Notes under the pieces: generated by a model | What the model was told of the DNA's origin: nothing | What the model saw: only the letters and a program-made list of their open reading frames with translations | Database searches by the model: none | Part shown: positions 1-64,000 of the stretch, in pieces | Numbering within the stretch: position 1 is the first letter of the stretch | Layout of the letters: every line of letters begins with the position of its first letter | Origin: Dulcicalothrix desertica PCC 7102 | GTDB lineage: Bacteria > Cyanobacteriota > Cyanobacteriia > Cyanobacteriales > Nostocaceae | Direction: 5' to 3' | Length of the DNA: 64,000 nt | Assembly: GCF_003991905.1 (NCBI RefSeq) | Contig: NZ_RSCL01000030.1 | Location: 1-64,000 of the forward strand | Translations under genes and position numbers: made by a program

Positions 1-61
1 TCTTCGTCATCCTGAATTTTTGCTTTTTTCTTGGTTGTAATCTTTTGTACTTCAAATTGAA

Positions 62-436
62 GTGCGGAATGTGGGTTTAAACGTTCTAGATAACCATCCT
101 TTCTTACGACAAACGCTGGAATTGGTTGCCGATAAATGGGTTGTGGCAGTTTTGTACGTACTCTCAAATGGGACGAAACGCTACGGGGAATTACAACGCG
201 AAATCGGTAATATTTCTCAGCGAATGCTAACGAAAAGCTTGCGAGATTTAGAACGCAATGGGTTGGTAAACAGAAAAGTGTATCCAGTGGTTCCACTAAT
301 AGTAGAGTATTCTTTAACGCCACTGGGAGAAAGCTTAAATGGGGTACTCAAATCATTATGTGATTGGTCAAATCAAAATTTTGATGAAGTAGAAGCGGCA
401 AGAGATAAATATGATAAACAAACTCCATACAACTAA
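62..436 (+). CDS. HxlR-family winged-helix transcriptional regulator
   Basis: A 124-residue protein with the HxlR core: an N-terminal helix leading into DKWVVAVLYVL, then YGELQREIGNISQRMLTKSL as the recognition-helix region, then the wing with ERNGLVNRKVYP and the YSLTPLGESL signature. The family has small MarR-like DNA-binding dimers that often sense reactive electrophiles or oxidants. The Cys often found near the N-terminus of redox-sensing members is absent here, so the signal is unknown. The start is a GTG. The frame is open back to base 41 but holds no ATG. It is the first gene in the window, and the next gene is on the opposite strand, so its target cannot be read from context. Confidence 0.85.
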   Translation: MRNVGLNVLDNHPFLRQTLELVADKWVVAVLYVLSNGTKRYGELQREIGNISQRMLTKSLRDLERNGLVNRKVYPVVPLIVEYSLTPLGESLNGVLKSLCDWSNQNFDEVEAARDKYDKQTPYN

Positions 437-510
437 CAATATGCTGCTATTCTTCTGGCGCCTATGGTCGCACGCATTAATTTTCTTACATGAAAAGCTT
501 ATTCATTAGT

Positions 511-532
511 AGGGTGGGCACTGCCAGCCCTT
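511..532. repeat. Degenerate GC-rich inverted repeat
   Basis: GGGTGGGCACTGCCAGCCC forms an imperfect hairpin in the gap between the convergent ends of the HxlR and HlyD-like genes. It may act as a terminator or be a relic of the short GC-rich repeats seen elsewhere in the window. Confidence 0.35.
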
Positions 533-544
533 TCAACATGTACA

Positions 545-2044
545 TCAACGTACAAATTTTAAGCTTTCTGCTTTTTTAAAAATAAAATCTGTAAAAATAC
601 TTATCACGCTTCTTTTTCGTAATTTAATATTAGCGTTAATTGACATTCCTGACTGCAACATAACTTGGCGGTTATGAATTAATAAAGCTTGTCTATCTAA
701 GCTAACTTTTGCAGGAAACCGCCAGTAAGGATATAGTTGGTCTGGAGGTAAAGCATCAGAACCTATCTCAATTAATTCGCCTTTAACATCACCATATTCT
801 TGAAAGGGAAACGAATCTATTCTCACATCTACTTTTTTACCATTACGAATAAAACCAATATCTCGGTTGGTAATATAGACTTTGGCAATTAAGTTATCTT
901 TTGGAACAATTTTTAAGATTGGTTCGCTAGAATTTGCAACAAACCCAGGAGATTTTGCTTTTAGCTCAAAAATTGAGCCTGATATTGGGGCAATAATTTT
1001 TTGATATTTTAAAGTTTCTTGAGTTTGAATTAGTTTACTATCTATCTCGCTAATTTGACTATTCAACTCATAGATACGTTTTTGATTCTCTAAAATTACT
1101 TTGGATACTTGAGTATCGATTTCAGCGATATTTTTCTCATTATTAGTAATTCGTAATAGCAAATCCTCTTGTGATGCTGCTACCGTACCGCGTAATTTTT
1201 GGTTCGTTCGAGTTAGTTCTAACTGGAGTTTTTGTTCTTCTTTAGTTAAGCGAGTAACTTCAGCCAGTTTTGTGCTAACGTCCTGCTGCTGTTTTAAATA
1301 TTGAATTTGGGAAATTGCCCCAATTTTTGCCAAAGGTTTAAATCTATTTAAAATACCTTGATTGATTGTCAACAGTTCTTTTGCACTACTTAGCTGTGCT
1401 TGTATTTGTAAGAGTTCTTGTTTTACTTGTCCTGTTGTTAATTTAGCATCTTCTATCCGAGAAGATAAATCAATTTGTCGATTTTGTAGTCGTAATTTTT
1501 GTTCGGATGTTAAATTCACTAAATTTTCACCATTTAATTGACTGCGATATAATTCATTTTCGCTGACATAGGTAGCTCGACTTTTCATTAAAAAAGCTAA
1601 TTCTGGTTTGATGGTGAACTGGGTATTGTTTTGAATTACACCTGACGAATAAGACGATTCTTGCAAGCTAATCCGATAAAAATTAGTTTCTTGTTGAAGA
1701 GCGTTTCTTTGTTGTAAAAGTGCGCGACGAGTTTGCTTGAGAGCAAGCAATTGTGCTTGAGAAGAGGTTTGCTCTAAACTAATTAGTATCTCACCTTTTT
1801 GAACAACTTTGCCTTCTTTTACATGAATTTCTTTAACCACACCACCAACAGGTGCTTGAACTTCTTGTACGGTGCTTTTCGGTTCTAGTTTACCAGCAGC
1901 GGGAACTGATTCCTCGATTTGAAAAACCGAAGCCCAGACAATTGTAAAAACTGTAATTCCAAATATACTCCAAGCAATTAATCGCGACCAAATAGGAGAT
2001 TGTTCTAATAATATAGGTTTGTCAAATTTGGTTTGGATAGCCAT
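545..2044 (-). CDS. HlyD-family membrane fusion protein (type I secretion adaptor)
   Basis: 499 residues, normal for a type I secretion adaptor. The order is a short cytoplasmic N-terminus, one membrane segment around residues 20-45, a lipoyl/barrel-sandwich half (VQEVQAPVGGVVKEIHVKEG), a long Gln/Leu-rich coiled coil of about 250 residues, then the second lipoyl half (IIAPISGSIFELKAKSPG) and a beta-barrel domain. Such proteins bridge the inner-membrane ABC exporter and the outer-membrane TolC channel. The gene starts 8 bases after the stop of the HlyB-like gene, so the two are probably co-transcribed. No TolC gene lies in the window, and the channel is presumably encoded elsewhere. Confidence 0.92.
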   Translation of the reverse strand: MAIQTKFDKPILLEQSPIWSRLIAWSIFGITVFTIVWASVFQIEESVPAAGKLEPKSTVQEVQAPVGGVVKEIHVKEGKVVQKGEILISLEQTSSQAQLLALKQTRRALLQQRNALQQETNFYRISLQESSYSSGVIQNNTQFTIKPELAFLMKSRATYVSENELYRSQLNGENLVNLTSEQKLRLQNRQIDLSSRIEDAKLTTGQVKQELLQIQAQLSSAKELLTINQGILNRFKPLAKIGAISQIQYLKQQQDVSTKLAEVTRLTKEEQKLQLELTRTNQKLRGTVAASQEDLLLRITNNEKNIAEIDTQVSKVILENQKRIYELNSQISEIDSKLIQTQETLKYQKIIAPISGSIFELKAKSPGFVANSSEPILKIVPKDNLIAKVYITNRDIGFIRNGKKVDVRIDSFPFQEYGDVKGELIEIGSDALPPDQLYPYWRFPAKVSLDRQALLIHNRQVMLQSGMSINANIKLRKRSVISIFTDFIFKKAESLKFVR

Positions 2045-2052
2045 AAATTATT

Positions 2053-5013
2053 TTAAAGTTGTGCGTCTTGCTGTTTATAAAGACAGTAGTAATAACCTTG
2101 CTGAGACATTAAATCATAGTGCGTACCTTGCTCGACAATTACACCAGCATCCATCATTAAAATCATGTCCGCGTTACGTATCGTTGTCAGACGATGAGTA
2201 ATAAAAAATACTGTTTTATCTTTAAAAGCTTCGGCTAAATTGCGACAAACTTGGGCTTCTGCATTATAGTCTAATGCACTGGTTGCTTCATCTAATATCA
2301 AAATCTGTGGATTTTGTAGTACCGTTCGTGCGATTGCAACTCTCTGTCTCTGTCCACCAGATAAACTCGAACCACGTTCCCCGACTTTGGTATTGTAGCC
2401 TTGAGGTAAGTTCATAATAAAATCATGAGCAAATGCAACTTTTGCTGCTGCAATAATTTCATCATCACTGGCATCAGGATAGGCAAGAGCTATGTTATCG
2501 CGAATAGTACCCTCAAATAATAGGGTGTCTTGGAGAACCACACCAATTTGACTTCGTAAAGAATACAATTCCACCTTGCTAATGTCGTAACCATCTATAG
2601 AGATTTGTCCAGCTTGGGGTTCATAAAGTCGAGGTAGTAATTTCAATAAGGTACTCTTACCCGAGCCACTTTGTCCAACTATTCCAACGAAAGAACCTGG
2701 AGGTATTTTGAGGTTAATATTACATAATTGTAAAGTACCTCCATGTTTAAAGCCAAAGGAAAGATTATCGTAGCGAACATTACCTACAATCGTAGGCATT
2801 AATATATTTTGAGCATCACTTTGAGTTTCTTGAGGTGTATCTAAAATATCGCTGAGTCGCTGTAAAGACAATGCCGTTTCTTGAAAATTTTGCCATAGTT
2901 GAACTAAACGTAATAGGGGAGTCGTGACATATCCTCCCAAAATCCGAAAGGCAATTAATTGTCCTAAAGTTAATTGTTGTTTGAGTACCAAAAAAGCTCC
3001 AACCCACAAGACTAATAAATTTGAGAATTTATTTAAAAAACTACTGATAGAGCTTGCTGTAGTTTGTGTTGAGATAATTTTAAATCCAGCGCTAATATAG
3101 CGTGCATATTTCTCTTGCCATTTCCAACGCGCTCGCATTTCCAAGTTTTGCGCTTTGACTGTTTGCATACCTCCCATAATTTCCACAAGATAAGAATGGG
3201 TATCGCTATTACATTCAGCTTTATTATTTAACTGTCTGCGAATAATTGGTGATACCATCAAGTTAAGTAAAGCAAACAGCGGTACAGTAGCTAATGCAAC
3301 AACTGTTAATATTGGACTGTACATCAACATCACTAAGATGTAAATGATAGAAAATATTGCATCCATTACAACAGTCAAAGCTGTACCTGTTAAAAAAGAG
3401 CGAATATTTTCTAGTTCGTGTACCCTAGTTGCTAATTCCCCTACCGGACGACGTTCAAAGTAAGATAATGGCAACCGCAGTAAATGATTAATAACCTCCG
3501 TACCTAGAGATAAATCGATTCGATTGGTAGTATCTACAAATAATTGCGTGCGGATTGCAGTTAATACAGCTTCAACAACCGCAACAACAAGCAAGAATAT
3601 TCCAAATACTTCTAAACTATCGGGGCTATTTCCAACAATTACTTTATCAATAATTACTTGCGTTGCTAGAGGGTTGACTAGCCCAAATATTTGTACTACC
3701 ATCGAAGCAATTAGAACTTCGATTAAAACTTTGCGATAGCGTTGGAGTGCGGGTATAAACCATCGCAAGCTAAAGTGAGATTGGGGAGTATTTTTGGTTG
3801 GTTGTAGTAGTAAAACAGTTCCTTCACTTCCCCAAGTATCGATAAAATCAAGAATTTTGCGACGTACTACACCGATTTCTGGAATTGCGATGACTAATTC
3901 ATTTACATTACTTTTATAAATAATTGCAAAACTATCTTGATAAGCAATCATCACCGGAGGTTGGAGTTTACCTACCGCAGTTGCCGGAACCTTCACCATT
4001 TGAGTCGTTAAACCCATCAATTCCGCAACCGCAGCGCAAAATTGTAGCGAAAAACTGCCCATTTGCTTTGCGATAATTTTCTTTAACATATCCCGACGGA
4101 AAGGGATATTAAAAAACTTACTCAACATTTGGAAACAAGCTAAAGTAGCTTCTTCTTTACCTCTACCTTTTACATAAGGATAATTTTGGGGATTATTTTC
4201 ATCCTCTAAAGGTTGCAATGCTGAGTGATTAACATCCGGTGCGTCAGGAACATTGGTTACATCTATAGATGTTGATGCTGATGAAGTAAATTTAGAAATC
4301 ATATTTATCGCATCATGACGTACACCTAACAAGCGTAAATTTCCTCTAGTAGAAATTTTTGATGTTGTATCCCTACATTCAAAACGACTTGCAATCACAA
4401 ATTCTTTCTGTGAGCTACTGCTAACTAACCATAAATATTCTGAATTTAATTTTTGAGCAGAAAATTTGTGTCCTGTTTTAATTTTTAGTTGATTATTTTC
4501 AATCAGATTTTGAGCTAGTTTTACTAAATCTGTTTCTGCATCTGCTTGCCTACTTAATTCCTCTCCTAATAAATCATACACTTCGATTAATGCAGCGGAA
4601 CTATTTAGTTCATTAAACAAAACTGAATTCTGCTCAACTAAATTGTTAAAATATTGACTATCTATATTTAAACAAATAACTTCTGTGGAAGCAATGACTG
4701 TTTCGCAAGGTATCTCTCGCAGATAACTAACCCAACCAAACATTTCTCCCGAAGTAAGCAATTTTAGAGTGTTAGCTTTCTGATTGCGTGGGTCATAACC
4801 TAAAAGACGTGCTTGACCTTGATAAACAATGCTCACATATTCTGGCATGACCTCCCGATTTGATATTACCTGTCCAATGCGATAGCGTAATAACTCTACT
4901 TGCGTGGCTAATGTTATTAATACGTTTTTTGGCAGGCGATCAAAAGGTGAAATGCCAGCAAGAAACTCTAAGATACTATCAGCTTGTGTAGACATTATTA
5001 TGCCGGAAGTCAT
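2053..5013 (-). CDS. HlyB-like ABC exporter with N-terminal cNMP-binding and C39-like domains
   Basis: 986 residues in four parts. Residues about 10-130 form a cyclic-nucleotide-binding-like fold. Residues about 280-400 form a C39-like domain. Residues about 425-720 are the membrane domain. Residues about 745-980 are the nucleotide-binding domain, with GQSGSGKST (Walker A), LSGGQRQR (signature) and ILILDEATSALD (Walker B). In the C39-like part the usual catalytic Cys context is altered and the His position reads SFAIIYKS, so it is probably a non-proteolytic substrate-docking domain. The cNMP-binding and C39 arrangement is common in cyanobacterial exporters placed next to HlyD. ATG starts exist at 5013 and 4995. 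The upstream one has an AAAGGA ribosome site about 8 bases before it. Confidence 0.92.
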   Translation of the reverse strand: MTSGIIMSTQADSILEFLAGISPFDRLPKNVLITLATQVELLRYRIGQVISNREVMPEYVSIVYQGQARLLGYDPRNQKANTLKLLTSGEMFGWVSYLREIPCETVIASTEVICLNIDSQYFNNLVEQNSVLFNELNSSAALIEVYDLLGEELSRQADAETDLVKLAQNLIENNQLKIKTGHKFSAQKLNSEYLWLVSSSSQKEFVIASRFECRDTTSKISTRGNLRLLGVRHDAINMISKFTSSASTSIDVTNVPDAPDVNHSALQPLEDENNPQNYPYVKGRGKEEATLACFQMLSKFFNIPFRRDMLKKIIAKQMGSFSLQFCAAVAELMGLTTQMVKVPATAVGKLQPPVMIAYQDSFAIIYKSNVNELVIAIPEIGVVRRKILDFIDTWGSEGTVLLLQPTKNTPQSHFSLRWFIPALQRYRKVLIEVLIASMVVQIFGLVNPLATQVIIDKVIVGNSPDSLEVFGIFLLVVAVVEAVLTAIRTQLFVDTTNRIDLSLGTEVINHLLRLPLSYFERRPVGELATRVHELENIRSFLTGTALTVVMDAIFSIIYILVMLMYSPILTVVALATVPLFALLNLMVSPIIRRQLNNKAECNSDTHSYLVEIMGGMQTVKAQNLEMRARWKWQEKYARYISAGFKIISTQTTASSISSFLNKFSNLLVLWVGAFLVLKQQLTLGQLIAFRILGGYVTTPLLRLVQLWQNFQETALSLQRLSDILDTPQETQSDAQNILMPTIVGNVRYDNLSFGFKHGGTLQLCNINLKIPPGSFVGIVGQSGSGKSTLLKLLPRLYEPQAGQISIDGYDISKVELYSLRSQIGVVLQDTLLFEGTIRDNIALAYPDASDDEIIAAAKVAFAHDFIMNLPQGYNTKVGERGSSLSGGQRQRVAIARTVLQNPQILILDEATSALDYNAEAQVCRNLAEAFKDKTVFFITHRLTTIRNADMILMMDAGVIVEQGTHYDLMSQQGYYYCLYKQQDAQL

Positions 5014-5046
5014 TACTATAATCCTTTCACTAAATTAAAATTGCTT

Positions 5047-5772
5047 TTAATTGCTTTTATAAGTACTTCTAACTTGCTCATTAACCCACATATCGAATAA
5101 TTCATCAAGCAATTTGCGTTGCATTATATCATCCAACCGTGCAGGTAAAAATTGTTCCAAGCGAACAATAACAAAATAACCTTCGATCTGATTAGGCGCC
5201 CAAAGTTGACCGGGTTTACTAGCGGTTAATATTCTTGCTAGATGTGGATGAGTTTGTGCCAATGTCACAGGACCTATTACACCATCAGTATAAGCCTCAA
5301 GACCTTCAGAAAATTCGCGCGCTAATTCAGCAAATGACTGTTCCGAACCTTGAAGTCTAAAATAAATTTCAAAAGCTAATCCACTGTCTTTTAAACGAAT
5401 CAACGAATAAACTGCTCTGTCATAATTTGCTTTAACTTTAAAAAAATAAGAATCAACCTTATGGCTAAAATTTTCTTTTTTAAATTGATATATTTTCCAA
5501 TTGCGAATCGCTAACTCTTCCATCTCCTCCAAACTCATACCATGATTTTGCAACCAAGCTTCTTTTGCTTCCACCGATGCAATATGATAACGTCGTTCAA
5601 ACTCTTGAATTGCAAGCGCACATTCCGACTCTGTACAAGGAATATCAGCAATCGCTTGGTCGATTACAACACCACGCCAAACCTGTGGCATAATCTGATA
5701 GCGATTTAACAACTTCGGTAACTCTAGTGCATGAATAGTTGTCTCTCCGATTTGTATGGTGGGTGCATTCAT
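5047..5772 (-). CDS. PpiC/parvulin-like peptidylprolyl isomerase of a secretion operon
   Basis: 241 residues with no obvious signal peptide. Residues about 125-215 match a parvulin-like core: FAELAREFSEG, GVIGPVTLAQTHPHLARIL and a terminal beta strand GYFVIVRLEQFLPARL. Proteins of this type often accompany HlyB/HlyD genes in cyanobacteria and may assist the exported substrate. The N-terminal 100 residues are helical and resemble the chaperone part of SurA-like proteins. The gene has a GAGGA ribosome site and precedes the exporter by 33 bases on the same strand, so an operon is likely. Confidence 0.8.
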   Translation of the reverse strand: MNAPTIQIGETTIHALELPKLLNRYQIMPQVWRGVVIDQAIADIPCTESECALAIQEFERRYHIASVEAKEAWLQNHGMSLEEMEELAIRNWKIYQFKKENFSHKVDSYFFKVKANYDRAVYSLIRLKDSGLAFEIYFRLQGSEQSFAELAREFSEGLEAYTDGVIGPVTLAQTHPHLARILTASKPGQLWAPNQIEGYFVIVRLEQFLPARLDDIMQRKLLDELFDMWVNEQVRSTYKSN

Positions 5773-5832
5773 AGTTTTTTCCTCAACAGCATTTTGGTAC
5801 TATCAAACACGGCAACCTTAAAAATACGCAGA

Positions 5833-5862
5833 TGTAGAGACCGGAAATTCACGGTCTCTACA
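5833..5862. repeat. Short palindromic repeat, GTAGAGACCG type
   Basis: GTAGAGACCG and CGGTCTCTAC arms flank an 8-base loop between the RTX gene and the isomerase gene. This is one of 13 related elements in the window. The arms differ from the common GACGCG version by compensating changes, which supports selection or gene conversion for hairpin pairing. Confidence 0.8.
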
Positions 5863-5871
5863 AAGTTTACA

Positions 5872-6480
5872 TTAAGCGATGTAAGTTAAAGATGCTGGGT
5901 CAACATTAATTCGTAGTACAAGTTCTGCACCACTAACCTCAAAAGTCTTGGCCTCAAAGTAATTTCCTTTGTCTTGGATGTCAGCAAAGTCAGCAACACC
6001 CGAAACTCCAAAGTCACTTAGGTCAATCTTGTCTATACCAACTTCATAATCAGCAATAGTCAAGGAATAGCCAACCCCATCTTTGTTGACAGCAACGAAA
6101 GTATCTGCTTGCTTATCTCTTGTAATAACAGTAGCGAAGGGGTCATTTTGTAAGTCAGTAAGCAACTGAGCATTATATTGGTTGGAACCTCCTCCCACCA
6201 AAATATCGTCTCCCCAGGCATATAAGATGTCTGAAGCAGAACCACCTACAAGAATGTCACTTCCCTTCTCAGGTTGGCTCGTTGCAGATGTTTCTCCATC
6301 ACCAGACAATATATCAGCACCCGCACCACCAAAAAGAGAATCATCACCTTTACCACCTAAAAGAGTGTCAATGCCTCCAAGTCCTTCAAGAATGTCATTT
6401 CCATCTCTTCCACGAATTGTATCTGCAGTAGATGTTCCTCTTAAGCGATTGTCACTATCGTTACCAACTATTGTCGCCAT
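5872..6480 (-). CDS. RTX-type calcium-binding protein, probable type I secretion substrate
   Basis: 202 residues from an ATG preceded by GGAG. A longer 212-residue reading adds ten residues with no support. Residues about 8-100 carry degenerate calcium-binding nonapeptides (GNDILEGLGG, GGKGDDSLFGGAGADILSG, GSDILVGGSASDIL). The C-terminal part (TFVAVNKDG, ISDYEVG-like IADYEVGIDKIDLSDF) matches the usual RTX tail that carries the uncleaved secretion signal. No N-terminal signal peptide is visible. Its place directly upstream of the isomerase, HlyB-like and HlyD-like genes makes it the likely cargo. The small size suggests a surface or matrix protein and not a large toxin, which is inference. 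Confidence 0.85.
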   Translation of the reverse strand: MATIVGNDSDNRLRGTSTADTIRGRDGNDILEGLGGIDTLLGGKGDDSLFGGAGADILSGDGETSATSQPEKGSDILVGGSASDILYAWGDDILVGGGSNQYNAQLLTDLQNDPFATVITRDKQADTFVAVNKDGVGYSLTIADYEVGIDKIDLSDFGVSGVADFADIQDKGNYFEAKTFEVSGAELVLRINVDPASLTYIA

Positions 6481-6510
6481 ATTAATTCTCCAGAAATAGG
6501 GGTTACACAA

Positions 6511-7325
6511 CTAAGCGCTTAGTATTATTTAAAACTAGGCGTTATTGAGCGTCTGCTCAACATGAGTATTAATATATACTTTAATTTATGAGAAATATAT
6601 GAAAATTTGATGAGACAATTCTCATTTTCTAACGGTAACACGGTGCCAGTCCTTTTACCTTTACTTTGTATTGCTCAATAAAGCTTTAATATGCTCTTAT
6701 TAGCTTCAATTTACTTAACACATGCTTGGTGCTATTTGCACTGTTGTTTATTTGCGTTCACCAACCAAGTGTAACTATAGACTTATTTCTATGTTACTAT
6801 TTTATCAAGAGATTGTACTTAAGAACTATTGAACTAAGAAAAAATGTAGGTGAAAGTTCTACCAGCTTCTTTCATGCTTGATATTATGTCCGGTTGATTA
6901 CCCATAATTTCCGACAATGTAGAGACGCGTTCACGGAGTGTACCGAAGATAAATTTCGCGTCTCTATCAGTTAACCGAGCAGTATTGTTATCTGCCCACA
7001 TATCCGCTGTTCTTTGTTCAGGCGTCTTTTAACTGAAAAGTCATGTGGGTTCGCCAACCCACACCTTTTACTCATTCTTGTGCTTTAATGAATTGTGTTT
7101 GAGTTGTTGAGGTGGGTTGAGAAAGATTTTCTGTGGATGTTGATGTTGGTGCCACTCCTACAAGTGCAGTTGTGGTGGTTGTTAAAAAACCTCAATTCAA
7201 TCCACTGTGTATCGAATGCATCTTGCCCAGTTCCATAAATAAGGGCGCCGTATCTCACATCTTGCACCTTCTCAACAAGGGTAACAGTCTGCGGCAGTTG
7301 GCAGTGAGGAATGCCAGTTAGGATG
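6511..7325. other. Mostly non-coding gap with a palindrome relic and a possible gene remnant
   Basis: The first half is AT-rich and shows no gene. A stretched GTAGAGACGCG repeat lies at 6919-6966. At about 7085-7325 a minus-strand reading frame looks protein-like in composition (QLPQTVTLVEKVQDVRYGAL) but has no recognised family. It would have to start inside the methyltransferase gene, so it may be a decayed gene end. Confidence 0.5.
6919..6966. repeat. Expanded palindromic repeat, GTAGAGACGCG arms
   Basis: Arms GTAGAGACGCG and CGCGTCTCTA are kept, but the loop has grown to about 26 bases. This is the longest-loop member of the family in the window. Confidence 0.7.
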
Positions 7326-8135
7326 TTACTTTTGTAAAACATAGCAAAAGTATTCAACATCTCGATTTTTGAGTGCTTTATAAATAGGACTTTCTTGACA
7401 TCCAGCAAACCAACTTAATAGTTTTTGTAAATACTTGGGAGCATTTTGCTTAATTAATGTTAATTTTCTCCCGTTATCTAAATCCATTGCTTTAACAACA
7501 TTATCCGTAATTAGCTCTGATTTTAAAATTTTAAAACCAGATGATTGTAACAAACCTTTTATATTATCAATTTCGTCTTTTGAACGAAAGTCAGCGAACA
7601 AAAAGTGACCATTGGGACGAAGAACTTTATAAACTCCAGAAAAGAAATTTTCAATCGAAGCATAGCAATGTGATGATTCAACGTTGACAACAGCATCAAA
7701 TGAGGAGTCCGCAAACTCTAATGATTCTGCATCCCCTATACAAAAATTTAGCTGTGGAATAACATGATTTTTTTGACAAAATTTAATATTACGTTCAGAA
7801 AAATCAACTCCTGTCATTGTTTTGGGATGTAAGTAGCGTGCAATATATGAAGAACCACCACCACGTCCACATCCAACTTCCAGAACATCTAATCCATTTA
7901 GTGGAATAGCATTTGCAACATGATGATAAAGTTGAGCGCTATAAAGCTCTTCCTGTTCATAATCACTCAATAATAGCTTAATTTCCTGCTCTAAATTCAC
8001 ATACCCATAATTCATAAAAGTTATTTTATTGTTTGCCACATTTGATGCAAGTAGGTTGTACCATCTTTTCCAAATAAGTTTTTTCAAGGGAGAATCAACA
8101 AGGTAGAGTACGAATTGCTGAAATGGACTCTTCAT
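7326..8135 (-). CDS. Class I SAM-dependent methyltransferase
   Basis: 269 residues. Motif I is LDVLEVGCGRGGGSSYIARYL at about residues 83-103, followed by an acidic motif II region (MTGVDFSERNIKFCQ) and GDAESLEFADSSFDAVVNVES for motifs II-IV. YKVLRPNGHFLFADFR gives the post-motif strand typical of UbiE/Methyltransf_11 enzymes. The C-terminal 70 residues show no known substrate domain. Overall pattern resembles small-molecule (lipid, quinone or polyketide) methyltransferases. No pathway partners are adjacent, so the substrate is unknown. It is divergent from the DMT exporter gene that follows. Confidence 0.85.
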   Translation of the reverse strand: MKSPFQQFVLYLVDSPLKKLIWKRWYNLLASNVANNKITFMNYGYVNLEQEIKLLLSDYEQEELYSAQLYHHVANAIPLNGLDVLEVGCGRGGGSSYIARYLHPKTMTGVDFSERNIKFCQKNHVIPQLNFCIGDAESLEFADSSFDAVVNVESSHCYASIENFFSGVYKVLRPNGHFLFADFRSKDEIDNIKGLLQSSGFKILKSELITDNVVKAMDLDNGRKLTLIKQNAPKYLQKLLSWFAGCQESPIYKALKNRDVEYFCYVLQK

Positions 8136-8206
8136 AGTGTTTCGTATGTTTAGTAATATATTTATTCCACTTAAGCTAAAATTATACAGCAGCGCGATGG
8201 TAAAAT

Positions 8207-9127
8207 ATGGTTCAACGAATGAAGGTTGCTTTAGTATTAACTCTTGGTGTACTTGCTGTCTCTACTTCTGCTATATTTATCCGACTAGCATTTGAGTCTG
8301 CGTCCGTGTACAACGTCGGGTTTAGCTTGGTAATAGCTGCTTCTCGCTTGAGTCTTGCATCGCTAATTTTGCTGCTTACAAGTTTGACACCGCGTAAATC
8401 ACAGGAATTACAGCAACAGGCAAATTTTAATTATACTGCTTTTTACTATGCAGTAGGCGCCGGGTTTTGTCTAGCTTTACATTTTGCGACTTGGATTACG
8501 TCATTAACTTATACTTCTATTACTGCTTCTACTACGTTAGTTACTACTAATCCTATTTGGGTAACATTTATAACTTGGCTGTGGTTGAAAGAAAAACCAA
8601 CTTTCCTCACTTTATTAGGCATTGGCATTGCGCTTGCTGGGGGAATTACGATTAGTTTAAGTAGTTCAAGTATAGATACATCTAGTCAACCATTGTTAGG
8701 TAACTTTTTAGCTTTAGTCGCATCATGGGCAGCGAGTTTTTACCTACTACTAGGCAGAGAATCACAACGACGAGGATTAAGTATAAGTAAATATATCACA
8801 GTCGCTTATACAACTTCAGCTTTAGTACTTTTACCTGTACCCTTTTTTGTTGGCGCCAGCTATATTAATTATCCTAGCCTTGTGTATTTTTACATCGCAT
8901 TAATGGCACTGATTCCGCAATTAATCGGACACACAAGCTTTAACTGGGCCACACGTGTTATGTCACCAATTATAGTAACACTTGTACTATTGTTTGAACC
9001 AATAGGCGCCAGTCTACTTGGATATCTAATATTTAAAGAAGTCCCTAAACCCTTAGAATTAGTAAGCGCAGTAGTTATACTTGTGGGTGTCGCATTAGCA
9101 ATATTAGGAACTCGACGTATAACGTAA
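8207..9127 (+). CDS. EamA/DMT-superfamily permease
   Basis: 306 residues with ten predicted membrane segments arranged as two five-helix EamA halves. The first half ends near WVTFITWLWLKEKPTFLTLLGIGIALAGG, and the second ends near LGYLIFKEVPKPLELVSAVVILVGVAL. The repeated [F/W]LKE-P signature at the end of each half is characteristic. Members export amino acids, nucleosides or other small metabolites. The substrate cannot be read here. A second ATG lies four codons downstream. Confidence 0.88.
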   Translation: MVQRMKVALVLTLGVLAVSTSAIFIRLAFESASVYNVGFSLVIAASRLSLASLILLLTSLTPRKSQELQQQANFNYTAFYYAVGAGFCLALHFATWITSLTYTSITASTTLVTTNPIWVTFITWLWLKEKPTFLTLLGIGIALAGGITISLSSSSIDTSSQPLLGNFLALVASWAASFYLLLGRESQRRGLSISKYITVAYTTSALVLLPVPFFVGASYINYPSLVYFYIALMALIPQLIGHTSFNWATRVMSPIIVTLVLLFEPIGASLLGYLIFKEVPKPLELVSAVVILVGVALAILGTRRIT

Positions 9128-9270
9128 GTTGGCAACCTTAGCGCGGAAACCCAACAAATAAGACAAGAAGTATTAGTCGCACCAAGCGATTATTCTAAAA
9201 TTAATACTAATAGCGTTCCAGATTTAGTACAGTTATAATAAATTTAAAGAAGCAACAGTACGGCAAAGTT

Positions 9271-9537
9271 ATGCTACAGACTTTTAGAGCAACCTTAAGG
9301 GGCGACTCGTTGGAATGGGGAGAAGAAGTGCGGGGCAATTTGAGAGACGATAGCCCGGTGCAAGTGTTAGTCACAATTTTGGAAGAAGAGCCAAGTCTTA
9401 AGACAAAGGGGCGTGGGCAAAGGATGGCAGCAGCCTTGGAGAAGCTAGCGCAAGCACAAGCTTTTGCAGGAATTGACCCAGTAGTTTGGCTTTCTGAAGT
9501 GCGGCAAGATCGGGAACTTCCAGGTCGGAATGAATGA
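9271..9537 (+). CDS. Putative antitoxin partner of the PIN toxin
   Basis: 88 residues. The N-terminal half (FRATLRGDSLEWGEEV, then SPVQVLVTIL) is like the short beta-rich DNA-binding start of some cyanobacterial antitoxins. The C-terminal half (RMAAALEKLAQAQAFAGIDPVVWLSEVRQDRELPGR) is a helix plus an extended toxin-binding tail ending in a typical R-DR-LP-R pattern. The stop overlaps the toxin start by four bases (ATGA), so translation is coupled. Family assignment rests on this architecture and on its partner. Confidence 0.75.
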   Translation: MLQTFRATLRGDSLEWGEEVRGNLRDDSPVQVLVTILEEEPSLKTKGRGQRMAAALEKLAQAQAFAGIDPVVWLSEVRQDRELPGRNE

Positions 9538-9902
9538 TGCTTTTAGACAGTAATATTATTATTTATGCCGCTCAAACTGAGAATGCTTGGTTACGTGAGT
9601 TTATTAGCGAACACGAGCCTGCAGTTTCATCTTTAAGCTACGTAGAAACATTGGGTTACCATCGCCTGACCGATATAGAAAAACAGTTTCTTGAAGAATT
9701 TTTCTCAGTATCGCTGGTTATCCCTATTTCCCAACCCGTCCTGAACCAAGCAGTCGTGCTGCGCCAGATACGACGTATGAGCTTAGGGGATGCCATAATT
9801 GCGGGGACTGCATTGATGCATAATTTAAAGCTAGTAACGCGAAACATTAAAGACTTTCAATGGATTGAAGGCTTACAATTGTTGAATCCTTTTGAGCAAT
9901 AA
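9534..9902 (+). CDS. PIN-domain RNase toxin (VapC-like)
   Basis: 122 residues, usual for VapC. The acidic metal-binding set is visible: D5 in LLDSNIIIY, E38 in SLSYVETLGY, D86 in MSLGDAIIAGTAL and D107 in RNIKDFQWI. VapC toxins cut specific RNAs, often tRNA or rRNA loops, unless bound by the antitoxin. Two adjacent ATG codons can serve as start. The pair is likely autoregulated by the complex, but no clear operator was found upstream. Confidence 0.88.
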   Translation: MMLLDSNIIIYAAQTENAWLREFISEHEPAVSSLSYVETLGYHRLTDIEKQFLEEFFSVSLVIPISQPVLNQAVVLRQIRRMSLGDAIIAGTALMHNLKLVTRNIKDFQWIEGLQLLNPFEQ

Positions 9903-9925
9903 ACTCGGCGTGTAATATATATATG

Positions 9926-9957
9926 TAGGTTGGGTGTAGCGAGCGCGGAACCCAACA
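9926..9957. repeat. GTTGGGT hairpin repeat
   Basis: GTTGGGT and ACCCAAC arms enclose TAGCGAGCGCGGA just upstream of the ABC ATPase gene. A degenerate copy (GTTGGCAACC ... AACCCAAC) lies at 9129-9157 before the toxin-antitoxin pair, so two copies bracket that module. Confidence 0.6.
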
Positions 9958-9969
9958 AAAATTAACTTT

Positions 9970-10953
9970 ATGTCTCACATTTTGGTCGAAGACCTCAAAA
10001 AAAGCTTCTTCGTATCTGAGCGCACCTCTGGAGTTTTTGGTTCAATACGAGGGTTGGTGCAACGTCAAACTAGGGAAGTTTATGCATTGAAGGGTGTTTC
10101 CTTTTCGCTTGAGCAAGGGGAACTTGTTGGTTACATTGGTCCAAATGGCGCCGGAAAATCAACTACAATTAAAATTCTCAGTGGTATTTTAGTACCTACC
10201 AGTGGAAAATGTAGAATTGGCGGTCGAACTCCTTGGAAAGATAGAATTAAACATGTTGGTCGTATTGGAGTTGTGTTTGGGCAGCGAACGCAGTTATGGT
10301 GGGACTTGCCAGTAATAGAGTCTTTCGATTTGCTTCGAGATATTTACCGCGTTCCAGATGTAGAATATAAAAAGACGCGCGATGAAATGATAGATTTGTT
10401 AGCGCTTGAAAGTTTTCTTAATACTCCGGTAAGACAATTAAGTCTTGGTCAAAGGATGCGGTGTGACTTTGCCGCAGCAATGCTTCACAAACCTGATATT
10501 CTTTTTCTTGATGAACCCACTATTGGACTTGATGCAGTTTCAAAGCTTGCTGTGAGAAAATTTATCAAAACTCTTAATAAAGCGCATCAAGTAACTACCA
10601 TCCTCACCACCCACGACATGGATGATATCGAAGCACTATGCGAACGGGTAATTATTATAGGTGGAGGTGAAATTCTTTGTGATGGTTCCTTAGCAAAACT
10701 TCGTTCTCAAGTTTCCTCACGTCGTTATTTAAAAATACATCTAGCAAACGATGATTTCTTCTTTCAGGAACAAGGAGTTAGCATTATCTCAAAAGAAGGT
10801 CGCACTGTAACACTTGCCTTCGACCCATTAAAAATATCTGCTGCATCTCTAATTGCTCATGTTACCTCAAAGCACGAAGTAGAAGACCTTTTTGTCGAAA
10901 ATCCACCAATAGAAGAAATAGTTGCAGAACTATACGCAAATGGAGAATCTTAA
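9970..10953 (+). CDS. ABC-2 type exporter, ATP-binding subunit
   Basis: 327 residues. It carries GPNGAGKST (Walker A), LSLGQRMR (signature), ILFLDEPTIGLD (Walker B) and a switch His in TTHDMDD. The C-terminal 80 residues form the regulatory extension typical of DrrA/NatA-like ATPases. The Q-loop region reads GQRTQLWWDLPVIESFDLL, the pattern of the subgroup paired with PF06182 permeases. It is first of a three-gene operon with two such permeases, which would make an exporter of unknown substrate. Confidence 0.92.
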   Translation: MSHILVEDLKKSFFVSERTSGVFGSIRGLVQRQTREVYALKGVSFSLEQGELVGYIGPNGAGKSTTIKILSGILVPTSGKCRIGGRTPWKDRIKHVGRIGVVFGQRTQLWWDLPVIESFDLLRDIYRVPDVEYKKTRDEMIDLLALESFLNTPVRQLSLGQRMRCDFAAAMLHKPDILFLDEPTIGLDAVSKLAVRKFIKTLNKAHQVTTILTTHDMDDIEALCERVIIIGGGEILCDGSLAKLRSQVSSRRYLKIHLANDDFFFQEQGVSIISKEGRTVTLAFDPLKISAASLIAHVTSKHEVEDLFVENPPIEEIVAELYANGES

Positions 10954-11013
10954 GAAACCGGGTTTCTACGCGAAATCTTGTTTGCATTACAATCTATCAA
11001 TAAGAAACCCGGT
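10953..11013. repeat. Pair of AGAAACCGGGTTTCT palindromes
   Basis: AGAAACCGGGTTTCT and AGAAACCCGGTTTCT lie 26 bases apart between the ATPase gene and the first permease. They pair with themselves or with each other. A related AGAAACCTGG/CCAGGTTTCT pair sits inside the element at 60565-60679. Confidence 0.7.
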
Positions 11014-11036
11014 TTCTGTTTTAAACGAGGGATGGG

Positions 11037-11855
11037 ATGAACGCTTACTGGTCACTGTTTATTGCTAGGTTTGCACTCCTACTTCAATACCGCACAGCTG
11101 CTCTAGCAGGAGTAGCAACTCAGTTTTTTTGGGGTTTTGTAAAAGTCATGGTCTTAGAAGCATTCTTTACACATGCAACTTCTGCTCAACCGATAACTCT
11201 TCGTGAAACTATAGGATACATATGGTTAGGACAAGCATTTTTATTTGCAGTAGTTCCTTGGGGTGGTGATAAAGACATTCAAGAGTTAATACGTACTGGC
11301 GCCGTAGGATACGACTTACTTCGACCCACAGACCTTTACAATTTCTGGCTAACTCGCGCACTGGCACTTCGCACGGCGCCTATTATTCTCCGTGCTGTTC
11401 CTCTACTATGTATAACAGCATTTGTATTTCCCCTTGTTGGAATTGGGCAGTGGTCGCTTACATTCTCACCATCGTTTGCTTCTTTCATTGCTTTTGTAAT
11501 CTCTTTTATTGGCGCCATTCTTCTTTCATCTGCATTAACAATGCTTTTCACAGTATCAATGATGTGGACAATTTCCGGCGATGGAGTTAATAATTTCCTT
11601 CCCCCTCTTATTATTGTTTTTTCTGGGATGATTATTCCTCTGCCACTTTTCCCTGAATGGCTAAAACCTTTACTCAATGCACTTCCCTTTTCTGGACTAG
11701 TTGATAAACCTTTTCGTCTTTTTACTGGTAATCTTCCATTTAATTCGCTACCTAGTGTATTGCTACATCAAGCTTTTTGGATTTTTGTTTTTATTTTGCT
11801 TGGGCGCCTTTTGGTCAACCGTGGTGTAAAAAAGCTGGTAATTCAAGGGGGATGA
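11037..11855 (+). CDS. ABC-2 family permease (PF06182-like), subunit 1
   Basis: 272 residues with six predicted membrane helices. Features are an N-terminal amphipathic helix (MNAYWSLFIARFALLLQYRTA), the conserved IWLGQAFL and EL(I)RTGAVGYDLLRPTDLY segments of this family, and a Gly/Pro-rich loop MIIPLPLFPEWL before the last helices. It is expected to form a heterodimeric pore with the next gene product. Its stop codon overlaps an ATG of the next gene. Confidence 0.88.
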   Translation: MNAYWSLFIARFALLLQYRTAALAGVATQFFWGFVKVMVLEAFFTHATSAQPITLRETIGYIWLGQAFLFAVVPWGGDKDIQELIRTGAVGYDLLRPTDLYNFWLTRALALRTAPIILRAVPLLCITAFVFPLVGIGQWSLTFSPSFASFIAFVISFIGAILLSSALTMLFTVSMMWTISGDGVNNFLPPLIIVFSGMIIPLPLFPEWLKPLLNALPFSGLVDKPFRLFTGNLPFNSLPSVLLHQAFWIFVFILLGRLLVNRGVKKLVIQGG

Positions 11856-11857
11856 CT

Positions 11858-12652
11858 ATGAATAATTTTTATCTATACGGACGATATATTTCTATATCAT
11901 TTAAATCACAACTGCAGTACAAAGCGTCTTTCTTACTTCAACTTGTTGGACATCTACTAATAACTGTAATAGATTTCTTTGGCATTTGGGCACTTTTTGC
12001 TCGTTTTAATAGTATTGGAACATGGCAATTACCCGAAGTTGCTTTATTTTACGGAGTAATTAACATATCTTTTGCCACTGCCGATGCTTTAGGACGAGGG
12101 TTTGACTCAATGTGGCGATTTATAAAAAATGGTGATTTTGACCGTTTGCTGCTTCGTCCTCGCAGCACTGTACTTCAACTTTTAGGTACAGAATTTACTT
12201 TGAAGCGAATTGGTCGATTTTTCCAAGGATTTGTCGTTATGGTATGGTCGCTTACAACTCTTAATGTCAAATTAAATTTACAAATAATATGGCTTTTAGG
12301 CGCCTCATTTATTGGCTCAGTTGCATTGTTTCTAGGTATTGTAATTATACAGGCAACACTAACATTTTGGACTATTGAGTCTCTGGAAATTATGAACGTT
12401 CTTACTTATGGAGGTGTGGAAACGGCTCAATATCCTCTAGGAATTTATAACAAATGGTTTCAGCAGTTCTTTACTTTTGTGATACCCCTTGGTTGTGTGA
12501 GCTATTTTCCTTTAGTTGCAGTGCTAGGAAAAGATATATTAGTACCTTTATGGTTTTGTTACCTTTCTCCAATGGCTGGTATTGTATTTCTACTCGTTGC
12601 GCTAAAGTTGTGGAAAATAGGGGAAAAATACTATTGTTCTACTGGTAGTTAG
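11858..12652 (+). CDS. ABC-2 family permease (PF06182-like), subunit 2
   Basis: 264 residues and six membrane segments. DSMWRFIKNGDFDRLLLRPRS is the family signature that matches EL-RTG-YDLLRP in the first permease. The reading frame is open upstream, and an ATG at 11852 overlaps the previous stop. The ATG at 11858 is preferred because AAGGGG then sits 6-7 bases upstream. The last 50 bases overlap the convergent KOW gene. Together with the two genes before it, this makes a complete ATP-driven exporter. Confidence 0.87.
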   Translation: MNNFYLYGRYISISFKSQLQYKASFLLQLVGHLLITVIDFFGIWALFARFNSIGTWQLPEVALFYGVINISFATADALGRGFDSMWRFIKNGDFDRLLLRPRSTVLQLLGTEFTLKRIGRFFQGFVVMVWSLTTLNVKLNLQIIWLLGASFIGSVALFLGIVIIQATLTFWTIESLEIMNVLTYGGVETAQYPLGIYNKWFQQFFTFVIPLGCVSYFPLVAVLGKDILVPLWFCYLSPMAGIVFLLVALKLWKIGEKYYCSTGS

Positions 12653-12784
12653 TGAATTATTACGTGCAAATATATCTAAATCAACTACGATACCTTTGTT
12701 AGTAAAATCTGATACTACACCTTCAAAATCTTTAAACGCTCCGCGAATTAGTTTTATGACACTTCCAATTTGAATCTCACTCAT
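12602..12784 (-). CDS. KOW-domain mini-protein (NusG C-terminal-like)
   Basis: 60 residues from MSEIQIGSVI. GSVIKLIRGAFKDFEGVVSD, then VVDLDIFARNNSL, reproduces the KOW fold of NusG and L24 (G-x-V-x-V-x-x-GPF-x-x-x-EG ... V-V-x-IFGR). There is no NusG N-terminal domain. Its ATG overlaps the stop of the TetR remnant by four bases, so it was probably translated as the second gene of a regulator operon. Its last 50 bases run antisense to the permease gene. Binding to ribosome or RNA polymerase is possible by homology but not shown. Confidence 0.6.
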   Translation of the reverse strand: MSEIQIGSVIKLIRGAFKDFEGVVSDFTNKGIVVDLDIFARNNSLTTSRTIVFFPYFPQL

Positions 12785-13259
12785 AAACAGCAAAACTCCT
12801 CAATTATCTGAGCTTTAACTTCTTCGAGTGGAAAATTATCAGGATAAGTTGAAAACATTAACATTATGCCTTGAAGCGTCGAGGAAAAATAAAGTGAACG
12901 CTTTCGTGGGTTTTTTACACCAAGCTTCTTAAACATTTCTGTCTGAACTTCAAATTGGCGAGCTTGTTCATCCATTAACATTTTACTGTATTTGGCAACA
13001 ACGGGGTCAAGTTTTGGTTGAGTGAACAGGTTAAGGTAAAATCTAAACACTTCAGGCTGGCGCCGCACATCTTCGAGGGCGCCAAGAGCAATATACTTTA
13101 TTTGTTCGGCTGGAGTCTCGTTTGCTGCGGCTGTATTCATAACAACCAATATATTGTTGAGTGGTAGCCTTTTTCGATGAACATATTCATTGTTGCCTTC
13201 AGAATTTGCTCGGTAGTCGCGCGTCGAATGCGTTCATTTTCTGTTTGTGTGCGTGGCAT
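12781..13259 (-). pseudogene. TetR/AcrR-family regulator, internally deleted
   Basis: The first 40 codons, from ATG at 13259, give a normal TetR start (PRTQTENERIRRATTEQI, then FIEKGYHST) and run into a stop at 13137. The ligand-binding half follows in another frame (ALGALEDVRRQPEVFRFYLNL to EEFCCL). The helix-turn-helix core expected after GYHST is missing, which implies a deletion of roughly 100 bases plus a frame change. The fragment cannot bind DNA. It may once have controlled the KOW gene or the adjacent exporter. Confidence 0.75.
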
Positions 13260-13267
13260 GTTTGTAG

Positions 13268-14149
13268 TTAATTTTTTTTCATTCTATTTTTCAATTCATT
13301 AAGTAGGGTATTGGCAGATTCAACCCAGTCAGAAAACTCTGGCAGCATAGCATATACCCAGACGATTGCATGAAGTTTCCGCACCTGACTATATATTTCC
13401 ACTATCTCAGGGTCAGGGGCATTTCCATAAGCTACCCTCCCCTTTTCGTTAAGATTCATCCAATCCCAGGCAATAGGCCCCATGCAGGTGTCTTCAAAAT
13501 CGTTCCATACCCACCCTTTTGCAGTAGGAATTAAATTTAAAGCGTGAGCATCTCCGTGTAGTGGCTGTAGCAATGCAGTTGGATTTGATAACTGAGGTTG
13601 CAGATGATTGTAAGTTTCTTGTAAAAGTGTTAAGTCACTTTGAGATATAATACTGCCAATCTGCTCAAGCCGAAGAAGTCCACGTGGAATATCGTTTAAT
13701 GGCGCCACTAAAAGCGGTAAATCATCGGGATATTTACGTAGAGCAGTGTGCAATTCAGCAAGCATTCCTCCAACCATTGCAGCATCTGGCACAATATTAG
13801 CGATAGGTTGAACGTAATGCCAAAAGGTCATTGTCACTCCATCACAATAATACGGCTTGGCTGGTAAAAGGTCACTGGGTGCAACCACTGGGGCGCCGAC
13901 CGAAGCTAGAAATTGGGCGACTTTAATTTCACGTGTCAGCCATGAGTCTATTGGCGAACGCAGTATAGGAGAAATTGTACTAACTCGTGCAACAATTGGC
14001 GCAGGTCGCAGATGCACTCGCACCGAATACGCCGAAGCAAGTACATCAGGGTCATCAACATCAATACCGTGGCTAGAGGCAACACTTATTGATGCTGCCA
14101 CCGCGCGAGCCGTTAGTATAGATTGGTCTAGTTTTGCAGAAAATGACAT
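13268..14149 (-). CDS. Aminoglycoside phosphotransferase-family kinase
   Basis: 293 residues with the APH fold. LHGDAHALNLI near residue 200 is the Brenner catalytic loop (H-G-D-x-x-x-x-N), and WNDFEDTCMGPIAWDW is the metal-binding D-F/DxD region. The N-lobe carries an APIVARVST strand in place of the kinase Lys region. Family members phosphorylate aminoglycosides, choline, sugars or other small molecules. Without close relatives in view, resistance should not be assumed. It starts from an ATG with no strong ribosome site. Confidence 0.82.
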   Translation of the reverse strand: MSFSAKLDQSILTARAVAASISVASSHGIDVDDPDVLASAYSVRVHLRPAPIVARVSTISPILRSPIDSWLTREIKVAQFLASVGAPVVAPSDLLPAKPYYCDGVTMTFWHYVQPIANIVPDAAMVGGMLAELHTALRKYPDDLPLLVAPLNDIPRGLLRLEQIGSIISQSDLTLLQETYNHLQPQLSNPTALLQPLHGDAHALNLIPTAKGWVWNDFEDTCMGPIAWDWMNLNEKGRVAYGNAPDPEIVEIYSQVRKLHAIVWVYAMLPEFSDWVESANTLLNELKNRMKKN

Positions 14150-14452
14150 AATAAGAATACAGACAAAAATATTTACTTAAATAACTCATCATAATTAATC
14201 ATATAAACCAGTGGCAACTCCACAGTCAATAAAATCATCTGTAGAGGCGTAACATGTTACGTCTCTACATGTACATCAAATATTTATCAATTTAATTTAA
14301 TAACTTATTTTTCAACTTACTTCATCACGTTTACGTGCTAATTATAGTAATACACTCACCCGACCGGGTGAATTAAATAGTATATCTCTCTAAAGGTTGA
14401 TTAATAAAATTATAATTTTTTGGAACGTATTATTAAATAGGAGGTATAAATA
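14150..14452. other. AT-rich intergenic region with one palindrome
   Basis: Holds the palindrome at 14241-14268 and the probable promoter and leader of the small secreted protein that follows. No other gene is visible. Confidence 0.5.
14241..14268. repeat. Short palindromic repeat, GTAACATGTTAC core
   Basis: GTAGAGGCGTAACATG and CATGTTACGTCTCTAC are nearly self-complementary. The core GTAACATGTTAC differs from the GCGATTAATCGC core of other copies but keeps the same outer arms. Confidence 0.8.
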
Positions 14453-14761
14453 ATGAAAATTGTTCGTGTACTTGCAATTGCAGGATTTTCATCGTTGCTA
14501 GCTCAATCTAATGCTATTGCTCAAACGGCGCCGAATATAGGTAATCTTACTCCTTCTCAAATTCAGCGAATTACACCAGGTCTTTACCCTTTCAGTTCTA
14601 GAGAATTTTTTCGGGAGGGTCAGCAGCAACTTGAGCAGGAAGTGCGATTTTTGCAACAGCAACGTTTACGCCGTTCTATAAGAGATATTAAAGTTGATAA
14701 TATTGATGTTCAGCGAGACTTACAAAAGCTAGAAGAAATCAAAAATCATGTCAATAGCTAG
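14453..14761 (+). CDS. Small secreted protein of unknown function
   Basis: 102 residues. A signal peptide (KIVRVLAIAGFSSLLAQSNA, then IAQ) with likely cleavage after AIA or AQ is followed by a Gln-rich helical region (FFREGQQQLEQEVRFLQQQR). The mature part looks like a short amphipathic coiled coil. A strong AGGAGGT ribosome site lies 5-8 bases before the ATG. I do not recognise the family. A periplasmic location is inferred from the leader alone. Confidence 0.72.
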   Translation: MKIVRVLAIAGFSSLLAQSNAIAQTAPNIGNLTPSQIQRITPGLYPFSSREFFREGQQQLEQEVRFLQQQRLRRSIRDIKVDNIDVQRDLQKLEEIKNHVNS

Positions 14762-15063
14762 CTAGCAGTTATTCTTTATTCAAAATTAAATGCGGGTAGA
14801 GACTGAGTATATCCAGTCTCTACATTTATATGTTTTTACAAATCCTGAACAGTTTGTTATATAAATTATGAATTATGGAAAGATTTAGGGGAATTTTCCT
14901 TTGTTTTAGGGCGCCATTACGATATTAATAATTATATTTTCTGATTTTTAGTAATACATGTAAACTAAACAAATGTGCGAACTAGGAATTATCAGACAGA
15001 AACAGTCTGGTTTTTTAGAATGTATTACTTGTAACGGTGTGGGTTGAGTACTAGCTAGCTAGT
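14762..15063. other. Intergenic region with one palindrome
   Basis: Contains the palindrome at 14796-14823 and otherwise only AT-rich sequence. The two flanking genes converge on this gap. Confidence 0.5.
14796..14823. repeat. Short palindromic repeat, GTAGAGACTG type
   Basis: GTAGAGACTG and CAGTCTCTAC arms around an 8-base centre, just after the small secreted protein gene. The paired G-to-T and C-to-A changes relative to other copies keep the stem intact. Confidence 0.8.
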
Positions 15064-15282
15064 CTACACGAGCGCTAACTTTTGTGACTCATCCACAGCC
15101 ACTTTAAACTCCTCAAAGCTGCACTTGTACAAGCTTAAGAGTTTTTCCGTTTGGTAGACACTAAGAGTTGGAATAGTTCTGCCTTTTTCCCAGTTGCGAA
15201 CAGTTGACTCACCAACTCCTACAACACTAGCAACGTCTACTGTTCTAAGCTTGTGCCTTTCTCTTAGCTGTTTAAGATTCAT
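15064..15282 (-). CDS. XRE-family helix-turn-helix protein
   Basis: 72 residues from MNLKQLRERH. LRTVDVASVVGVGESTVRNWEKGRTIPTL is a clear lambda-repressor-like helix-turn-helix with the W-E-x-G-R-x-x-P signature. A longer frame to 15384 adds residues with no domain character. Such single-domain regulators are common in filamentous cyanobacteria. The target is unknown. Confidence 0.78.
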   Translation of the reverse strand: MNLKQLRERHKLRTVDVASVVGVGESTVRNWEKGRTIPTLSVYQTEKLLSLYKCSFEEFKVAVDESQKLALV

Positions 15283-15513
15283 ATTTACCGCTAATGTATT
15301 GACGAATATGCTGAACGGTTTTAACATAAAGAACAATGAACGTTGCTGACTCTCGGCGAAAAGAAACACAACGTTCAGCGTCAACCTGTTAAAAGGCTAG
15401 TTACATTATGGCTTAATTCACGGTTGATTCTCAAGTTAACGTACCATGCCTTTTAAAGGTACTGGAGTTTAGGTTAAGTCAATCTTAGTTATCTTGTAAG
15501 TAAGGTGAGAAAA

Positions 15514-15828
15514 ATGAGCCAATCACAGCCAGATAGATTAGACCGGATAGAAGCAACTTTGGAAAGGGTGTCGCAGCAGCTTGATAACCAAGTTGTTGTA
15601 AATGCTGAATTAAGACAAAGAACTACGGATATTGCTAATGCAGTAAGCTCTCTTATTAGCACAGCAAACCAACATCAAGAAAACTTTATGGTAATTGTTT
15701 CTGAGATTAGAAACATGCGGCAGGATATAGTAGAACTTCGTCAAGACACACGCAGTATACAATCTCAAGTTCTTGAGCTACAAAACGAAAACCGACGTAT
15801 TCTTAACCGTTTGGATTCGCAACAGTAG
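15514..15828 (+). CDS. Small coiled-coil protein of unknown function
   Basis: 104 residues from MSQSQPDRLDR, with AAGGTGAG upstream. An upstream GTG at 15505 is less likely. Almost the whole protein is heptad-like (RIEATLERVSQQLDNQ, RQDIVELRQDTRSIQSQ, LELQNENRRILNRLD). No membrane segment or catalytic motif is visible. Proteins of this type recur in cyanobacterial genomes, and their role is not established. Confidence 0.7.
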   Translation: MSQSQPDRLDRIEATLERVSQQLDNQVVVNAELRQRTTDIANAVSSLISTANQHQENFMVIVSEIRNMRQDIVELRQDTRSIQSQVLELQNENRRILNRLDSQQ

Positions 15829-15850
15829 ATAAATCGTCATTTCAGACCAT

Positions 15851-15879
15851 GTAGAGACGCGATTCAATCGCGTCTCTAC
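15851..15879. repeat. Short palindromic repeat, GACGCGATT type
   Basis: GTAGAGACGCGATT and AATCGCGTCTCTAC flank a single C, between the coiled-coil gene and map, which converge here. Confidence 0.85.
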
Positions 15880-15905
15880 CAACCATTTTGATTATTATTA
15901 AATAT

Positions 15906-16727
15906 CTAAGGAAGGGTTAAAATTTCTACTCCATCTTCTGTGACAGCTACTGTATGCTCCCACTGTGCGGAGAGTTTTCTATCTTTGGTAATTACTGTCC
16001 AACGGTCGGGTAGAAATTTAATATCACATTTTCCTTGATTGAGCATTGGTTCAATTGTAAATACCATTCCCGGACGTAGTTTTAGACCTGTACCTCGTCT
16101 GCCAAAGTGGGGAATTTGTGGTTCTGTATGAAATTTTCTACCTATACCGTGTCCTACCATTTCTCGTACTACTGAGTATCCATTTGCTTCGGCATATTCT
16201 TGAATTGCGGCGCCTATATCTCCTACTCTGGCGCCGGGTTTTACTTCTGATATACCCAGCATCATTGACTCTCTTGTAACTTCCACCAGTTTCCGTGCGG
16301 TTGGTGATGGGTTGCCTACTAAAAATGTTCTTGATGTATCACCGTGATAGCCATCTAAAATTAGTGTTACATCTATATTAATAATGTCCCCATCTTTTAA
16401 TATATGTTTTGCGCTAGGAATTCCGTGACAAATTACTTCATTTACACTCGTGCAAATTGAACCTGGAAAAGGAGGATGTCCTGGAGGTGCATATCCAAGT
16501 GGTGCGCTCTTGGCGCCGTTTTCTTGTGTCCAGCGCTCTGCTTCGTCATTTAATTCCTTTGTACTAACGCCTGGTTGCACCATTGGTTCTAGGTGGTTAA
16601 GTAAATTTGCTGCTAGCTTGCCTACGCGGCGCATTTTTTCTAATTCTCTAGCAGATAGTAATACTAATCCTTGATGGCTTTGAGTTTGCTGTGTGCCAAT
16701 CGTTGATAGTACATTTTGATTATTCAT
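15906..16727 (-). CDS. map: Methionine aminopeptidase, type I
   Basis: 273 residues. It removes the initiator Met from nascent proteins. The dinuclear metal ligands are visible in order: D in INIDVTLILDG, D in YHGDTSRTF, H in MVGHGIGRKFHTEP, E in VFTIEPML and E in QWEHTVAVT. The substrate-site His lies in HGIP. About 25 N-terminal residues precede the catalytic core and are variable in cyanobacterial copies. Genomes of this group often carry more than one map gene, so this may be one paralog. Confidence 0.95.
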   Translation of the reverse strand: MNNQNVLSTIGTQQTQSHQGLVLLSARELEKMRRVGKLAANLLNHLEPMVQPGVSTKELNDEAERWTQENGAKSAPLGYAPPGHPPFPGSICTSVNEVICHGIPSAKHILKDGDIINIDVTLILDGYHGDTSRTFLVGNPSPTARKLVEVTRESMMLGISEVKPGARVGDIGAAIQEYAEANGYSVVREMVGHGIGRKFHTEPQIPHFGRRGTGLKLRPGMVFTIEPMLNQGKCDIKFLPDRWTVITKDRKLSAQWEHTVAVTEDGVEILTLP

Positions 16728-16847
16728 AAAATTACATTTATTCTTATGATACTATTCTAAGCTAGCACAGCATGGCACAGCATAACACAAGCTGGCACGT
16801 AAGTTGTATACTTGAGAAAACAATATATTAAACTATAAATCTATAAC

Positions 16848-17033
16848 ATGGGCGGAAAAACAGATTTAGAGCGAGTGGTAGCCTATGTACCTCCAGAATT
16901 GAAAAAAGAGTTAGAGGAATGGGCAAAAGTTGAGGAACGCTCGGTTTCTTGGCTAGTCGCGAAATTAATTGATAAAGCATTGCAAGAACGATGTAGTCAA
17001 AAGAACTCATCAAAAGTTGTGAATATTCATTAG
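16848..17033 (+). CDS. Ribbon-helix-helix DNA-binding protein
   Basis: 61 residues. LERVVAYVPPELKKELEEWAK, then ERSVSWLVAKLIDKAL, matches a CopG/Arc ribbon-helix-helix with a beta strand and two helices. The stop lies two bases before the start of the YbaK-like frame, so they are co-transcribed. It may be a small regulator or an antitoxin, but no toxin gene is adjacent. Confidence 0.7.
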   Translation: MGGKTDLERVVAYVPPELKKELEEWAKVEERSVSWLVAKLIDKALQERCSQKNSSKVVNIH

Positions 17034-17035
17034 AT

Positions 17036-17513
17036 ATGAAGACCAACGCAGTACGTGTTCTCGATGGTATGAATATACCTTACGAGTTGCGAGAATACGA
17101 AGTTGATATCGAAGATTTATCTGCGGAAACTGCTGCTCAAAAAATCGGATTACCACCCGAACAGGTATTTAAAACTTTAGTGGTAAGAGGTGACCGTACA
17201 GGAATCATTTTAGCTGTTATTTCGGGTAATACTCAGCTTGACCTCAAAGCACTGGCGCCTCTCTCACTTAACCGAAAAGTGGAAACAGTTTCCCTCAAGG
17301 AAGTGCAGCCTTTGACAGGGTATATTAGAGGTGGTGTAACAGCGTTGGCTTGTAAAAAAGATTATCCAGTATTCGTTTCTGGAGTTAATTGAAATTTTTG
17401 ATATTATTTCTGTTTCGGCTGGAAAACGTGGTTTACAAATTTTGCTGGCGCCTGCCGATTATTTACAAGCTGTGAAAGGAATTGTTGGCGCCATCTCCCA
17501 AGAAAAATCGTAG
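17036..17513 (+). pseudogene. YbaK/EbsC-type aminoacyl-tRNA deacylase, frameshifted
   Basis: Residues 1-118 give the YbaK fold (PPEQVFKTLVVRGDRTG with the catalytic-site Lys, then ALACKKDYPVFVSGVN) and end at a TGA at 17390. The next frame continues at once with EIFDIISVSAGKRGLQILLA, then PADYLQAVKGIVGAI, and stops at 17511-17513. Removing one T from AATTGAA near 17389 joins the two as VNEIFD, exactly as the family expects. The enzyme would clear mischarged Cys-tRNA(Pro) or similar. This is a real single-base frameshift or a sequencing error. Confidence 0.85.
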
Positions 17514-17849
17514 GCATTGACACAGCTTAATGGTTATATGTATATATATGTATACATAAAAATAAAATCGAAATTTTTATTTAATTTTATTAATAATATT
17601 GGGTATATGTGCTTGAAAACCTTGACAAAGCTAGATTTATTCAATAAGTAAAAAAAGATAAACACAACATTTATATCTCTTTAAAAAGAGGTAAAGTTAA
17701 GACGAAGTATCGGCTGGCATAAGTATCTACTGGAACTTAAGAGCAAGATAATAACGATGTATAATTAGCGCGTCTCATTCTGAGCGCACATGTCAGAGCG
17801 CGATTATAACTGCCCTGCTTTCTATAACCTTTACCATGATAAGCGGCAT
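17514..17849. other. AT-rich upstream region of the DUF4912 gene
   Basis: Contains a TATGTATATATATGTATACA stretch near 17535 and a probable leader. The codons from 17790 to 17849 are in frame with the next gene but look non-conserved, so I treat them as untranslated. No other feature is visible. Confidence 0.45.
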
Positions 17850-20800
17850 ATGTGGCAAAAACAAAAAAAGTATAGTCCTATAGTCTGTTTAACTTTGTTG
17901 CTGGCACTCGCCGGAACCCCGATAGCGGCAACTTTGTTTGTGTCTCAATTCGCGGTAGCTCAAACCGAAGAAACCAAAGAACCTGAGTTCCCTTTACCCA
18001 CAAGTATTGCCAACAATACTGTAGTCAGGGTAGATGGTTCAAGTAGCATGGCTCGAATTAACGAAAGCCTTAAGCAAAGTTTTGAACAGAAGTTTTCAGG
18101 CGCCAAGGTCGAACTTGCAACGTCGGGAACCGATGCAGCGCTAAAATCTGTAATTGATGGCAAAACCGATTTAGCAGCTATTGGTCGTGGATTAACCCCC
18201 GCAGAAGAAGCACAAGGTTTAGAGCAAAAACGCTTACGACGCGAGAAAATAGCAATTGTTGTTGGTGAAAATAATCCTTTCAAAGGCAACATTACCAATC
18301 AACAGTTTGCGAGAATGTTCCGGGGAGAAATTACCGACTGGTCGCAAGTTGGTGGCAGCAAGGGAAAAATTCGATTTATCGACCGTCCCACATCAAGCGA
18401 TACTCGTGAAGCACTTCGCAACTATCCTGCATTTAAAGCTGCAAAATTCGCTACAGGTGCAAATGCCACCCAACTCAGTGCCGATGATACCGCAGAGTTG
18501 GTCAAGCAATTAGGGAATGATGGAATTGGTTATGTAATTGCCAATCAAGTCTCGAAGGTTCCTGGTTTACGTGTACTTAGGTTACACCAAACTTTACCTG
18601 ATGACCCAAGATATCCATTCTCACAACCTTTAGTTTACGCATACCAAAAAAATCCCAGCCCTGGTGTCGCTGGTTTTCTTGGTTTTGCTGGTGCCGAACC
18701 TGGCACACAAGCTATAGAAGCAGCAAGAACCGCAGAAGCTGCGGCTGTAGCACAAAGTGTAGCATCTGGAGTAACTGCAACAACCGCAACACCAAATGCG
18801 ACTGTAACTCCTTTAGTCGAAGCTACAACCCAAGCAAATACAGAAACAGCAACTACCGATGCAACGGGTGCAGCTTTACAAGGAAGTGGCACAACTTCGA
18901 CTTCGAGTGACCCAGCTAGTGTAGCTTCAGGTAATAATCTACAAGCAACTACTGGAAATAACCAAACTGGTAGTTTTCCTTGGTGGTTACTGCTTCCAAT
19001 TGCTGCACTTGGTGCTGGTATTTTATGGTGGTTGTTAGGCAAAGGCAATAAACGCTCTGAGGCACTCGAAGGAGCTTCTACATTACCAATAACAGGCGCC
19101 CTAGACAATAGCGTTAACTTACCACAACCTACTAACTCGTTTGCAAAACAGCCAACTAATTTAGTTGATAGTACAAATAATACAGCAACTAATTTAGCAG
19201 CTGGCGCCGCATTAGGTGGTGTCGCATTAGCAAGTGCTGGAGCAACGGGTATTGGATTATGGCCTCGCTTGGCAAATGGTAATGTTGAAGAACCTTCAGA
19301 AAATATTGATGTTCATCAAACCCAAGCAAATGGCAATAGTGAAGTTTCTGTAGATAGAGAACCTGCCGCAGTTGTGATGCAAACACATTCAGAATCTAAC
19401 CTACCACAAGTCGATTTAGAGTCAACAGCATCAGTCGAGGCGCCATTAAGAGAAGCTGTTATTGATGTTGAACTTCCTAACGCTGATAGAGAATTAACTC
19501 AGGGTAACTCAAATTGGTTAGATAATTTAAACGCAGCAGGTAGTGCCGTAGCAGTAGGTGAACCTGTAGAAACAACAAATGTTGTAAGTACAGAACCTGA
19601 ATTAACTGTATTAAATGTAGACTTATCAAGTTTACCGCAAAACGAACAGCCATTGCCTGATGTATGGGAAGATACAGAGGAAGAACCTACACAAACTGGT
19701 TCAAATTGGCTTGACAATATTTCGCAAGCAGGTGCTGGTGCCCTTGCGGGAGGCGCCGTAGCAGGAGGTGCAGCAGCCGCAGGCGCCGGATTGTGGTCAC
19801 AATTTGCAAACCGTGAACAGCATAATAATGATAATCAAGAGTCAGAAACTGACTTGATGTTGGCACAAACAACAGAAATACCACCAACTCAACCTGTAGA
19901 AACCACTTTACAAATAGATTCTTCAGAACCAGAGGTATTAGAAAGTACTGTAGATACTTCTGAAATAATTGAGACTATATCTATAGAACCAACTGCCACA
20001 TCGATACAAACTCCTGAAATTATCCAAGAAGAACCTGACGTATCACAAAACGATTCCCAGGAAACACAACAAACTGGCTCAAATTGGTTAGACAGTATTC
20101 GGGACGCATCGCAAAATACTATCGCTGGTGGTGCAGCATTGGCTAGTGGTGCAGTTTTATCAGGCGCCGGATTGTGGTCGAGATTTGCTAACGGTAATAA
20201 TAATAATGAACCTGCCGACCAAACAAACGAAATAGTAGTTGATAGTGACGAACAAGATTTAGTACCACCAGTTAATGTTGATGTTCCAGAAGTACCTCAA
20301 CCAATATTAGAACAACCAAGTGTGACTGAACCCTCGATAGAAGTTGAAGATGTAGCAACACCTGAAAGTAGTTCAAGCTGGCTTGAAAATATTGCAGCTA
20401 CAAACGCAGCAGTTGATAATAACAACGAACCTGCCGACCAAACAAACGAAATAGTAGTTGATAGCGACGAACAAAATTTCGTACCATTAATCGATGTTGA
20501 TGTTCCTGAAATACCTCAACCAACATTGGAACAACCAAGTGTGACTGAACCCTCAATAGAAGTTGAAGATGTAGCAACACCTGAAAGTGGTTCTTTTGAA
20601 CCAAGCAATGAAGCAGAATTCAACGTAGCTGAGGTAGTTGATACTGATAATGCAAGCAATGACACACAACAATTTGATACCACCATTACTGGTGTGACAG
20701 ATACTACAGATACTATAGATAGTACAGATAGTACAGATAGTACAGATAACAGTGATGTAATTTTGACGGGTGATATTGATAATCGTCAATGGTGGGCGCC

Positions 20801-21587
20801 TAGCGACAGCGATGCAGAAACAACTCAAGCTGAAACTGTGGAAGTAGAAAATACTCAACCATCCTCGATACCAGAATTCAATATTAATCCAGGTGTTGTA
20901 GCTGGTGGTGCAGCAATTGCTGGAGTTGGCGCAGCTATCGCAGGCTATAATCACGGCAACAAAACAGACGTAAACGTAGTATCTCAACCACCTGTTGCTG
21001 ATACAACTCCTACAGCACCAATCAACTTACCAAGTACAACGAGTCAAATAACCTTTACCGCACGTACACCAAAATGGGCATATGTAGCTTGGAACATAGA
21101 GGAACAAGACAGACAACTTAAAAACCAAGGAGGCGCCGCGCAACTAGCATTAAGGTTGTACGATACTACAGATACCGATTTAAGTTATCAAGCACCTCAA
21201 CTAGTACAGCAATACGAATGTGAGGAAACAATTGATGACCGCTTCGTAGCAATACCAGGTAGTGACCGTGACTACATGGCAGAAATTGGCTACCTGACTT
21301 CAGACAATCAGTGGTTGTCAATTGCAAAGTCACATATAGTGCGCGTATTTAGTCGTCCTCATCAAGAATTTTGGTTTGAAGCTGATGCTGAATTAATTAT
21401 TCACGGTGCAACCGAACCAGGTTCATCAGTAACAATAGGTGGTCAATCTGTCAAACTTAAGCCCGATGGAACTTTCCACCTGCGTATACCTTTCACCGAA
21501 GAATTAATCGACTATGTAATGACTGCAGTCGCTAAAAACGGTGAAAAAGCGAAAACCATCCACATGCATTTTGAACAAAACAAGTAA
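17850..21587 (+). CDS. PstS-like substrate-binding domain fused to DUF4912 through repeat-rich linker
   Basis: 1,245 residues from MWQKQKKYSP. A signal or anchor segment (VCLTLLLALAGTPIAATLFV) leads into a PstS-like domain (VRVDGSSSMARINESLKQSF, DLAAIGRGLTPAEEA, KIRFIDRPTSSDTREAL). After a Thr/Ala-rich stretch there is a membrane helix (PWWLLLPIAALGAGILWWLL). A long acidic linker contains repeated Gly/Ala-rich hydrophobic segments preceded by TGSNWLD and ending in GLWSRFANG. The C-terminus is DUF4912 (ITFTARTPKWAYVAWNIEEQ). Role unknown. Cell-envelope attachment is inferred. An upstream in-frame ATG at 17781 region is less likely than 17850 because the leader begins here. Confidence 0.82.
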   Translation: MWQKQKKYSPIVCLTLLLALAGTPIAATLFVSQFAVAQTEETKEPEFPLPTSIANNTVVRVDGSSSMARINESLKQSFEQKFSGAKVELATSGTDAALKSVIDGKTDLAAIGRGLTPAEEAQGLEQKRLRREKIAIVVGENNPFKGNITNQQFARMFRGEITDWSQVGGSKGKIRFIDRPTSSDTREALRNYPAFKAAKFATGANATQLSADDTAELVKQLGNDGIGYVIANQVSKVPGLRVLRLHQTLPDDPRYPFSQPLVYAYQKNPSPGVAGFLGFAGAEPGTQAIEAARTAEAAAVAQSVASGVTATTATPNATVTPLVEATTQANTETATTDATGAALQGSGTTSTSSDPASVASGNNLQATTGNNQTGSFPWWLLLPIAALGAGILWWLLGKGNKRSEALEGASTLPITGALDNSVNLPQPTNSFAKQPTNLVDSTNNTATNLAAGAALGGVALASAGATGIGLWPRLANGNVEEPSENIDVHQTQANGNSEVSVDREPAAVVMQTHSESNLPQVDLESTASVEAPLREAVIDVELPNADRELTQGNSNWLDNLNAAGSAVAVGEPVETTNVVSTEPELTVLNVDLSSLPQNEQPLPDVWEDTEEEPTQTGSNWLDNISQAGAGALAGGAVAGGAAAAGAGLWSQFANREQHNNDNQESETDLMLAQTTEIPPTQPVETTLQIDSSEPEVLESTVDTSEIIETISIEPTATSIQTPEIIQEEPDVSQNDSQETQQTGSNWLDSIRDASQNTIAGGAALASGAVLSGAGLWSRFANGNNNNEPADQTNEIVVDSDEQDLVPPVNVDVPEVPQPILEQPSVTEPSIEVEDVATPESSSSWLENIAATNAAVDNNNEPADQTNEIVVDSDEQNFVPLIDVDVPEIPQPTLEQPSVTEPSIEVEDVATPESGSFEPSNEAEFNVAEVVDTDNASNDTQQFDTTITGVTDTTDTIDSTDSTDSTDNSDVILTGDIDNRQWWAPSDSDAETTQAETVEVENTQPSSIPEFNINPGVVAGGAAIAGVGAAIAGYNHGNKTDVNVVSQPPVADTTPTAPINLPSTTSQITFTARTPKWAYVAWNIEEQDRQLKNQGGAAQLALRLYDTTDTDLSYQAPQLVQQYECEETIDDRFVAIPGSDRDYMAEIGYLTSDNQWLSIAKSHIVRVFSRPHQEFWFEADAELIIHGATEPGSSVTIGGQSVKLKPDGTFHLRIPFTEELIDYVMTAVAKNGEKAKTIHMHFEQNK
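20208..20594 (+). repeat. Direct 219-base in-frame duplication within the linker
   Basis: Bases 20208-20375 recur at 20427-20594 at an offset of exactly 219 (73 codons). Both encode EPADQTNEIVVDSDEQ and later EQPSVTEPSIEVEDVATPES. The few differences are mostly silent or conservative, so the duplication is fairly recent. Confidence 0.88.
20703..20752 (+). repeat. Nine-base tandem repeat encoding Ser-Thr-Asp units
   Basis: GATAGTACA is repeated three times in a row after two related units, coding for (DST)n. The array keeps the frame, so copy-number change would alter linker length only. Confidence 0.8.
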
Positions 21588-21601
21588 AAACACGCATTCC
21601 G

Positions 21602-21629
21602 GTAGAGACGCGATTTATCGCGTCTCTAC
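21602..21629. repeat. Short palindromic repeat before a terminator
   Basis: GTAGAGACGCGAT and ATCGCGTCTCTAC arms lie 14 bases after the stop of the DUF4912 gene, directly before the terminator at 21645. Confidence 0.85.
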
Positions 21630-21644
21630 ATTCATGTTAAATAC

Positions 21645-21669
21645 AAAGGTGGAATTACCCACCTTTTTT
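21645..21669. terminator. Rho-independent terminator
   Basis: AAAGGTGG and CCACCTTT form an 8-bp stem with a 6-base loop, followed by more T residues on the plus strand. The minus strand gives A residues before and T residues after, so it can serve both converging genes. Confidence 0.8.
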
Positions 21670-21690
21670 ATTGTTTTTCGCCGCTTATCA

Positions 21691-21876
21691 CTACTGGTTT
21701 CGCAGTAACTCAGCTATTAAAACCTGGCAATGCTTGCTAGCTTCATAAGCTTGTCGCATTAACAAACGACTTTGCTGCCGATCTTGCCCTCGAATCTCAA
21801 CTGCTTGACGACTATAATCAGCCATTTGCTTACCAAGCTCTTGAATCCGAGCTTCTAGCTGTTCCGCTGTTTTCAT
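21691..21876 (-). CDS. Small helical protein of unknown function
   Basis: 61 residues, all helical and charged (KTAEQLEARIQELGKQMADY, then RQAYEASKHCQVLIAELLRN). No membrane segment or known domain. The start overlaps the end of the upstream small gene by four bases, so the two are co-translated and may act as a pair. Confidence 0.6.
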   Translation of the reverse strand: MKTAEQLEARIQELGKQMADYSRQAVEIRGQDRQQSRLLMRQAYEASKHCQVLIAELLRNQ

Positions 21877-22073
21877 CTTTCCTCCATCTCGATTAAGATA
21901 ACGTCAATTGATTCAATCTCTTCATATATTTTGCCCGCTCTGGCTTCTAATAGACTAGCGTCTATATAATCCCTATTATCTAAGGCTTTTTGCGCCTCGT
22001 TATAAAGAAATGATGCTAAGTCCTGCAATCGGTCGTAAGCCTCTTGTAATGCTGCAACAGTAGTTGGTTTCAC
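21873..22073 (-). CDS. Small helical protein of unknown function, first of a coupled pair
   Basis: 66 residues, predicted as two or three helices (VAALQEAYDRLQDLASFLYN, then SLLEARAGKIYEEIESIDVI). Acidic overall. An AGGAGGCTTGTG stretch before the ATG gives a ribosome site. Family not recognised. The coupled stop/start with the next gene argues that both are real. Confidence 0.6.
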   Translation of the reverse strand: MKPTTVAALQEAYDRLQDLASFLYNEAQKALDNRDYIDASLLEARAGKIYEEIESIDVILIEMEER

Positions 22074-22231
22074 AAGCCTCCTGCTTTTGCGTATGGGGTG
22101 GTCATGGCTATTAAAGTCGGAATTTTTCTTAACTATCCTATAAATATAAAGACATTATCGCGATAAAATCAAGACTTAATCAAGATAATTGTCACGACAA
22201 CTCAGAATCGCTATGCTGTGGATAGGAGTAA

Positions 22232-22495
22232 TTGAGCCAAAGCCTTATGGAATCTGGAAAAAAATCAAAAAGAACGTTTCTACAGTTCTTGATAGAACCT
22301 GAGAAAAAGCAAAAGTTTGTTGCCAAGCTCGAAAAAAACGGCACGACAATCACTGATGTTCTTATGCAATTTGTCGATAGCTATATTGATGAATCTGAGA
22401 AAATTGATAATACTGAGATACTTCGGCGCCTAGAAGCTGTCGAAAAGTTTGTAGGAATGGAAAAGTCTAGACTGGTGGGGGAATTGAGAGCCTAA
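22232..22495 (+). CDS. Small protein with possible ribbon-helix-helix character
   Basis: 87 residues if the TTG at 22232 is used, or 82 from the ATG at 22247. AGGAG lies just before the TTG. The middle part (EKKQKFVAKLEKNGTTITDV, then LMQFVDSYID) resembles the helical half of CopG-like proteins, and the C-terminal part is a short coiled coil. The stop codon lies within a strong hairpin. Confidence 0.6.
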   Translation: MSQSLMESGKKSKRTFLQFLIEPEKKQKFVAKLEKNGTTITDVLMQFVDSYIDESEKIDNTEILRRLEAVEKFVGMEKSRLVGELRA

Positions 22496-22519
22496 GAGAA
22501 GAGAACGATTCTCTTAGGC
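22490..22519. terminator. Perfect 11-bp hairpin spanning a stop codon
   Basis: GCCTAAGAGAA pairs with TTCTCTTAGGC around an 8-base loop. The TAA stop of the preceding gene lies in the left arm. No T run follows, so it may protect the transcript end or pause ribosomes instead of acting as a classical terminator. Confidence 0.6.
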
Positions 22520-22679
22520 AGGTTCATAGTCAACTCTCAGAATTGTTAGGCAAGTAAACATCTGCTCACAAACAGGCAGGTTAGGTATTTAAAAGATATC
22601 TGTATTGTAGGATAATTTAATGATAAAATCCTACATAAAGCAAAGCTTTCCTATATAAGAAATTAGGAGGTATTACTTT

Positions 22680-23729
22680 TTACTCATTACCCTCAATCCA
22701 TTGTAGAACTCGATTCCACGCCCACCAACGGTCAGGGTCTCCTGCTTGCTCCTGACCTTTTTTGCTGTTGAAGTAAAAAACATGACCACCATGACGGGTG
22801 AGTAATAAATCAATTACTGGATTTTGCGCGCAGGCAATTTTCAAATTTTCTACTAATGTTGGGTCGAAAAATGGGTCATCTTCGGCATAAATAATTAATG
22901 TTGGTTTACGAAGGTCAGGTAGTACGTGTAAACCACTAGTTGCATCGTAGTATGCTTCGACTGAAGGAAAACCCAGTTTCTCAATGACTAACTCGTTATC
23001 AAATGCCCAAATACTATCAATTCTTTTTATGGCTTCTTCATCTATAGCTGCTGGATGCAATTTGTGCAGTTCCTGAGCTAACTCTTTCAACCGCATCGTT
23101 ATACCTTTTTCTATGTATCTCCCTGTAGGATGTTTTATTAAATAATTCAATGAGCGGTTTGAGTCTAAGGACGGACAAACTGCTACTACACCCCCGATAT
23201 CTGAATCCCTGATGCAATTCGTATTTTCACCCAATATTTCCGGCGCCACTTTCCCACCCCACAGCGCAAGTTGTCCTCCTAGCGAAAATCCAACAAACCA
23301 AAACTTGCTAGGACATCCTAAACCTGCTGCTTGCTCTGCTATCCTGACAAAATCCTCACCCTCGTATAACCCGTCTGAAGTTAAAGTCGGCGATAATTCC
23401 ATTGACTTACCATGCGCGCGCCAATCAAATATAACGACTGCATAAGAACATGCGTATGCCTTACGAGCTAAAATTTGTAGATAATTTTGGTTTTCAAGTC
23501 TCCCTGTTATTCCATAAGTAGCCACTATAGTGCCGCGCGGTTTAGGAGGAATTGCGTATAAACCAAACAAAGGTACGCCTTGGGCGCCTGTAAAGATATG
23601 TTGCTGGAAAGGGGGTTCAGCATCTACAACGAAATTTTCCCAGTTCGGCATTATCGATACGCCGACGTATAGACTCATAAGGAAACCGTTGTGTAAAAAC
23701 CATGACGGATTATATGCAGGATAACGCAT
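22680..23729 (-). CDS. Alpha/beta hydrolase (YheT-like)
   Basis: 349 residues from MRYPAYNPSW. A longer frame begins at a TTG three codons upstream. The fold signs are FDWRAHGKS, the nucleophile elbow GFSLGGQLALWGG, the acid-bearing YAEDDPFFDP and the terminal His in LTRHGGHVFYF. This order matches the YheT/ABHD1-3 group of membrane-associated esterases of unknown substrate. The neighbour rpaA is divergent, with about 150 bases between the two starts. Confidence 0.85.
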   Translation of the reverse strand: MRYPAYNPSWFLHNGFLMSLYVGVSIMPNWENFVVDAEPPFQQHIFTGAQGVPLFGLYAIPPKPRGTIVATYGITGRLENQNYLQILARKAYACSYAVVIFDWRAHGKSMELSPTLTSDGLYEGEDFVRIAEQAAGLGCPSKFWFVGFSLGGQLALWGGKVAPEILGENTNCIRDSDIGGVVAVCPSLDSNRSLNYLIKHPTGRYIEKGITMRLKELAQELHKLHPAAIDEEAIKRIDSIWAFDNELVIEKLGFPSVEAYYDATSGLHVLPDLRKPTLIIYAEDDPFFDPTLVENLKIACAQNPVIDLLLTRHGGHVFYFNSKKGQEQAGDPDRWWAWNRVLQWIEGNE

Positions 23730-23882
23730 GATATACAAGATTTTTAATTTTAGCCAAGATTTACAAATATTTCATCTTAATCTTTATGTAAGATTTAAAA
23801 ACTTTTTTATAATCAATACAGCAATCTTTGCACCACTCAAAGATTCTTATTTATCCTTAATAACAAGTAATAAGACTACCTA

Positions 23883-24626
23883 ATGCCAAGGATTCTTGTC
23901 ATCGATGACGACCCCGCAATTTCAGAACTCGTTGCCGTCAATTTAGAAATGGCTGGCTACGATGTCAGTCAAGCTGAAGACGGCATTAAGGGTCAAGCTT
24001 TAGCTCTCCAGCTACAGCCGGATTTAATTATGCTCGACTTGATGCTGCCGAGAGTCGATGGTTTTACTGTTTGTCAGCGGTTGCGTCGGGATGAACGTAC
24101 TTCTGAAATTCCGGTACTAATGCTCACAGCTTTAAGCCAAACCCAAGATAAAGTCGAGGGGTTCAACGCTGGCGCCGATGACTATCTGACTAAACCGTTT
24201 GAAGTCGAGGAAATGCTGGCACGAGTTCGAGCGCTGCTGCGACGTACTGACCGCATACCTCAAGCCGCAAAACACAGCGAAATTCTTAATTATGGACCTT
24301 TGACCCTAGTCCCGGAACGCTTCGAGGCGATTTGGTTTGGTGAAACAGTTAAACTTACTCATCTAGAGTTTGAGTTGCTCCATTGCTTACTACAACGCCA
24401 CGGTCAAACTGTTTCTCCTAGCGAAATTCTTCGGGAGGTTTGGGGTTACGACCCTGATGATGATATCGAAACGATTCGTGTCCATATCCGTCACTTACGA
24501 ACTAAACTTGAGCCAGACCCCCGTCATCCCCGTTACATCAAAACGGTTTACGGTGCGGGTTATTGTTTAGAAATGCCTAGCACTGCTCCAGCAGGTGAGA
24601 ACGTATCCGCAACAGGAGTAGAATAA
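23883..24626 (+). CDS. rpaA: OmpR-family response regulator RpaA
   Basis: 247 residues. The receiver has the acidic pocket D8-D10, phosphoacceptor D52 in [12 protein letters not shown] and K in YLTKPFE. The winged-helix domain ([20 protein letters not shown], then [20 protein letters not shown]) and the [20 protein letters not shown] linker are diagnostic of cyanobacterial RpaA. RpaA is phosphorylated by SasA in response to the Kai clock and drives circadian gene expression. It also affects phycobilisome coupling. It is monocistronic here, and the clock genes are not in the window. Confidence 0.95.
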
Positions 24627-24663
24627 AATACAAGCGTAAATCTACTGATAATGAAGATGACGC

Positions 24664-25404
24664 TCAAGTACGGTTTTTACGAGCGAGCATGTAAACTCCT
24701 AGTGATGACAAAGCAATAATTATTCCCGGTTCGGGTACTTTTTCGGCAGGTGGAACGTAAGTTATCCTGCCGTAAATTTCTGCTGTTGTCGTGGCGCCTT
24801 CAACTACACGGAATTCAGGTACACTCGTCAAACCCCCATTTTGACTAAATCCAGTCAAATCTAAAGTATAACTGGCGCCGTCATATTTGAAACTGCGGCT
24901 AGCAAATGATGGTCTAATAAACACATAATCCGCATTATCGATACTATCTATAGGCTTATTAGGGTCATTAAGTACATTCATTAAATTAAAGTCAAAGTTA
25001 AAGCTCTCTTTAAGTACAATTGCACTCTCGAACGCAACTTGTAATTTTAAAGGAACTTTCTCAACACTTGTATCTAAAGGCACCGTACCATTGAAATAAG
25101 TTAAGTCGCCTATTTTAAATAAAGAATTAAAATTACTGTTAAACTTCGTACCTTGAAAAGTTAGACTGTTGGCTTTAGTACCAAACCTGGAATCATTCTT
25201 GAGTGCCAACCCCCAAGTGAACTCGCTAGTACCAACACCTGTATAGTGTGCGTCAGAATTAGTGCCTGGGTTGGGTTTTCCCCATAAACCGCTAGAATTA
25301 CCAGAAAATACAACAGCTTTTGCTTGACTACAGATACCAAATGCGGCAATGGTAGAAATTGCAACCACAGACAAAGCGTTATTAATAAGCGAACTTAGTT
25401 TCAT
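24664..25404 (-). CDS. PEP-CTERM anchored exported protein
   Basis: 246 residues. There is an N-terminal signal peptide (NNALSVVAISTIAAFGICSQAKA). The tail VPEPGIIIALSSLGVYMLAR plus KNRT is a PEP-CTERM motif: V-P-E-P, a membrane helix and basic residues. Such tails are processed by an exosortase, which is not seen here. The mature region is beta-rich and shows no catalytic motif, and may be matrix-related. The C-terminus points toward the rpaA gene, with which it converges. Confidence 0.87.
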   Translation of the reverse strand: MKLSSLINNALSVVAISTIAAFGICSQAKAVVFSGNSSGLWGKPNPGTNSDAHYTGVGTSEFTWGLALKNDSRFGTKANSLTFQGTKFNSNFNSLFKIGDLTYFNGTVPLDTSVEKVPLKLQVAFESAIVLKESFNFDFNLMNVLNDPNKPIDSIDNADYVFIRPSFASRSFKYDGASYTLDLTGFSQNGGLTSVPEFRVVEGATTTAEIYGRITYVPPAEKVPEPGIIIALSSLGVYMLARKNRT

Positions 25405-25858
25405 TGTTAGGAACGCATTAATTGCAATCTAAGAGTTTTTCTCTTTTGAATAACTAATTTAAAGTAGTAAATATACTGATGCATTGCCAATACGAAAGTG
25501 CCCTTTTCATGAAATCTTTATGGGAACTTCGTCAATCCTTATCAATGAAACAAATCGAATCGTTTATTCGTCCATATACGTCTAAATATATAACAAATAC
25601 TATAAGTATCTTAGAATTATTTCGATGTGTTTGTATGAAAACATGCTGTATTAATACTTACTTAATTACTTTATAACGAATTGCGAAAATGATTATACAA
25701 ATATTAATAAATTAATAAACGAGCTATAACCAAAAATACTGAGTTGAACAAATATAAATAAAATTATTCGCAGTGATGCCACCGCGTTATATAAACGTGC
25801 TTGGCGCCACTGCGAAATGTTTTGTGGTATTAGCTGCAATAAAAATCGCTATTGATGA
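25405..25858. other. Intergenic region between two minus-strand genes
   Basis: AT-rich. A 65-codon plus-strand frame at 25479-25676 has poor composition and no ribosome site, so I leave it out. The chlP terminator hairpin is at 25767-25816. Confidence 0.5.
25767..25816 (-). terminator. Probable chlP terminator hairpin
   Basis: TTCGCAGTG and CACTGCGAA form a 9-bp outer stem with an imperfect inner part containing a GGCGCC. On the minus strand it is followed by AATAATTTTATTT, suitable for termination downstream of chlP. Confidence 0.6.
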
Positions 25859-27079
25859 CTATGGTGCGAGAGCATTACCCCGAAGTAAGCTACCGATGGT
25901 CTTAGCGGTTATCTTCAGCTGAGTAATGGGGTTTGCCGGTACTACTGTTTTGTACAAGTAGCTGTCAAATGTCAGTCTTTGTACATCAAGGTCAGCACAC
26001 ATTTCTACAAAAGCTTCGCGAGTTGCATCGGAACGGTAGAAAACGTTTTGTAGAATGTCGAGTACTTTGTAAGTTAATCCGTACTTTCTATCCCAGCGTT
26101 TGATGTAGACTTTTAAGTCAGCTTCAGTTGGAATAGTGGCGCCGTTATTGGATAATTCAACAATAGTTTCAGCGCACATCCGTCCAGATTTTGCGGCAAA
26201 GTAAATACCTTCACCCGATGACTTGGTAACATAACCGGCAGCATCACCAACTAATGCAACCCGACCGACAACTCGACGTGGACGGGGATGTTCGGGAATT
26301 GGGTGTGCTTCGACTTTAATAATTTTACCGCCTTCGAGCTTTCTTGCAGCGCGCGCACGAATACCAGCTTGAAGTTGTTTAATGCTGGCTTTATTAATGT
26401 GCATCGTGCCAGTACCAACAGCAACGTGGTCGTATTTGGGGAATACCCAAGCATAGAAGTCAGTGGAAACATCGTCACCAACGTACATTTCCGCTAAATC
26501 TTCGTAATACGCCATTTTGCTATCTGGAATGCGAATGCGCTCTTGGAAAGCTATGGCATAGTTATAATCTCCTGCATCGATTTCTTTAGCGATGCGAGAG
26601 TTGGCGCCATCTGCCCCAATTATCATATCGACTTTCAGGGTTTTGGCGATACCCTGTGCCCCGCCTTCAGTATGGTCTACATAATGAATGGTATAAGGGT
26701 CTGTATTATTTGTGGGAATATCTAATTTATGAACTGTCGCATTAATTAAATTGGCGCCAAGTTTCGCTGCACGGTCACGAAGGTAGCCATCTAGCACCTC
26801 GCGACGGCACATACCTATATACTCATCTTCTTTTATAAGATTGATATCGACCTCGCGGTTAGAGGGCGAAATCATTTTCATTTTCCGTACTTGACGGTCA
26901 ATGATGTTACTAGGTAAATCAAACTCGCTAACCATGCATAAGGGGATGGCGCCTCCGCAGGGCTTCGCATTATCTAGTTTCCGCTCAAACAAATAAGTTT
27001 CGATACCAGCTTTTGCCAAGATTTCGGCAGCAGATGAACCAGCTGGACCTGAGCCAACAACAGCAACCCGTAGTGCCAA
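25859..27079 (-). CDS. chlP: Geranylgeranyl diphosphate/chlorophyll reductase ChlP
   Basis: 406 residues. It reduces the geranylgeranyl side chain to phytyl for chlorophyll and tocopherol synthesis. The FAD dinucleotide motif GSGPAGSSAAEILAKAG opens the protein, followed by AKPCGGAIPLCM and the second FAD motif RVALVGDAAGYVTKSSGEGI. Length is normal. The start appears to be TTG (27079-27077) with GGGAGAAG upstream. The nearest ATG upstream is out of frame. It is monocistronic, and NADPH is the family's electron donor. Confidence 0.95.
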   Translation of the reverse strand: MALRVAVVGSGPAGSSAAEILAKAGIETYLFERKLDNAKPCGGAIPLCMVSEFDLPSNIIDRQVRKMKMISPSNREVDINLIKEDEYIGMCRREVLDGYLRDRAAKLGANLINATVHKLDIPTNNTDPYTIHYVDHTEGGAQGIAKTLKVDMIIGADGANSRIAKEIDAGDYNYAIAFQERIRIPDSKMAYYEDLAEMYVGDDVSTDFYAWVFPKYDHVAVGTGTMHINKASIKQLQAGIRARAARKLEGGKIIKVEAHPIPEHPRPRRVVGRVALVGDAAGYVTKSSGEGIYFAAKSGRMCAETIVELSNNGATIPTEADLKVYIKRWDRKYGLTYKVLDILQNVFYRSDATREAFVEMCADLDVQRLTFDSYLYKTVVPANPITQLKITAKTIGSLLRGNALAP

Positions 27080-27471
27080 AGGTCTTCTCCCATACTTTTT
27101 TATATCATCGAAAGCATCCTATCATGTACTTTCGCTCGATTTCTCTACGAAGCTACAATATTTGACTTATTCGCAACATTGTTTAACATTTCGCTACAAA
27201 ATCTCAGAACCAGTAATAGTTTCAATAGATAAACCTCAAAATCCCTCGCAACCTATGCCAGTGCCTTTGTATTAATCTTGTAGCATAGGCTTATAGGCTG
27301 TGCAGTGACATAATTTTCACATTATTCACACGTAGAGACGTGATTAATCACGTCTCTACAATGAATGAACCACAAAGACACGGGCGTAAGAATTATTAAG
27401 AAATAAACCACAAAAATAATTCATACAAGAACATTTAGTTTAAATAATGATGCGCGAACTGCATTAAAGCA
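27080..27471. other. Intergenic region with chlP promoter and one palindrome
   Basis: The chlP leader lies in the left part. A perfect palindromic repeat is at 27332-27359. No gene is visible. Confidence 0.5.
27332..27359. repeat. Short palindromic repeat, GACGTGATTAATCACGTC core
   Basis: A perfect 28-base palindrome: GTAGAGACGTGATT and its exact reverse complement. Confidence 0.88.
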
Positions 27472-27744
27472 TTACAAATTGCACCACAGTGGACTTACTT
27501 GTACCTTAGTAATAGCTTTATTCACTTTGAGAGTACGACCCATCCACTCGGCGCCTAAGAGTGCCTTAATTGCAACTGCCTCCTCAGCATCTGTTTCCAT
27601 ATCGATAAAAGCAAATCCTCTCTTCTCACCTGTTTTTTTATCGATCGGTAATCGCACTCTCCTTACAGAGCCGTATTGTGAGAATATTTGCTTAAGCTCT
27701 AATTCTTTAACTTCAGAAGATAAATTGCTCACATAAACTGACAT
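27472..27744 (-). CDS. RRM-type RNA-binding protein (cyanobacterial Rbp)
   Basis: 90 residues. RNP2 is VYVSNL near the start, and RNP1 is KRGFAFIDM at about residues 45-53. The RRM is complete, and the usual Gly-rich tail is absent. Instead the C-terminus ends KVQVSPLWCNL. Relatives are RNA chaperones, and several are cold-induced. It has a long, gene-free upstream region that could hold a structured leader. Confidence 0.9.
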   Translation of the reverse strand: MSVYVSNLSSEVKELELKQIFSQYGSVRRVRLPIDKKTGEKRGFAFIDMETDAEEAVAIKALLGAEWMGRTLKVNKAITKVQVSPLWCNL

Positions 27745-28356
27745 AAAAATCTCTCAAATTATTTGATTATTGAATTTTTGATTGCTTTTATTCTGATATT
27801 TTAAAACTTTCGATTTTGCTTTCTAAAGCGACAAAACGAGCTTACTTCCTTACGAAACAACTATAGGGATTAAAGCAAAATTTCTCGAACAGCACGAATT
27901 ATAAAACCTTCTTACCTAAGCAATGGCAACTGTTTGAGCCAACCTTATGCAATAAATTTACTACACCAACTGGCATATCGCACCTCTCGAACCTTATAGG
28001 TTTAGAGATTTTATATCCGGGAAGGCTTCTATGGCAATCTGTCCTAGCATCTCTATAGCTTAGTCACGTAGCCGAAAATAATTCTCTCTGGTTTAATAAT
28101 AGCACGGAATATGTAATTATGCGTTAAGAGCGCTATATACTAACGTGGACAGTTACCCATCTGGCACAAATGCTACATAGTATACGTAGAAAGATGATAG
28201 GATTCTTCTTGATCTAGCAATTTCCAAGAGTTTTAATTCAATCTCTAAAGTGGAAAAATATTTTTAGTATAAAATATTTCTAAAAAGTAAAATAGAAATT
28301 ACCTTTACTGTTGTGATTGCTTTGTTTTTGAAACCATTACGAAGAGGAATGCATCA
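27745..28356. other. 612-base gap with possible long leader of the RRM gene
   Basis: No convincing gene. Near 27996-28014 an AACCTTATAGGTT palindrome sits in a hairpin-like context on the rbp side. The response-regulator promoter must lie in the right-hand third. Long leaders are known for cold-regulated rbp genes, but the sequence alone does not prove one here. Confidence 0.45.
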
Positions 28357-29025
28357 ATGAATCGAATTCTCATCGCTGAAGATGAACCCCGCATTGCCGC
28401 TTTTATTGAAAAAGGTTTGCGTTCTCATGGTTTTACCACATCTGTGGCAGTTGATGCCAAATCTGCTGCTGATATGGCTAATAGTAGTATTTTTGACTTA
28501 TTGATTCTAGATTTAGGACTTCCAGGCAAAGATGGCTTGGAGATTTTAGAAGATTTACGCGGACAAGGTGAAAATGTCCCAGTGATTATTTTAACTGCCC
28601 GTGATGACATTCAGGATAAAGTTGCAGGTTTTGAAGCAGGCGCCGATGATTACATGACCAAACCTTTTCGATTTGAAGAATTGCTAGCTCGTGTTAAGGC
28701 AAGGCTACGTAGTAACTCTAGCAAACAAGCTACAGAAAGTACAGTCATTAAGCTCGGAAACATCGTTTTAGACTTACGCACACGTAAACTAAAAGTGGGC
28801 GAAGAAACAATTGAACTACCCGCACGCGAATTTACCCTAGCTGAAACCTTCTTCCGTCATCCCGGACAAGTATTAAGTCGCGAGCAATTGTTAGATAGGG
28901 TGTGGGGTTACGACTATGACCCAGGTTCTAATATTGTCGATGTCTATGTCGGCTATTTACGAAAAAAACTTGGCGGCAACTTAATTGAAACTGTGCGAGG
29001 AATGGGTTATCGTTTACGAACATGA
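28357..29025 (+). CDS. OmpR/PhoB-family response regulator of the glycan locus
   Basis: 222 residues. The receiver has E8-D9, phosphoacceptor D52 in LLILDLGLPGKDG and K in MTKPFRFEELLARV. The winged helix carries LPAREFTLAETFFRHPGQVL, then SREQLLDRVWGYDYDPGSNI and VDVYVGYLRKKL. It is the only DNA-binding regulator in the 28-44.6 kb locus, so it is the best candidate to bind the three repeat boxes downstream. The first box overlaps its own stop codon. Cognate kinase is probably the product at 29695. Confidence 0.92.
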   Translation: MNRILIAEDEPRIAAFIEKGLRSHGFTTSVAVDAKSAADMANSSIFDLLILDLGLPGKDGLEILEDLRGQGENVPVIILTARDDIQDKVAGFEAGADDYMTKPFRFEELLARVKARLRSNSSKQATESTVIKLGNIVLDLRTRKLKVGEETIELPAREFTLAETFFRHPGQVLSREQLLDRVWGYDYDPGSNIVDVYVGYLRKKLGGNLIETVRGMGYRLRT

Positions 29026-29066
29026 GAATTTTCTCATCAGGTTTTCATGACATATTCATTCACCTG
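29023..29066 (+). promoter_or_regulatory. Regulatory box 1 (TGAGAA-TT-TTCTCA plus 11-bp YTCAT repeats)
   Basis: The palindrome TGAGAATTTTCTCA begins on the response-regulator stop codon. CTCAT at 29033, TTCAT at 29044 and TTCAT at 29055 are exactly 11 bp apart. It lies about 220 bases before the receiver gene and could control the receiver-kinase-lipoprotein genes. Confidence 0.65.
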
Positions 29067-29287
29067 TAGGATATTGGTGTTTAGGCTTATATTTTTCGTT
29101 GTACAGATATTATTGTTTCAATGATAATTGTTTACATTCTGAATCCTGTATAAAGCCGCAAAAATAAATCAGGTAAAAAAAATTTGTAATTTTGGATAAA
29201 AATTGCATAAATGAATTTTGTTTACACCTATTGGTAATATGGAGGAGATCGAGTACGATTTTTGAATTAAAATCATAATTTATAACT

Positions 29288-29647
29288 ATGAACCGTATAT
29301 TAATCGCTGAAGATGAAGAACGTTTGGCTGCTTTGATGCAAAAAGGGTTTAAGAAAAATGGATTTGTAACCGCAGTTGCTCCCGATGGAGAAGAGGCATT
29401 AAAAATGGCTGTAGATGAAGATTTTGAGTTGCTATTGCTTGATTTAGGTCTACCAGTTAAAGATGGTTGGGCTGTATTAAAAGAACTTCGTAGTAAAGGA
29501 GAAAAGTTACCAATCATTATTGTAACTGCAATTAATGATGAATGTAATCGTGATATTGCGCTGAGTTTAGGCGCCAATGAATATGTAACTAAACCATTTA
29601 GGTTTGGTGATTTAATAGAAAAAGTGAAGTCTTATTTAAAAAAATAA
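29288..29647 (+). CDS. Single-domain receiver protein (CheY-like)
   Basis: 119 residues, a receiver only. It opens with the same ten residues as the upstream regulator (MNRILIAEDE) and keeps D52 in LLLLDLGLPVKDG and the Lys in YVTKPFRFGDL, then stops after the last receiver helix. It looks like a duplicated regulator that lost its DNA-binding domain. It may act as a phosphate sink or as a competitor for the adjacent kinase. It is 47 bases from the kinase gene. Confidence 0.88.
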   Translation: MNRILIAEDEERLAALMQKGFKKNGFVTAVAPDGEEALKMAVDEDFELLLLDLGLPVKDGWAVLKELRSKGEKLPIIIVTAINDECNRDIALSLGANEYVTKPFRFGDLIEKVKSYLKK

Positions 29648-29694
29648 ATTATAAAGCTAAATTAAAAATTATTAATTTTAGAGTTTGAGGTTTG

Positions 29695-31251
29695 ATGTCT
29701 AAAAATTTGAGCGTACAAAAATTAGAGGTCATCAATCGCTTAGAAAATGGCAAAGGCTTTTTTTGGGCAGCACGTACTCGTATTCTTCTATGGTATGTTG
29801 TAATAATTAGCTTTATATTTGCAGCTTCTATACCAGCATTTCGTCAAGCTTTGTACGCGCGCGTAAATGTGCGTGTGCATGAAGATCTTGAAGAAAAAAT
29901 AGCGATATTTAAGGAATTAATCTCTGAACAAAGCACAGCTACTAATAATGATATAATCTCAGAAGAGATTAAAGAGGCTGCTCAGTTACTTCGAGAATCA
30001 GACCAACGTCTTGCTAAATTTCCATCTTATAAAACAGAGTTAAAAGAATTTTTTGATGCATATTTAGGAAATCAACTTCCCCAAGACGATACATTTTTGA
30101 TTGTGCTAACAGATGGAAAATTTTATAAATCTAGCCCTAGAGCTAGACCTGCAATACTTGATAGAGATTCAAGAATAATCCGACGTTGGGCACTACTAAC
30201 TCAACCACAAAGAGGAGAAATACAAACGGAATATAGTGATGTTGGTGACATAATTTACTCAGCGAAGCCAGTAAAAATTAATGGCATAATCATGGGTGTA
30301 TTTGTAGTTGCTCACACTACTGCTGGAGAACGTGCGGAAGTACTGGAAGCTGTATCGGTGGTAATTACAGTCAGTTCATTCACTCTATTTGTTGCGTTAG
30401 TGCTAGCTTGGTTTGCCTCTGGAAAAATTCTTGCTCCTTTGCGCGCGCTTTCCAAAACTGCCCGTAAAATTGGAGAATCCGATTTAAATCAGCGTATTGC
30501 TGTCAAGGGAGAAGGAGAACTAGCGGAACTTGCAACAACTTTTAACGAAATGATGGATAGGTTGCAAGCTGCTTTTATCAGTCAAATAAATTTTATTAAC
30601 GATGCTGGGCATGAATTGCGAACTCCTATTACTATCATTAGTGGTCATTTAGAGTTGATGGATAATGACAACCCAGAGGAAATCGAAGAAACTTTAGTGA
30701 TAGTAATGGATGAACTCGACAGAATGAGTCGATTTGTGAATGATTTGGTTTTGCTAGCAAAGGCAGAGCGACCAGATTTTTTACAGTTAGAAACAGTTTG
30801 TGTCCAAACTTTAACAGAAGGGTTATTTATTAAAGCCAAAGCTTTGGCTGAACGTAACTGGTTACTAGAAAGTGTTTGTTCATGTCGAATTGTTGCTGAC
30901 CGTCAGCGTTTGACTCAAGCCATAATGAATTTGGCACAAAATGCGACGCAACATACCAAAAATACAGATACCATTGCTATTGGGTCAGCTATTAGTAAAG
31001 GTGAAATCAAATTTTGGGTGCGCGATAGTGGAGAAGGTATTTCACTTTCTGACCAACAAAGAATATTTGAACGTTTCGCGCGCGCTGCTAATAGTCGTCG
31101 TCGTTCTGAAGGTGCTGGTTTAGGGTTATCGATAGTTCAAGCTATTGCAGAAGCTCACGGCGGAAAAATCATCCTTGAAAGCCAACTTGGTACAGGCGCC
31201 ACGTTCACTATAGTGCTACCCTTAAAAGCACCCCTTAATAGAACGAATTAG
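29695..31251 (+). CDS. Membrane sensor histidine kinase
   Basis: 518 residues. There are two membrane helices (LLWYVVIISFIFAASIPAF near residue 33, and VVITVSSFTLFVALVLAWFA near 222) enclosing a roughly 170-residue external sensor with no recognised fold. HAMP follows, then H306 in INDAGHELRTPITIISGHLE. The ATPase domain has NLAQNATQHT (N box), RDSGEGIS (G1), FERFARA (F box) and GAGLGLSIV (G2). It is a complete kinase and the likely partner of the two receivers upstream. The ATG at 29695 is preferred over the TTG just before it. Confidence 0.92.
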   Translation: MSKNLSVQKLEVINRLENGKGFFWAARTRILLWYVVIISFIFAASIPAFRQALYARVNVRVHEDLEEKIAIFKELISEQSTATNNDIISEEIKEAAQLLRESDQRLAKFPSYKTELKEFFDAYLGNQLPQDDTFLIVLTDGKFYKSSPRARPAILDRDSRIIRRWALLTQPQRGEIQTEYSDVGDIIYSAKPVKINGIIMGVFVVAHTTAGERAEVLEAVSVVITVSSFTLFVALVLAWFASGKILAPLRALSKTARKIGESDLNQRIAVKGEGELAELATTFNEMMDRLQAAFISQINFINDAGHELRTPITIISGHLELMDNDNPEEIEETLVIVMDELDRMSRFVNDLVLLAKAERPDFLQLETVCVQTLTEGLFIKAKALAERNWLLESVCSCRIVADRQRLTQAIMNLAQNATQHTKNTDTIAIGSAISKGEIKFWVRDSGEGISLSDQQRIFERFARAANSRRRSEGAGLGLSIVQAIAEAHGGKIILESQLGTGATFTIVLPLKAPLNRTN

Positions 31252-31266
31252 CGCCTTTAAGTAGCC

Positions 31267-31728
31267 ATGTTAGAAAAAGTAATTTTTGTTTGGGCAATTA
31301 GTGCGCTGCTATTTGTACTTTTTAATGCTTGTAGCAACCTCGAAAATTCGCGAAAGCAAATTCTAGTACCAACAGTTGTAGAAAAAGCCTTCAACACCAA
31401 GTATTCTCCTGACATATCTCGGACTTGGCAAAAACATTATTATGGCTATGAAGCAGTTTTTATTCAAAATAATATTAAATACGAAGCAGAATTTTCAGCT
31501 AATGGTGAATGGCTAGAAACCGAATATTATGTATCAGAGAAAGAATTTCCTGAAGCTGTGTTACAAAAAATCAAAAAACAACGTCCTAACTTTGTGATTA
31601 CAAAATACGAAATTGAAATTACTCCTAAAGGAATATTTTACGAAGTAGATATTACCGACGGTGAAATTGAAGAAGAATTATATTTTGATGAAAAAGGTAA
31701 TCCTGCTCCTGATTTATACGAGGACTAA
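31267..31728 (+). CDS. PepSY-like putative lipoprotein
   Basis: 153 residues. The leader VIFVWAISALLFVLFNAC ends in a possible lipobox (FNAC). The mature part contains two PepSY-like (DUF2874) units: VVEKAFNTKYSPDISRTW, YGYEAVF and IKYEAEFSANGEW, then the parallel set FPEAVLQKIKKQRPNFVITK and FYEVDITDGEIEEELYFDE. Such proteins often sit beside two-component genes and are proposed to modulate envelope sensing. It begins 15 bases after the kinase stop, so it belongs to the same operon. Confidence 0.78.
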   Translation: MLEKVIFVWAISALLFVLFNACSNLENSRKQILVPTVVEKAFNTKYSPDISRTWQKHYYGYEAVFIQNNIKYEAEFSANGEWLETEYYVSEKEFPEAVLQKIKKQRPNFVITKYEIEITPKGIFYEVDITDGEIEEELYFDEKGNPAPDLYED

Positions 31729-31783
31729 ATTAGTGATATTTTATACATGTTACTTAGTTGCTTGTTATTTTAAATAATCTTCA

Positions 31784-31829
31784 TGAGAAGGTTCTCATAA
31801 AAATTTCATAAAGAACTCATCCGTAACAG
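31784..31829 (+). promoter_or_regulatory. Regulatory box 2 upstream of ugd
   Basis: TGAGAAGGTTCTCA, with CTCAT at 31794, TTCAT at 31805 and CTCAT at 31816 at exact 11-bp steps. From 31792 to 31829 it is nearly identical to box 3. It ends 73 bases before the ugd start. Confidence 0.72.
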
Positions 31830-31902
31830 CGATTATGTGCATAAGCAAGAAGACACCTAGTAAGTGTCTCTGACGTGCAAAATAATTGGGAGGATTACCG
31901 TG

Positions 31903-33306
31903 ATGCGTGTTTGCGTTATAGGCACAGGATACGTTGGTTTAGTTACAGGGGCATGTTTGGCACATATTGGGCATCATGTTATTTGTATTGACAACAACGC
32001 TGATAAAGTTGCCCTCATGCAATCTGGTCAATCTCCTATATTTGAGCCTGGATTGGCAGAAATTATGCAAGCGGCGATGCAAGCCGGAAACTTAGAATTT
32101 ACTACAGACTTAGGCGCCGGTGTCGCGCATGGTGAAATTTTATTTATTGCAGTTGGCACTCCTGCATTACCCACAGGTGAAAGCGATACACGATATGTTG
32201 AAGCAGTAGCGCGCGGTATTGGTTCGCATCTCAACGGTGGTTACAAAGTAATTGTCAATAAATCAACAGTACCAATTGGTTCAGGTGACTGGGTAAAAAG
32301 AATTGTGTTAGATGGAGTTGCCGAACGTCAACAAACAATTGCTGGATTTGACGTAGTTAGCAACCCAGAGTTTTTACGTGAAGGGTCTGCTGTCTTTGAT
32401 ACCTTTAACCCCGACCGAATTGTTTTGGGTAGCAACAGTACAAAAGCAATTGCGATGATGCGAAAACTTTATGCCCCAATCATTGCACGTAGGTTTGCAG
32501 AAGATCCATTTTTGCTTCCTGTTCCTGTGGTCGAAACAGATATTTCATCCGCAGAAATGATTAAATACGCAGCGAATGCATTTTTAGCGACGAAAATTAG
32601 CTTTATTAACGAAGTTGCGAATATTTGCGACCGAGTAGGTGCCGATGTTACTCAAGTCGCTCAAGGTATTGGTTTAGACTCACGTATTGGTAAAAAATTC
32701 CTCCAAGCTGGTATTGGTTGGGGTGGTTCGTGCTTTCCCAAAGATGTTTCTGCATTAATTCATACCGCTGTTGACTATGGTTATGATGCTCAGTTATTGA
32801 GAAAAGCGGTAGCTGTCAACGAACGTCAAAAGTTGATTGCGTTAGAAAAATTACAACAAGTTTTGAAAATACTCAAAGGTAAAACCATCGGGTTATTAGG
32901 TTTAACTTTCAAACCAGACACCGATGATATGCGTGATGCACCCGCTTTGATTTTAATCGAACAGTTGAATCGATTAGGCGCCAAAGTTAAAGCATACGAC
33001 CCAATAATTGCTCAAACTGGGATGGCACATGGTCTTTCTGACGTAAAAGTTGAAAGCGACGCAGTTCAACTTGCTGATGGCTGTGATGCATTAGTACTTA
33101 TTACCGAGTGGCAATCATTCCGTAAATTAGATTACGCCAAACTCGGTGAGAAAATGATAAGCAAAATCATCATTGATGGACGCAATTTCCTAGACCCAGA
33201 AGTTTTAACTGCTTCAGGTTTCCAATATATAGGTATTGGTCGTCCTACACACAAAGATATTACATCAACACCATCTGTTGGCGCCGAATTAGTGGCTACT
33301 TACTAA
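31903..33306 (+). CDS. ugd: UDP-glucose 6-dehydrogenase
   Basis: 467 residues from MRVCVIGTGYVG, with GGGAGG about 9 bases upstream. The NAD motif is GTGYVGLVTG. NKSTVPIGSGD, then PEFLREGSAVFDTFNPDRIV, gives the central domain. Catalytic C277 lies in GWGGSCFPKDVSAL. It makes UDP-glucuronate, a precursor for polysaccharides and glycolipids. GDP-mannose dehydrogenases share these motifs, but the glucose enzyme is the better fit. Its own regulatory box links it to the two-component genes before it. Confidence 0.93.
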   Translation: MRVCVIGTGYVGLVTGACLAHIGHHVICIDNNADKVALMQSGQSPIFEPGLAEIMQAAMQAGNLEFTTDLGAGVAHGEILFIAVGTPALPTGESDTRYVEAVARGIGSHLNGGYKVIVNKSTVPIGSGDWVKRIVLDGVAERQQTIAGFDVVSNPEFLREGSAVFDTFNPDRIVLGSNSTKAIAMMRKLYAPIIARRFAEDPFLLPVPVVETDISSAEMIKYAANAFLATKISFINEVANICDRVGADVTQVAQGIGLDSRIGKKFLQAGIGWGGSCFPKDVSALIHTAVDYGYDAQLLRKAVAVNERQKLIALEKLQQVLKILKGKTIGLLGLTFKPDTDDMRDAPALILIEQLNRLGAKVKAYDPIIAQTGMAHGLSDVKVESDAVQLADGCDALVLITEWQSFRKLDYAKLGEKMISKIIIDGRNFLDPEVLTASGFQYIGIGRPTHKDITSTPSVGAELVATY

Positions 33307-33330
33307 AGTGCATTTCAAACTCTTCTGTCT

Positions 33331-33358
33331 GTAGAGACGCGATTAATCGCGTCTCTAC
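33331..33358. repeat. Short palindromic repeat, GACGCGATTAATCGCGTC core
   Basis: A perfect palindrome of two 14-base arms, 24 bases after the ugd stop. Confidence 0.88.
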
Positions 33359-33397
33359 CGCGTTTCTATCGTCTATACAGAAATAATTAATTTTTGT

Positions 33398-33424
33398 TAG
33401 GGATGCGGCAATGCCGTGTCCCTA
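33398..33424. repeat. GC-rich hairpin repeat, second type
   Basis: TAGGGA-TGCGGCA and TGCCG-TGTCCCTA arms. It differs in sequence from the GTAGAGACG family and lies 40 bases after a copy of it, so two repeat types share this gap. Confidence 0.7.
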
Positions 33425-33523
33425 CATATGTATTTGTATTATTGTAATAATAAATCTATTGACAAAAAAAATACGTAAATATACTGTAACAACTGAGGCA
33501 AATTAATAACATCCTGTTTAGTT

Positions 33524-35073
33524 GTGAATAAAAAGATACTAATATTTGATAAATTTACTGTAAATATTCCATTCATGAATCTCAATCGGTGGTTCATATT
33601 TTTCGGCGAAGCGCGTACTCGGATTTTGATATGGTACTTAATATTACTCGGTTTTTTTGTTTCAGTCACGCTACCACTGATTCGTCAGCGCTTGTTTGCA
33701 CAAGTTCAGGCACGCGTGCAGGGTGAGTTAGTTGAAGAAATGGAGGAGTTTAAAAGTATCGTCGTACTTGGTTTGAAAAGCGCAGATGACGATGATAGAG
33801 AGCGATTGAGCCGTAGAAATGATGTTATTAATTGGGAGGCGCCAAAAAATATTAAAGACTAACTAGGGTCGTGGAGATTCATTTGACGGATGAACTACCG
33901 GATGATGATGTTTTTTACATCGCCATTCTTAATGGTGATTTTTACAAGTCAAATCCGCGAGGATTACCTGATGTTATGGATTTTGATTCTCCGTTAATGC
34001 AACGTTGGGAAAAGTTAACAAAACCGTCTCAAGAGGAAGAGGACTTTGATGATGAAAATATCGACAGCGTTCTCTATATAGCCGAACCCATTAGAATCAA
34101 CAACGAAATCATGGGTGTATTTGTAGTCGCACATACGACTGCGGGTGAACGCCAAGAAGCTTTAGATGCTATACAAATTGTAGTCGAGGTTACAATATTC
34201 GTACTGCTATTTGTATTACTTTTAACATGGTTGATATCGGGTAAAATATTATCTCCATTACGTCTATTAGTAAAAACAGCCCAAGAAATTAACGAATCCG
34301 AGTTAACTAAACGCATTACCGTGCAAGGGAGTGGTGAGATTGCCCAACTCACGACTACATTCAACGCGATGATGGATAGGTTAGAAGTCGCGTTTAGTAC
34401 TCAGCGCGATTTTTTGAATGATGCAGGTCACGAACTCCGTACTCCCATTACTATTATTCGTGGACACTTGGAACTTATGGGAGATGACCCAGAAGAACAA
34501 AGGGAGACTTTAGCGATAGTTATAGATGAGCTTGACCGCATATCTCGATTCGTTGATGATTTGATTTTACTAGCAAAGACGGAACGTCCTGATTTTTTGA
34601 AGTTAGAGGTGGTGAATATTGCCACTTTAACTGAGGAACTTTTTACTAAAGCCAAAGCTTTAGCAGTTAGGAATTGGCAATTTGATACATCCGCTACTGG
34701 TACAATGGTTGTAGACCGCCAAAGATTAACACAAGCTGTTATGAATTTGGCACAAAACGCTACACAGCATACTAAGGAAAGTGATACTATTTCGATTGGT
34801 TCGGGTGTATCTAAAGGCAAAGTACGTTTTTGGGTACAGGATACAGGAGAAGGAATTGCAACTGACGACCAAAAACGAATATTTGAAAGATTTGCGCGCG
34901 CATCAAACAGTCGCAGACGTTCGGAAGGTGCTGGTCTAGGGCTATCTATCGTTAGGGCTATCGCTCAAGCTCATGGCGGTAAAATATATCTCAAAAGTAT
35001 ATTAGGAACAGGGTCTACTTTTACGATTGTCTTGCCCCAAGATTCTACTAAAGAAGTGCCCTTAGATAAATAG
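33524..35073 (+). pseudogene. Second membrane histidine kinase, split by a frameshift
   Basis: The N-terminal part (first membrane helix ILIWYLILLGFFVSVTLPLI) ends at TAA 33860-33862 after PKNIKD. The rest resumes in the next frame at RVVEIHLTDELPDDDVF and runs through HAMP, the phospho-His (NDAGHELRTPIT) and a complete ATPase domain to 35073. Adding one base after GAC at 33857-33859 gives KDLTRVVEIHL and restores a single protein that parallels the kinase at 29695. It is a paralog broken by a one-base deletion or a sequencing error. Start codons at 33524 (GTG) or 33575 (ATG) are both possible. The downstream GTG at 33871 could still make a soluble-side fragment with one membrane helix. Confidence 0.85.
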
Positions 35074-35126
35074 AATTATTCTCACTACATGTTTTGTTTT
35101 TTATTTTGGCATTTTTACTACTTTCG

Positions 35127-35172
35127 TGAGAAGTTTCTCATAAAAACTTCATAAAGAACTCATCCGCATCAG
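35127..35172 (+). promoter_or_regulatory. Regulatory box 3 upstream of the glycosyltransferase operon
   Basis: TGAGAAGTTTCTCA followed by CTCAT, TTCAT and CTCAT at 11-bp steps (35137, 35148, 35159). It matches box 2 at all but a few positions. It ends 59 bases before the first glycosyltransferase, so spacing to the start is close to that of box 2. Confidence 0.72.
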
Positions 35173-35231
35173 ACAAACTGTATATAAGTAAAACACAGAA
35201 TAAATACAAAATCAAAACAAAGGAAAAAATT

Positions 35232-36473
35232 ATGCGACTGCTGGTCTACTCCCACGACGCATACGGACTTGGCAATATCCGTCGAATGTTAGCAATTTGT
35301 GAACACCTGCTAAGTGAAATTCCAGAACTTTCGATTTTGTTGCTGTCGGGTTCACCCATGCTTCAAGGTTTTCGCTTACCCAAAGGTTTAGATTACATTA
35401 AACTTCCTTGTCTAAACAGAGGTGAAACAGGTGAAGTTGCTGTTAAGTATTTAGGTATGGGTGTTGAGGAAACAGTTAAACTCCGTTCCGAGTTAATCTT
35501 ATCAGCAGCAATTAACTTTAGACCACATTTATTTTTAGTAGACAAAAAGCCTTACGGGTTAAAGAACGAATTAACTAGTACTCTAAAATATTTTGAAGAG
35601 AAACTTCCAGATACCAAACTTGTTCTACTATTACGAGATATTCTTGATTCTCCTGAAAAAACTATAAGCGAGTGGCAAAAACACCACTATCAAGAAACGA
35701 TAGAAAGGTTCTACCATCAAATACTTGTTGTTGGAACACCAGATGTTTTTGATGTAGCTAAAGAATATCAATTTTCACCAATTATTACTCAAAAAACTCG
35801 CTATTGTGGTTACATCGGTCGTCAACCAGGTTTCGTACATCCAAGCTTCATTAGAAAGCAATTAGATGTATCTAAAGAAGAAAGTTTGATTTTGGTAACT
35901 CCAGGTGGTGGTGAAGACGGTTATCAATTAGTTGACTCATATCTATCAGCTTTAGCACTGCTACCAGAACAAAATAGCATTAAAAGTTTAATAATTTGTG
36001 GACCGGAAATGCCTGCTGACCAAAAGCAACTCGTATTTCAGGCAGCAGAAAATAATCCAAGAGTGCAAATAGGGGAATTTACAGATGATTTAATGAGCTA
36101 CATGCAAGCAGCAGACGCAATTGTATCAATGGCAGGTTACAATACAGTTTGTGAAATTTTATCTGCTCGTAAACCTGCTGTAATTATACCGCGCAGTAAG
36201 CCATCTCAAGAACAATCAATTAGAGCCGAAAAAATGGCAAATCTGGGTTTATTTAAAGTAGTTCACCCAGATAATATTGACTCTCAAATTTTACTTGATA
36301 CTATTTTAAGTCAGTTACAAACTGAGAAAAGTTCAGATTATCAGTTAGATATGAACGGTTTACCGCGCGTTAGTGACCAAATTTTAATGTTAATGTCTCA
36401 ATCAGTTTACAACCGTCAACTCACAAAAATATACCAAGAATATTCTGCACCATCTCTAGTTGTTAGCCATTAA
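35232..36473 (+). CDS. MurG-like predicted glycosyltransferase (COG4671 type), copy 1
   Basis: 413 residues in two Rossmann-like halves. The N-terminal half starts MRLLVYSHDAYGLGNIRRML, and the C-terminal half has LILVTPGGGEDGY, then ADAIVSMAGYNTVCEILSAR and PAVIIPRSKPSQEQSIRAEK. The GYNT loop and following acidic residues resemble the nucleotide-sugar site of MurG. AAAGGAAAAA lies before the ATG. It is followed by a second, diverged copy 24 bases later. The acceptor is unknown. Context points to a glycan or glycolipid made with UDP-glucuronate. Confidence 0.85.
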   Translation: MRLLVYSHDAYGLGNIRRMLAICEHLLSEIPELSILLLSGSPMLQGFRLPKGLDYIKLPCLNRGETGEVAVKYLGMGVEETVKLRSELILSAAINFRPHLFLVDKKPYGLKNELTSTLKYFEEKLPDTKLVLLLRDILDSPEKTISEWQKHHYQETIERFYHQILVVGTPDVFDVAKEYQFSPIITQKTRYCGYIGRQPGFVHPSFIRKQLDVSKEESLILVTPGGGEDGYQLVDSYLSALALLPEQNSIKSLIICGPEMPADQKQLVFQAAENNPRVQIGEFTDDLMSYMQAADAIVSMAGYNTVCEILSARKPAVIIPRSKPSQEQSIRAEKMANLGLFKVVHPDNIDSQILLDTILSQLQTEKSSDYQLDMNGLPRVSDQILMLMSQSVYNRQLTKIYQEYSAPSLVVSH

Positions 36474-36497
36474 TTAATAACTAAGGAAAAATTATTC

Positions 36498-37751
36498 ATG
36501 AAAAAAATTATGTTTTACTGCCAATACCTAAGTGGTATGGGGCATTTAGTTAGAAGCACAGAAATTGTACGCAGTTTAGTTAAAGATTTTAAAGTTTATT
36601 TTATCAATGGTGGCCCTGTTATTGAAGGATTTGAAATGCCACCCGAAGTGGAAATTATTAGATTACCTGCGCTGTGGTTAGAAAATGGTCAATTTACAGT
36701 TGGTGATAGTTCTTTAAGTGTTGAGGAAGTTAAAGAGTTTAGAAAAAATCTTCTCATTTCTGAATTTGATAGAATTCAACCAGATTGTTTAATTACTGAA
36801 TTTTTTCCTTTTGGTAGACACAAGCTTTTGTTTGAATTACTTCCTTTTGTTGAGCATATAAAATCTACAAGTCCTAATACTAAAATAGCTAGTAGTTTAC
36901 GTGATGTGATTGGCAAAGAAAGTGATGTAGAAGAAGAGGAAATAATTTGTTATTTAATGAACCGTTTCTTTGATTTATTACTGTTCCACTCTGACTCAAA
37001 TTTCCAAACATTTACAGAAAGCTTCTCTAGACATCAGGATATAAAAAGCGACATTGTACATACTGGGTTTGTTACACAGGCGCCTACTTTCAACGATAAC
37101 GATATTGATATTAACAAACTTTGGGGCGCCAGTAATTCCAAAAAAACAAAAATATTAGTTAGCGTCGGCGGTGGTAGAATTGGACATGAGCTTCTAGAGA
37201 CTGTTGTGGAAGCTAGTTCGATTTTTGACAAAGGAATGCCTCATGTAGTCAAAATATTTACTGGACCTTTCATGCCAGAAGAGAAAGTAGAAAAATTAAA
37301 ACAAGCTGCTTCTAATATAGATAATATTCATATAGAAAGATATACTTCAGAGCTACTTGCCTACATGAAAACAGCTGATATATCTATTAGCTTAAGTGGG
37401 TATAATACTACTATGAACCTTCTTAGTACAGGAGTGCGCGCGATAGTTGTTCCAATTGGTCACGAAAATCAAGATAAAGAACAATTAGTGCGGACTATTA
37501 AGCTAGAACAAATGGGTCTCGTTGATTTTATTCATCCTGACAATTTAAAACCATTTTATCTAGCCGAGAAAATTCTTGAATGTCTCAGTAAAAAAGCTGC
37601 TAACACCGAGGATAAACCAGTTTTTGATATGAGTGGCGCCGAAAATACGAATAATTTTTTGAAAGAGTATCTTGATAAAATCCCCCCAACCCCCCTTAAT
37701 AAGGGGGGCTTTGAGAGTAATAATATACCTCTTACTCAATGTAAATCTTAA
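36498..37751 (+). CDS. MurG-like predicted glycosyltransferase (COG4671 type), copy 2
   Basis: 417 residues. The N-terminal part is MFYCQYLSGMGHLVRSTEIV, where the G-x-G-H loop is intact. The C-terminal domain has ILVSVGGGRIGHELL and ADISISLSGYNTTMNLLSTG, then VPIGHENQDKEQLVRT. It parallels the preceding gene domain by domain. The last 23 residues (starting PPTPLNKGGFES) are encoded by a GC-rich intergenic repeat and are not part of the fold. The original stop was probably near LKEYLDKI. Confidence 0.85.
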   Translation: MKKIMFYCQYLSGMGHLVRSTEIVRSLVKDFKVYFINGGPVIEGFEMPPEVEIIRLPALWLENGQFTVGDSSLSVEEVKEFRKNLLISEFDRIQPDCLITEFFPFGRHKLLFELLPFVEHIKSTSPNTKIASSLRDVIGKESDVEEEEIICYLMNRFFDLLLFHSDSNFQTFTESFSRHQDIKSDIVHTGFVTQAPTFNDNDIDINKLWGASNSKKTKILVSVGGGRIGHELLETVVEASSIFDKGMPHVVKIFTGPFMPEEKVEKLKQAASNIDNIHIERYTSELLAYMKTADISISLSGYNTTMNLLSTGVRAIVVPIGHENQDKEQLVRTIKLEQMGLVDFIHPDNLKPFYLAEKILECLSKKAANTEDKPVFDMSGAENTNNFLKEYLDKIPPTPLNKGGFESNNIPLTQCKS

Positions 37752-37792
37752 CTCCAGTTCCCCCCCTTATTAAGGGGGGGTTAGGGGGGATC
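37680..37792. repeat. Inverted pair of CCCCCCTTAATAAGGGGGG repeats across a stop codon
   Basis: One copy at 37680-37712 lies in the coding end of the glycosyltransferase. An inverted copy is at 37758-37792. Each folds on itself, and the two can also pair with each other around the stop codon at 37749-37751. This could attenuate transcription between the glycosyltransferase and the ABC gene. Confidence 0.85.
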
Positions 37793-37825
37793 AATTAGCA
37801 AATAAACACAAGGGAGAGATAGTTA

Positions 37826-39670
37826 ATGAGTAAGCGCTCCAAAGAAAAAGATTTAAAAGGAGTTATACCAGGAATCACAAGGATTTTGCGGAAATTTTCC
37901 CCATATATCCGTAAAGAAAGACTTTTAATTATTGGCTCTTTCTTCGCACTATTACTTGAAACTGGTTTACGTTTATTGGAGCCTTGGCCCTTAAAATATG
38001 TCTTTGACTATATTCTTATACCTGCTCATAACAACACCGCAAACACTGCAAATCACTTCGGTCTTAGTCCAATTGCATTGCTCACTTTATCAGCAATATC
38101 AATTGTAGTTATAACTGGAGTGGGTAGCATGGCTGCATACCTAAGTACTTACGGAATGTCCTTAGCTGTAATTAGAGTGTTATCAGAGGTACGTGGTAAT
38201 CTATTCAACCACTTACAAAGTCTCTCCCTCTCTTTCCACCAAAAGTCTAAAAGTGGTGACTTAATTACCCGCGTCACATCTGATATTGAAAAAATGCGGA
38301 CTGTCACTGTTAAAACAGCTTTACCTTTAATTACTAACGTTCTATCTCTGCTGGGGATGCTAGTAATCATGTTTTTTCTTAACTGGGAATTAGCGTTAGT
38401 AGCAATGACCATTTTTCCGATACTAACCTTGTTGACAAAAAACATGATTAGTCGCATTCGCAAATTTGCAAAACAACATCGTGACTCCGAAGGTGTTTTA
38501 GCTGCTACAACTGGTGAGACAATAGGCGCCATTAAGGTAGTGCAAGTTCTATCTCTCCAAGAAATGCTACACGGCATTTTTTCACAGCAAAACCAAAAAA
38601 GTCTAGACGAAGCTATCGAATCTTTAAGATTATCAGCAGCGCTAGAAAGAATTGTCCAGATTTTGATGGCAATTATTATAGCTATAGTATTATGGCGCGG
38701 TTCCCATGTAGTTTTGCATAAAGAACTTAGTCCTGGGGAACTGCTGGTATTTATGACCTACCTCAGAAATGCCTTTGAACCGATGCGGAAACTCTCCAAC
38801 CAAGTCGGACAAATAGCGAAAGCAACAGCTTCTGGAGAACGGGTAGTAGAACTTTTGGACTATGAGCCGAATGTACGCGATAACCCTAGTGCCAAAAAAG
38901 CACATCCCTTCTTTGGTACAGTACGATTTGAAAACGTTTCTTTCGGCTACGATACAGGTACAGAAATATTACAAGATGTCAGCTTTGTTGTTCAACCAGG
39001 GCAACAAGTCGCAGTAGTCGGACCATCTGGAAGCGGCAAATCAACTTTACTTAGTCTTATTCTACGTTTATATGACCCCGAAGCGGGTCGAATTTTAATT
39101 GATGGTCAAGATATTAGAGAATATACAATAGATTCTCTACGACAACAAATTAGCGTGGTTTTACAAGACAGCGTATTATTTGCTGCAAGTGTTAAAGAAA
39201 ATATAGCTCATGGTAGACTTGGCGCCACCGAAAAAGAAGTAGAAAAAGCAGCGCGTCTAGCTAATGCCCACGACTTTATAATGAAACTACCCCAAGGTTA
39301 CGACACAATTTTAAGCGAACGGGGTGGTACACTTTCGGGGGGACAAAGGCAACGTGTCGCAATTGCTCGTGCTGCAATTCGTCAGGCGCCAATTATTATT
39401 TTAGATGAACCAACCACAGGTTTAGATAATGCTAGTGAGCGTACTGTTAACGCAGCACTCGCAAAACTTACCGAAGGTCGAACGACATTTGTTATTTCTC
39501 ATGACCTGAGAGCGGTAGAAAATGCAGATATTATTCTGTATATAGAGGGTGAACGTGTTTTAGAGCAAGGTACTCATAGAGAGCTTATGCGTTTGGGTAG
39601 TCGTTACGCAACTCTATACCGTATGCAAACTATTATTACTAAAGGGGATACTTATGCACTTGAAGCTTAA
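37826..39670 (+). CDS. ABC exporter, half-transporter (MsbA-like)
   Basis: 614 residues. Six membrane helices lie in residues about 25-325, followed by a nucleotide-binding domain with GPSGSGKSTL (Walker A), LSGGQRQRVAIARA (signature) and IIILDEPTTGLD (Walker B). The family works as a homodimer moving lipids, glycolipids or peptides outward. Between glycosyltransferases and ugd it is a likely flippase or exporter for the product of the locus. AAGGGAGAG lies before the ATG. The end overlaps the phosphatase gene by 17 bases. Confidence 0.92.
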   Translation: MSKRSKEKDLKGVIPGITRILRKFSPYIRKERLLIIGSFFALLLETGLRLLEPWPLKYVFDYILIPAHNNTANTANHFGLSPIALLTLSAISIVVITGVGSMAAYLSTYGMSLAVIRVLSEVRGNLFNHLQSLSLSFHQKSKSGDLITRVTSDIEKMRTVTVKTALPLITNVLSLLGMLVIMFFLNWELALVAMTIFPILTLLTKNMISRIRKFAKQHRDSEGVLAATTGETIGAIKVVQVLSLQEMLHGIFSQQNQKSLDEAIESLRLSAALERIVQILMAIIIAIVLWRGSHVVLHKELSPGELLVFMTYLRNAFEPMRKLSNQVGQIAKATASGERVVELLDYEPNVRDNPSAKKAHPFFGTVRFENVSFGYDTGTEILQDVSFVVQPGQQVAVVGPSGSGKSTLLSLILRLYDPEAGRILIDGQDIREYTIDSLRQQISVVLQDSVLFAASVKENIAHGRLGATEKEVEKAARLANAHDFIMKLPQGYDTILSERGGTLSGGQRQRVAIARAAIRQAPIIILDEPTTGLDNASERTVNAALAKLTEGRTTFVISHDLRAVENADIILYIEGERVLEQGTHRELMRLGSRYATLYRMQTIITKGDTYALEA

Positions 39671-40859
39671 GGAATGCAAAGCAACCCGTGTTATTTTAGT
39701 GCGTCACGGGCAAAGCACTTATAATTCTCTGGGATTATATCAAGGTTGTAGTGACGAATCTGTATTAACTGAACTTGGATACAGCGATGCTCATAAAACT
39801 GGAAATTTCCTCCAAGGGTTAAAATTTGATGCAATTTACACCAGTTCTTTGCAGCGCGCACAACAAACTGCTAAAGAAATTTTAGGGGTAATGGCGCCTT
39901 CATTGAATCCTGAAAGCATTTGTGCAAGCGAATTATTACGAGAAACAGATTTACCCGCTTGGCAAGGAAAAGCGTTTGAATATGTGAAAGAAAACTTTCC
40001 TCAAGAATATCGCACTTGGAAACAGTTTCCCCATGAATTTCGTATGGAGATTCCTAATCAAAATACTTATATACACCCTGCATTAGACCTTTACGACCGA
40101 GTACATAAATTTTGGCGCCAAGTACTACTACGTCACGTTGGTGAGACTATTTTACTAGTAGTTCATGGTGGTACAAATCGTGCTTTAATTAGTACAGCCC
40201 TTGGCATTACTCCCGACCGCTACCACTGTATTCAACAATCAAACTGCGGTATTAGCGTATTGAATTTTCCTGATGGTACTTTAGAATCAGGGCGCCTGGA
40301 GATAATGAATTTGGCTTCCCATGTTGGGGAATATCTTCCTAAACCTCAAGAAGGTGGTAAAGGTTTACGTCTTCTGCTTATACCTTCGGGTGCCAGTGCT
40401 GAACAAATCAATAGTTTAGCAGAACAACTTAACTCAGTTAAAATCCGGTTTTGTTTAAGTAGTATAGTTGATGATTCGCACACCATAGTACAAAAAGTCA
40501 TTCAACATCATTCAGAAACAGTATATTCAGAAGTGTTTGAAGATGAGTTGCCAGAAGTTTGGCAAACAGGAATTATTAATCAAATTACTGCAAATTCAAA
40601 TAATTTAGTGACTGGTTTAATTGTCGCAAAAGAAGAAATTATCAAAAACTTAATTGGTCAAGCTCTTGGTATGGATTTAAATCAAGTAGAGCGGTTGCAA
40701 GTGGAAAAAGGAACTCTTTGTAGTATTCAATATCCTGGGGAGCATCATCCACCGATTGTACAGGGGATGAATTTGGGTGATGTTTATAGGGCGGGCAGGG
40801 ATGCCCGCTCCACAAGACAAGACAAGACAAGACAAGAAAAGAGTTATTTCAGTTTTTGA
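39654..40859 (+). CDS. Histidine phosphatase-family protein with a degenerate second domain
   Basis: 401 residues. Residues 10-215 form an active phosphoglycerate-mutase-like domain: H18 in LVRHGQSTYNSLG, YTSSLQRAQQTA, and the second His in LVVHGGTNRALIST. Residues about 235-385 look like a second copy in which the catalytic His residues are gone (LVTGLIVAKEEIIKNLIGQA replaces the VVHGG region). The last 20 or so residues come from a repeat and a pentanucleotide array. It may dephosphorylate a sugar or lipid intermediate. Confidence 0.82.
   Translation: MHLKLKECKATRVILVRHGQSTYNSLGLYQGCSDESVLTELGYSDAHKTGNFLQGLKFDAIYTSSLQRAQQTAKEILGVMAPSLNPESICASELLRETDLPAWQGKAFEYVKENFPQEYRTWKQFPHEFRMEIPNQNTYIHPALDLYDRVHKFWRQVLLRHVGETILLVVHGGTNRALISTALGITPDRYHCIQQSNCGISVLNFPDGTLESGRLEIMNLASHVGEYLPKPQEGGKGLRLLLIPSGASAEQINSLAEQLNSVKIRFCLSSIVDDSHTIVQKVIQHHSETVYSEVFEDELPEVWQTGIINQITANSNNLVTGLIVAKEEIIKNLIGQALGMDLNQVERLQVEKGTLCSIQYPGEHHPPIVQGMNLGDVYRAGRDARSTRQDKTRQEKSYFSF
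40789..40841 (+). repeat. GGGCGGGCAGGGATGCCCGC repeat with (ACAAG)n array
   Basis: A hairpin repeat is followed by five exact ACAAG units and one AAAAG unit (40812-40841). All of it is read as the phosphatase C-terminus. Five-base units change frame on slippage, so the tail and the distance to the stop can vary. Confidence 0.85.
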
Positions 40860-40887
40860 TTAATGAGTAATTATTGAGGAGAATAAG

Positions 40888-42180
40888 ATGAAAATAGCAT
40901 TTATAGTTTGGCGTTTTCCAGTATTGTCAGAAGCTTTTATTCTTAATCAGATTATAGGTTTAATTCAACGTGGGCATGATGTTCATATTCATCCTGTGAA
41001 TGGTTTACCAAAAAACTATACTGGTAAAGTTCATCCTGTTGTTGAAGAATATAAATTACTTGAGCGTACTTATTTTCCTCCTATTGTTCCTGAAAACTGG
41101 TATGTACGTTTCTTAAAGGGTGTGGGTTTGTTTTTAAAAAATATCCATAAAGGTTCTTTCAAAACTTTGCAGCTTTTGGATTCTAGTAAATATGGTGATG
41201 AAGTCGCAAATTTAAAAACTTTGTATCGAACTGTATCACTACTTCAAGATGGTTCGTATGACATTATTCATTGTCAATTTGGAACTTTGGCGCCTATTGC
41301 TCTTGCTTACCGCGATGCTGGTATAATTAAAGGTAAGTTAATTACTACGTTCCGTGGTATCGATATTAGTAAATATGTTCAAGAAAACGGCGCCAATGTT
41401 TATGACCAACTTTTTAAAGAAGGCGAATTTTTTCTTGCCAACTGTGAATTTTTTGGCAACCGTGCGATTAATTTAGGTTGTGACGCAAAAAGACTTGTAG
41501 TTCACGGTTCAGGACTAGATTGCACTAAATTCTCCTTCAAGCCTCGTCCTAAACCTGTTAATGGTAAAATTAAAATTGCCACTACAGGGCGCCTGGTAGA
41601 AAAGAAAGGTATCGAGTATGCTATTCGTGCTATTGCAAAAATCGCAGCATCACACCCAAATATTGAATATAATATAATTGGAGATGGTGAATTAAAACAA
41701 CAATTTGAACAGCTAATTAATGAATTGAATGTTGGACATATCGTCAAATTATTAGGATGGAAACAGCAAAAAGAAATTGTCGAAATTCTTGATAATTCTC
41801 ATATTTTTATTGCTCCCAGTGTTACTGCTGCTGATGGAAATCAAGATGCACCAGTTAATACTCTCAAAGAAGCAATGGCAATGGGTTTACCAGTAATTAG
41901 CACCATACATGGTGGTATTCCCGAATTAGTTCAAGATGATATCTCTGGATTTTTAGTACCAGAACGTGATGCTTCGGCTATTGCCAAAAAATTAGTTTAT
42001 TTAATAGAACATCCCGAACGCTGGGAAAACATGGGTGCTTCAGGACGCGCGCGCGTTGAAGAAAAATACGACATGAATAAGCTCAATGATGAATTAGTCG
42101 CAATTTATCAGCAAATGCTAACTTCTAACTTACCTGAGCAAGTGCAGGCACAAAATACACAAGAGTTCATTCGTGTTTAA
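40888..42180 (+). CDS. Glycosyltransferase family 4, tandem copy 1
   Basis: 430 residues with GT-B fold. N-terminal KIAFIVWRFPVLSEAFILNQ is typical of colanic-acid-type glycosyltransferases. The C-terminal domain has KIATTGRLVEKKGIEYAIRA, GWKQQKEIVEIL, then APVNTLKEAMAMGLPVISTI and HGGIPELV, with E in the E-x7-E motif. GAGGAG precedes the ATG. It transfers a sugar from a nucleotide donor with retention. It is closely similar to the next gene, so the pair arose by tandem duplication. Confidence 0.92.
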   Translation: MKIAFIVWRFPVLSEAFILNQIIGLIQRGHDVHIHPVNGLPKNYTGKVHPVVEEYKLLERTYFPPIVPENWYVRFLKGVGLFLKNIHKGSFKTLQLLDSSKYGDEVANLKTLYRTVSLLQDGSYDIIHCQFGTLAPIALAYRDAGIIKGKLITTFRGIDISKYVQENGANVYDQLFKEGEFFLANCEFFGNRAINLGCDAKRLVVHGSGLDCTKFSFKPRPKPVNGKIKIATTGRLVEKKGIEYAIRAIAKIAASHPNIEYNIIGDGELKQQFEQLINELNVGHIVKLLGWKQQKEIVEILDNSHIFIAPSVTAADGNQDAPVNTLKEAMAMGLPVISTIHGGIPELVQDDISGFLVPERDASAIAKKLVYLIEHPERWENMGASGRARVEEKYDMNKLNDELVAIYQQMLTSNLPEQVQAQNTQEFIRV

Positions 42181-42192
42181 ACTAAAATAATT

Positions 42193-43479
42193 ATGAAAGT
42201 AGCATTCTTTGTTGCACACTTTCCTGTGCTATCAGAACCATTTATTTTAAACCAAATTGCAGGTACAATAGAGCGTGGACACGAAGTTGATATCTACTCA
42301 CTCGATGGACCACCTGAAGACACATCAAAAGTACATCCATTAGTAGAGCAATATAATCTGCTAGAGCGTACAATTTACGCACCAACTCGACCTGAAAATG
42401 AACTATGGCGTTGGATTAAAGGCTTAGGTCTACTGCTAGTCAACTTTCATAAAAATCCTTCAGTTTGTCTGCAATTACTCAATACTTCTCGATATGTTAG
42501 TCAAGCGAAATCATTAAAAATGCTCTACCGAGCAATACCTTTTTTGGAAAAGAAATCATACGACATTATCCACTGTCAATTTAGTACCTTGGGTGTGTTT
42601 GGTGTGTGGTTTCGGCAACTTGGTTTAATTGAAGGCAAATTAATTTCAACATTTCGCGGTTCAGACATTAGTAAGTTCCTACCGAAATGGGGTGATAAAG
42701 TTTATAAGGAATTATTCCAAGAAACAGATTTTTTCTTAGCTAACTGTGACTTTTTCAAAAATAAAGCAGTTGCGCTAGGTTGCGATGCCAATATGATTCA
42801 TGTTCATGGTTCAGGAATTGATACCAGTAAGTTTTTCTTTAAAGAGCGTCACTTTCCTAATGATGGAGTTATTAGAATTGCTACTACAGGGCGCCTTGTA
42901 GAAAAAAAGGGTATTGAATATGTAATTAGAGCTATTGCGAAAGTAGCGACAACTTACCCATGTTTAGAATATAATGTAATTGGTGATGGTACACTCAGAG
43001 AAAAGTTTGAAGCCTTAAGTGCAGAACTCAATGTTAGCCATATCGTTAAGCTGCTAGGATGGAAACAGCAAAAAGAAATTGTTGAAATACTCGATAAATG
43101 TCATATATTTGTTGCTCCTAGTGTAACTGGTAAAGACGGAAATCAAGACGCACCAGTTAATACTCTCAAAGAAGCAATGGCAATGGGTTTACCTGTAATT
43201 AGTACATTACATGGTGGTATTCCCGAATTAGTAGAAGATGGAATTTCTGGATTTTTAGTACCAGAGCATGACGCAGACGCTATTGCAGAAAAATTAATTT
43301 ATCTTATCGAACATTCAGAAGATTGGGCAAAAATGGGTAGAGCAGGTCGCGCGCGTGTTGAAGCAAATTATGACATGACCAAGCTAAATGATGAATTAGT
43401 TGAAATTTACCAACAAATGTTGAATGGTGAGTTGACTGGAAATTTGACTGTAAGACCTTTGGTTTTAGCTAATAAATAA
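42193..43479 (+). CDS. Glycosyltransferase family 4, tandem copy 2
   Basis: 428 residues, colinear with copy 1 throughout. Shared segments include LVEKKGIEYVIRAIAKVA, LLGWKQQKEIVEILDKCHIF and DAPVNTLKEAMAMGLPVIST. The N-terminal acceptor half has diverged more than the donor half, which suggests the same sugar donor and a different acceptor. It follows copy 1 after 12 bases with only a weak ribosome site. Confidence 0.92.
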   Translation: MKVAFFVAHFPVLSEPFILNQIAGTIERGHEVDIYSLDGPPEDTSKVHPLVEQYNLLERTIYAPTRPENELWRWIKGLGLLLVNFHKNPSVCLQLLNTSRYVSQAKSLKMLYRAIPFLEKKSYDIIHCQFSTLGVFGVWFRQLGLIEGKLISTFRGSDISKFLPKWGDKVYKELFQETDFFLANCDFFKNKAVALGCDANMIHVHGSGIDTSKFFFKERHFPNDGVIRIATTGRLVEKKGIEYVIRAIAKVATTYPCLEYNVIGDGTLREKFEALSAELNVSHIVKLLGWKQQKEIVEILDKCHIFVAPSVTGKDGNQDAPVNTLKEAMAMGLPVISTLHGGIPELVEDGISGFLVPEHDADAIAEKLIYLIEHSEDWAKMGRAGRARVEANYDMTKLNDELVEIYQQMLNGELTGNLTVRPLVLANK

Positions 43480-43483
43480 ATAA

Positions 43484-43506
43484 ACAGGCAGGATGCCTGT
43501 TCCACA
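43484..43506. repeat. GGCAGGATGCCTG hairpin repeat
   Basis: AACAGGCAGGATGCCTGTT is self-complementary around GAT. It sits between the second GT4 gene and the GT2 gene, and is related to repeats at 40789, 44745, 48334 and 56849. Confidence 0.7.
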
Positions 43507-43540
43507 ATTGTAAAACAATTATAATGGAGTATATAATAAA

Positions 43541-44584
43541 ATGACAGAACCAATTGTTACACTAGTTGTCGTACCTCGCGAACGTTTTAGCTGTACACAA
43601 GAATCATTAGAAAGTATTTACGAACATACAGATTTTCCATTCAAATTAATTTACGTTGATGGAAACTCACCTGCTAAAGTTCGTCGCTATCTCGAAACAA
43701 AAGCACAAGAAAAAAACTTCAAACTCATTCGTACAGATTACTACCTTTCTCCCAACCATGCACGTAACATCGGTTTAAGTCATGTTGATACTAAATACTT
43801 AGTCTTCGTTGATAACGATGTTGTGGTTTCTCCAGGTTGGTTAAAAGCTTTAGTAGACTGTGCAGAAGAAACTGAAGCTACTGTTGTTGGACCTCTAATG
43901 TGCGAAAACAAACCTATCCACCAAAGAGTACACTTTGCTGGTGGAGAAAGTCATGTAGTTATTGACGTTAAAGGTCGGCGCCATCTACGGGAAAAAATGT
44001 ACAAACAAGGTCATAATGCAGTAGAATTACTTCCCCAACTTCAGCGCACCGAAACAGAATTATCAGAGTTTCACTGTACCCTAGTTCGCACTGATATATT
44101 TGAGCGCATTGGCTATCTTGATGAAGCGATGCTCAATACCAAAGAACACCTTGATTTTTGCATGAATGTCGCTGCTTCAGGAGGTAAAGTCTATTTTGAG
44201 CCAGCTAGTTTAGTTACCTACGTACCAGGACCACCTCTAGAATGGACAGATTTACATTTCTATATGTTGCGTTGGAGCGATGCTTGGACTTTGGCAAGTT
44301 TAGAACGCATCCGTGAAAAATGGAATTTATGCGAGGATGGTTATTTTAAAACCAAGTACAAAAAATTAGGTGTTAGACGCATCTCAACAATTATCAAACC
44401 CTTTGTACGTAAAGTCAGCTTCGGGCAAGAAAATAAACCCTTAAAAAGGTTCCTCAAAAAGCTTGACAGAAAAATCAACCGCTATCTCACCGACCGCTAC
44501 GCAGCTAGACTACCCCAACGCAAAATTCAACTTCCTCAAATTGTAAATCAACAGGCGCCGACAAAAGAATTATCCAAAGTTTAA
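43541..44584 (+). CDS. Glycosyltransferase family 2
   Basis: 347 residues with GT-A fold. VTLVVVPRERFSCTQESLES opens the nucleotide-binding domain, followed by FVDNDVVVSPGWLKALVDCA with the D-x-D metal motif (DND). The acceptor region has GGESHVVIDVKGRRHLREKM and a long basic C-terminal tail with no membrane segment. It ends the plus-strand locus and is followed by repeats and no further glycan genes. Donor and acceptor are unknown. Confidence 0.88.
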   Translation: MTEPIVTLVVVPRERFSCTQESLESIYEHTDFPFKLIYVDGNSPAKVRRYLETKAQEKNFKLIRTDYYLSPNHARNIGLSHVDTKYLVFVDNDVVVSPGWLKALVDCAEETEATVVGPLMCENKPIHQRVHFAGGESHVVIDVKGRRHLREKMYKQGHNAVELLPQLQRTETELSEFHCTLVRTDIFERIGYLDEAMLNTKEHLDFCMNVAASGGKVYFEPASLVTYVPGPPLEWTDLHFYMLRWSDAWTLASLERIREKWNLCEDGYFKTKYKKLGVRRISTIIKPFVRKVSFGQENKPLKRFLKKLDRKINRYLTDRYAARLPQRKIQLPQIVNQQAPTKELSKV

Positions 44585-44663
44585 CTCTTCAATCTGCTAT
44601 CTCTGTGTTCTCTGCGTCTCTGTGGTGGAAAGAAGTTACTAATTTTACCACAGTGGCACAGAT

Positions 44664-44687
44664 AAAGACGTGATTAATCGCGTCTTT
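44664..44687. repeat. Degenerate palindromic repeat
   Basis: AAAGACGTGATT and AATCGCGTCTTT. The outer GTAGAG is lost and one stem position is mismatched, the most decayed copy of the GTAGAGACG family here. Confidence 0.65.
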
Positions 44688-44706
44688 GCACAGAGATTTT
44701 CTTATA

Positions 44707-44832
44707 AGGGACTTCCAAATAAAAAAATCTCCAATATCTTCTTGTGGAATGGGCATCCTGCCCGTTTATTTAAAGAAGGCGGGCAAGGATGCCCACCCCA
44801 CAAGATGGAGAATTAAATTTTTGGAAGTCCCT
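44707..44832. mobile_element. MITE-like element with 13-bp terminal inverted repeats
   Basis: AGGGACTTCCAAA at the left end is the exact reverse complement of TTTGGAAGTCCCT at the right end. The 126-base interior is largely palindromic and contains the GGGCATCCTGCCCG/CGGGCAAGGATGCCC repeat. No transposase is encoded. No clear target duplication was seen. Confidence 0.65.
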
Positions 44833-44979
44833 AAGGCATATTCAAAAACAATCCAAATATCTGTTATATTAATTACATCAATTATTAATCACTAAAATTT
44901 TACTGTAAATTATCAGGAAAAGCTTGACTAATATTACCCTTAGACTTAAAAATACTACTTGTTCGTATAAGTGAGTAGG

Positions 44980-46686
44980 ATGGTAAAATCTTTTCGGGGT
45001 TTAAAGGTAAGTTTAGTAATTTTACTTAATTCTCTTTTTCCTTTTAGTCAAGTTTATGCTATTAAGGTGCATTTTGCTAAAAATATACCTGAGCAGTCAT
45101 TGAGTCAAATGCAACTTCAACCTGATATAGAAAAATTAGAACCTAAAGCTCCTACGTTACATCCCTCTTATGAATTGAGTTTTTCGGATACTAAACAAGG
45201 TAAAACCTCTTTTGCCCAAAAATTCAATCTCGTTACTTCTGTTGAAAATGATGCAAAATGTGAGCTAAGTTGCGAGAACGAAATTACTTCGGTTTCTGAG
45301 TTATCAGATATACATCCTACAGACTGGGTTTATACTGCTCTACAATCATTATTAGACCGCTATGGACTATCTGCTGACAAAAAGTTTGATGGAAATCGTT
45401 CATTAACTCGCTACGAATTTGCTGCGCTAATAAGTGCTGCAATTGACTCTATAAATAAGCAAATTGCACTGAATTCTCAAAACATAACGCAAGAAAACTT
45501 AAAACTTTTGCAACGCTTACAAACCGAATTTGCAACAGAACTCGATAATTTAGAAAGAAGAGTAGAGCTTTTAGAACAACGCTCACCAGGAGAACTCAAT
45601 CAATTTTCCACTACAACTAAATTGACTGGAGAGGTATTATTTGCCGTCATTGGTGTTGAGGATAAAAAAAATGATAACGATAATAATATTACTTTAGGTT
45701 CGCGTGTTCGTCTCAACTTTAACACCAGTTTTACAGGTAAAGATAACCTAAGAGTTCGCTTGCAAAGTAGTAATCTTCCTAGACTTGATAGAGTTACTGG
45801 AACTGATATGGCTCGTTTGGCTTTTCAAGGAAGCGACAATCACCAAGTTCGTGTTAGTGGTTTAGATTATTCTTTTCTAATTAGCAAAGATTTAAGAGTT
45901 CTCATACCTGTTGTTGGTGGTGATCTGGCAGACTTTACCGACCCTCTCAACACTTATATTAGTGGAAGTTCGAGAGGCGCCATTTCTCGTTTTGGTCAAC
46001 GAAACCCTATTTATCGTCAAGGAGGAGGTGCTGGTTTAGGGTTAAGTTATGAAATTAGTGATGCTTTTGAGTTTGAAGTGGGTTTTATTGCCAGTGATGT
46101 AGATGACCCAGACGTTGGATTTAATAAAGCAGATTATGGCGCCATCGCGCAATTAACATTAGAACCAGCACAAGATATCGAATTTGGTTTAACTTATATA
46201 TACTCTTACAATAACGTTAATACCGGGACTGGAAGCGAGCGTGCAAATGACCCATTTGATGATGAAAGTGAAGCCATCGTTGCAAACTCTTTTGGATTTC
46301 AATCAACTATAAAACTCAACCCTAATATTACCGTTGGAGGTTGGGTTGGATACACACAAGCGACAGCAACCGACTTAGAAAATAGCCCTACAGCTAATAT
46401 CTTCAACTGGGCATTTACTCTCGCGTTGCCTGATTTCGGTTCTGAAGGTAGCTTGGCTGGCTTTACAATTGGTCAACCACCGAAAGTAACAAGTAATGAT
46501 TTTACAGTTGGCAACAGTAAATATCAAGACTCTGATACCTCGCTACATTTAGAAGCTTTTTATAGATTGCAAGCGTCTAAAAATCTTGGAGTCACCTTTG
46601 GTGTATTAATGATTACAAACCCAGAACATAACAGCAACAACGATTCCATCTACGTTGGAACCGTGCGTACTACCTTTAGATTTTAA
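44980..46686 (+). CDS. SLH-domain OprB-type outer-membrane porin
   Basis: 568 residues from MVKSFRGLKV. The order is a signal peptide (VSLVILLNSLFPFSQVYA), a linker, an SLH domain at about residues 105-170 (HPTDWVYTALQSLLDRYG, then LTRYEFAALISAAI), a coiled coil (LQTEFATELDNLERRVELLE), and a long beta-barrel of the carbohydrate-porin/OprB type ending in the aromatic FRF. It is the usual cyanobacterial outer-membrane porin, in which SLH binds peptidoglycan. Some relatives are linked to inorganic-ion or iron uptake. A GTG three codons earlier is an alternative start. Confidence 0.92.
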   Translation: MVKSFRGLKVSLVILLNSLFPFSQVYAIKVHFAKNIPEQSLSQMQLQPDIEKLEPKAPTLHPSYELSFSDTKQGKTSFAQKFNLVTSVENDAKCELSCENEITSVSELSDIHPTDWVYTALQSLLDRYGLSADKKFDGNRSLTRYEFAALISAAIDSINKQIALNSQNITQENLKLLQRLQTEFATELDNLERRVELLEQRSPGELNQFSTTTKLTGEVLFAVIGVEDKKNDNDNNITLGSRVRLNFNTSFTGKDNLRVRLQSSNLPRLDRVTGTDMARLAFQGSDNHQVRVSGLDYSFLISKDLRVLIPVVGGDLADFTDPLNTYISGSSRGAISRFGQRNPIYRQGGGAGLGLSYEISDAFEFEVGFIASDVDDPDVGFNKADYGAIAQLTLEPAQDIEFGLTYIYSYNNVNTGTGSERANDPFDDESEAIVANSFGFQSTIKLNPNITVGGWVGYTQATATDLENSPTANIFNWAFTLALPDFGSEGSLAGFTIGQPPKVTSNDFTVGNSKYQDSDTSLHLEAFYRLQASKNLGVTFGVLMITNPEHNSNNDSIYVGTVRTTFRF

Positions 46687-46703
46687 AAAAACAATTAACG
46701 TAT

Positions 46704-46731
46704 GTAGAGACGTTACATGTAACGTCTCTAC
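46704..46731. repeat. Short palindromic repeat between convergent genes
   Basis: A perfect palindrome built on GTAGAGACGTTACATG. It lies between the porin and NDH-2 genes and may double as a bidirectional terminator. Confidence 0.85.
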
Positions 46732-46763
46732 GAGGGTTTATTTAATAACAAATGTTATTTTTA

Positions 46764-48173
46764 CTACACGTTGACAGGCGAAGGACTATTAACTATTGAG
46801 TAATCGTCTGAACTTTGTTTAACAGGTGTTGCCACCATTTCGCTACCTGTAATTAGTCTTGCACCTCGGTTGCGGGTGATGTAATTCCATCCCCACTGCA
46901 CCATGACGACTAACTTGTTATTAAATTCAATCAAGAAATAAACATGCACAAATAGCCAGAATGCCCAAGCAACAAAACCTGTAAGTTTCGTAAAGCCTAA
47001 ATCGACAACCGCGCGATTGCGTCCAATCACTGCTAAACTACCGTGGTCTTTATACTTAAACGGCGCCGGAGTTTTTCCTTTGAGTCGTGTTTTAATAACT
47101 GATGCTACATACTCACCTGCTTGCATGGCAACTGGCGCCACTCCTGGTAAGGGTTTACCATTTTGATGTGAGTAATTAGCTAAGTCACCAATTACAAATA
47201 TATTTGGATAACCTTTAACACTAAAGTCTGATTCTACAACAACACGTCCTGCACGGTCGCATTCAACTGATGTAGCTTCCGCAAGGGTTTTACCCAATGG
47301 TGACGCTTTTACACCTGCTGCCCATAATACTGTTTGTGCAGGAATTTGCTCAACGTTATCACCACTTTTAATTGTGACTATATTATTTTCTATATTTGTC
47401 ACCATAGTACTTGTGCGTACAGTTACACCTAACTGCTTTAATGAAGCAGCAGCTTTTTGTGATAACTCTGGTGCAAAAGGTGGTAAAACTCTGTCTAAAC
47501 CTTCTAAAAGAATTATTTGTGCTTCCGATGTATCAATATTGCGGAAGTCTTCTTTCATTGTATGGTAAGCAATTTCTGCGATGGCGCCTGCTAATTCCAC
47601 CCCAGTCGGACCACCACCAACAACCACAAACGTTAGTAAAGCACGTCTAGCTTGTGCGTCTGTTTCTTTCTCTGCTGCTTCAAATGCACTAAATATACGG
47701 CGCCGCATTTGAATTGCATCTTCAACCGTCTTTAAACCAGGTGCGTGTTCTTCCCATTCATCTTTACCAAAATAAGAATGTTTTGCACCCGTCGCTAAAA
47801 TCAACGAATCATAACTTATTACATCATCACCCATAAAGACTTTTTGTCCCTGTGGGTCAATACTCGTAACTTCTCCGAGTAACACCTTAGTATTTTTACT
47901 CTTATTCAATACTGCACGTAGCGGTGAGGAAATATCCGCAGGTGATACCGTACCAGTGGCAACCTGATACAACAGTGGTTGAAAAAGGTGAAAATTCCGC
48001 TTATCAATCAGTGTAACTTGAACATTATTCACACGACTTAACGCTTTCGCTGCGTACAACCCCCCAAAACCACCTCCAACTATTACAACGTGAGAACATT
48101 TTGGCGCCGGAGTTTCCCCTGCTATAAATAGCGTTTGGTCTAATGGTGGCTGGTTATCGACTGCATCTACCAT
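46764..48173 (-). CDS. Type II NAD(P)H dehydrogenase (NDH-2)
   Basis: 469 residues. The FAD motif is VVIVGGGFGGLYAAKAL, followed by RNFHLFQPLLYQVATG. The NAD motif is FVVVGGGPTGVELAGAIAEI. The third FAD contact is IFVIGDLANYSHQNGKPLPG, then VAPVAMQAGEYVA, and the C-terminal amphipathic anchor includes WAFWLFVHVYFLIEFNNKL. It oxidises NAD(P)H and reduces quinone at the membrane without pumping protons. Cyanobacteria usually hold several paralogs, so no letter is assigned. Confidence 0.93.
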   Translation of the reverse strand: MVDAVDNQPPLDQTLFIAGETPAPKCSHVVIVGGGFGGLYAAKALSRVNNVQVTLIDKRNFHLFQPLLYQVATGTVSPADISSPLRAVLNKSKNTKVLLGEVTSIDPQGQKVFMGDDVISYDSLILATGAKHSYFGKDEWEEHAPGLKTVEDAIQMRRRIFSAFEAAEKETDAQARRALLTFVVVGGGPTGVELAGAIAEIAYHTMKEDFRNIDTSEAQIILLEGLDRVLPPFAPELSQKAAASLKQLGVTVRTSTMVTNIENNIVTIKSGDNVEQIPAQTVLWAAGVKASPLGKTLAEATSVECDRAGRVVVESDFSVKGYPNIFVIGDLANYSHQNGKPLPGVAPVAMQAGEYVASVIKTRLKGKTPAPFKYKDHGSLAVIGRNRAVVDLGFTKLTGFVAWAFWLFVHVYFLIEFNNKLVVMVQWGWNYITRNRGARLITGSEMVATPVKQSSDDYSIVNSPSPVNV

Positions 48174-48333
48174 AAAAAGGTTTTCCTAATTTTGACATTC
48201 CTGTCACTATTCTTAACAAATTTTAACAACTTTGTCGTAAGAGTTATTGTCTATTTTTTACATATGAAGTTTTGTTGAGGCATCAAATCTTTCGTTTTTT
48301 ACGTAAAGAATGATACTCATTAGCTACACACTC

Positions 48334-48401
48334 TTGTGGAGCGGGCATCCTTGCCCGCCTTGTGAAAATAAAAGGGACGGGCAAGGATGCCCATCCCACA
48401 A
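48334..48401. terminator. Strong GC-rich hairpin downstream of the DUF89 gene
   Basis: TTGTGGAGCGGGCATCCTTG and its near-complete reverse complement (CAAGGATGCCCATCCCACAA) form a stem of about 24 bp with a 20-base loop. It belongs to the GGGCATCCTTGCCCG repeat class and sits where a terminator of the minus-strand DUF89 operon would be. Confidence 0.65.
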
Positions 48402-48440
48402 TATTTACAAGACTTGCAAGAGTTATTTTTATTTATGATG

Positions 48441-49655
48441 TTAATTTTGGACTAGTTGAATTACACCCCATTGACCGTTGGTTAGCCAATTTGTATCGCT
48501 TGGCGCCACTTTTTCGATGATTTCTGATTTTATTCCTGCGGCAACTTCAGATTTTAGAGTGCGTAGTGCAAGTAATGGCGCCGGGAAATAAGAGATAATA
48601 TCGTTGATGTTGGTGGTGTAGTCCCAGTGTCTATCACCGAGTAATCGACGGTAATTTGCGTCACCTTTAATAATTGTCAAGTTACTAGCAGCTAAATCAT
48701 TTCTAATTACATCGGGCATTTCCCAAAAGGCTAATGGAGATGTCCAAAAGTAATCGCTGCTTAAAACTAGTTTTCCTAATTCCAAGTATTCTTGTAGACG
48801 GTTTGCTAAAAATGTTACATCCCAATTATTTGATTTAGCAAAAAATTCAATTGTTTGATGTACATCTAGAATCATGGCATCTGAGACAAAAGTGGGATGT
48901 GGTTTGAGATGTAACTTAATTTGTTTGGCTAAACCGCTACCGAGTAAAAAATCAACCAAACATAAATCGCAAACCAACTCAAACCCAGCATTATCAACAA
49001 CTACATCAAAACGTCCTTGCTGGTTCTTGTTAATTAAATCAACTACCGAAGCTGCATCGTTGACTAATATATGTGCTTGCTGAGTCTGAATATCAAATTG
49101 AGTGCGGTCGGTTTCAAATGCAGACCACAAACTTAAATCAACGCGATTACCCCATAAAGCAAAATATAATAAACCTAATAATGCTTCTTCTGATTCAGAA
49201 TTATCTAACCAGCTATTAACTTGATGACATAGTGTAGTAATAGCATCAAAACCAGTTTCTAAACCTTGACGTTTTTGGAGTGCGAACGGGTCAACACCTT
49301 GCGACTCACCAGGAGCAAAATAACCAGTGATATTTAAAATCAAACGATAAAAATAAGTTTCAGCAAAAAACCAGGGAATATCAACCCAACGTTGCCCAAG
49401 AAAAGATTGAAGGTATTCATTCCATCTGGTAAAATCGGTGCCTGTGTCATCTACCAAAGATTGTATATACCCAGTTGGTAAAGCACTAGCAAGTTGTTCT
49501 AAACTATCATTAACTGTACTAGTAAAAGAATTTTCAGCTATAACGCGACGAGCAATAGCAGGCATTCGTTGCGTAACAGTATACTCTGTAAACGAACCAA
49601 CTTCGGCGCCGACAAGCGGAGATGGTAAAGGCAGTTTAGGAAGTGATGTAGTCAT
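48441..49655 (-). CDS. DUF89/ARMT1-family damage-control phosphatase
   Basis: 404 residues. The metal-binding motif is VVVDNAGFELVCDLCLVDFL, with D and N ligands, plus LTIIKGDANYRRLLGDRHWD carrying the K-G-D-x-N-Y motif. The family hydrolyses phosphorylated metabolites such as damaged sugar phosphates. The N-terminal helical domain is complete. It follows the DUF5673 gene by five bases on the same strand. The exact substrate is unknown. Confidence 0.9.
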   Translation of the reverse strand: MTTSLPKLPLPSPLVGAEVGSFTEYTVTQRMPAIARRVIAENSFTSTVNDSLEQLASALPTGYIQSLVDDTGTDFTRWNEYLQSFLGQRWVDIPWFFAETYFYRLILNITGYFAPGESQGVDPFALQKRQGLETGFDAITTLCHQVNSWLDNSESEEALLGLLYFALWGNRVDLSLWSAFETDRTQFDIQTQQAHILVNDAASVVDLINKNQQGRFDVVVDNAGFELVCDLCLVDFLLGSGLAKQIKLHLKPHPTFVSDAMILDVHQTIEFFAKSNNWDVTFLANRLQEYLELGKLVLSSDYFWTSPLAFWEMPDVIRNDLAASNLTIIKGDANYRRLLGDRHWDYTTNINDIISYFPAPLLALRTLKSEVAAGIKSEIIEKVAPSDTNWLTNGQWGVIQLVQN

Positions 49656-49660
49656 GCCAT

Positions 49661-50185
49661 TTAACCATTAATAGTAGGAACATACTGCCGTAACAAATCA
49701 TCAACAGGTTGTCGCTGTAAAGACTTGACTATCAAATTAGAGACCCTTTTAGCCAAACGACTCGAACTTCTTATAGCTAATACATCAACATCTGGTTCCG
49801 AAGGATTTACATTCCATTCATAGAATAGAATTTTTTCCCACCTAATAAACACCCCATCCCCCAGCCAAATGCCATTTTCCATGAGTGAGGGTTGATATGT
49901 AAACCCATTTAACAACATGTAAATACCAAAAATGAGTCGAGAGACACCAGCTATTCCTTCAGAAGTGCTGTTATCTGTAATGAATGAGCGAATCGATATT
50001 GCTGCTGACACTACAAACAGTATTCCAGCAAGGAAAGCTAATACTTGACCGATATATCTCCCACGATTGGGAATTGTTAGCAGTGACCGACCAGCTTGTG
50101 TTCTCCCCACTGCCAAGTTGAAAATCAACCAGAGAGCTAATGGAATCAAGAGAATATATAAAATGTCACTAATTTGAAGTGCCAT
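49661..50185 (-). CDS. DUF5673-type membrane protein
   Basis: 174 residues. Three or four membrane helices (ISDILYILLIPLALWLIFNL, YIGQVLAFLAGILFVVSAAI, GVSRLIFGIYMLLNG) precede a soluble PH-like C-terminus with ENGIWLGDGVFIRWEKILFY, typical of DUF5673. Function unknown. It is tightly linked to the DUF89 gene and 90 bases from the FAD/Rieske gene, so it may be part of that transcript. Confidence 0.75.
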   Translation of the reverse strand: MALQISDILYILLIPLALWLIFNLAVGRTQAGRSLLTIPNRGRYIGQVLAFLAGILFVVSAAISIRSFITDNSTSEGIAGVSRLIFGIYMLLNGFTYQPSLMENGIWLGDGVFIRWEKILFYEWNVNPSEPDVDVLAIRSSSRLAKRVSNLIVKSLQRQPVDDLLRQYVPTING

Positions 50186-50275
50186 TATTGTAATATCGAC
50201 TTTAGTCGATTTAATAGAACGGTTTTGATGTCAACATAATATTCCAATCTTTCTTAAAATTAAGCGATAAAACTA

Positions 50276-52225
50276 TTAAATTTCTAATAAACCCTCTGGA
50301 TTTACCGATAGTATTTCACGTCTTTGTAGCCCTTCTGAGTGTAAAATTTCGTTTGCTGCTAACAAGCCACTACTGACAGCACGCTCCATTAACCCGCACG
50401 GAAAAGGCATTTTAACCCAATCGCCTGCATAAATTAAGTTATTAATATTACTGCGAGTTTCGGGACGTTCTGCGTAACTATTAGGTGGATATCCAGAAAA
50501 GTTTTTTTGGTTGACTAGTTCACGGTGCAGGATATTAGCTTGCTTGAGTTCAGGAACAATATCATACAGTTCCTGCTCAAAAGTTGCGAGCAGTGCGGAT
50601 TGAGTCGGAAACTCTTTCTCTTTATAGCAATAAGCATGTAACTCAACGACACTACCACCTGTACGTTGCGACCAGTCGATAAATTGCTGCTGGATACGGT
50701 GATATAAAGTAATGCTGTCTGTGAGTGCGTAACCAGATAGTGATGTAAAATTGCTTTGTTCCCAAGCAAAGTCACGGTCGAACCAAAAGCGACATACTGC
50801 AAAGGGGTCTGCGATGCTCAACTTTTCGATTTGCTCACGTGCTTTTTGATTAACGTCTCCATCTAAACGCTTGAATAGCTGTTGCACCCCAGGTACATCA
50901 GTGGCAAATATATAGTAATCTGCTACGACCGTCTCTGGTTTCACAGATTCTGGTTTAATTGCAACTAATTGTAACTCGTCACTGTAACCAATCTTTGGGC
51001 GCCCAATAATATCAAACTTGGCTAAATCTCTTTCTGCTGGTCCTTTCAAGACCTTGCCATCTGCTGCAAATACTGCACCATGACAAGGACAGTGAAATTT
51101 ACCATCGTCTGCCATTTTTACGGTACACCCTTGGTGAGTACAAGTTAGCGAGATAGCTTCTTGACTATTTTCTGCCACTGCGAACACTTCGTCTGCGGCG
51201 CCAAAATATTCAAGAGTGCTATTATCGGCAACAATAGGATTACGCTTTACAGTAAATGGTACATCACTGGCGCCGCTACCCACTTGATACGTGAGTGAGT
51301 TGACGCTGTTATTTTCGGCTTGAATTTGACTAACAATTGCATTCGTAACAACTTGACCACCTTTACTTTTTATTGCATCAACAATTGGTTGCACTAAACT
51401 AGTACCCATATCATCTTTAGTACCATTAAAAGCTAAACCTTCGGGGTTGCCAAAAAAATAAAAGTGGAAGAACTGCATTAATTCTCCCACACTCATTAAA
51501 TCAGGTGCATTCAAACTTGACTTGGCAAAAGGTAAAAAGTATAAGTCATACAAACCTTGAGGAAAATCTTTTGCTACCCAATCAGCAACCGAAATACTAT
51601 CAAAACGTTGATAATTCTTTTCACGCTCAAATCCACCTATTGCTTGAAACACCTGTAAATGTTTAATTTTTGTTAAATTTATTCCCCACTGCAAGCGATT
51701 TGGTGAAGCAATTGCCAAATCAACAATATTCCACGGAAAAGCTGAACTGCTAGGACGAAATACCTCTGGTTTATAGTGTTCGCGGTAAACAAGCGAATAA
51801 AAATTTAACGATTGAAAGTTTTCTGTAGCGTTTAAATCTTTAACTAAACTATTTAAATTATAATACTGCGGAAAAAACCCATGAAAACCATGTTCCATTC
51901 TAAACTTATCGGCGCCGACATTAACCTGCCAACTAGCAATTTTACCTCCAAACTGCGGAGATTTTTCTAGTAAAGTTACCGCAAATCCCCTTTGACTCAA
52001 TTCGTAAGCACAAGCTAAACCAGCTAAACCTCCACCAACTACCACAGCAGTCTTAGGTTGAGTTAAAGTCAATGGTAACAAAAGATTATCTTTTTGAAAT
52101 ACCGTTGGTTTGGGTTTAACAAAGCGTGAATATCCCATCACAGAGGCAACAGTACCAACACCAAATAATTTTAATAAATTTCGACGAGAAATAGGAGTTT
52201 CTGGCAAATTTGAAAGTGTAGTCAT
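50276..52225 (-). CDS. FAD-dependent desaturase-like protein with inserted Rieske domain (CruE/CrtU-like candidate)
   Basis: 649 residues. A twin-arginine-like start (ISRRNLLKLFGVG) leads into the FAD motif VVVGGGLAGLACAYELSQRG, then MEHGFHGFFPQYYNL, a motif typical of carotenoid desaturase/methyltransferase relatives. A Rieske [2Fe-2S] domain is inserted at about residues 340-410, with CTHQGC and CPCHGAVF supplying two Cys-His pairs. The FAD fold then resumes and ends with IYAGDWVKMPFPCGLMERAV. Family members act on carotenes and related polyenes. An aromatic-carotenoid role (isorenieratene or synechoxanthin type) is inference from motif and neighbour. A TetR operator lies just upstream. Confidence 0.82.
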   Translation of the reverse strand: MTTLSNLPETPISRRNLLKLFGVGTVASVMGYSRFVKPKPTVFQKDNLLLPLTLTQPKTAVVVGGGLAGLACAYELSQRGFAVTLLEKSPQFGGKIASWQVNVGADKFRMEHGFHGFFPQYYNLNSLVKDLNATENFQSLNFYSLVYREHYKPEVFRPSSSAFPWNIVDLAIASPNRLQWGINLTKIKHLQVFQAIGGFEREKNYQRFDSISVADWVAKDFPQGLYDLYFLPFAKSSLNAPDLMSVGELMQFFHFYFFGNPEGLAFNGTKDDMGTSLVQPIVDAIKSKGGQVVTNAIVSQIQAENNSVNSLTYQVGSGASDVPFTVKRNPIVADNSTLEYFGAADEVFAVAENSQEAISLTCTHQGCTVKMADDGKFHCPCHGAVFAADGKVLKGPAERDLAKFDIIGRPKIGYSDELQLVAIKPESVKPETVVADYYIFATDVPGVQQLFKRLDGDVNQKAREQIEKLSIADPFAVCRFWFDRDFAWEQSNFTSLSGYALTDSITLYHRIQQQFIDWSQRTGGSVVELHAYCYKEKEFPTQSALLATFEQELYDIVPELKQANILHRELVNQKNFSGYPPNSYAERPETRSNINNLIYAGDWVKMPFPCGLMERAVSSGLLAANEILHSEGLQRREILSVNPEGLLEI

Positions 52226-52280
52226 AGATTAATTATTATGCAACGCCCGGTGTATTGTACTTATTTCAACAAATATAATC

Positions 52281-52300
52281 TACCTATCAATCGGTAGGTA
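52281..52300. promoter_or_regulatory. TetR-type operator between tetR and the FAD/Rieske gene
   Basis: TACCTATCAATCGGTAGGTA has 6-bp inverted arms (TACCTA/TAGGTA) and a TetR-like centre. It lies 56 bases upstream of the FAD/Rieske start, right after the regulator gene, so repression of the desaturase is expected. Confidence 0.7.
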
Positions 52301-52313
52301 AAGGCGAAAAAAA

Positions 52314-52976
52314 TTATTTCGGAGTCAGTCCATCTAACAAAACATCTATCATTTCATTAACTATGACTTGTTTTGCTTCAACTCCTGAACCAGGTATCAC
52401 CATTGGAATACTTTCCATTACCGATAAGAAAAACCCAGCCAGTACATTTGCACGACAACAACGAATTTCTCCTTTTTGCTGTGCTACTTCAAACATTTGC
52501 TGTACAGGGATAAATATACATCTACGAGAACTCGCCGATAACTTCTTAAGATTTTCTTCACTTAAACATGGCATATCGGTGTGCAACATACTCAAGAGAT
52601 GCACAGGTGGTTGAGAGAGAAACCAGTTTGCCGCACAATTTAGCTGTACGCGTAAATTATCTTGTTGTTCTATTGCATTTTGTAAACCTTTATGATGATG
52701 CTCAAACTCAAGCTCAGTAACAGCTACATATAAATGCTCCTTACTCTCAAAATGATAGTACAGTGAAGCTTGCCGAATTCCCGCATATGAAGCAATATCT
52801 CGCATTGTTACATTACTATACCCGCGCGCACGAAACAATCGCTCTGCCGCATCAATCACGCGCGAACGTCCGTTACAAATAGTTGATTGCTTAGAGAGTG
52901 GCGCCTCAGTCAATGTAAACTTACCTAACGTTTGGTAGTTAAATATTCGTAGTTGATTGTAGCGTAAAACTGGCAA
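52314..52976 (-). CDS. TetR-family regulator of the FAD/Rieske gene
   Basis: 220 residues in the longest reading, starting from TTG. A second TTG near 52913 (LTEAPLSKQS) is an equal candidate, and no ATG is available. The helix-turn-helix is RVIDAAERLFRARGYSNVTM, then RDIASYAGIRQASLYYHFES. The ligand domain holds an unusual CRRCR-like cluster (SSRRCIFIPV and EIRCCRANVL). It sits between the Rieske oxygenase and the desaturase on the same strand, with a matching operator between itself and the desaturase. Confidence 0.85.
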   Translation of the reverse strand: MPVLRYNQLRIFNYQTLGKFTLTEAPLSKQSTICNGRSRVIDAAERLFRARGYSNVTMRDIASYAGIRQASLYYHFESKEHLYVAVTELEFEHHHKGLQNAIEQQDNLRVQLNCAANWFLSQPPVHLLSMLHTDMPCLSEENLKKLSASSRRCIFIPVQQMFEVAQQKGEIRCCRANVLAGFFLSVMESIPMVIPGSGVEAKQVIVNEMIDVLLDGLTPK

Positions 52977-53058
52977 CGGATATAACGGATGTAACGGATA
53001 GTTAATTAGCTTAAAATAAGTTAATAAATAGATTCGAGATTAAATCTTAAAGGTAACT

Positions 53059-54033
53059 TTAAATACAGCCAAAAGTCACGCCTTGTTTTTTTAACCACTT
53101 ACGGTAAAGCATCGAGTAACGGTCAGTTGGAAGATTTACCTCTGCTTGTAAATCAAGAGGAAGGTGAGATGGTCTTTGTGACTCAATAATCGTGCGGTCT
53201 TCAGACATAATTTTTGCCTCTGTAGAGCACCATTGTTCATTTGTCACATTATGCACGCCTTTGAATGCTGTTACTGACCATGCAATACACTCTTGCTCCG
53301 AAACAGGTGTAACGGCAAATAAACTCGTCATGTTAACTTCAGGATTCCCACGCTTGTAATATGCCAACAAGGGACGGAATATATAAAACTCGTAGTTAGA
53401 AAAAGTTTTGCTAAGTTCTGATTTTCCTGTTTCAATATCTAATTCCCATAACCCAAACTTAAAGATAAGTTTATCAGAATGTTCTATAGCTTCTCCTAGC
53501 TCAACTTCTGGTAAATTTGAATTAGAAAAAGTCCCTGAATGTACGAACGGTATATGTGCGGGGTCAAAGAAATTTTCAATTACACGCAGCGAACTTGTTT
53601 TAAACCATTGAGGATTACAAACAAATTTAGAATAATCTGCGTCATCCCACTCTGGTAAATCAGGAATATCATGTTGAGGAGTTCCAAGACAAACCCAAAC
53701 TAAACTATAACGTTCTTTTACTTGGTATGTTTTAATGCAAAGTCTGATAGGCGCCGTTGTTTCTGGAGTCCCTGGAACCTTTATACACTTACCTTCTGTA
53801 TTAAATACCAAACCATGATACGGGCAAATTAAAGTATTATTATTAACCCATCCTAATGAAAGTTTAGCTCCTCGATGTGGACAATAATCTTGCCATGCGT
53901 GAATAGACGTACCATCATGCCAAACAACAATATCTTCTCCTAGTAAGCGTTTTGGCAGAACGGCGCCAGGTTTTAATTCTTGAGCGTGCGCGATAACGTG
54001 CCAGTCATTTAATAATACCTGGTCTTTCTCCAT
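53059..54033 (-). CDS. Rieske non-heme iron oxygenase (PaO/VanA-like)
   Basis: 324 residues. The Rieske motif is YCPHRGAKL, then ICPYHGLVF (C-x-H, 17 residues, C-x2-H). The mononuclear iron site is ENFFDPAHIPFVHSG with two His residues, and an Asp farther on should complete the triad. The size fits the PaO/VanA/CMO-like oxygenases that act on pigments or aromatics. The family needs a reductase or ferredoxin, not seen here. With the TetR and desaturase genes it may form a three-gene pigment module (CruH-like role possible, not proved). Confidence 0.85.
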   Translation of the reverse strand: MEKDQVLLNDWHVIAHAQELKPGAVLPKRLLGEDIVVWHDGTSIHAWQDYCPHRGAKLSLGWVNNNTLICPYHGLVFNTEGKCIKVPGTPETTAPIRLCIKTYQVKERYSLVWVCLGTPQHDIPDLPEWDDADYSKFVCNPQWFKTSSLRVIENFFDPAHIPFVHSGTFSNSNLPEVELGEAIEHSDKLIFKFGLWELDIETGKSELSKTFSNYEFYIFRPLLAYYKRGNPEVNMTSLFAVTPVSEQECIAWSVTAFKGVHNVTNEQWCSTEAKIMSEDRTIIESQRPSHLPLDLQAEVNLPTDRYSMLYRKWLKKQGVTFGCI

Positions 54034-54114
54034 AAATACCAGCGGCTAATGTGTTGGGAAATTTACATGATTATAATATCGCAATCAGCGCATGATTCAT
54101 AAAATTTGCACATT

Positions 54115-54142
54115 GTAGAGACGTTACATGTTTAGTCTCTAC
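54115..54142. repeat. Imperfect palindromic repeat, GTTACATG core
   Basis: GTAGAGACGTTACATG followed by TTTAGTCTCTAC. The inner stem is broken by TTTAG in place of TAACG. It lies in the divergent gap between the Rieske oxygenase and the next gene. Confidence 0.75.
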
Positions 54143-54274
54143 ATCTAATTGTGTATATTTATGGCGCCATTGTACTAATAATACAAATCTTTCTCAAGAA
54201 TGAGGTTTGCTTAGGCGCACGAGTTTAAATTTTTAGATAAAACTTATTTTAGTGTAGTTAGAGGTAATAATTAT

Positions 54275-54778
54275 ATGAACTATCTTGTTGCAGTATTACC
54301 AGACAGAATACAAGCGGAAGCTGCATATACTGCACTTGAAAAAGAAGGTTTGCCTACAAATCAAATTGATATTTTAGGAAAAGGCTACAAAAGTGCTGAT
54401 GAGTTTGGGTTAATTAATCCTGAACAGCAAGCTAAAAAAGGTTTCAAACGTTTGTCGTTATGGCTAATTCCCTTTGGCTATGTTGCTGGTTATGCCTTTA
54501 ATGTTTTAACGGGTATTGAAATACTTCCCATTGGTCATCTTGGTAATCATATTTTTGGAGGAGTATTAGGAGCATTATCCGGCGCCTTGGGTGCGTACTT
54601 CGTAGGTGGTGGAGTTGGCTTAACAGTGGGTAGTGGGGACGCTTTACCCTATCGGAACCGCCTAGATGCAGGCAAATATCTTGTGATAGTTCGAGGGACA
54701 CAAGAATTAATTAATACGGCAACCCGGACTCTACGCTCCTTTGAACCAGAGAATCTGCAAGGGTATGCAGAGGCATAA
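54275..54778 (+). CDS. Conserved cyanobacterial membrane protein of unknown function
   Basis: 167 residues. The N-terminus is a ferredoxin-like beta-alpha unit (MNYLVAVLPDRIQAEAAYTA), repeated at the end (GKYLVIVRGTQELINTATRT). Between them are two Gly-rich membrane segments (LWLIPFGYVAGYAFNVLTG and IFGGVLGALSGALGAYFVGG, then GVGLTVGSG). The GxxxG pattern suggests helix packing. No catalytic motif. GAGGT lies before the ATG. Confidence 0.7.
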   Translation: MNYLVAVLPDRIQAEAAYTALEKEGLPTNQIDILGKGYKSADEFGLINPEQQAKKGFKRLSLWLIPFGYVAGYAFNVLTGIEILPIGHLGNHIFGGVLGALSGALGAYFVGGGVGLTVGSGDALPYRNRLDAGKYLVIVRGTQELINTATRTLRSFEPENLQGYAEA

Positions 54779-54802
54779 GCTTGATAACGAAACTAACAAA
54801 AA

Positions 54803-54825
54803 AGGTGGATTGAACTTATCCACCT
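54803..54825. terminator. Bidirectional rho-independent terminator
   Basis: AGGTGGAT and ATCCACCT form an 8-bp stem with a 7-base loop, preceded by AAAAA and followed by TCTTCTT. It separates two converging genes. Confidence 0.8.
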
Positions 54826-54830
54826 TCTTC

Positions 54831-55919
54831 TTAATTCATGCTCGAAGCAGCAACAACTGAACCTTTAAAGTGTCCATTTGTCTTTCCTAAACGCTCGGCA
54901 ATAACTTGACGGTACACAGCTTCATAACCATCAGCCATTTTTTGAGCGCTAAAGTTTTGCCAAACATAGTCACGGCAAATGTTGCGGTCAAGAGCAACAG
55001 CTTTGTCAATAGCTTCGACACATTCATCAACGCTTTCACAGACAAAACCAGTCTTACCATGCGCGATAACTTCAGGTGTGGAACCCATCTTCATTGCAAT
55101 AACTGGTGTACCAGCAGCCATTGACTCAACCATTACTAAACCAAAAGGTTCACGCCAAGTTATTGGGAACAGGGTTGCTGCCGCACGTCCCATAAGTTCA
55201 TTCTTTTGAATGTGGTTAGCTTCACCTAAATACTGAATTTGCTCACCATCTATACGGGGCTTAATTTCGCGTTCAAAGTATTCAACGTCTACCACATCAA
55301 CTTTACCAGCCATTTTTAAAGTCCATCCAGAACGCTTGGCAATTTCTATAGCGTGGTGTGGGCCTTTTTCTGGAGATATACGACCAACAAAGGCTAAATA
55401 AGGTTGTTCAGATGGTTGAGGGAAAAATTTATGGCTAGCAACATCTATACCGTTATAAACTGTTGCAACACAATTCAAATCTAATCTTGGTTCACGTTGT
55501 GAATCTGAAATGCTGATATACGGCTGACGCTTGGCGTGCTTGAACATCTTTTCATTGTCAGGCGTAAAAATACCGTGCAGTGTGTGAACTGTGGGCGTTG
55601 AAACTAAATTAACGAAAGGTAAGGAGCTAAAGCCGACATGAGAATGAATAACATCGAACTCCGAAGCCCTTTCGTAGACCCAATTAAGTTGCAGCATTTC
55701 ATAAATGCCGTACTCTTTAACGTTTGAGTCCAACCGCAAAGCGCGGGGATGAACTGATTCGAGCTTTGCTAAAGTTAGCGAGTCTCCCGAAGCGAAAAGC
55801 GTTACTTCATGTCCGCGTCGAACCAATTCATCTGTCAGCAACCCCACCACTAACTCAGTGCCACCGTAACCTGGTGGTGGTACTCTTTCCCATAATGGAG
55901 CAACTTGAGCAATCCGCAT
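54831..55919 (-). CDS. Glycosyltransferase family 4
   Basis: 362 residues. The N-terminal GT-B half begins MRIAQVAPLWERVPPPGYGG, then TELVVGLLTDELVRRGHEVT. The C-terminal half has YLAFVGRISPEKGPHHAIEI and FPITWREPFGLVMVESMAAG with the E-x7-E motif, then TPVIAMKMGSTPEVI. AAGGAG lies 8 bases before the ATG. This type is common in cyanobacteria and often annotated as sucrose- or glycolipid-related. Specificity is not visible here. A long non-coding gap follows. Confidence 0.9.
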   Translation of the reverse strand: MRIAQVAPLWERVPPPGYGGTELVVGLLTDELVRRGHEVTLFASGDSLTLAKLESVHPRALRLDSNVKEYGIYEMLQLNWVYERASEFDVIHSHVGFSSLPFVNLVSTPTVHTLHGIFTPDNEKMFKHAKRQPYISISDSQREPRLDLNCVATVYNGIDVASHKFFPQPSEQPYLAFVGRISPEKGPHHAIEIAKRSGWTLKMAGKVDVVDVEYFEREIKPRIDGEQIQYLGEANHIQKNELMGRAAATLFPITWREPFGLVMVESMAAGTPVIAMKMGSTPEVIAHGKTGFVCESVDECVEAIDKAVALDRNICRDYVWQNFSAQKMADGYEAVYRQVIAERLGKTNGHFKGSVVAASSMN

Positions 55920-56765
55920 TTTTTTCTCCTTAAATGTGATTTAGACACACTTGCGCTTGTTGAAGGCGCCTGTGATAGTCTTAATTGTGTTAATAAACGT
56001 TTAGCCGATTTAGCTGAATTTAGCTGAAATTTAGCTGAAATTTAAAAGTGCATTCGAGATTCTGATAAGAACTTTAAGGGTTTGAAAATCAAAACCTTAT
56101 CTACCCGAAGTATTGAAGTTATACTACCACAAGAAATATTTTTATCGGAATATACCTTTAGATAGCTACTATAAAGACTGCTTAAACCAGGCACTTTAAG
56201 TATTGTTCAGTTTTAGATAAAGCTTTTTAAAACTGACAACTACCATGCGTAAGAGTTTTAGTACTACTATAATTGCTACAATAATAGTAAGCATTTAGTA
56301 CAGCTATATAAACAAGCTGGTAAACGTATAATTAGCATTTACTCTATGAGAGTAATACTATACTCGTTTATTAAGTTTTTAAAGAAAGCTGTATGTTGTC
56401 ATGAATCAGTAAAAATCTCACACTGCTTGCTTTTGCGTTGTAATTACTGATAGTTTATTGGATGATTATGAAAATGTTTTTATCGAATTTATGTATAAAA
56501 TGTCAACAGTACGCAGGACATGAGGCGTTTTGCTCGAAGTAGTTTTTCGGGCAGCGTTAAAGATACTTCGCTCCGTTCCGTATGACACATCCGATACTTA
56601 ATCAACGTTTTCGAGTCACAAACAGTGAATATTACCTTAAGTGCAGTTTGACAGTTGAAAATAGTAATCAAAATTACAGAAAGATTTAACAAACTGATTC
56701 ATTTCAAATTATCTCGTCTGAATTCTTTGTACTCAATCTGTAAAATTCACCTTTGATATTGACTT
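55920..56765. other. Long AT-rich gap with small repeats
   Basis: A TTTAGCTGAA-type unit is repeated four times at about 56000-56043. A hairpin-bearing repeat at 56517-56583 (AAAGATACTTCGCTCCGTTC) is read by a spurious frame. No protein gene is convincing. Confidence 0.55.
56000..56043. repeat. Tandem TTTAGCTGAA repeat
   Basis: Three good copies and one degenerate copy of a 9-10-base unit, TTTAGCTGAA, occur in a row. It resembles the short tandem repeats common in filamentous cyanobacteria. Confidence 0.75.
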
Positions 56766-56843
56766 ATGGATAAAGCTAAATTGTGGGTAGGTGTAGTTTC
56801 CGTGCTTGTTGGCTACTGGGTACTAGTTAACTTGATGATGTAA
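56766..56843 (+). CDS. Possible 25-residue single-helix membrane protein
   Basis: ATG to TAA encodes MDKAKLWVGVVSVLVGYWVL followed by VNLMM. A short charged N-terminus is followed by one hydrophobic helix, the design of small photosystem or NDH-type subunits, but I do not recognise a family. The ribosome site is weak. It is short enough to occur by chance, so support is modest. Confidence 0.35.
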   Translation: MDKAKLWVGVVSVLVGYWVLVNLMM

Positions 56844-56848
56844 TATGT

Positions 56849-56870
56849 GGGTCAGGCATCCTGCCTGACC
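56849..56870. repeat. GGTCAGGCATCCTGCCTGACC hairpin
   Basis: GGTCAGGCA and TGCCTGACC arms with a 3-base loop, directly after the putative 25-residue gene. It could serve as its terminator. Confidence 0.75.
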
Positions 56871-56888
56871 ACTATTGTAGAGACGCGG

Positions 56889-56916
56889 GTAGAGACGTGA
56901 TTAATCACGTCTCTAC
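56889..56916. repeat. Palindromic repeat supplying a stop codon
   Basis: A perfect palindrome of GTAGAGACGTGATT and its complement, preceded by a partial GTAGAGACGCG. Its right arm contains the TAG stop of the Gfo/Idh/MocA gene on the minus strand. Confidence 0.88.
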
Positions 56917-58043
56917 GATTTACCCGAAGGGTCAGCGGCGTGAACTAATTCTGGTTGTTGCTCGTTTGCTGGACGCTCGATAATTTGCTCGGCGCCTGGT
57001 CTAAGCTGTCGTTTAAATGTACCTAGTTTTACTGGTTTACCTGTTTGGGCAGATTCATAGATAGCGCGAATGATGCGAACATCGGCAAGTCCTTCTTCTC
57101 CTGATGGTTCGGGTTCTTTATTATTTAATACACAATCAGAGAAGTAAATAATTTCCGCTGCAAATTGATCGCCCGCTGAGAATGATTCTTCTTGTGTTTC
57201 TTGATTAATAGTAATTTGCTGCTTGAGTTCTCCTTGATAAGAGTAAGCAGAGTCCATCCGTAAATCACCTTTTGTTCCTACTACTTGGTAACTTGATACT
57301 GATGCGGCGCCGAAACTCGATGTAAATGTTGCGAGTCGCTCTCCAGGGAAGCGCATTATTACACTTGTCATTTCCTCTATTTTTTCAAACCGCTTTTCTC
57401 CGTTGTTAGCACTGACGGCAATAATTTCGGTCGGTTCGTCCTGAAACAAATAACGTACTGCGTTAATACAGTAAACACCCATATCATATACGGTGCCACC
57501 ACCTATGGAAATATCTTCCATCCGAACGTTATCTTCAGCAACTTGCTGGGAAAATACTGAATTAAATATGCGGGGTTCACCAATTTTGCCTGATTTAATC
57601 GTTTCTATAGCCTGTAAATTTGCTTTGTCAAAATGTAAGCGATAAGCAATCATTAATTTGACGTTATTTTCTTTGGCTGCGCGCATCATGTGTTCGCACT
57701 CTTCTTCAGTTACAGCCATTGGTTTTTCACAGAGTATATGAATACCTTTATCTGCTGCTCTTTGAGTATATTCCAGGTGTAAATGATTAGGTAATGCTAT
57801 GTATACGGCATCAATATCGCCGCTGTTGAGGCATTCTTCATACTGTCCGTAGGAGTAAGTTTTTACTCCGTATTTTTTGCCAAGTTCTTCTTGTTTAGTC
57901 GGGTCGTCAGAAACTAATGCTGTAAGTTGGGAATTAGACGCTTGTGCAAACGCGGGTAAGACTGTTTCTTGAGCTATCCACCCAAGTCTGACTACTGCGT
58001 AACGAATATGATGACCGTTGTTTGAGTTAGAATTATTAGCCAT
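56913..58043 (-). CDS. Gfo/Idh/MocA-family oxidoreductase
   Basis: 376 residues. The N-terminal Rossmann domain reads YAVVRLGWIAQETVLPAFAQ, and the sugar-site motif is ILCEKPMAVTEEECEHMMRA with the catalytic-region Lys. The second domain has GGGTVYDMGVYCINAVRYLF. Members oxidise or reduce sugars with a bound NAD(P). The first Gly of the usual G-x-G-x-x-A motif is Arg here (AGA for the expected GGA). The C-terminal tail after KLGTFKRQLRP is variable, and the stop lies within a palindromic repeat. Confidence 0.9.
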   Translation of the reverse strand: MANNSNSNNGHHIRYAVVRLGWIAQETVLPAFAQASNSQLTALVSDDPTKQEELGKKYGVKTYSYGQYEECLNSGDIDAVYIALPNHLHLEYTQRAADKGIHILCEKPMAVTEEECEHMMRAAKENNVKLMIAYRLHFDKANLQAIETIKSGKIGEPRIFNSVFSQQVAEDNVRMEDISIGGGTVYDMGVYCINAVRYLFQDEPTEIIAVSANNGEKRFEKIEEMTSVIMRFPGERLATFTSSFGAASVSSYQVVGTKGDLRMDSAYSYQGELKQQITINQETQEESFSAGDQFAAEIIYFSDCVLNNKEPEPSGEEGLADVRIIRAIYESAQTGKPVKLGTFKRQLRPGAEQIIERPANEQQPELVHAADPSGKS

Positions 58044-58418
58044 GAGTTCCTTTTTTATTTCAATAATATGAATATTGAGATAGAGAACAGAAATTATCTG
58101 CTTCTCAGGCTAGAAACTCATGGTAATAGTTCCATCTTCCTCGCGATGGAGAGAATTTATTATTTATCTTTATGTCATTTGGCTGTTGTTAAGTTATAAA
58201 AATTATAATCACGTATAATAATTATTATTTACAAACTTTTAACTAAATTTCAATAAAAATAGTTTAAAATCATAATTTTTTAATACCGCAGATAGAAGCT
58301 ATTTATAATTAAATAACCTAATTATATGTAGAGACGCGAGGAACATCGCGTCTCTACAACGTTTTGTTTGTAAACAGAATATTTTTCATACATTAAATTA
58401 GCAACATCACCTTATAAA
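58044..58418. other. AT-rich divergent promoter region
   Basis: Lies between two divergent genes. A palindromic repeat occupies 58328-58357. The remainder is very AT-rich with no visible gene. Confidence 0.5.
58328..58357. repeat. Short palindromic repeat, GAGGAACAT centre
   Basis: GTAGAGACGCGA and TCGCGTCTCTAC arms, with GGAACA as loop. It is about 60 bases before the DUF3611 gene. Confidence 0.85.
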
Positions 58419-59039
58419 ATGGAAACAAGGTCAAATACACAGGTTATAGAGCGGAAGCTAGAGCAAATTGGCAATATCTTGCGGCTTGCAGGATGGATTG
58501 GTTTTTGGGTAGAGCTTGGGTTTGCTGTTGCTGGGGGACTGACATTATTATTTGCGATTACCGGACGCAGTTTCAACCAAACTATTACATCTCCTACATC
58601 TGTACCAGGAGCAGCAGTTAATTACACTCAATCCACTACACCAGGTCTTGGAATTGGTATATTTTGGGCAGGTTGTGGAATATTACTGTTGCTATTTAAT
58701 GTTTACTTAGCGTTTCGACAAACAAGACTAGCTAGACGACTCCGTAATGGTGACATTAGCACGCATCCTAAGAAATCTGAAGTGATGCAAATTGTGCGAT
58801 GGGGTATTATTGCGAGTTTGGTAGGAATGCTCGCAACAATTATAGGAGGTGGCGTCACTCTAGCAGTACTACTTGCAAAATCAATTGCTGTACCTCAAGG
58901 TGTTGCTGTAATTGACCCCAATCGTATTATCCGCGCGCTTGATATTTTTGTTGCATTAGCAAATATGAATGGTATTACTGGAAACTTTGTAGGTTTAGTT
59001 GCGGGTTTAGGTATTTTGAATTGGTTACACCGAGAATAA
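58419..59039 (+). CDS. DUF3611 family membrane protein
   Basis: 206 residues with four membrane helices (LAGWIGFWVELGFAVAGGLT, GIGIFWAGCGILLLLFNVYL, WGIIASLVGMLATIIGGGVT, GNFVGLVAGLGILNWL). Conserved features are the N-terminal RKLEQIGNILRLAGW and FRQTRLARRLRNG between helices 2 and 3. DUF3611 proteins occur in cyanobacteria and plastids. The role is unknown. Confidence 0.85.
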   Translation: METRSNTQVIERKLEQIGNILRLAGWIGFWVELGFAVAGGLTLLFAITGRSFNQTITSPTSVPGAAVNYTQSTTPGLGIGIFWAGCGILLLLFNVYLAFRQTRLARRLRNGDISTHPKKSEVMQIVRWGIIASLVGMLATIIGGGVTLAVLLAKSIAVPQGVAVIDPNRIIRALDIFVALANMNGITGNFVGLVAGLGILNWLHRE

Positions 59040-59057
59040 TATCAATACTTGTGGTGC

Positions 59058-59807
59058 TTAAACGTTCATATAGCCACCATCAACAACGATATCTGCCGCT
59101 GTTATGTAAGATGATTCATTGCTAGCTAGAAAAACAACAGCAGAGGCAATTTCTTCTGGCCTCCCAAAACGTCCTAGCGGTGCGGACTGCTTCACATATT
59201 CTCCAAAACTGTCGAGTGCTTCTGGTGACAACCCCATTTTGCTCTGAAAATTAGTAGGTATAAAACCGGGACTAACTGTATTTACTCGAATTCTACGAGA
59301 TGCAAGTTCAGTAGCCAGGGTTCGGGCAAACGAACGTACAGCCGCCTTCGTTGCAAAATACACGCTGCCTGTTGCTGCTCCTTTCTCATGGACTGCCGAC
59401 GCATTTAAAATGACGCTTGCTTCTTTGTTCAACAGTCCAGCAAGTTTCTGTACAGTAAAAAAGGCGCCTTTAACGTTGATATCGAATTGGTCATCGTAAA
59501 ATGCCTCGTCAATTGCTTCCAGGGGTGCGAAAAGTCCGATTCCGGCATTTACAAATAGAACATCTAACCCACCAAATTCTACTTTCACTCGTTCTGCCAA
59601 AGTGTTCAGGTTTGAAAGCACTCGTACATCTGCTAGAACAGGAATTACGTTTGAGCCTAGTTCTTGGGCAGCAGATTGCAACCTCTCCTCGTTTTGTCCG
59701 GTAATAATCACTCGCGCACCATCTGCAACAAACTGCTTGGTAGTTTCAAATCCAATACCTGTCGTCCCCCCTGTTATCACCGCTGTTTTGTTCTGCAATC
59801 GTGCCAT
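59058..59807 (-). CDS. Short-chain dehydrogenase/reductase
   Basis: 249 residues, classical SDR. The cofactor motif is TGGTTGIGFETTKQF, with NAG in VLFVNAGIGLF. The catalytic set is N in DINVKGAFF, S in ILNASAVHEKG, and Y-x3-K in VYFATKAA. VDGGYMNV ends the protein. The GQNEERL region after the second strand has no Asp, which favours NADP. A perfect inverted repeat lies upstream, and the adjacent TetR gene probably controls it. Confidence 0.92.
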   Translation of the reverse strand: MARLQNKTAVITGGTTGIGFETTKQFVADGARVIITGQNEERLQSAAQELGSNVIPVLADVRVLSNLNTLAERVKVEFGGLDVLFVNAGIGLFAPLEAIDEAFYDDQFDINVKGAFFTVQKLAGLLNKEASVILNASAVHEKGAATGSVYFATKAAVRSFARTLATELASRRIRVNTVSPGFIPTNFQSKMGLSPEALDSFGEYVKQSAPLGRFGRPEEIASAVVFLASNESSYITAADIVVDGGYMNV

Positions 59808-59838
59808 AGAAATACTTCCTAGTAAGTGTTAATCAATA

Positions 59839-59864
59839 AAACTTAAACTGAATGGTTTAAGTTT
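59839..59864. promoter_or_regulatory. Operator O1 of the TetR/SDR pair
   Basis: AAACTTAAAC and GTTTAAGTTT form a perfect 10-bp inverted repeat with a 6-base centre. It lies 32 bases upstream of the SDR start. Confidence 0.75.
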
Positions 59865-59876
59865 AGGTAAAAAAAT

Positions 59877-60467
59877 TTAGGATTCTTTGAGAAGTGCCAT
59901 TATTGCCTGAACGGTACTCACTAAAAGCGCTTCAGTGTCAACCGTTCGACCCAACAGAGCCATTCCCTGTGTAGTACAAAGCAACATTCGTGCTAAATCA
60001 CGAGGCTTCGCTACCTGCTTAAGTTCTCCAACTTCTTGAGCGCGGGTAATAGCAGTACAAAAGGCATCCTCTACGTCTTGCAAGTAGCGCCGTAAGGTTG
60101 ATGCAATTTCCTCGTCACTGGTATTAAAGTCAGCAATATTCGTGCCAAGCATACAGCCTTTGCTTCCTGGTAAGGAATGCATCTGTTGCAGATTTTGAAG
60201 CACTATCTCCAGATTTTCCAGAGGGGAACCCGGCGCCAAAAGCTGGTCTCGCATCAACTTCACCTCTGTTTTGGCATAATATTCGAGTGCTTTGAGAAAG
60301 AGCGAATGCTTGTTGCCAAACGTATCATACAGACTCTTTTTGCCAATGCCCATCACATCAAGCAGTTCAGAGAGACTAGCTGCCTCATAACCGCGCGCCC
60401 AAAACACCTCCATTGCCTTTGAGAGGGCAACTTCAGGGTCAAATTGTTTATTTGGTCCTCGACTCAT
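59877..60467 (-). CDS. TetR/AcrR-family regulator
   Basis: 196 residues from MSRGPNKQFD. A GTG two codons earlier is less likely. The N-terminal domain has ALSKAMEVFWARGYEAASLS, then ELLDVMGIGKKSLYDTFGNK, typical of the AcuR/YxaF-like branch. The ligand domain has SKGCMLGTNIADF, also typical of that branch. It is co-oriented with the SDR gene, and both have related palindromic sites upstream, so it likely represses itself and the SDR. Confidence 0.88.
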   Translation of the reverse strand: MSRGPNKQFDPEVALSKAMEVFWARGYEAASLSELLDVMGIGKKSLYDTFGNKHSLFLKALEYYAKTEVKLMRDQLLAPGSPLENLEIVLQNLQQMHSLPGSKGCMLGTNIADFNTSDEEIASTLRRYLQDVEDAFCTAITRAQEVGELKQVAKPRDLARMLLCTTQGMALLGRTVDTEALLVSTVQAIMALLKES

Positions 60468-60486
60468 ATACACACCATAGCATTAA

Positions 60487-60505
60487 TTAAACCGATTGGT
60501 CAAGG
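60487..60505. promoter_or_regulatory. Operator O2, half-conserved copy of O1
   Basis: TTAAACCGATTGGTCAAGG matches O1 (TTAAACTGAATGGTTTAAG) at 14 of 19 positions. It lies 20 bases upstream of the TetR start, the expected place for autoregulation. Confidence 0.6.
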
Positions 60506-60564
60506 TTTAGGTATCGGATATGATAAAACTAATTAATATGATAAAAGTACCTTCAAACAATATC

Positions 60565-60679
60565 AGGACTTACGCAAAAATCCTAGAAACCTGGTTTTTT
60601 GGTCGATAATTTGTAATAAAAACGACGATTTGTCTGCGACAATGAATGGGTAGAAACCAGGTTTCTGTGCGTAAGTCCT
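60565..60679. mobile_element. MITE-like element with 12-bp ends
   Basis: AGGACTTACGCA and TGCGTAAGTCCT are exact inverted ends of a 115-base element. A nested AGAAACCTGG/CCAGGTTTCT pair lies inside. No transposase. A frame running across it at 60563-60790 is not a gene. Confidence 0.7.
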
Positions 60680-60773
60680 AAATATAAGTTGTAACAGTAT
60701 TAGGTAAATACAAATGAGTTCAGAACAAAATTTATTAGTAAAATGGCGTTCTAAATATATGGATTGACATAGT

Positions 60774-61478
60774 TTAAGCGAGTACACCATTTAACACTAA
60801 GTTAATTGCTGCTTGGGTGTAACGTTCAATCATTTCATCACTAAGTAACTCGACATCTGGGGTCAGATGTTTTAGGTTCTCATAGGCATTTGCATAAAAA
60901 ACACATATTCCAGCTATAGTCAGTGTTGTCATGTATGGGTCTTGCTTACAAAAAGTCCCCTCTTGCATTCCCTTTTCTAATATTTTGGTAACATATGTAA
61001 GTGGTTGCGACCAATTTGTTTGCTGAAAATATTTACCTTGATTTTGGTTCGCTTCTTGAAATAACAACATTCCTTGATAACGATGCGAAATTTCATAAGC
61101 AATTACAGTTCGCAAAAAAACTTGTAGCGCTTCAATAGCTGGTAGTTCTTCCAAGTTCATTTGCTCCAACATCTGTTGAAATTCAGAAGCTGGTTGCTCC
61201 AACACCGCTTGATATAACCCTTCCTTACTCTGGAAGTAATAATAAATCATCCTCGGCGCCACTCCTGCACTTTTAGCTATGGCATCGGTTCGGGCGCCAA
61301 ATAACCCATTTTTCGCAAACTCAATTACTGCGGCATCCAGAATTTGCTGTTTTGTTACCTCGGCATCACGAGTTACCCGGTTGACTTTTGATGATGGTTG
61401 TGTATTTTCTGTACTGCCCACAGTTGCATTTAGGTCGTTTTGCAAGCTTCCTATCTGACTGTACAAGCTTTTGCCCAT
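60774..61478 (-). CDS. TetR-family regulator divergent from the P450 gene
   Basis: 234 residues with an N-terminal extension of about 35 residues rich in Ser/Asn. The DNA-binding part is TKQQILDAAVIEFAKNGLFG, then ARTDAIAKSAGVAPRMIYYYFQSKEG. The ligand domain resembles the TetR_C_11/CrtR-like class. Divergent placement next to the P450 gene, with two matching palindromes in the gap, makes that gene its likely target. Confidence 0.88.
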   Translation of the reverse strand: MGKSLYSQIGSLQNDLNATVGSTENTQPSSKVNRVTRDAEVTKQQILDAAVIEFAKNGLFGARTDAIAKSAGVAPRMIYYYFQSKEGLYQAVLEQPASEFQQMLEQMNLEELPAIEALQVFLRTVIAYEISHRYQGMLLFQEANQNQGKYFQQTNWSQPLTYVTKILEKGMQEGTFCKQDPYMTTLTIAGICVFYANAYENLKHLTPDVELLSDEMIERYTQAAINLVLNGVLA

Positions 61479-61504
61479 ACTTACCAGCTTTTAGACTGAA
61501 ATTA

Positions 61505-61524
61505 TGAATTAAATTTTTAATTAA
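61505..61524. promoter_or_regulatory. Operator P1 in the tetR-P450 gap
   Basis: TGAATTAAATTTTTAATTAA, a 20-base imperfect palindrome 26 bases from the regulator start. It matches P2 at 18 of 20 positions. Confidence 0.6.
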
Positions 61525-61565
61525 CTATTGACATATGGTATGCAGTTATCTCATGCTGTTATTTA

Positions 61566-61585
61566 TGAAATAAATTTTTAATTCA
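61566..61585. promoter_or_regulatory. Operator P2 in the tetR-P450 gap
   Basis: TGAAATAAATTTTTAATTCA, arms TGAA-TAAA/TTTA-TTCA. It ends 13 bases before the P450 start. The two sites start 61 bases apart and enclose a TTGACA, so a regulator bound here would block the promoter. Confidence 0.62.
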
Positions 61586-61598
61586 TTCAATACAAGCT

Positions 61599-62927
61599 AT
61601 GCAACAACTCAAATCGGCTTTAGAAATGCCGGGTAGTTTTGGTGTACCAATTCTTCGCGACCTTCAATTTGCTGGAAAAGAAGGTTATTCTTTACTGCAA
61701 AGCTGGCAGCGCTACGGTTCGGTATTTAAAATGCAGCTTTTAGGGCAAAAGTGTGCAGTTTTAATAGGTGCCGAAGCAAATAAACTTGTACTTGTAGAGC
61801 AAGCAGAGCGTCTATCTTCTTATTTGGGTTGGCGATACTTTGTGGAACCAGCGTTTGGAAAAACGTTAATGATTCAAGATGGACAGCAACATTCAACAAC
61901 ACGACGCTTGATGATGCCAGCATTTCACGGTGCGGCAATTGCAAGCTATCTTGAGACAATGCAGGAGATTGTACAAGCTTGTCTTAGCGGTTGGGCTAAT
62001 CTTGGTGAGATAGTCTTGATAGACTCACTACGAAAAATGACGTTGCTAGTAGGAGCTAAATTACTATTAGGAGTGCAAGCAGAGAAAGAAATCGATGAAA
62101 TAGAGCAGTTATATAATGCCCAATTACAAGCTTCCCTCTCATTACTTAGAGTTAATTTACTATTTACAACTTTTGGAAAAGGGCAACTCGCAAGGGCATT
62201 GTTAAAGCAGCGACTCGAAGCAATGATTACAGAAAGAAGAAACCAGAATTTACAATCGTCACATGACGCACTGGGATTATTTTTAGCGGCAATAGACAGC
62301 GAAGGTAATGCACTGCCATTAAACCAAATCATGGATGAGATAATACATTTGGTCAATGCTTCTCACTTCACCACAGCGGGAATGTTGTCTTGGGCAATGT
62401 TTGAACTAGCAGCGCGCGCGGATTGGCGAGAGCGTCTTTCAGAAGAATTGGAACAAGTTGTTAAAGACGAATTAAATATCGAACATCTGCGACAATTACC
62501 GCAAATGACCAACTTTCTCAAAGAAATTGAGCGCTTATATCCACCAACATCATTGATAATTCGAGGTGTAGTCAAAGAGATTGAATATGCAGGATATAGA
62601 ATAGAGCCAGGTTGGACAATAATTATCTCTCAATTTGTCACGCATCGTTTGCCAGAAATTTACACCCACCCAGAACAATTTGACCCAGACCGCTTTGCAC
62701 CCGGACGCGAAGAAGACAAAAAAGTCCCCTTTTCATTATTAGGTTTTGGAGGTGGCGCCCATGTTTGTATCGGTCGATAATTTGCACTGCTAGAAATCAA
62801 AATTTTTCTAGCAACATTACTGCGTCACTACCGCTTTTCAGTAACACCACAATACTCTACATTGGCGCCTGTCTTAGTTCCTCCCAAAGCTCAAAATCAA
62901 TTACGTGTACGTGTAACAAAAAAATAG
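61599..62927 (+). pseudogene. Cytochrome P450 interrupted by an in-frame stop
   Basis: The first 393 residues hold most of a P450 (CYP120/CYP110-like pattern). ExxR is in FLKEIERLYPP, PERF-like FDPDRFAPG follows, and the heme loop is GFGGGAHVCIGR with C390. The next codon is TAA (62778-62780) where the family has Glu (GREFALLE). The same frame then reads FALLEIKIFLATLLRHYRF to TKK and stops at 62925, so one base substitution separates it from a 442-residue enzyme. The I-helix reads ASHFTTAG in place of the usual A-G-x-E/D-T-T, so the acid and Gly are also lost. It is probably inactive. Confidence 0.85.
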
Positions 62928-62935
62928 TAATAATT

Positions 62936-64000
62936 GTGACTCGCTTTTTAATTGCTACAATTGCCGCTGCTGGGCACGTCAACCCAGCATTACCTATCGC
63001 GCGTAAACTTATTGAACGCGGACACGAAGTATGGTGGTATACAGGAAAAGGTTTTAAAGAAAAGATAGAAGCAACAGGCGCCCATCACGTTCCCATCCGC
63101 ACAGGAATAGATTTAACAGATATTAACACCATCCCTCAAGCTTGGATAAAGCAAAAAGAAGCATTAAAGGGATTATCGCAGTTTAAATTTTACCTTAAAC
63201 ACGGCTTTATTGACTCAGCAATAACGCAACTAAAAGATTTAACTAATATATTAGATGAATTTCCCGCTGATGTTTTGCTGTGCGATGTGTTCTGCCTTGG
63301 TATATCGTGGTTACATGAAAAAACAGGCTTACCTTGGGCAGCGTTTGGCATGTCAGCACTACCTTTCAACAGCCGAGATACGGCGCCTTTTAGGCTAGGA
63401 ATTTCACCTGGTAATTCTTGGGGGGAAAAATTACGAAATAGATTTCTTAATTACCTATCGCAGAATATTTTAATGCGTGATGTAACACTTCATCTTGACC
63501 AGCGTAGAGAAAGTGTTGGACTACCAAAGAAATCACAAGATTTTTTCACTGCTACTTTATCTCAATTTCTTTATTTACAAGGCACTACACCATCATTTGA
63601 GTATCCTCGTAGCGACCTTGCACCACAAATTCACTTTATCGGAACGTTTTTACCTCCGGCGCCTGCATTTACACCTCCTGCTTGGTGGGATGATTTGAAA
63701 TTAGATAAACCTATAATTCATGTCACCCAAGGTACAGTCGCAACAGAAGCAAAAAACTTAATTTTGCCAACAATTGAAGCTCTTGCAAACGAAGATGTGT
63801 TATTAATTGTGACAACAGGAGGGCAACCAATAGAAAATCTACAGCTTAATCCAATTCCTCAAAACGTTAGGTTAGAGAAATTTATTTCTCATGCTTATTT
63901 ATTACCTTATGTAGATGTAATGGTAACAAACGGTGGATTTAATGGTGTACAGACAGCTTTAGCTTTTGGTGTGCCAATGGTTACTGCTGGTCAAACCGAA
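62936..64000 (+). CDS. UGT/MGT-family glycosyltransferase (runs off the window)
   Basis: 355 codons to the window edge, with the 3' end missing. The start is GTG nine bases after the P450 frame ends. The N-terminal half has TRFLIATIAAAGHVNPALPI with the acceptor-site His, then RGHEVWWYTGKG. The C-terminal half has KPIIHVTQGTVATEAKNLIL, VRLEKFISHAYLLPYVDVMV, then TNGGFNGVQTALAFGVPMVT, a GT1 donor-site signature. These enzymes glycosylate small molecules such as macrolides, flavonoids or carotenoids. With a P450 and TetR upstream it looks like a small-molecule tailoring or detoxification group. Confidence 0.88.
   Translation, partial: MTRFLIATIAAAGHVNPALPIARKLIERGHEVWWYTGKGFKEKIEATGAHHVPIRTGIDLTDINTIPQAWIKQKEALKGLSQFKFYLKHGFIDSAITQLKDLTNILDEFPADVLLCDVFCLGISWLHEKTGLPWAAFGMSALPFNSRDTAPFRLGISPGNSWGEKLRNRFLNYLSQNILMRDVTLHLDQRRESVGLPKKSQDFFTATLSQFLYLQGTTPSFEYPRSDLAPQIHFIGTFLPPAPAFTPPAWWDDLKLDKPIIHVTQGTVATEAKNLILPTIEALANEDVLLIVTTGGQPIENLQLNPIPQNVRLEKFISHAYLLPYVDVMVTNGGFNGVQTALAFGVPMVTAGQTE

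Follow-up and report, generated by a model that had tools for sequence, protein, structure and literature searches.

A putative envelope-associated two-component regulon in Dulcicalothrix desertica, with a candidate inverted-plus-tandem operator found in Cyanobacteria and Actinobacteria

Gene content of the locus

We analysed a window of 64,000 nucleotides (positions 1 to 64,000 of contig NZ_RSCL01000030.1) from Dulcicalothrix desertica PCC 7102. Its central locus carries the gene for an OmpR/PhoB-family response regulator (regulator 28357, named after its first position), followed by genes for a receiver-only protein, a sensor histidine kinase (HK1), a PepSY-like lipoprotein, Ugd, a second kinase (HK2), and a run of glycosyltransferase and exporter genes (Table 1). 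Domain analysis revealed that regulator 28357 combines a receiver (PF00072) with a Trans_reg_C winged helix (PF00486), both above cut-off, which defines the OmpR/PhoB-type class. It scored below cut-off in all 25 NCBIfam models listed of the 100 matched, among them those for PhoB, MtrA, PmrA, RppA, NblR, RpaB, QseB, and TctD.

The receiver-only protein might act as a phosphate sink or modulator, and the ugd product, acting on its presumed substrate, would yield UDP-glucuronate. HK2 occupies a single frame in one relative (L183). The gene run downstream of HK2 presumably forms one transcript; within it, the names of ORFs 42193-43479 and 43541-44584 were judged by eye, without a domain scan. Nearer the start of the window, the gene for an RTX calcium-binding repeat protein lies beside a type I secretion unit whose ABC exporter bears C39-like and cNMP-binding domains and whose genes perhaps share one transcript.

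Table 1. Genes and sequence features of the window discussed in the text
Feature	Position	Strand	Remarks
Type I secretion unit beside RTX gene	545..5772	-	PpiC-type protein, ABC exporter, HlyD family protein
RTX calcium-binding repeat protein	5872..6480	-	PF00353; start codon chosen by eye
Predicted -10 of box 4, ATATAT	6572..6577	-	Outside usual A49 register
Box 4, overlooked in the initial annotation	6588..6624	-	Full-pattern match, one mismatch
OmpR/PhoB-family response regulator, proposed box binder	28357..29025	+	Receiver PF00072, Trans_reg_C PF00486
Box 1	29023..29059	+	First TGA is the stop codon of regulator gene 28357
Predicted -10 of box 1, GATATT	29070..29075	+	Columns 48-53
Receiver-only protein	29288..29647	+	PF00072 only; resembles the regulator's receiver
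Sensor histidine kinase HK1	29692..31251	+	HAMP, HisKA, HATPase_c
PepSY-like lipoprotein	31267..31728	+	PF11396, E=1.2e-15; lipobox by eye
Box 2, before ugd	31784..31820	+	Full-pattern match
Predicted -10 of box 2, GATTAT	31831..31836	+	Columns 48-53
ugd, UDP-glucose/GDP-mannose dehydrogenase family	31903..33306	+	PF03721, PF00984, PF03720
Second kinase HK2	33524..35073	+	Two ORFs in different frames, 33524-33862 and 33871-35073
Box 3, before glycosyltransferase/ABC operon	35127..35163	+	Full-pattern match
Predicted -10 of box 3, CAAACT	35174..35179	+	Columns 48-53
Proposed target gene run	35232..44584	+	Two MurG-like glycosyltransferases, ABC exporter, histidine-phosphatase-type protein, two GT4-like and one GT2-like

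Layout and occurrence of the box

The initial annotation had described a palindrome, TGAGAA-NN-TTCTCAT, at 29023, 31784, and 35127, followed in each case by YTCAT units spaced exactly 11 bp, and the letters of the window confirmed both the starts and the spacing. The near-identity claimed for boxes 2 and 3 also held, with 2 differences across the first 40 bases, as did the genes named 3′ of the three boxes, namely the receiver/kinase/lipoprotein genes, ugd, and the glycosyltransferase operon. The statement that no further copy exists in the window proved wrong: box 4, reading TGAGAATTGTCTCATCAAATTTTCATATATTTCTCAT, precedes the RTX-repeat ORF on the minus strand.

In each box, three head-to-tail units (TTCTCAT, TTTCAT, and YTCAT) stand 11 bp apart, and an inverted half-site, ATGAGAA, faces the first of them, an anatomy that shows four candidate half-sites, one inverted and three in tandem. 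Head-to-tail repeats of 10-11 bp, as in OmpR/PhoB-type operators, were found in the four window boxes and in those of relatives.

Defined as the 37-base pattern TGAGAANNTTCTCATNNNNNTTTCATNNNNNNYTCAT with at most 3 mismatches allowed, the full box matched four times in the window and in none of 100 dinucleotide shuffles. The 15-bp palindrome alone (at most 2 mismatches) gave 8 matches in the window, corresponding to 4 places read on both strands, against 2.84 expected, and 3 of the 100 shuffles reached 8 matches. The palindrome alone is the weaker evidence; the direct repeats contribute most of the signal.

Across the 11.4 Mb genome, the same pattern identified six boxes, each in fact with at most one mismatch, and the reversed pattern none. 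Four of them lie in the window, one on contig C36 before a paralog of the RTX gene (L008 ORF 1637-2251), and one on contig C5, where it separates another regulator gene from a kinase gene. A separate pattern search of the genome returned 53 matches, six of them the boxes; the remaining 47 are as many as the reversed pattern gave (47) and were left unused. Neither of the two outcomes that the initial annotation would take as refuting its reading was seen: the genome has six boxes, not many at random places, and the majority of regulator-bearing relatives retain one (68/78, see below). The initial annotation had interpreted the boxes as the mark of a local regulon, which is too narrow, with boxes also at 6588, on C36, on C5, and in Actinobacteria. 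The predicted regulon is genome-wide, not local.

Co-occurrence of box and regulator

We surveyed 145 genomes of the family, calling the regulator at a minimum of 68% identity to gene 28357, and found regulator and box together in 68, the regulator only in 10, the box only in 4, and neither in 63. The box is therefore present in 68/78 genomes with the regulator versus 4/67 others (Fisher p=4e-25, a value inflated by kinship, because related genomes make such p-values overstate the association), and most regulator-bearing relatives have kept it. Among 292 genomes of the phylum, with the regulator called at E<=1e-85, the corresponding counts were 17, 8, 4, and 263. The regulator accordingly occurs with no box within 3 mismatches in 10/78 family genomes and 8/25 phylum genomes, and the box with no regulator at the cut-off in four genomes of each set. 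The true pattern matched in 72 of the 145 family genomes and the reversed pattern in 6. Genomes G018, G022, G079, G102, G128, and G139 enter the co-occurrence counts by way of the match table.

Distances were taken from 134 listed boxes, the listed boxes of G018 and some others being left out. Among these 134, 73 lie within 20 kb of the regulator, and 16, box 1 included, start one base past the last matched codon of the regulator, so that in these 16 the TGA of the box is the regulator's stop codon. Comparison and co-occurrence in the 145 and 292 genomes strongly support the earlier proposal that regulator 28357 acts on the boxes; the regulon as such is an inference.

Promoter geometry and predicted targets

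From the neighbourhoods of regulators and boxes, we assembled 113 unique sites with at most 3 mismatches, of which 94 had at most 2. None of the 113 lies wholly within a called ORF; a same-strand gene starts within 700 bp of 105, and 38 are flanked on the opposite side by a divergent gene. In columns unused in site finding, the 94 sites carry A at column 49 in 83% and T at column 53 in 90%. The two letters occur together in 88 of the 113 sites, no other offset in the range 40-69 exceeding 27 sites, and T at 45 and G at 46 precede them in just over half of the cyanobacterial sites. This A-N3-T motif (nAnnnT), starting 11 bases past the box, looks like a -10 element.

With the putative -10 beginning 11 bases past the box, the last two repeats occupy the -35 position, which is expected at columns 25-30, on and between these repeats. 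A fixed -10 spacing with the operator at the -35 position corresponds to a class II-type arrangement, from which some target groups depart: the A49/T53 pair holds in 1/4 RTX sites, 0/5 cyanobacterial SLC13 sites, and 7/12 receiver-only sites. Because the cyanobacterial sites were gathered with the pattern itself, some of the conservation seen at its fixed letters follows from that choice; independent evidence comes only from the -10, the A-rich spacers, and the split tests.

The first genes downstream of the 105 sites encode MurG-like glycosyltransferases (41), Ugd (14), receiver-only proteins (12), kinases (9), SulP transporters (7), SLC13 transporters (5), and RTX proteins (4). Three sites precede genes for small secreted proteins that combine Ser/Asn repeats with an Asp tail, and other genes appear once or twice. 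Group names derive from a domain scan of one member each or were read from sequence, and gene starts came from simple ORF pickers that were sometimes wrong, box 1 being assigned to the kinase instead of the preceding receiver-only gene.

Related regulators and sites in Actinobacteria

The best matches outside cyanobacteria, among those listed, were eight actinobacterial loci with 57-64% identity, and a search with the Rhodococcus regulator as query located a copy in 47 of 249 genomes from that order. Our set of 27 actinobacterial loci comprised the eight best listed and 19 hand-picked from the 47 genomes, 9 of these 19 being already known to bear a site. A matrix built from the cyanobacterial sites reached at least 8 bits in 25/27 of these regulator loci and at least 0 bits in 27/27; the reversed matrix reached neither threshold in any of the 27. 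Of the 11 closest loci among those listed, just 1 matched the strict three-unit pattern, and in 3.65-kb actinobacterial loci a site of at least 8 bits was present in 17/30 and absent in 13/30. The control comprised 69 loci of distant regulators (0.99 Mb): a single locus reached 8 bits (L073, at 12.2), and 40 column shuffles produced none.

In 45 actinobacterial sites, the same -10 columns, again unused in finding the sites, carry A at 49 and T at 53 in 91% each; the set is made up of 42 sites of at least 8 bits and three weaker ones added by hand (6.7, 4.8, and -0.6 bits; L043, L037), with a few overlapping on both strands. A start codon falls at column 60-61 in 9 of the 45, as for leaderless messages. 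Selection by the direct repeats and the -10 alone recovered the TGA of the inverted arm in 24/27 loci and in 0/69 control loci, while the weaker selection by the palindrome alone recovered the -10 in 10/27 and 5/69, respectively.

The proteins are related as well. Relative to that of regulator 28357, the recognition-helix region is 71% identical in 36 actinobacterial rows and 46% in 15 outgroup rows. The kinase gene is homologous across the phyla in many loci (E<=1e-90); HK1 shares 41% identity over 489 aa with the kinase beside the Rhodococcus regulator, and its sensor part alone shares 26% over 220 aa (E=1.7e-9). The same two-component pair is thus found in both phyla, the kinase being related as well as the regulator. 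Among the targets, homology between the phyla extends to SLC13 transporters in six loci (E 9e-97 to 2e-79) and to a MurG-like glycosyltransferase in one (E=2e-77). In a quick phylogenetic tree, the two phyla share a clade (support 99) that excludes the 15 outgroup rows; the actinobacterial rows form one side of it (support 79), and long branches, including L038 and L044, are flagged. A row from the family surveyed here (G065) clusters with Nostoc flagelliforme in this tree, which makes Nostocaceae the probable family.

These comparisons show that a related regulator, a candidate operator of the same kind, the predicted promoter spacing, and some of the putative targets exist in Actinobacteria, by transfer or by descent. 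Actinobacterial targets also include Asp-rich or low-complexity secreted proteins (read from sequence), a DUF4956 protein, and one protein that we take to resemble carbonic anhydrase.

Proposed mechanism and alternative explanations

Collectively, the boxes are very probably operators of regulator 28357, each forming with its -10 an activator-dependent promoter of a two-component regulon of envelope and secreted genes. HK1, the likely partner, would sense an envelope signal and phosphorylate regulator 28357, and the phosphorylated regulator would bind the four half-sites and recruit RNA polymerase at promoters lacking a -35 element. Through box 1, the regulator would turn on its own kinase and the receiver-only protein, creating feedback; box 2 would direct expression of ugd, box 3 that of the glycosyltransferase/exporter run, and box 4 and the C36 box that of RTX proteins. 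The predicted products belong to the cell surface or are secreted, and some of this material would be anionic or bind cations.

Repression of these genes from the boxes is one alternative: the sites extend into the promoter, and a bound protein could obstruct polymerase there. We consider it unlikely, however, as the repeats occupy the -35 position and leave no room for a consensus -35, and as the -10 lies at an equal distance in two phyla, which is expected if protein and polymerase touch. Nor are the boxes readily explained as chance repeats, mobile repeats, or RNA hairpins such as terminators: the palindrome might fold into a small hairpin and a stop codon falls within box 1, yet no shuffle in 100 contained the full pattern, the reversed pattern matched in 6/145 genomes versus 72/145, none of the 113 sites lies wholly within an ORF, and 88 of them carry a 3′ -10 at a fixed offset. 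On these four grounds we rejected the chance, mobile-element, and terminator readings, whose probability is close to nil.

A further alternative is that the boxes mainly serve another OmpR-type regulator, either an orphan paralog at C8:327620 or the neighbour of the C5 box, and that the link to regulator 28357 reflects neighbourhood. The C8 paralog, which is 63% identical and differs little in its recognition helix, could bind as well. G583 has a 63% identical regulator with a perfect box 11 bases behind it, and G050, which counts among the four box-only genomes of the family survey, has a regulator of 64% identity. The 16 kb around the C8 paralog nevertheless contain no box (best score -6.4 bits), for which reason this locus was rejected as a second home of the box. 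Likewise, G030 and G076, of the same genus and with only a 63% identical regulator, lack a box (G076 has one reversed-control match), and boxes cluster at regulator 28357 and at its actinobacterial relatives. We therefore regard a different main regulator as quite improbable.

Beyond activation by regulator 28357, a broader reading is conceivable, although we hold it with more doubt than confidence. Kinase, regulator, inverted-plus-tandem operator, and base-exact -10 spacing may constitute an ancient unit of Cyanobacteria and Actinobacteria, kept or exchanged, that steers anionic or cation-binding surface material, namely RTX proteins, uronate polysaccharide, and Asp-rich secreted proteins, together with anion transporters (SLC13, SulP), with divalent cations or a cationic stress on the envelope as a conceivable signal. 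Cation binding is suggested by the RTX proteins, the uronate donor, and the Asp-rich proteins, anion uptake by SLC13 and SulP. A regulator whose operator and operator-to--10 distance match in two phyla would be a rare instance of a bacterial promoter switch conserved over the long term, and one open to testing. The model predicts transcription starts to within a few bases, proposes targets for two-component systems of which we found no description, and would provide, in cyanobacteria, a handle on the control of surface polysaccharide and calcium-binding RTX proteins.

Relation to known regulatory systems

In the open-licence literature, we found no earlier description of the 37-base box or of the regulon; one may exist elsewhere. 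A search of this literature on the mycobacterial MprA box, considered as possibly the same site, found no paper. Regulator 28357 is of the OmpR/PhoB kind, for which 11-bp tandem repeats are typical, and the extra inverted half-site in both phyla is a variant feature. Operators of this family lie near the -35 region, and the same is seen here. In enterics, PmrA/BasR controls ugd, which resembles the present case in regulator architecture and in ugd as a (here predicted) target; however, the PmrA operator differs from the box, and regulator 28357 scores 188 bits on the PmrA model against a cut-off of 330.

Streptomyces PhoP exemplifies the OmpR/PhoB-family regulons in which, as here, a winged-helix response regulator is paired with head-to-tail units every 11 bp. 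Its units, as given in PMC6754071, are of 11 nt with the sequence GtTCAccnnnn, whereas here the unit is YTCAT, three tandem units are joined by an inverted half-site, and the targets differ. The same source describes PolR of Microlunatus as a DevR homolog, not of the OmpR type, and PolR was accordingly rejected as a relative. For MtrA, an actinobacterial OmpR-type regulator, PMC6265350 describes the site as a degenerate direct repeat; the repeat of about 11 bp is shared with the box, but its sequence is another, and regulator 28357 scores 192 bits on the MtrA model against a cut-off of 300. The nearest solved structures to regulator 28357 are M. tuberculosis PrrA, PhoP, and RegX3, which show the same domain layout and a full-length match (186 bits for PrrA), yet are distant.

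Boxes and regulators outside the window

A perfect copy of the 37-bp candidate operator (box) on contig C5 of the same genome lies between a kinase gene and a regulator gene other than that at 28357. All 37 of its bases are the same in another family genome, G115, which suggests that the window's OmpR/PhoB-type regulator may cross-control this second two-component system. A paralogous regulator on contig C8 shares 63% identity with the window's regulator and has a near-identical recognition helix; no kinase ORF appears among the listed surrounding ORFs, and a scan of 16 kb around the gene detected no box.

Features discussed, with coordinates
Feature	Locus or contig	Position	Strand
Perfect box	L271, G000:C5	190326-190362	(-)
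Paralog regulator gene	L351	7621-8283
	G000:C8	327620-328282
Box at regulator stop codon, Oscillatoria sp. PCC 10802	L041	8667
Actinobacterial box before secreted protein	L342	7857
	L343	8496
	L344	8665
	L345	8691
	L346	7054
	L347	9079
Further actinobacterial boxes before such proteins	L037
	L077
Second kinase gene (HK2)	window	33524-35073	(+)
1265-aa ORF	window	17790-21587	(+)

The Oscillatoria box is followed by a gene for a small secreted protein, presumably resembling OB-fold (BOF) proteins. Asp-rich or repeat-rich secreted proteins stand downstream of the actinobacterial boxes, with DDRDD, TPDD and SPVSA repeats; at L037 and L077, box-preceded secreted proteins occur in several copies each.

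Other genes of the window

HK2 is broken into two ORFs in different frames, and its counterpart in a relative (L183) is a single frame; the split may reflect mutation or assembly error. The N-terminal start of the 1265-aa ORF, judged by eye, resembles phosphate-binding proteins, and its mid-part holds repeated NWLDN segments.
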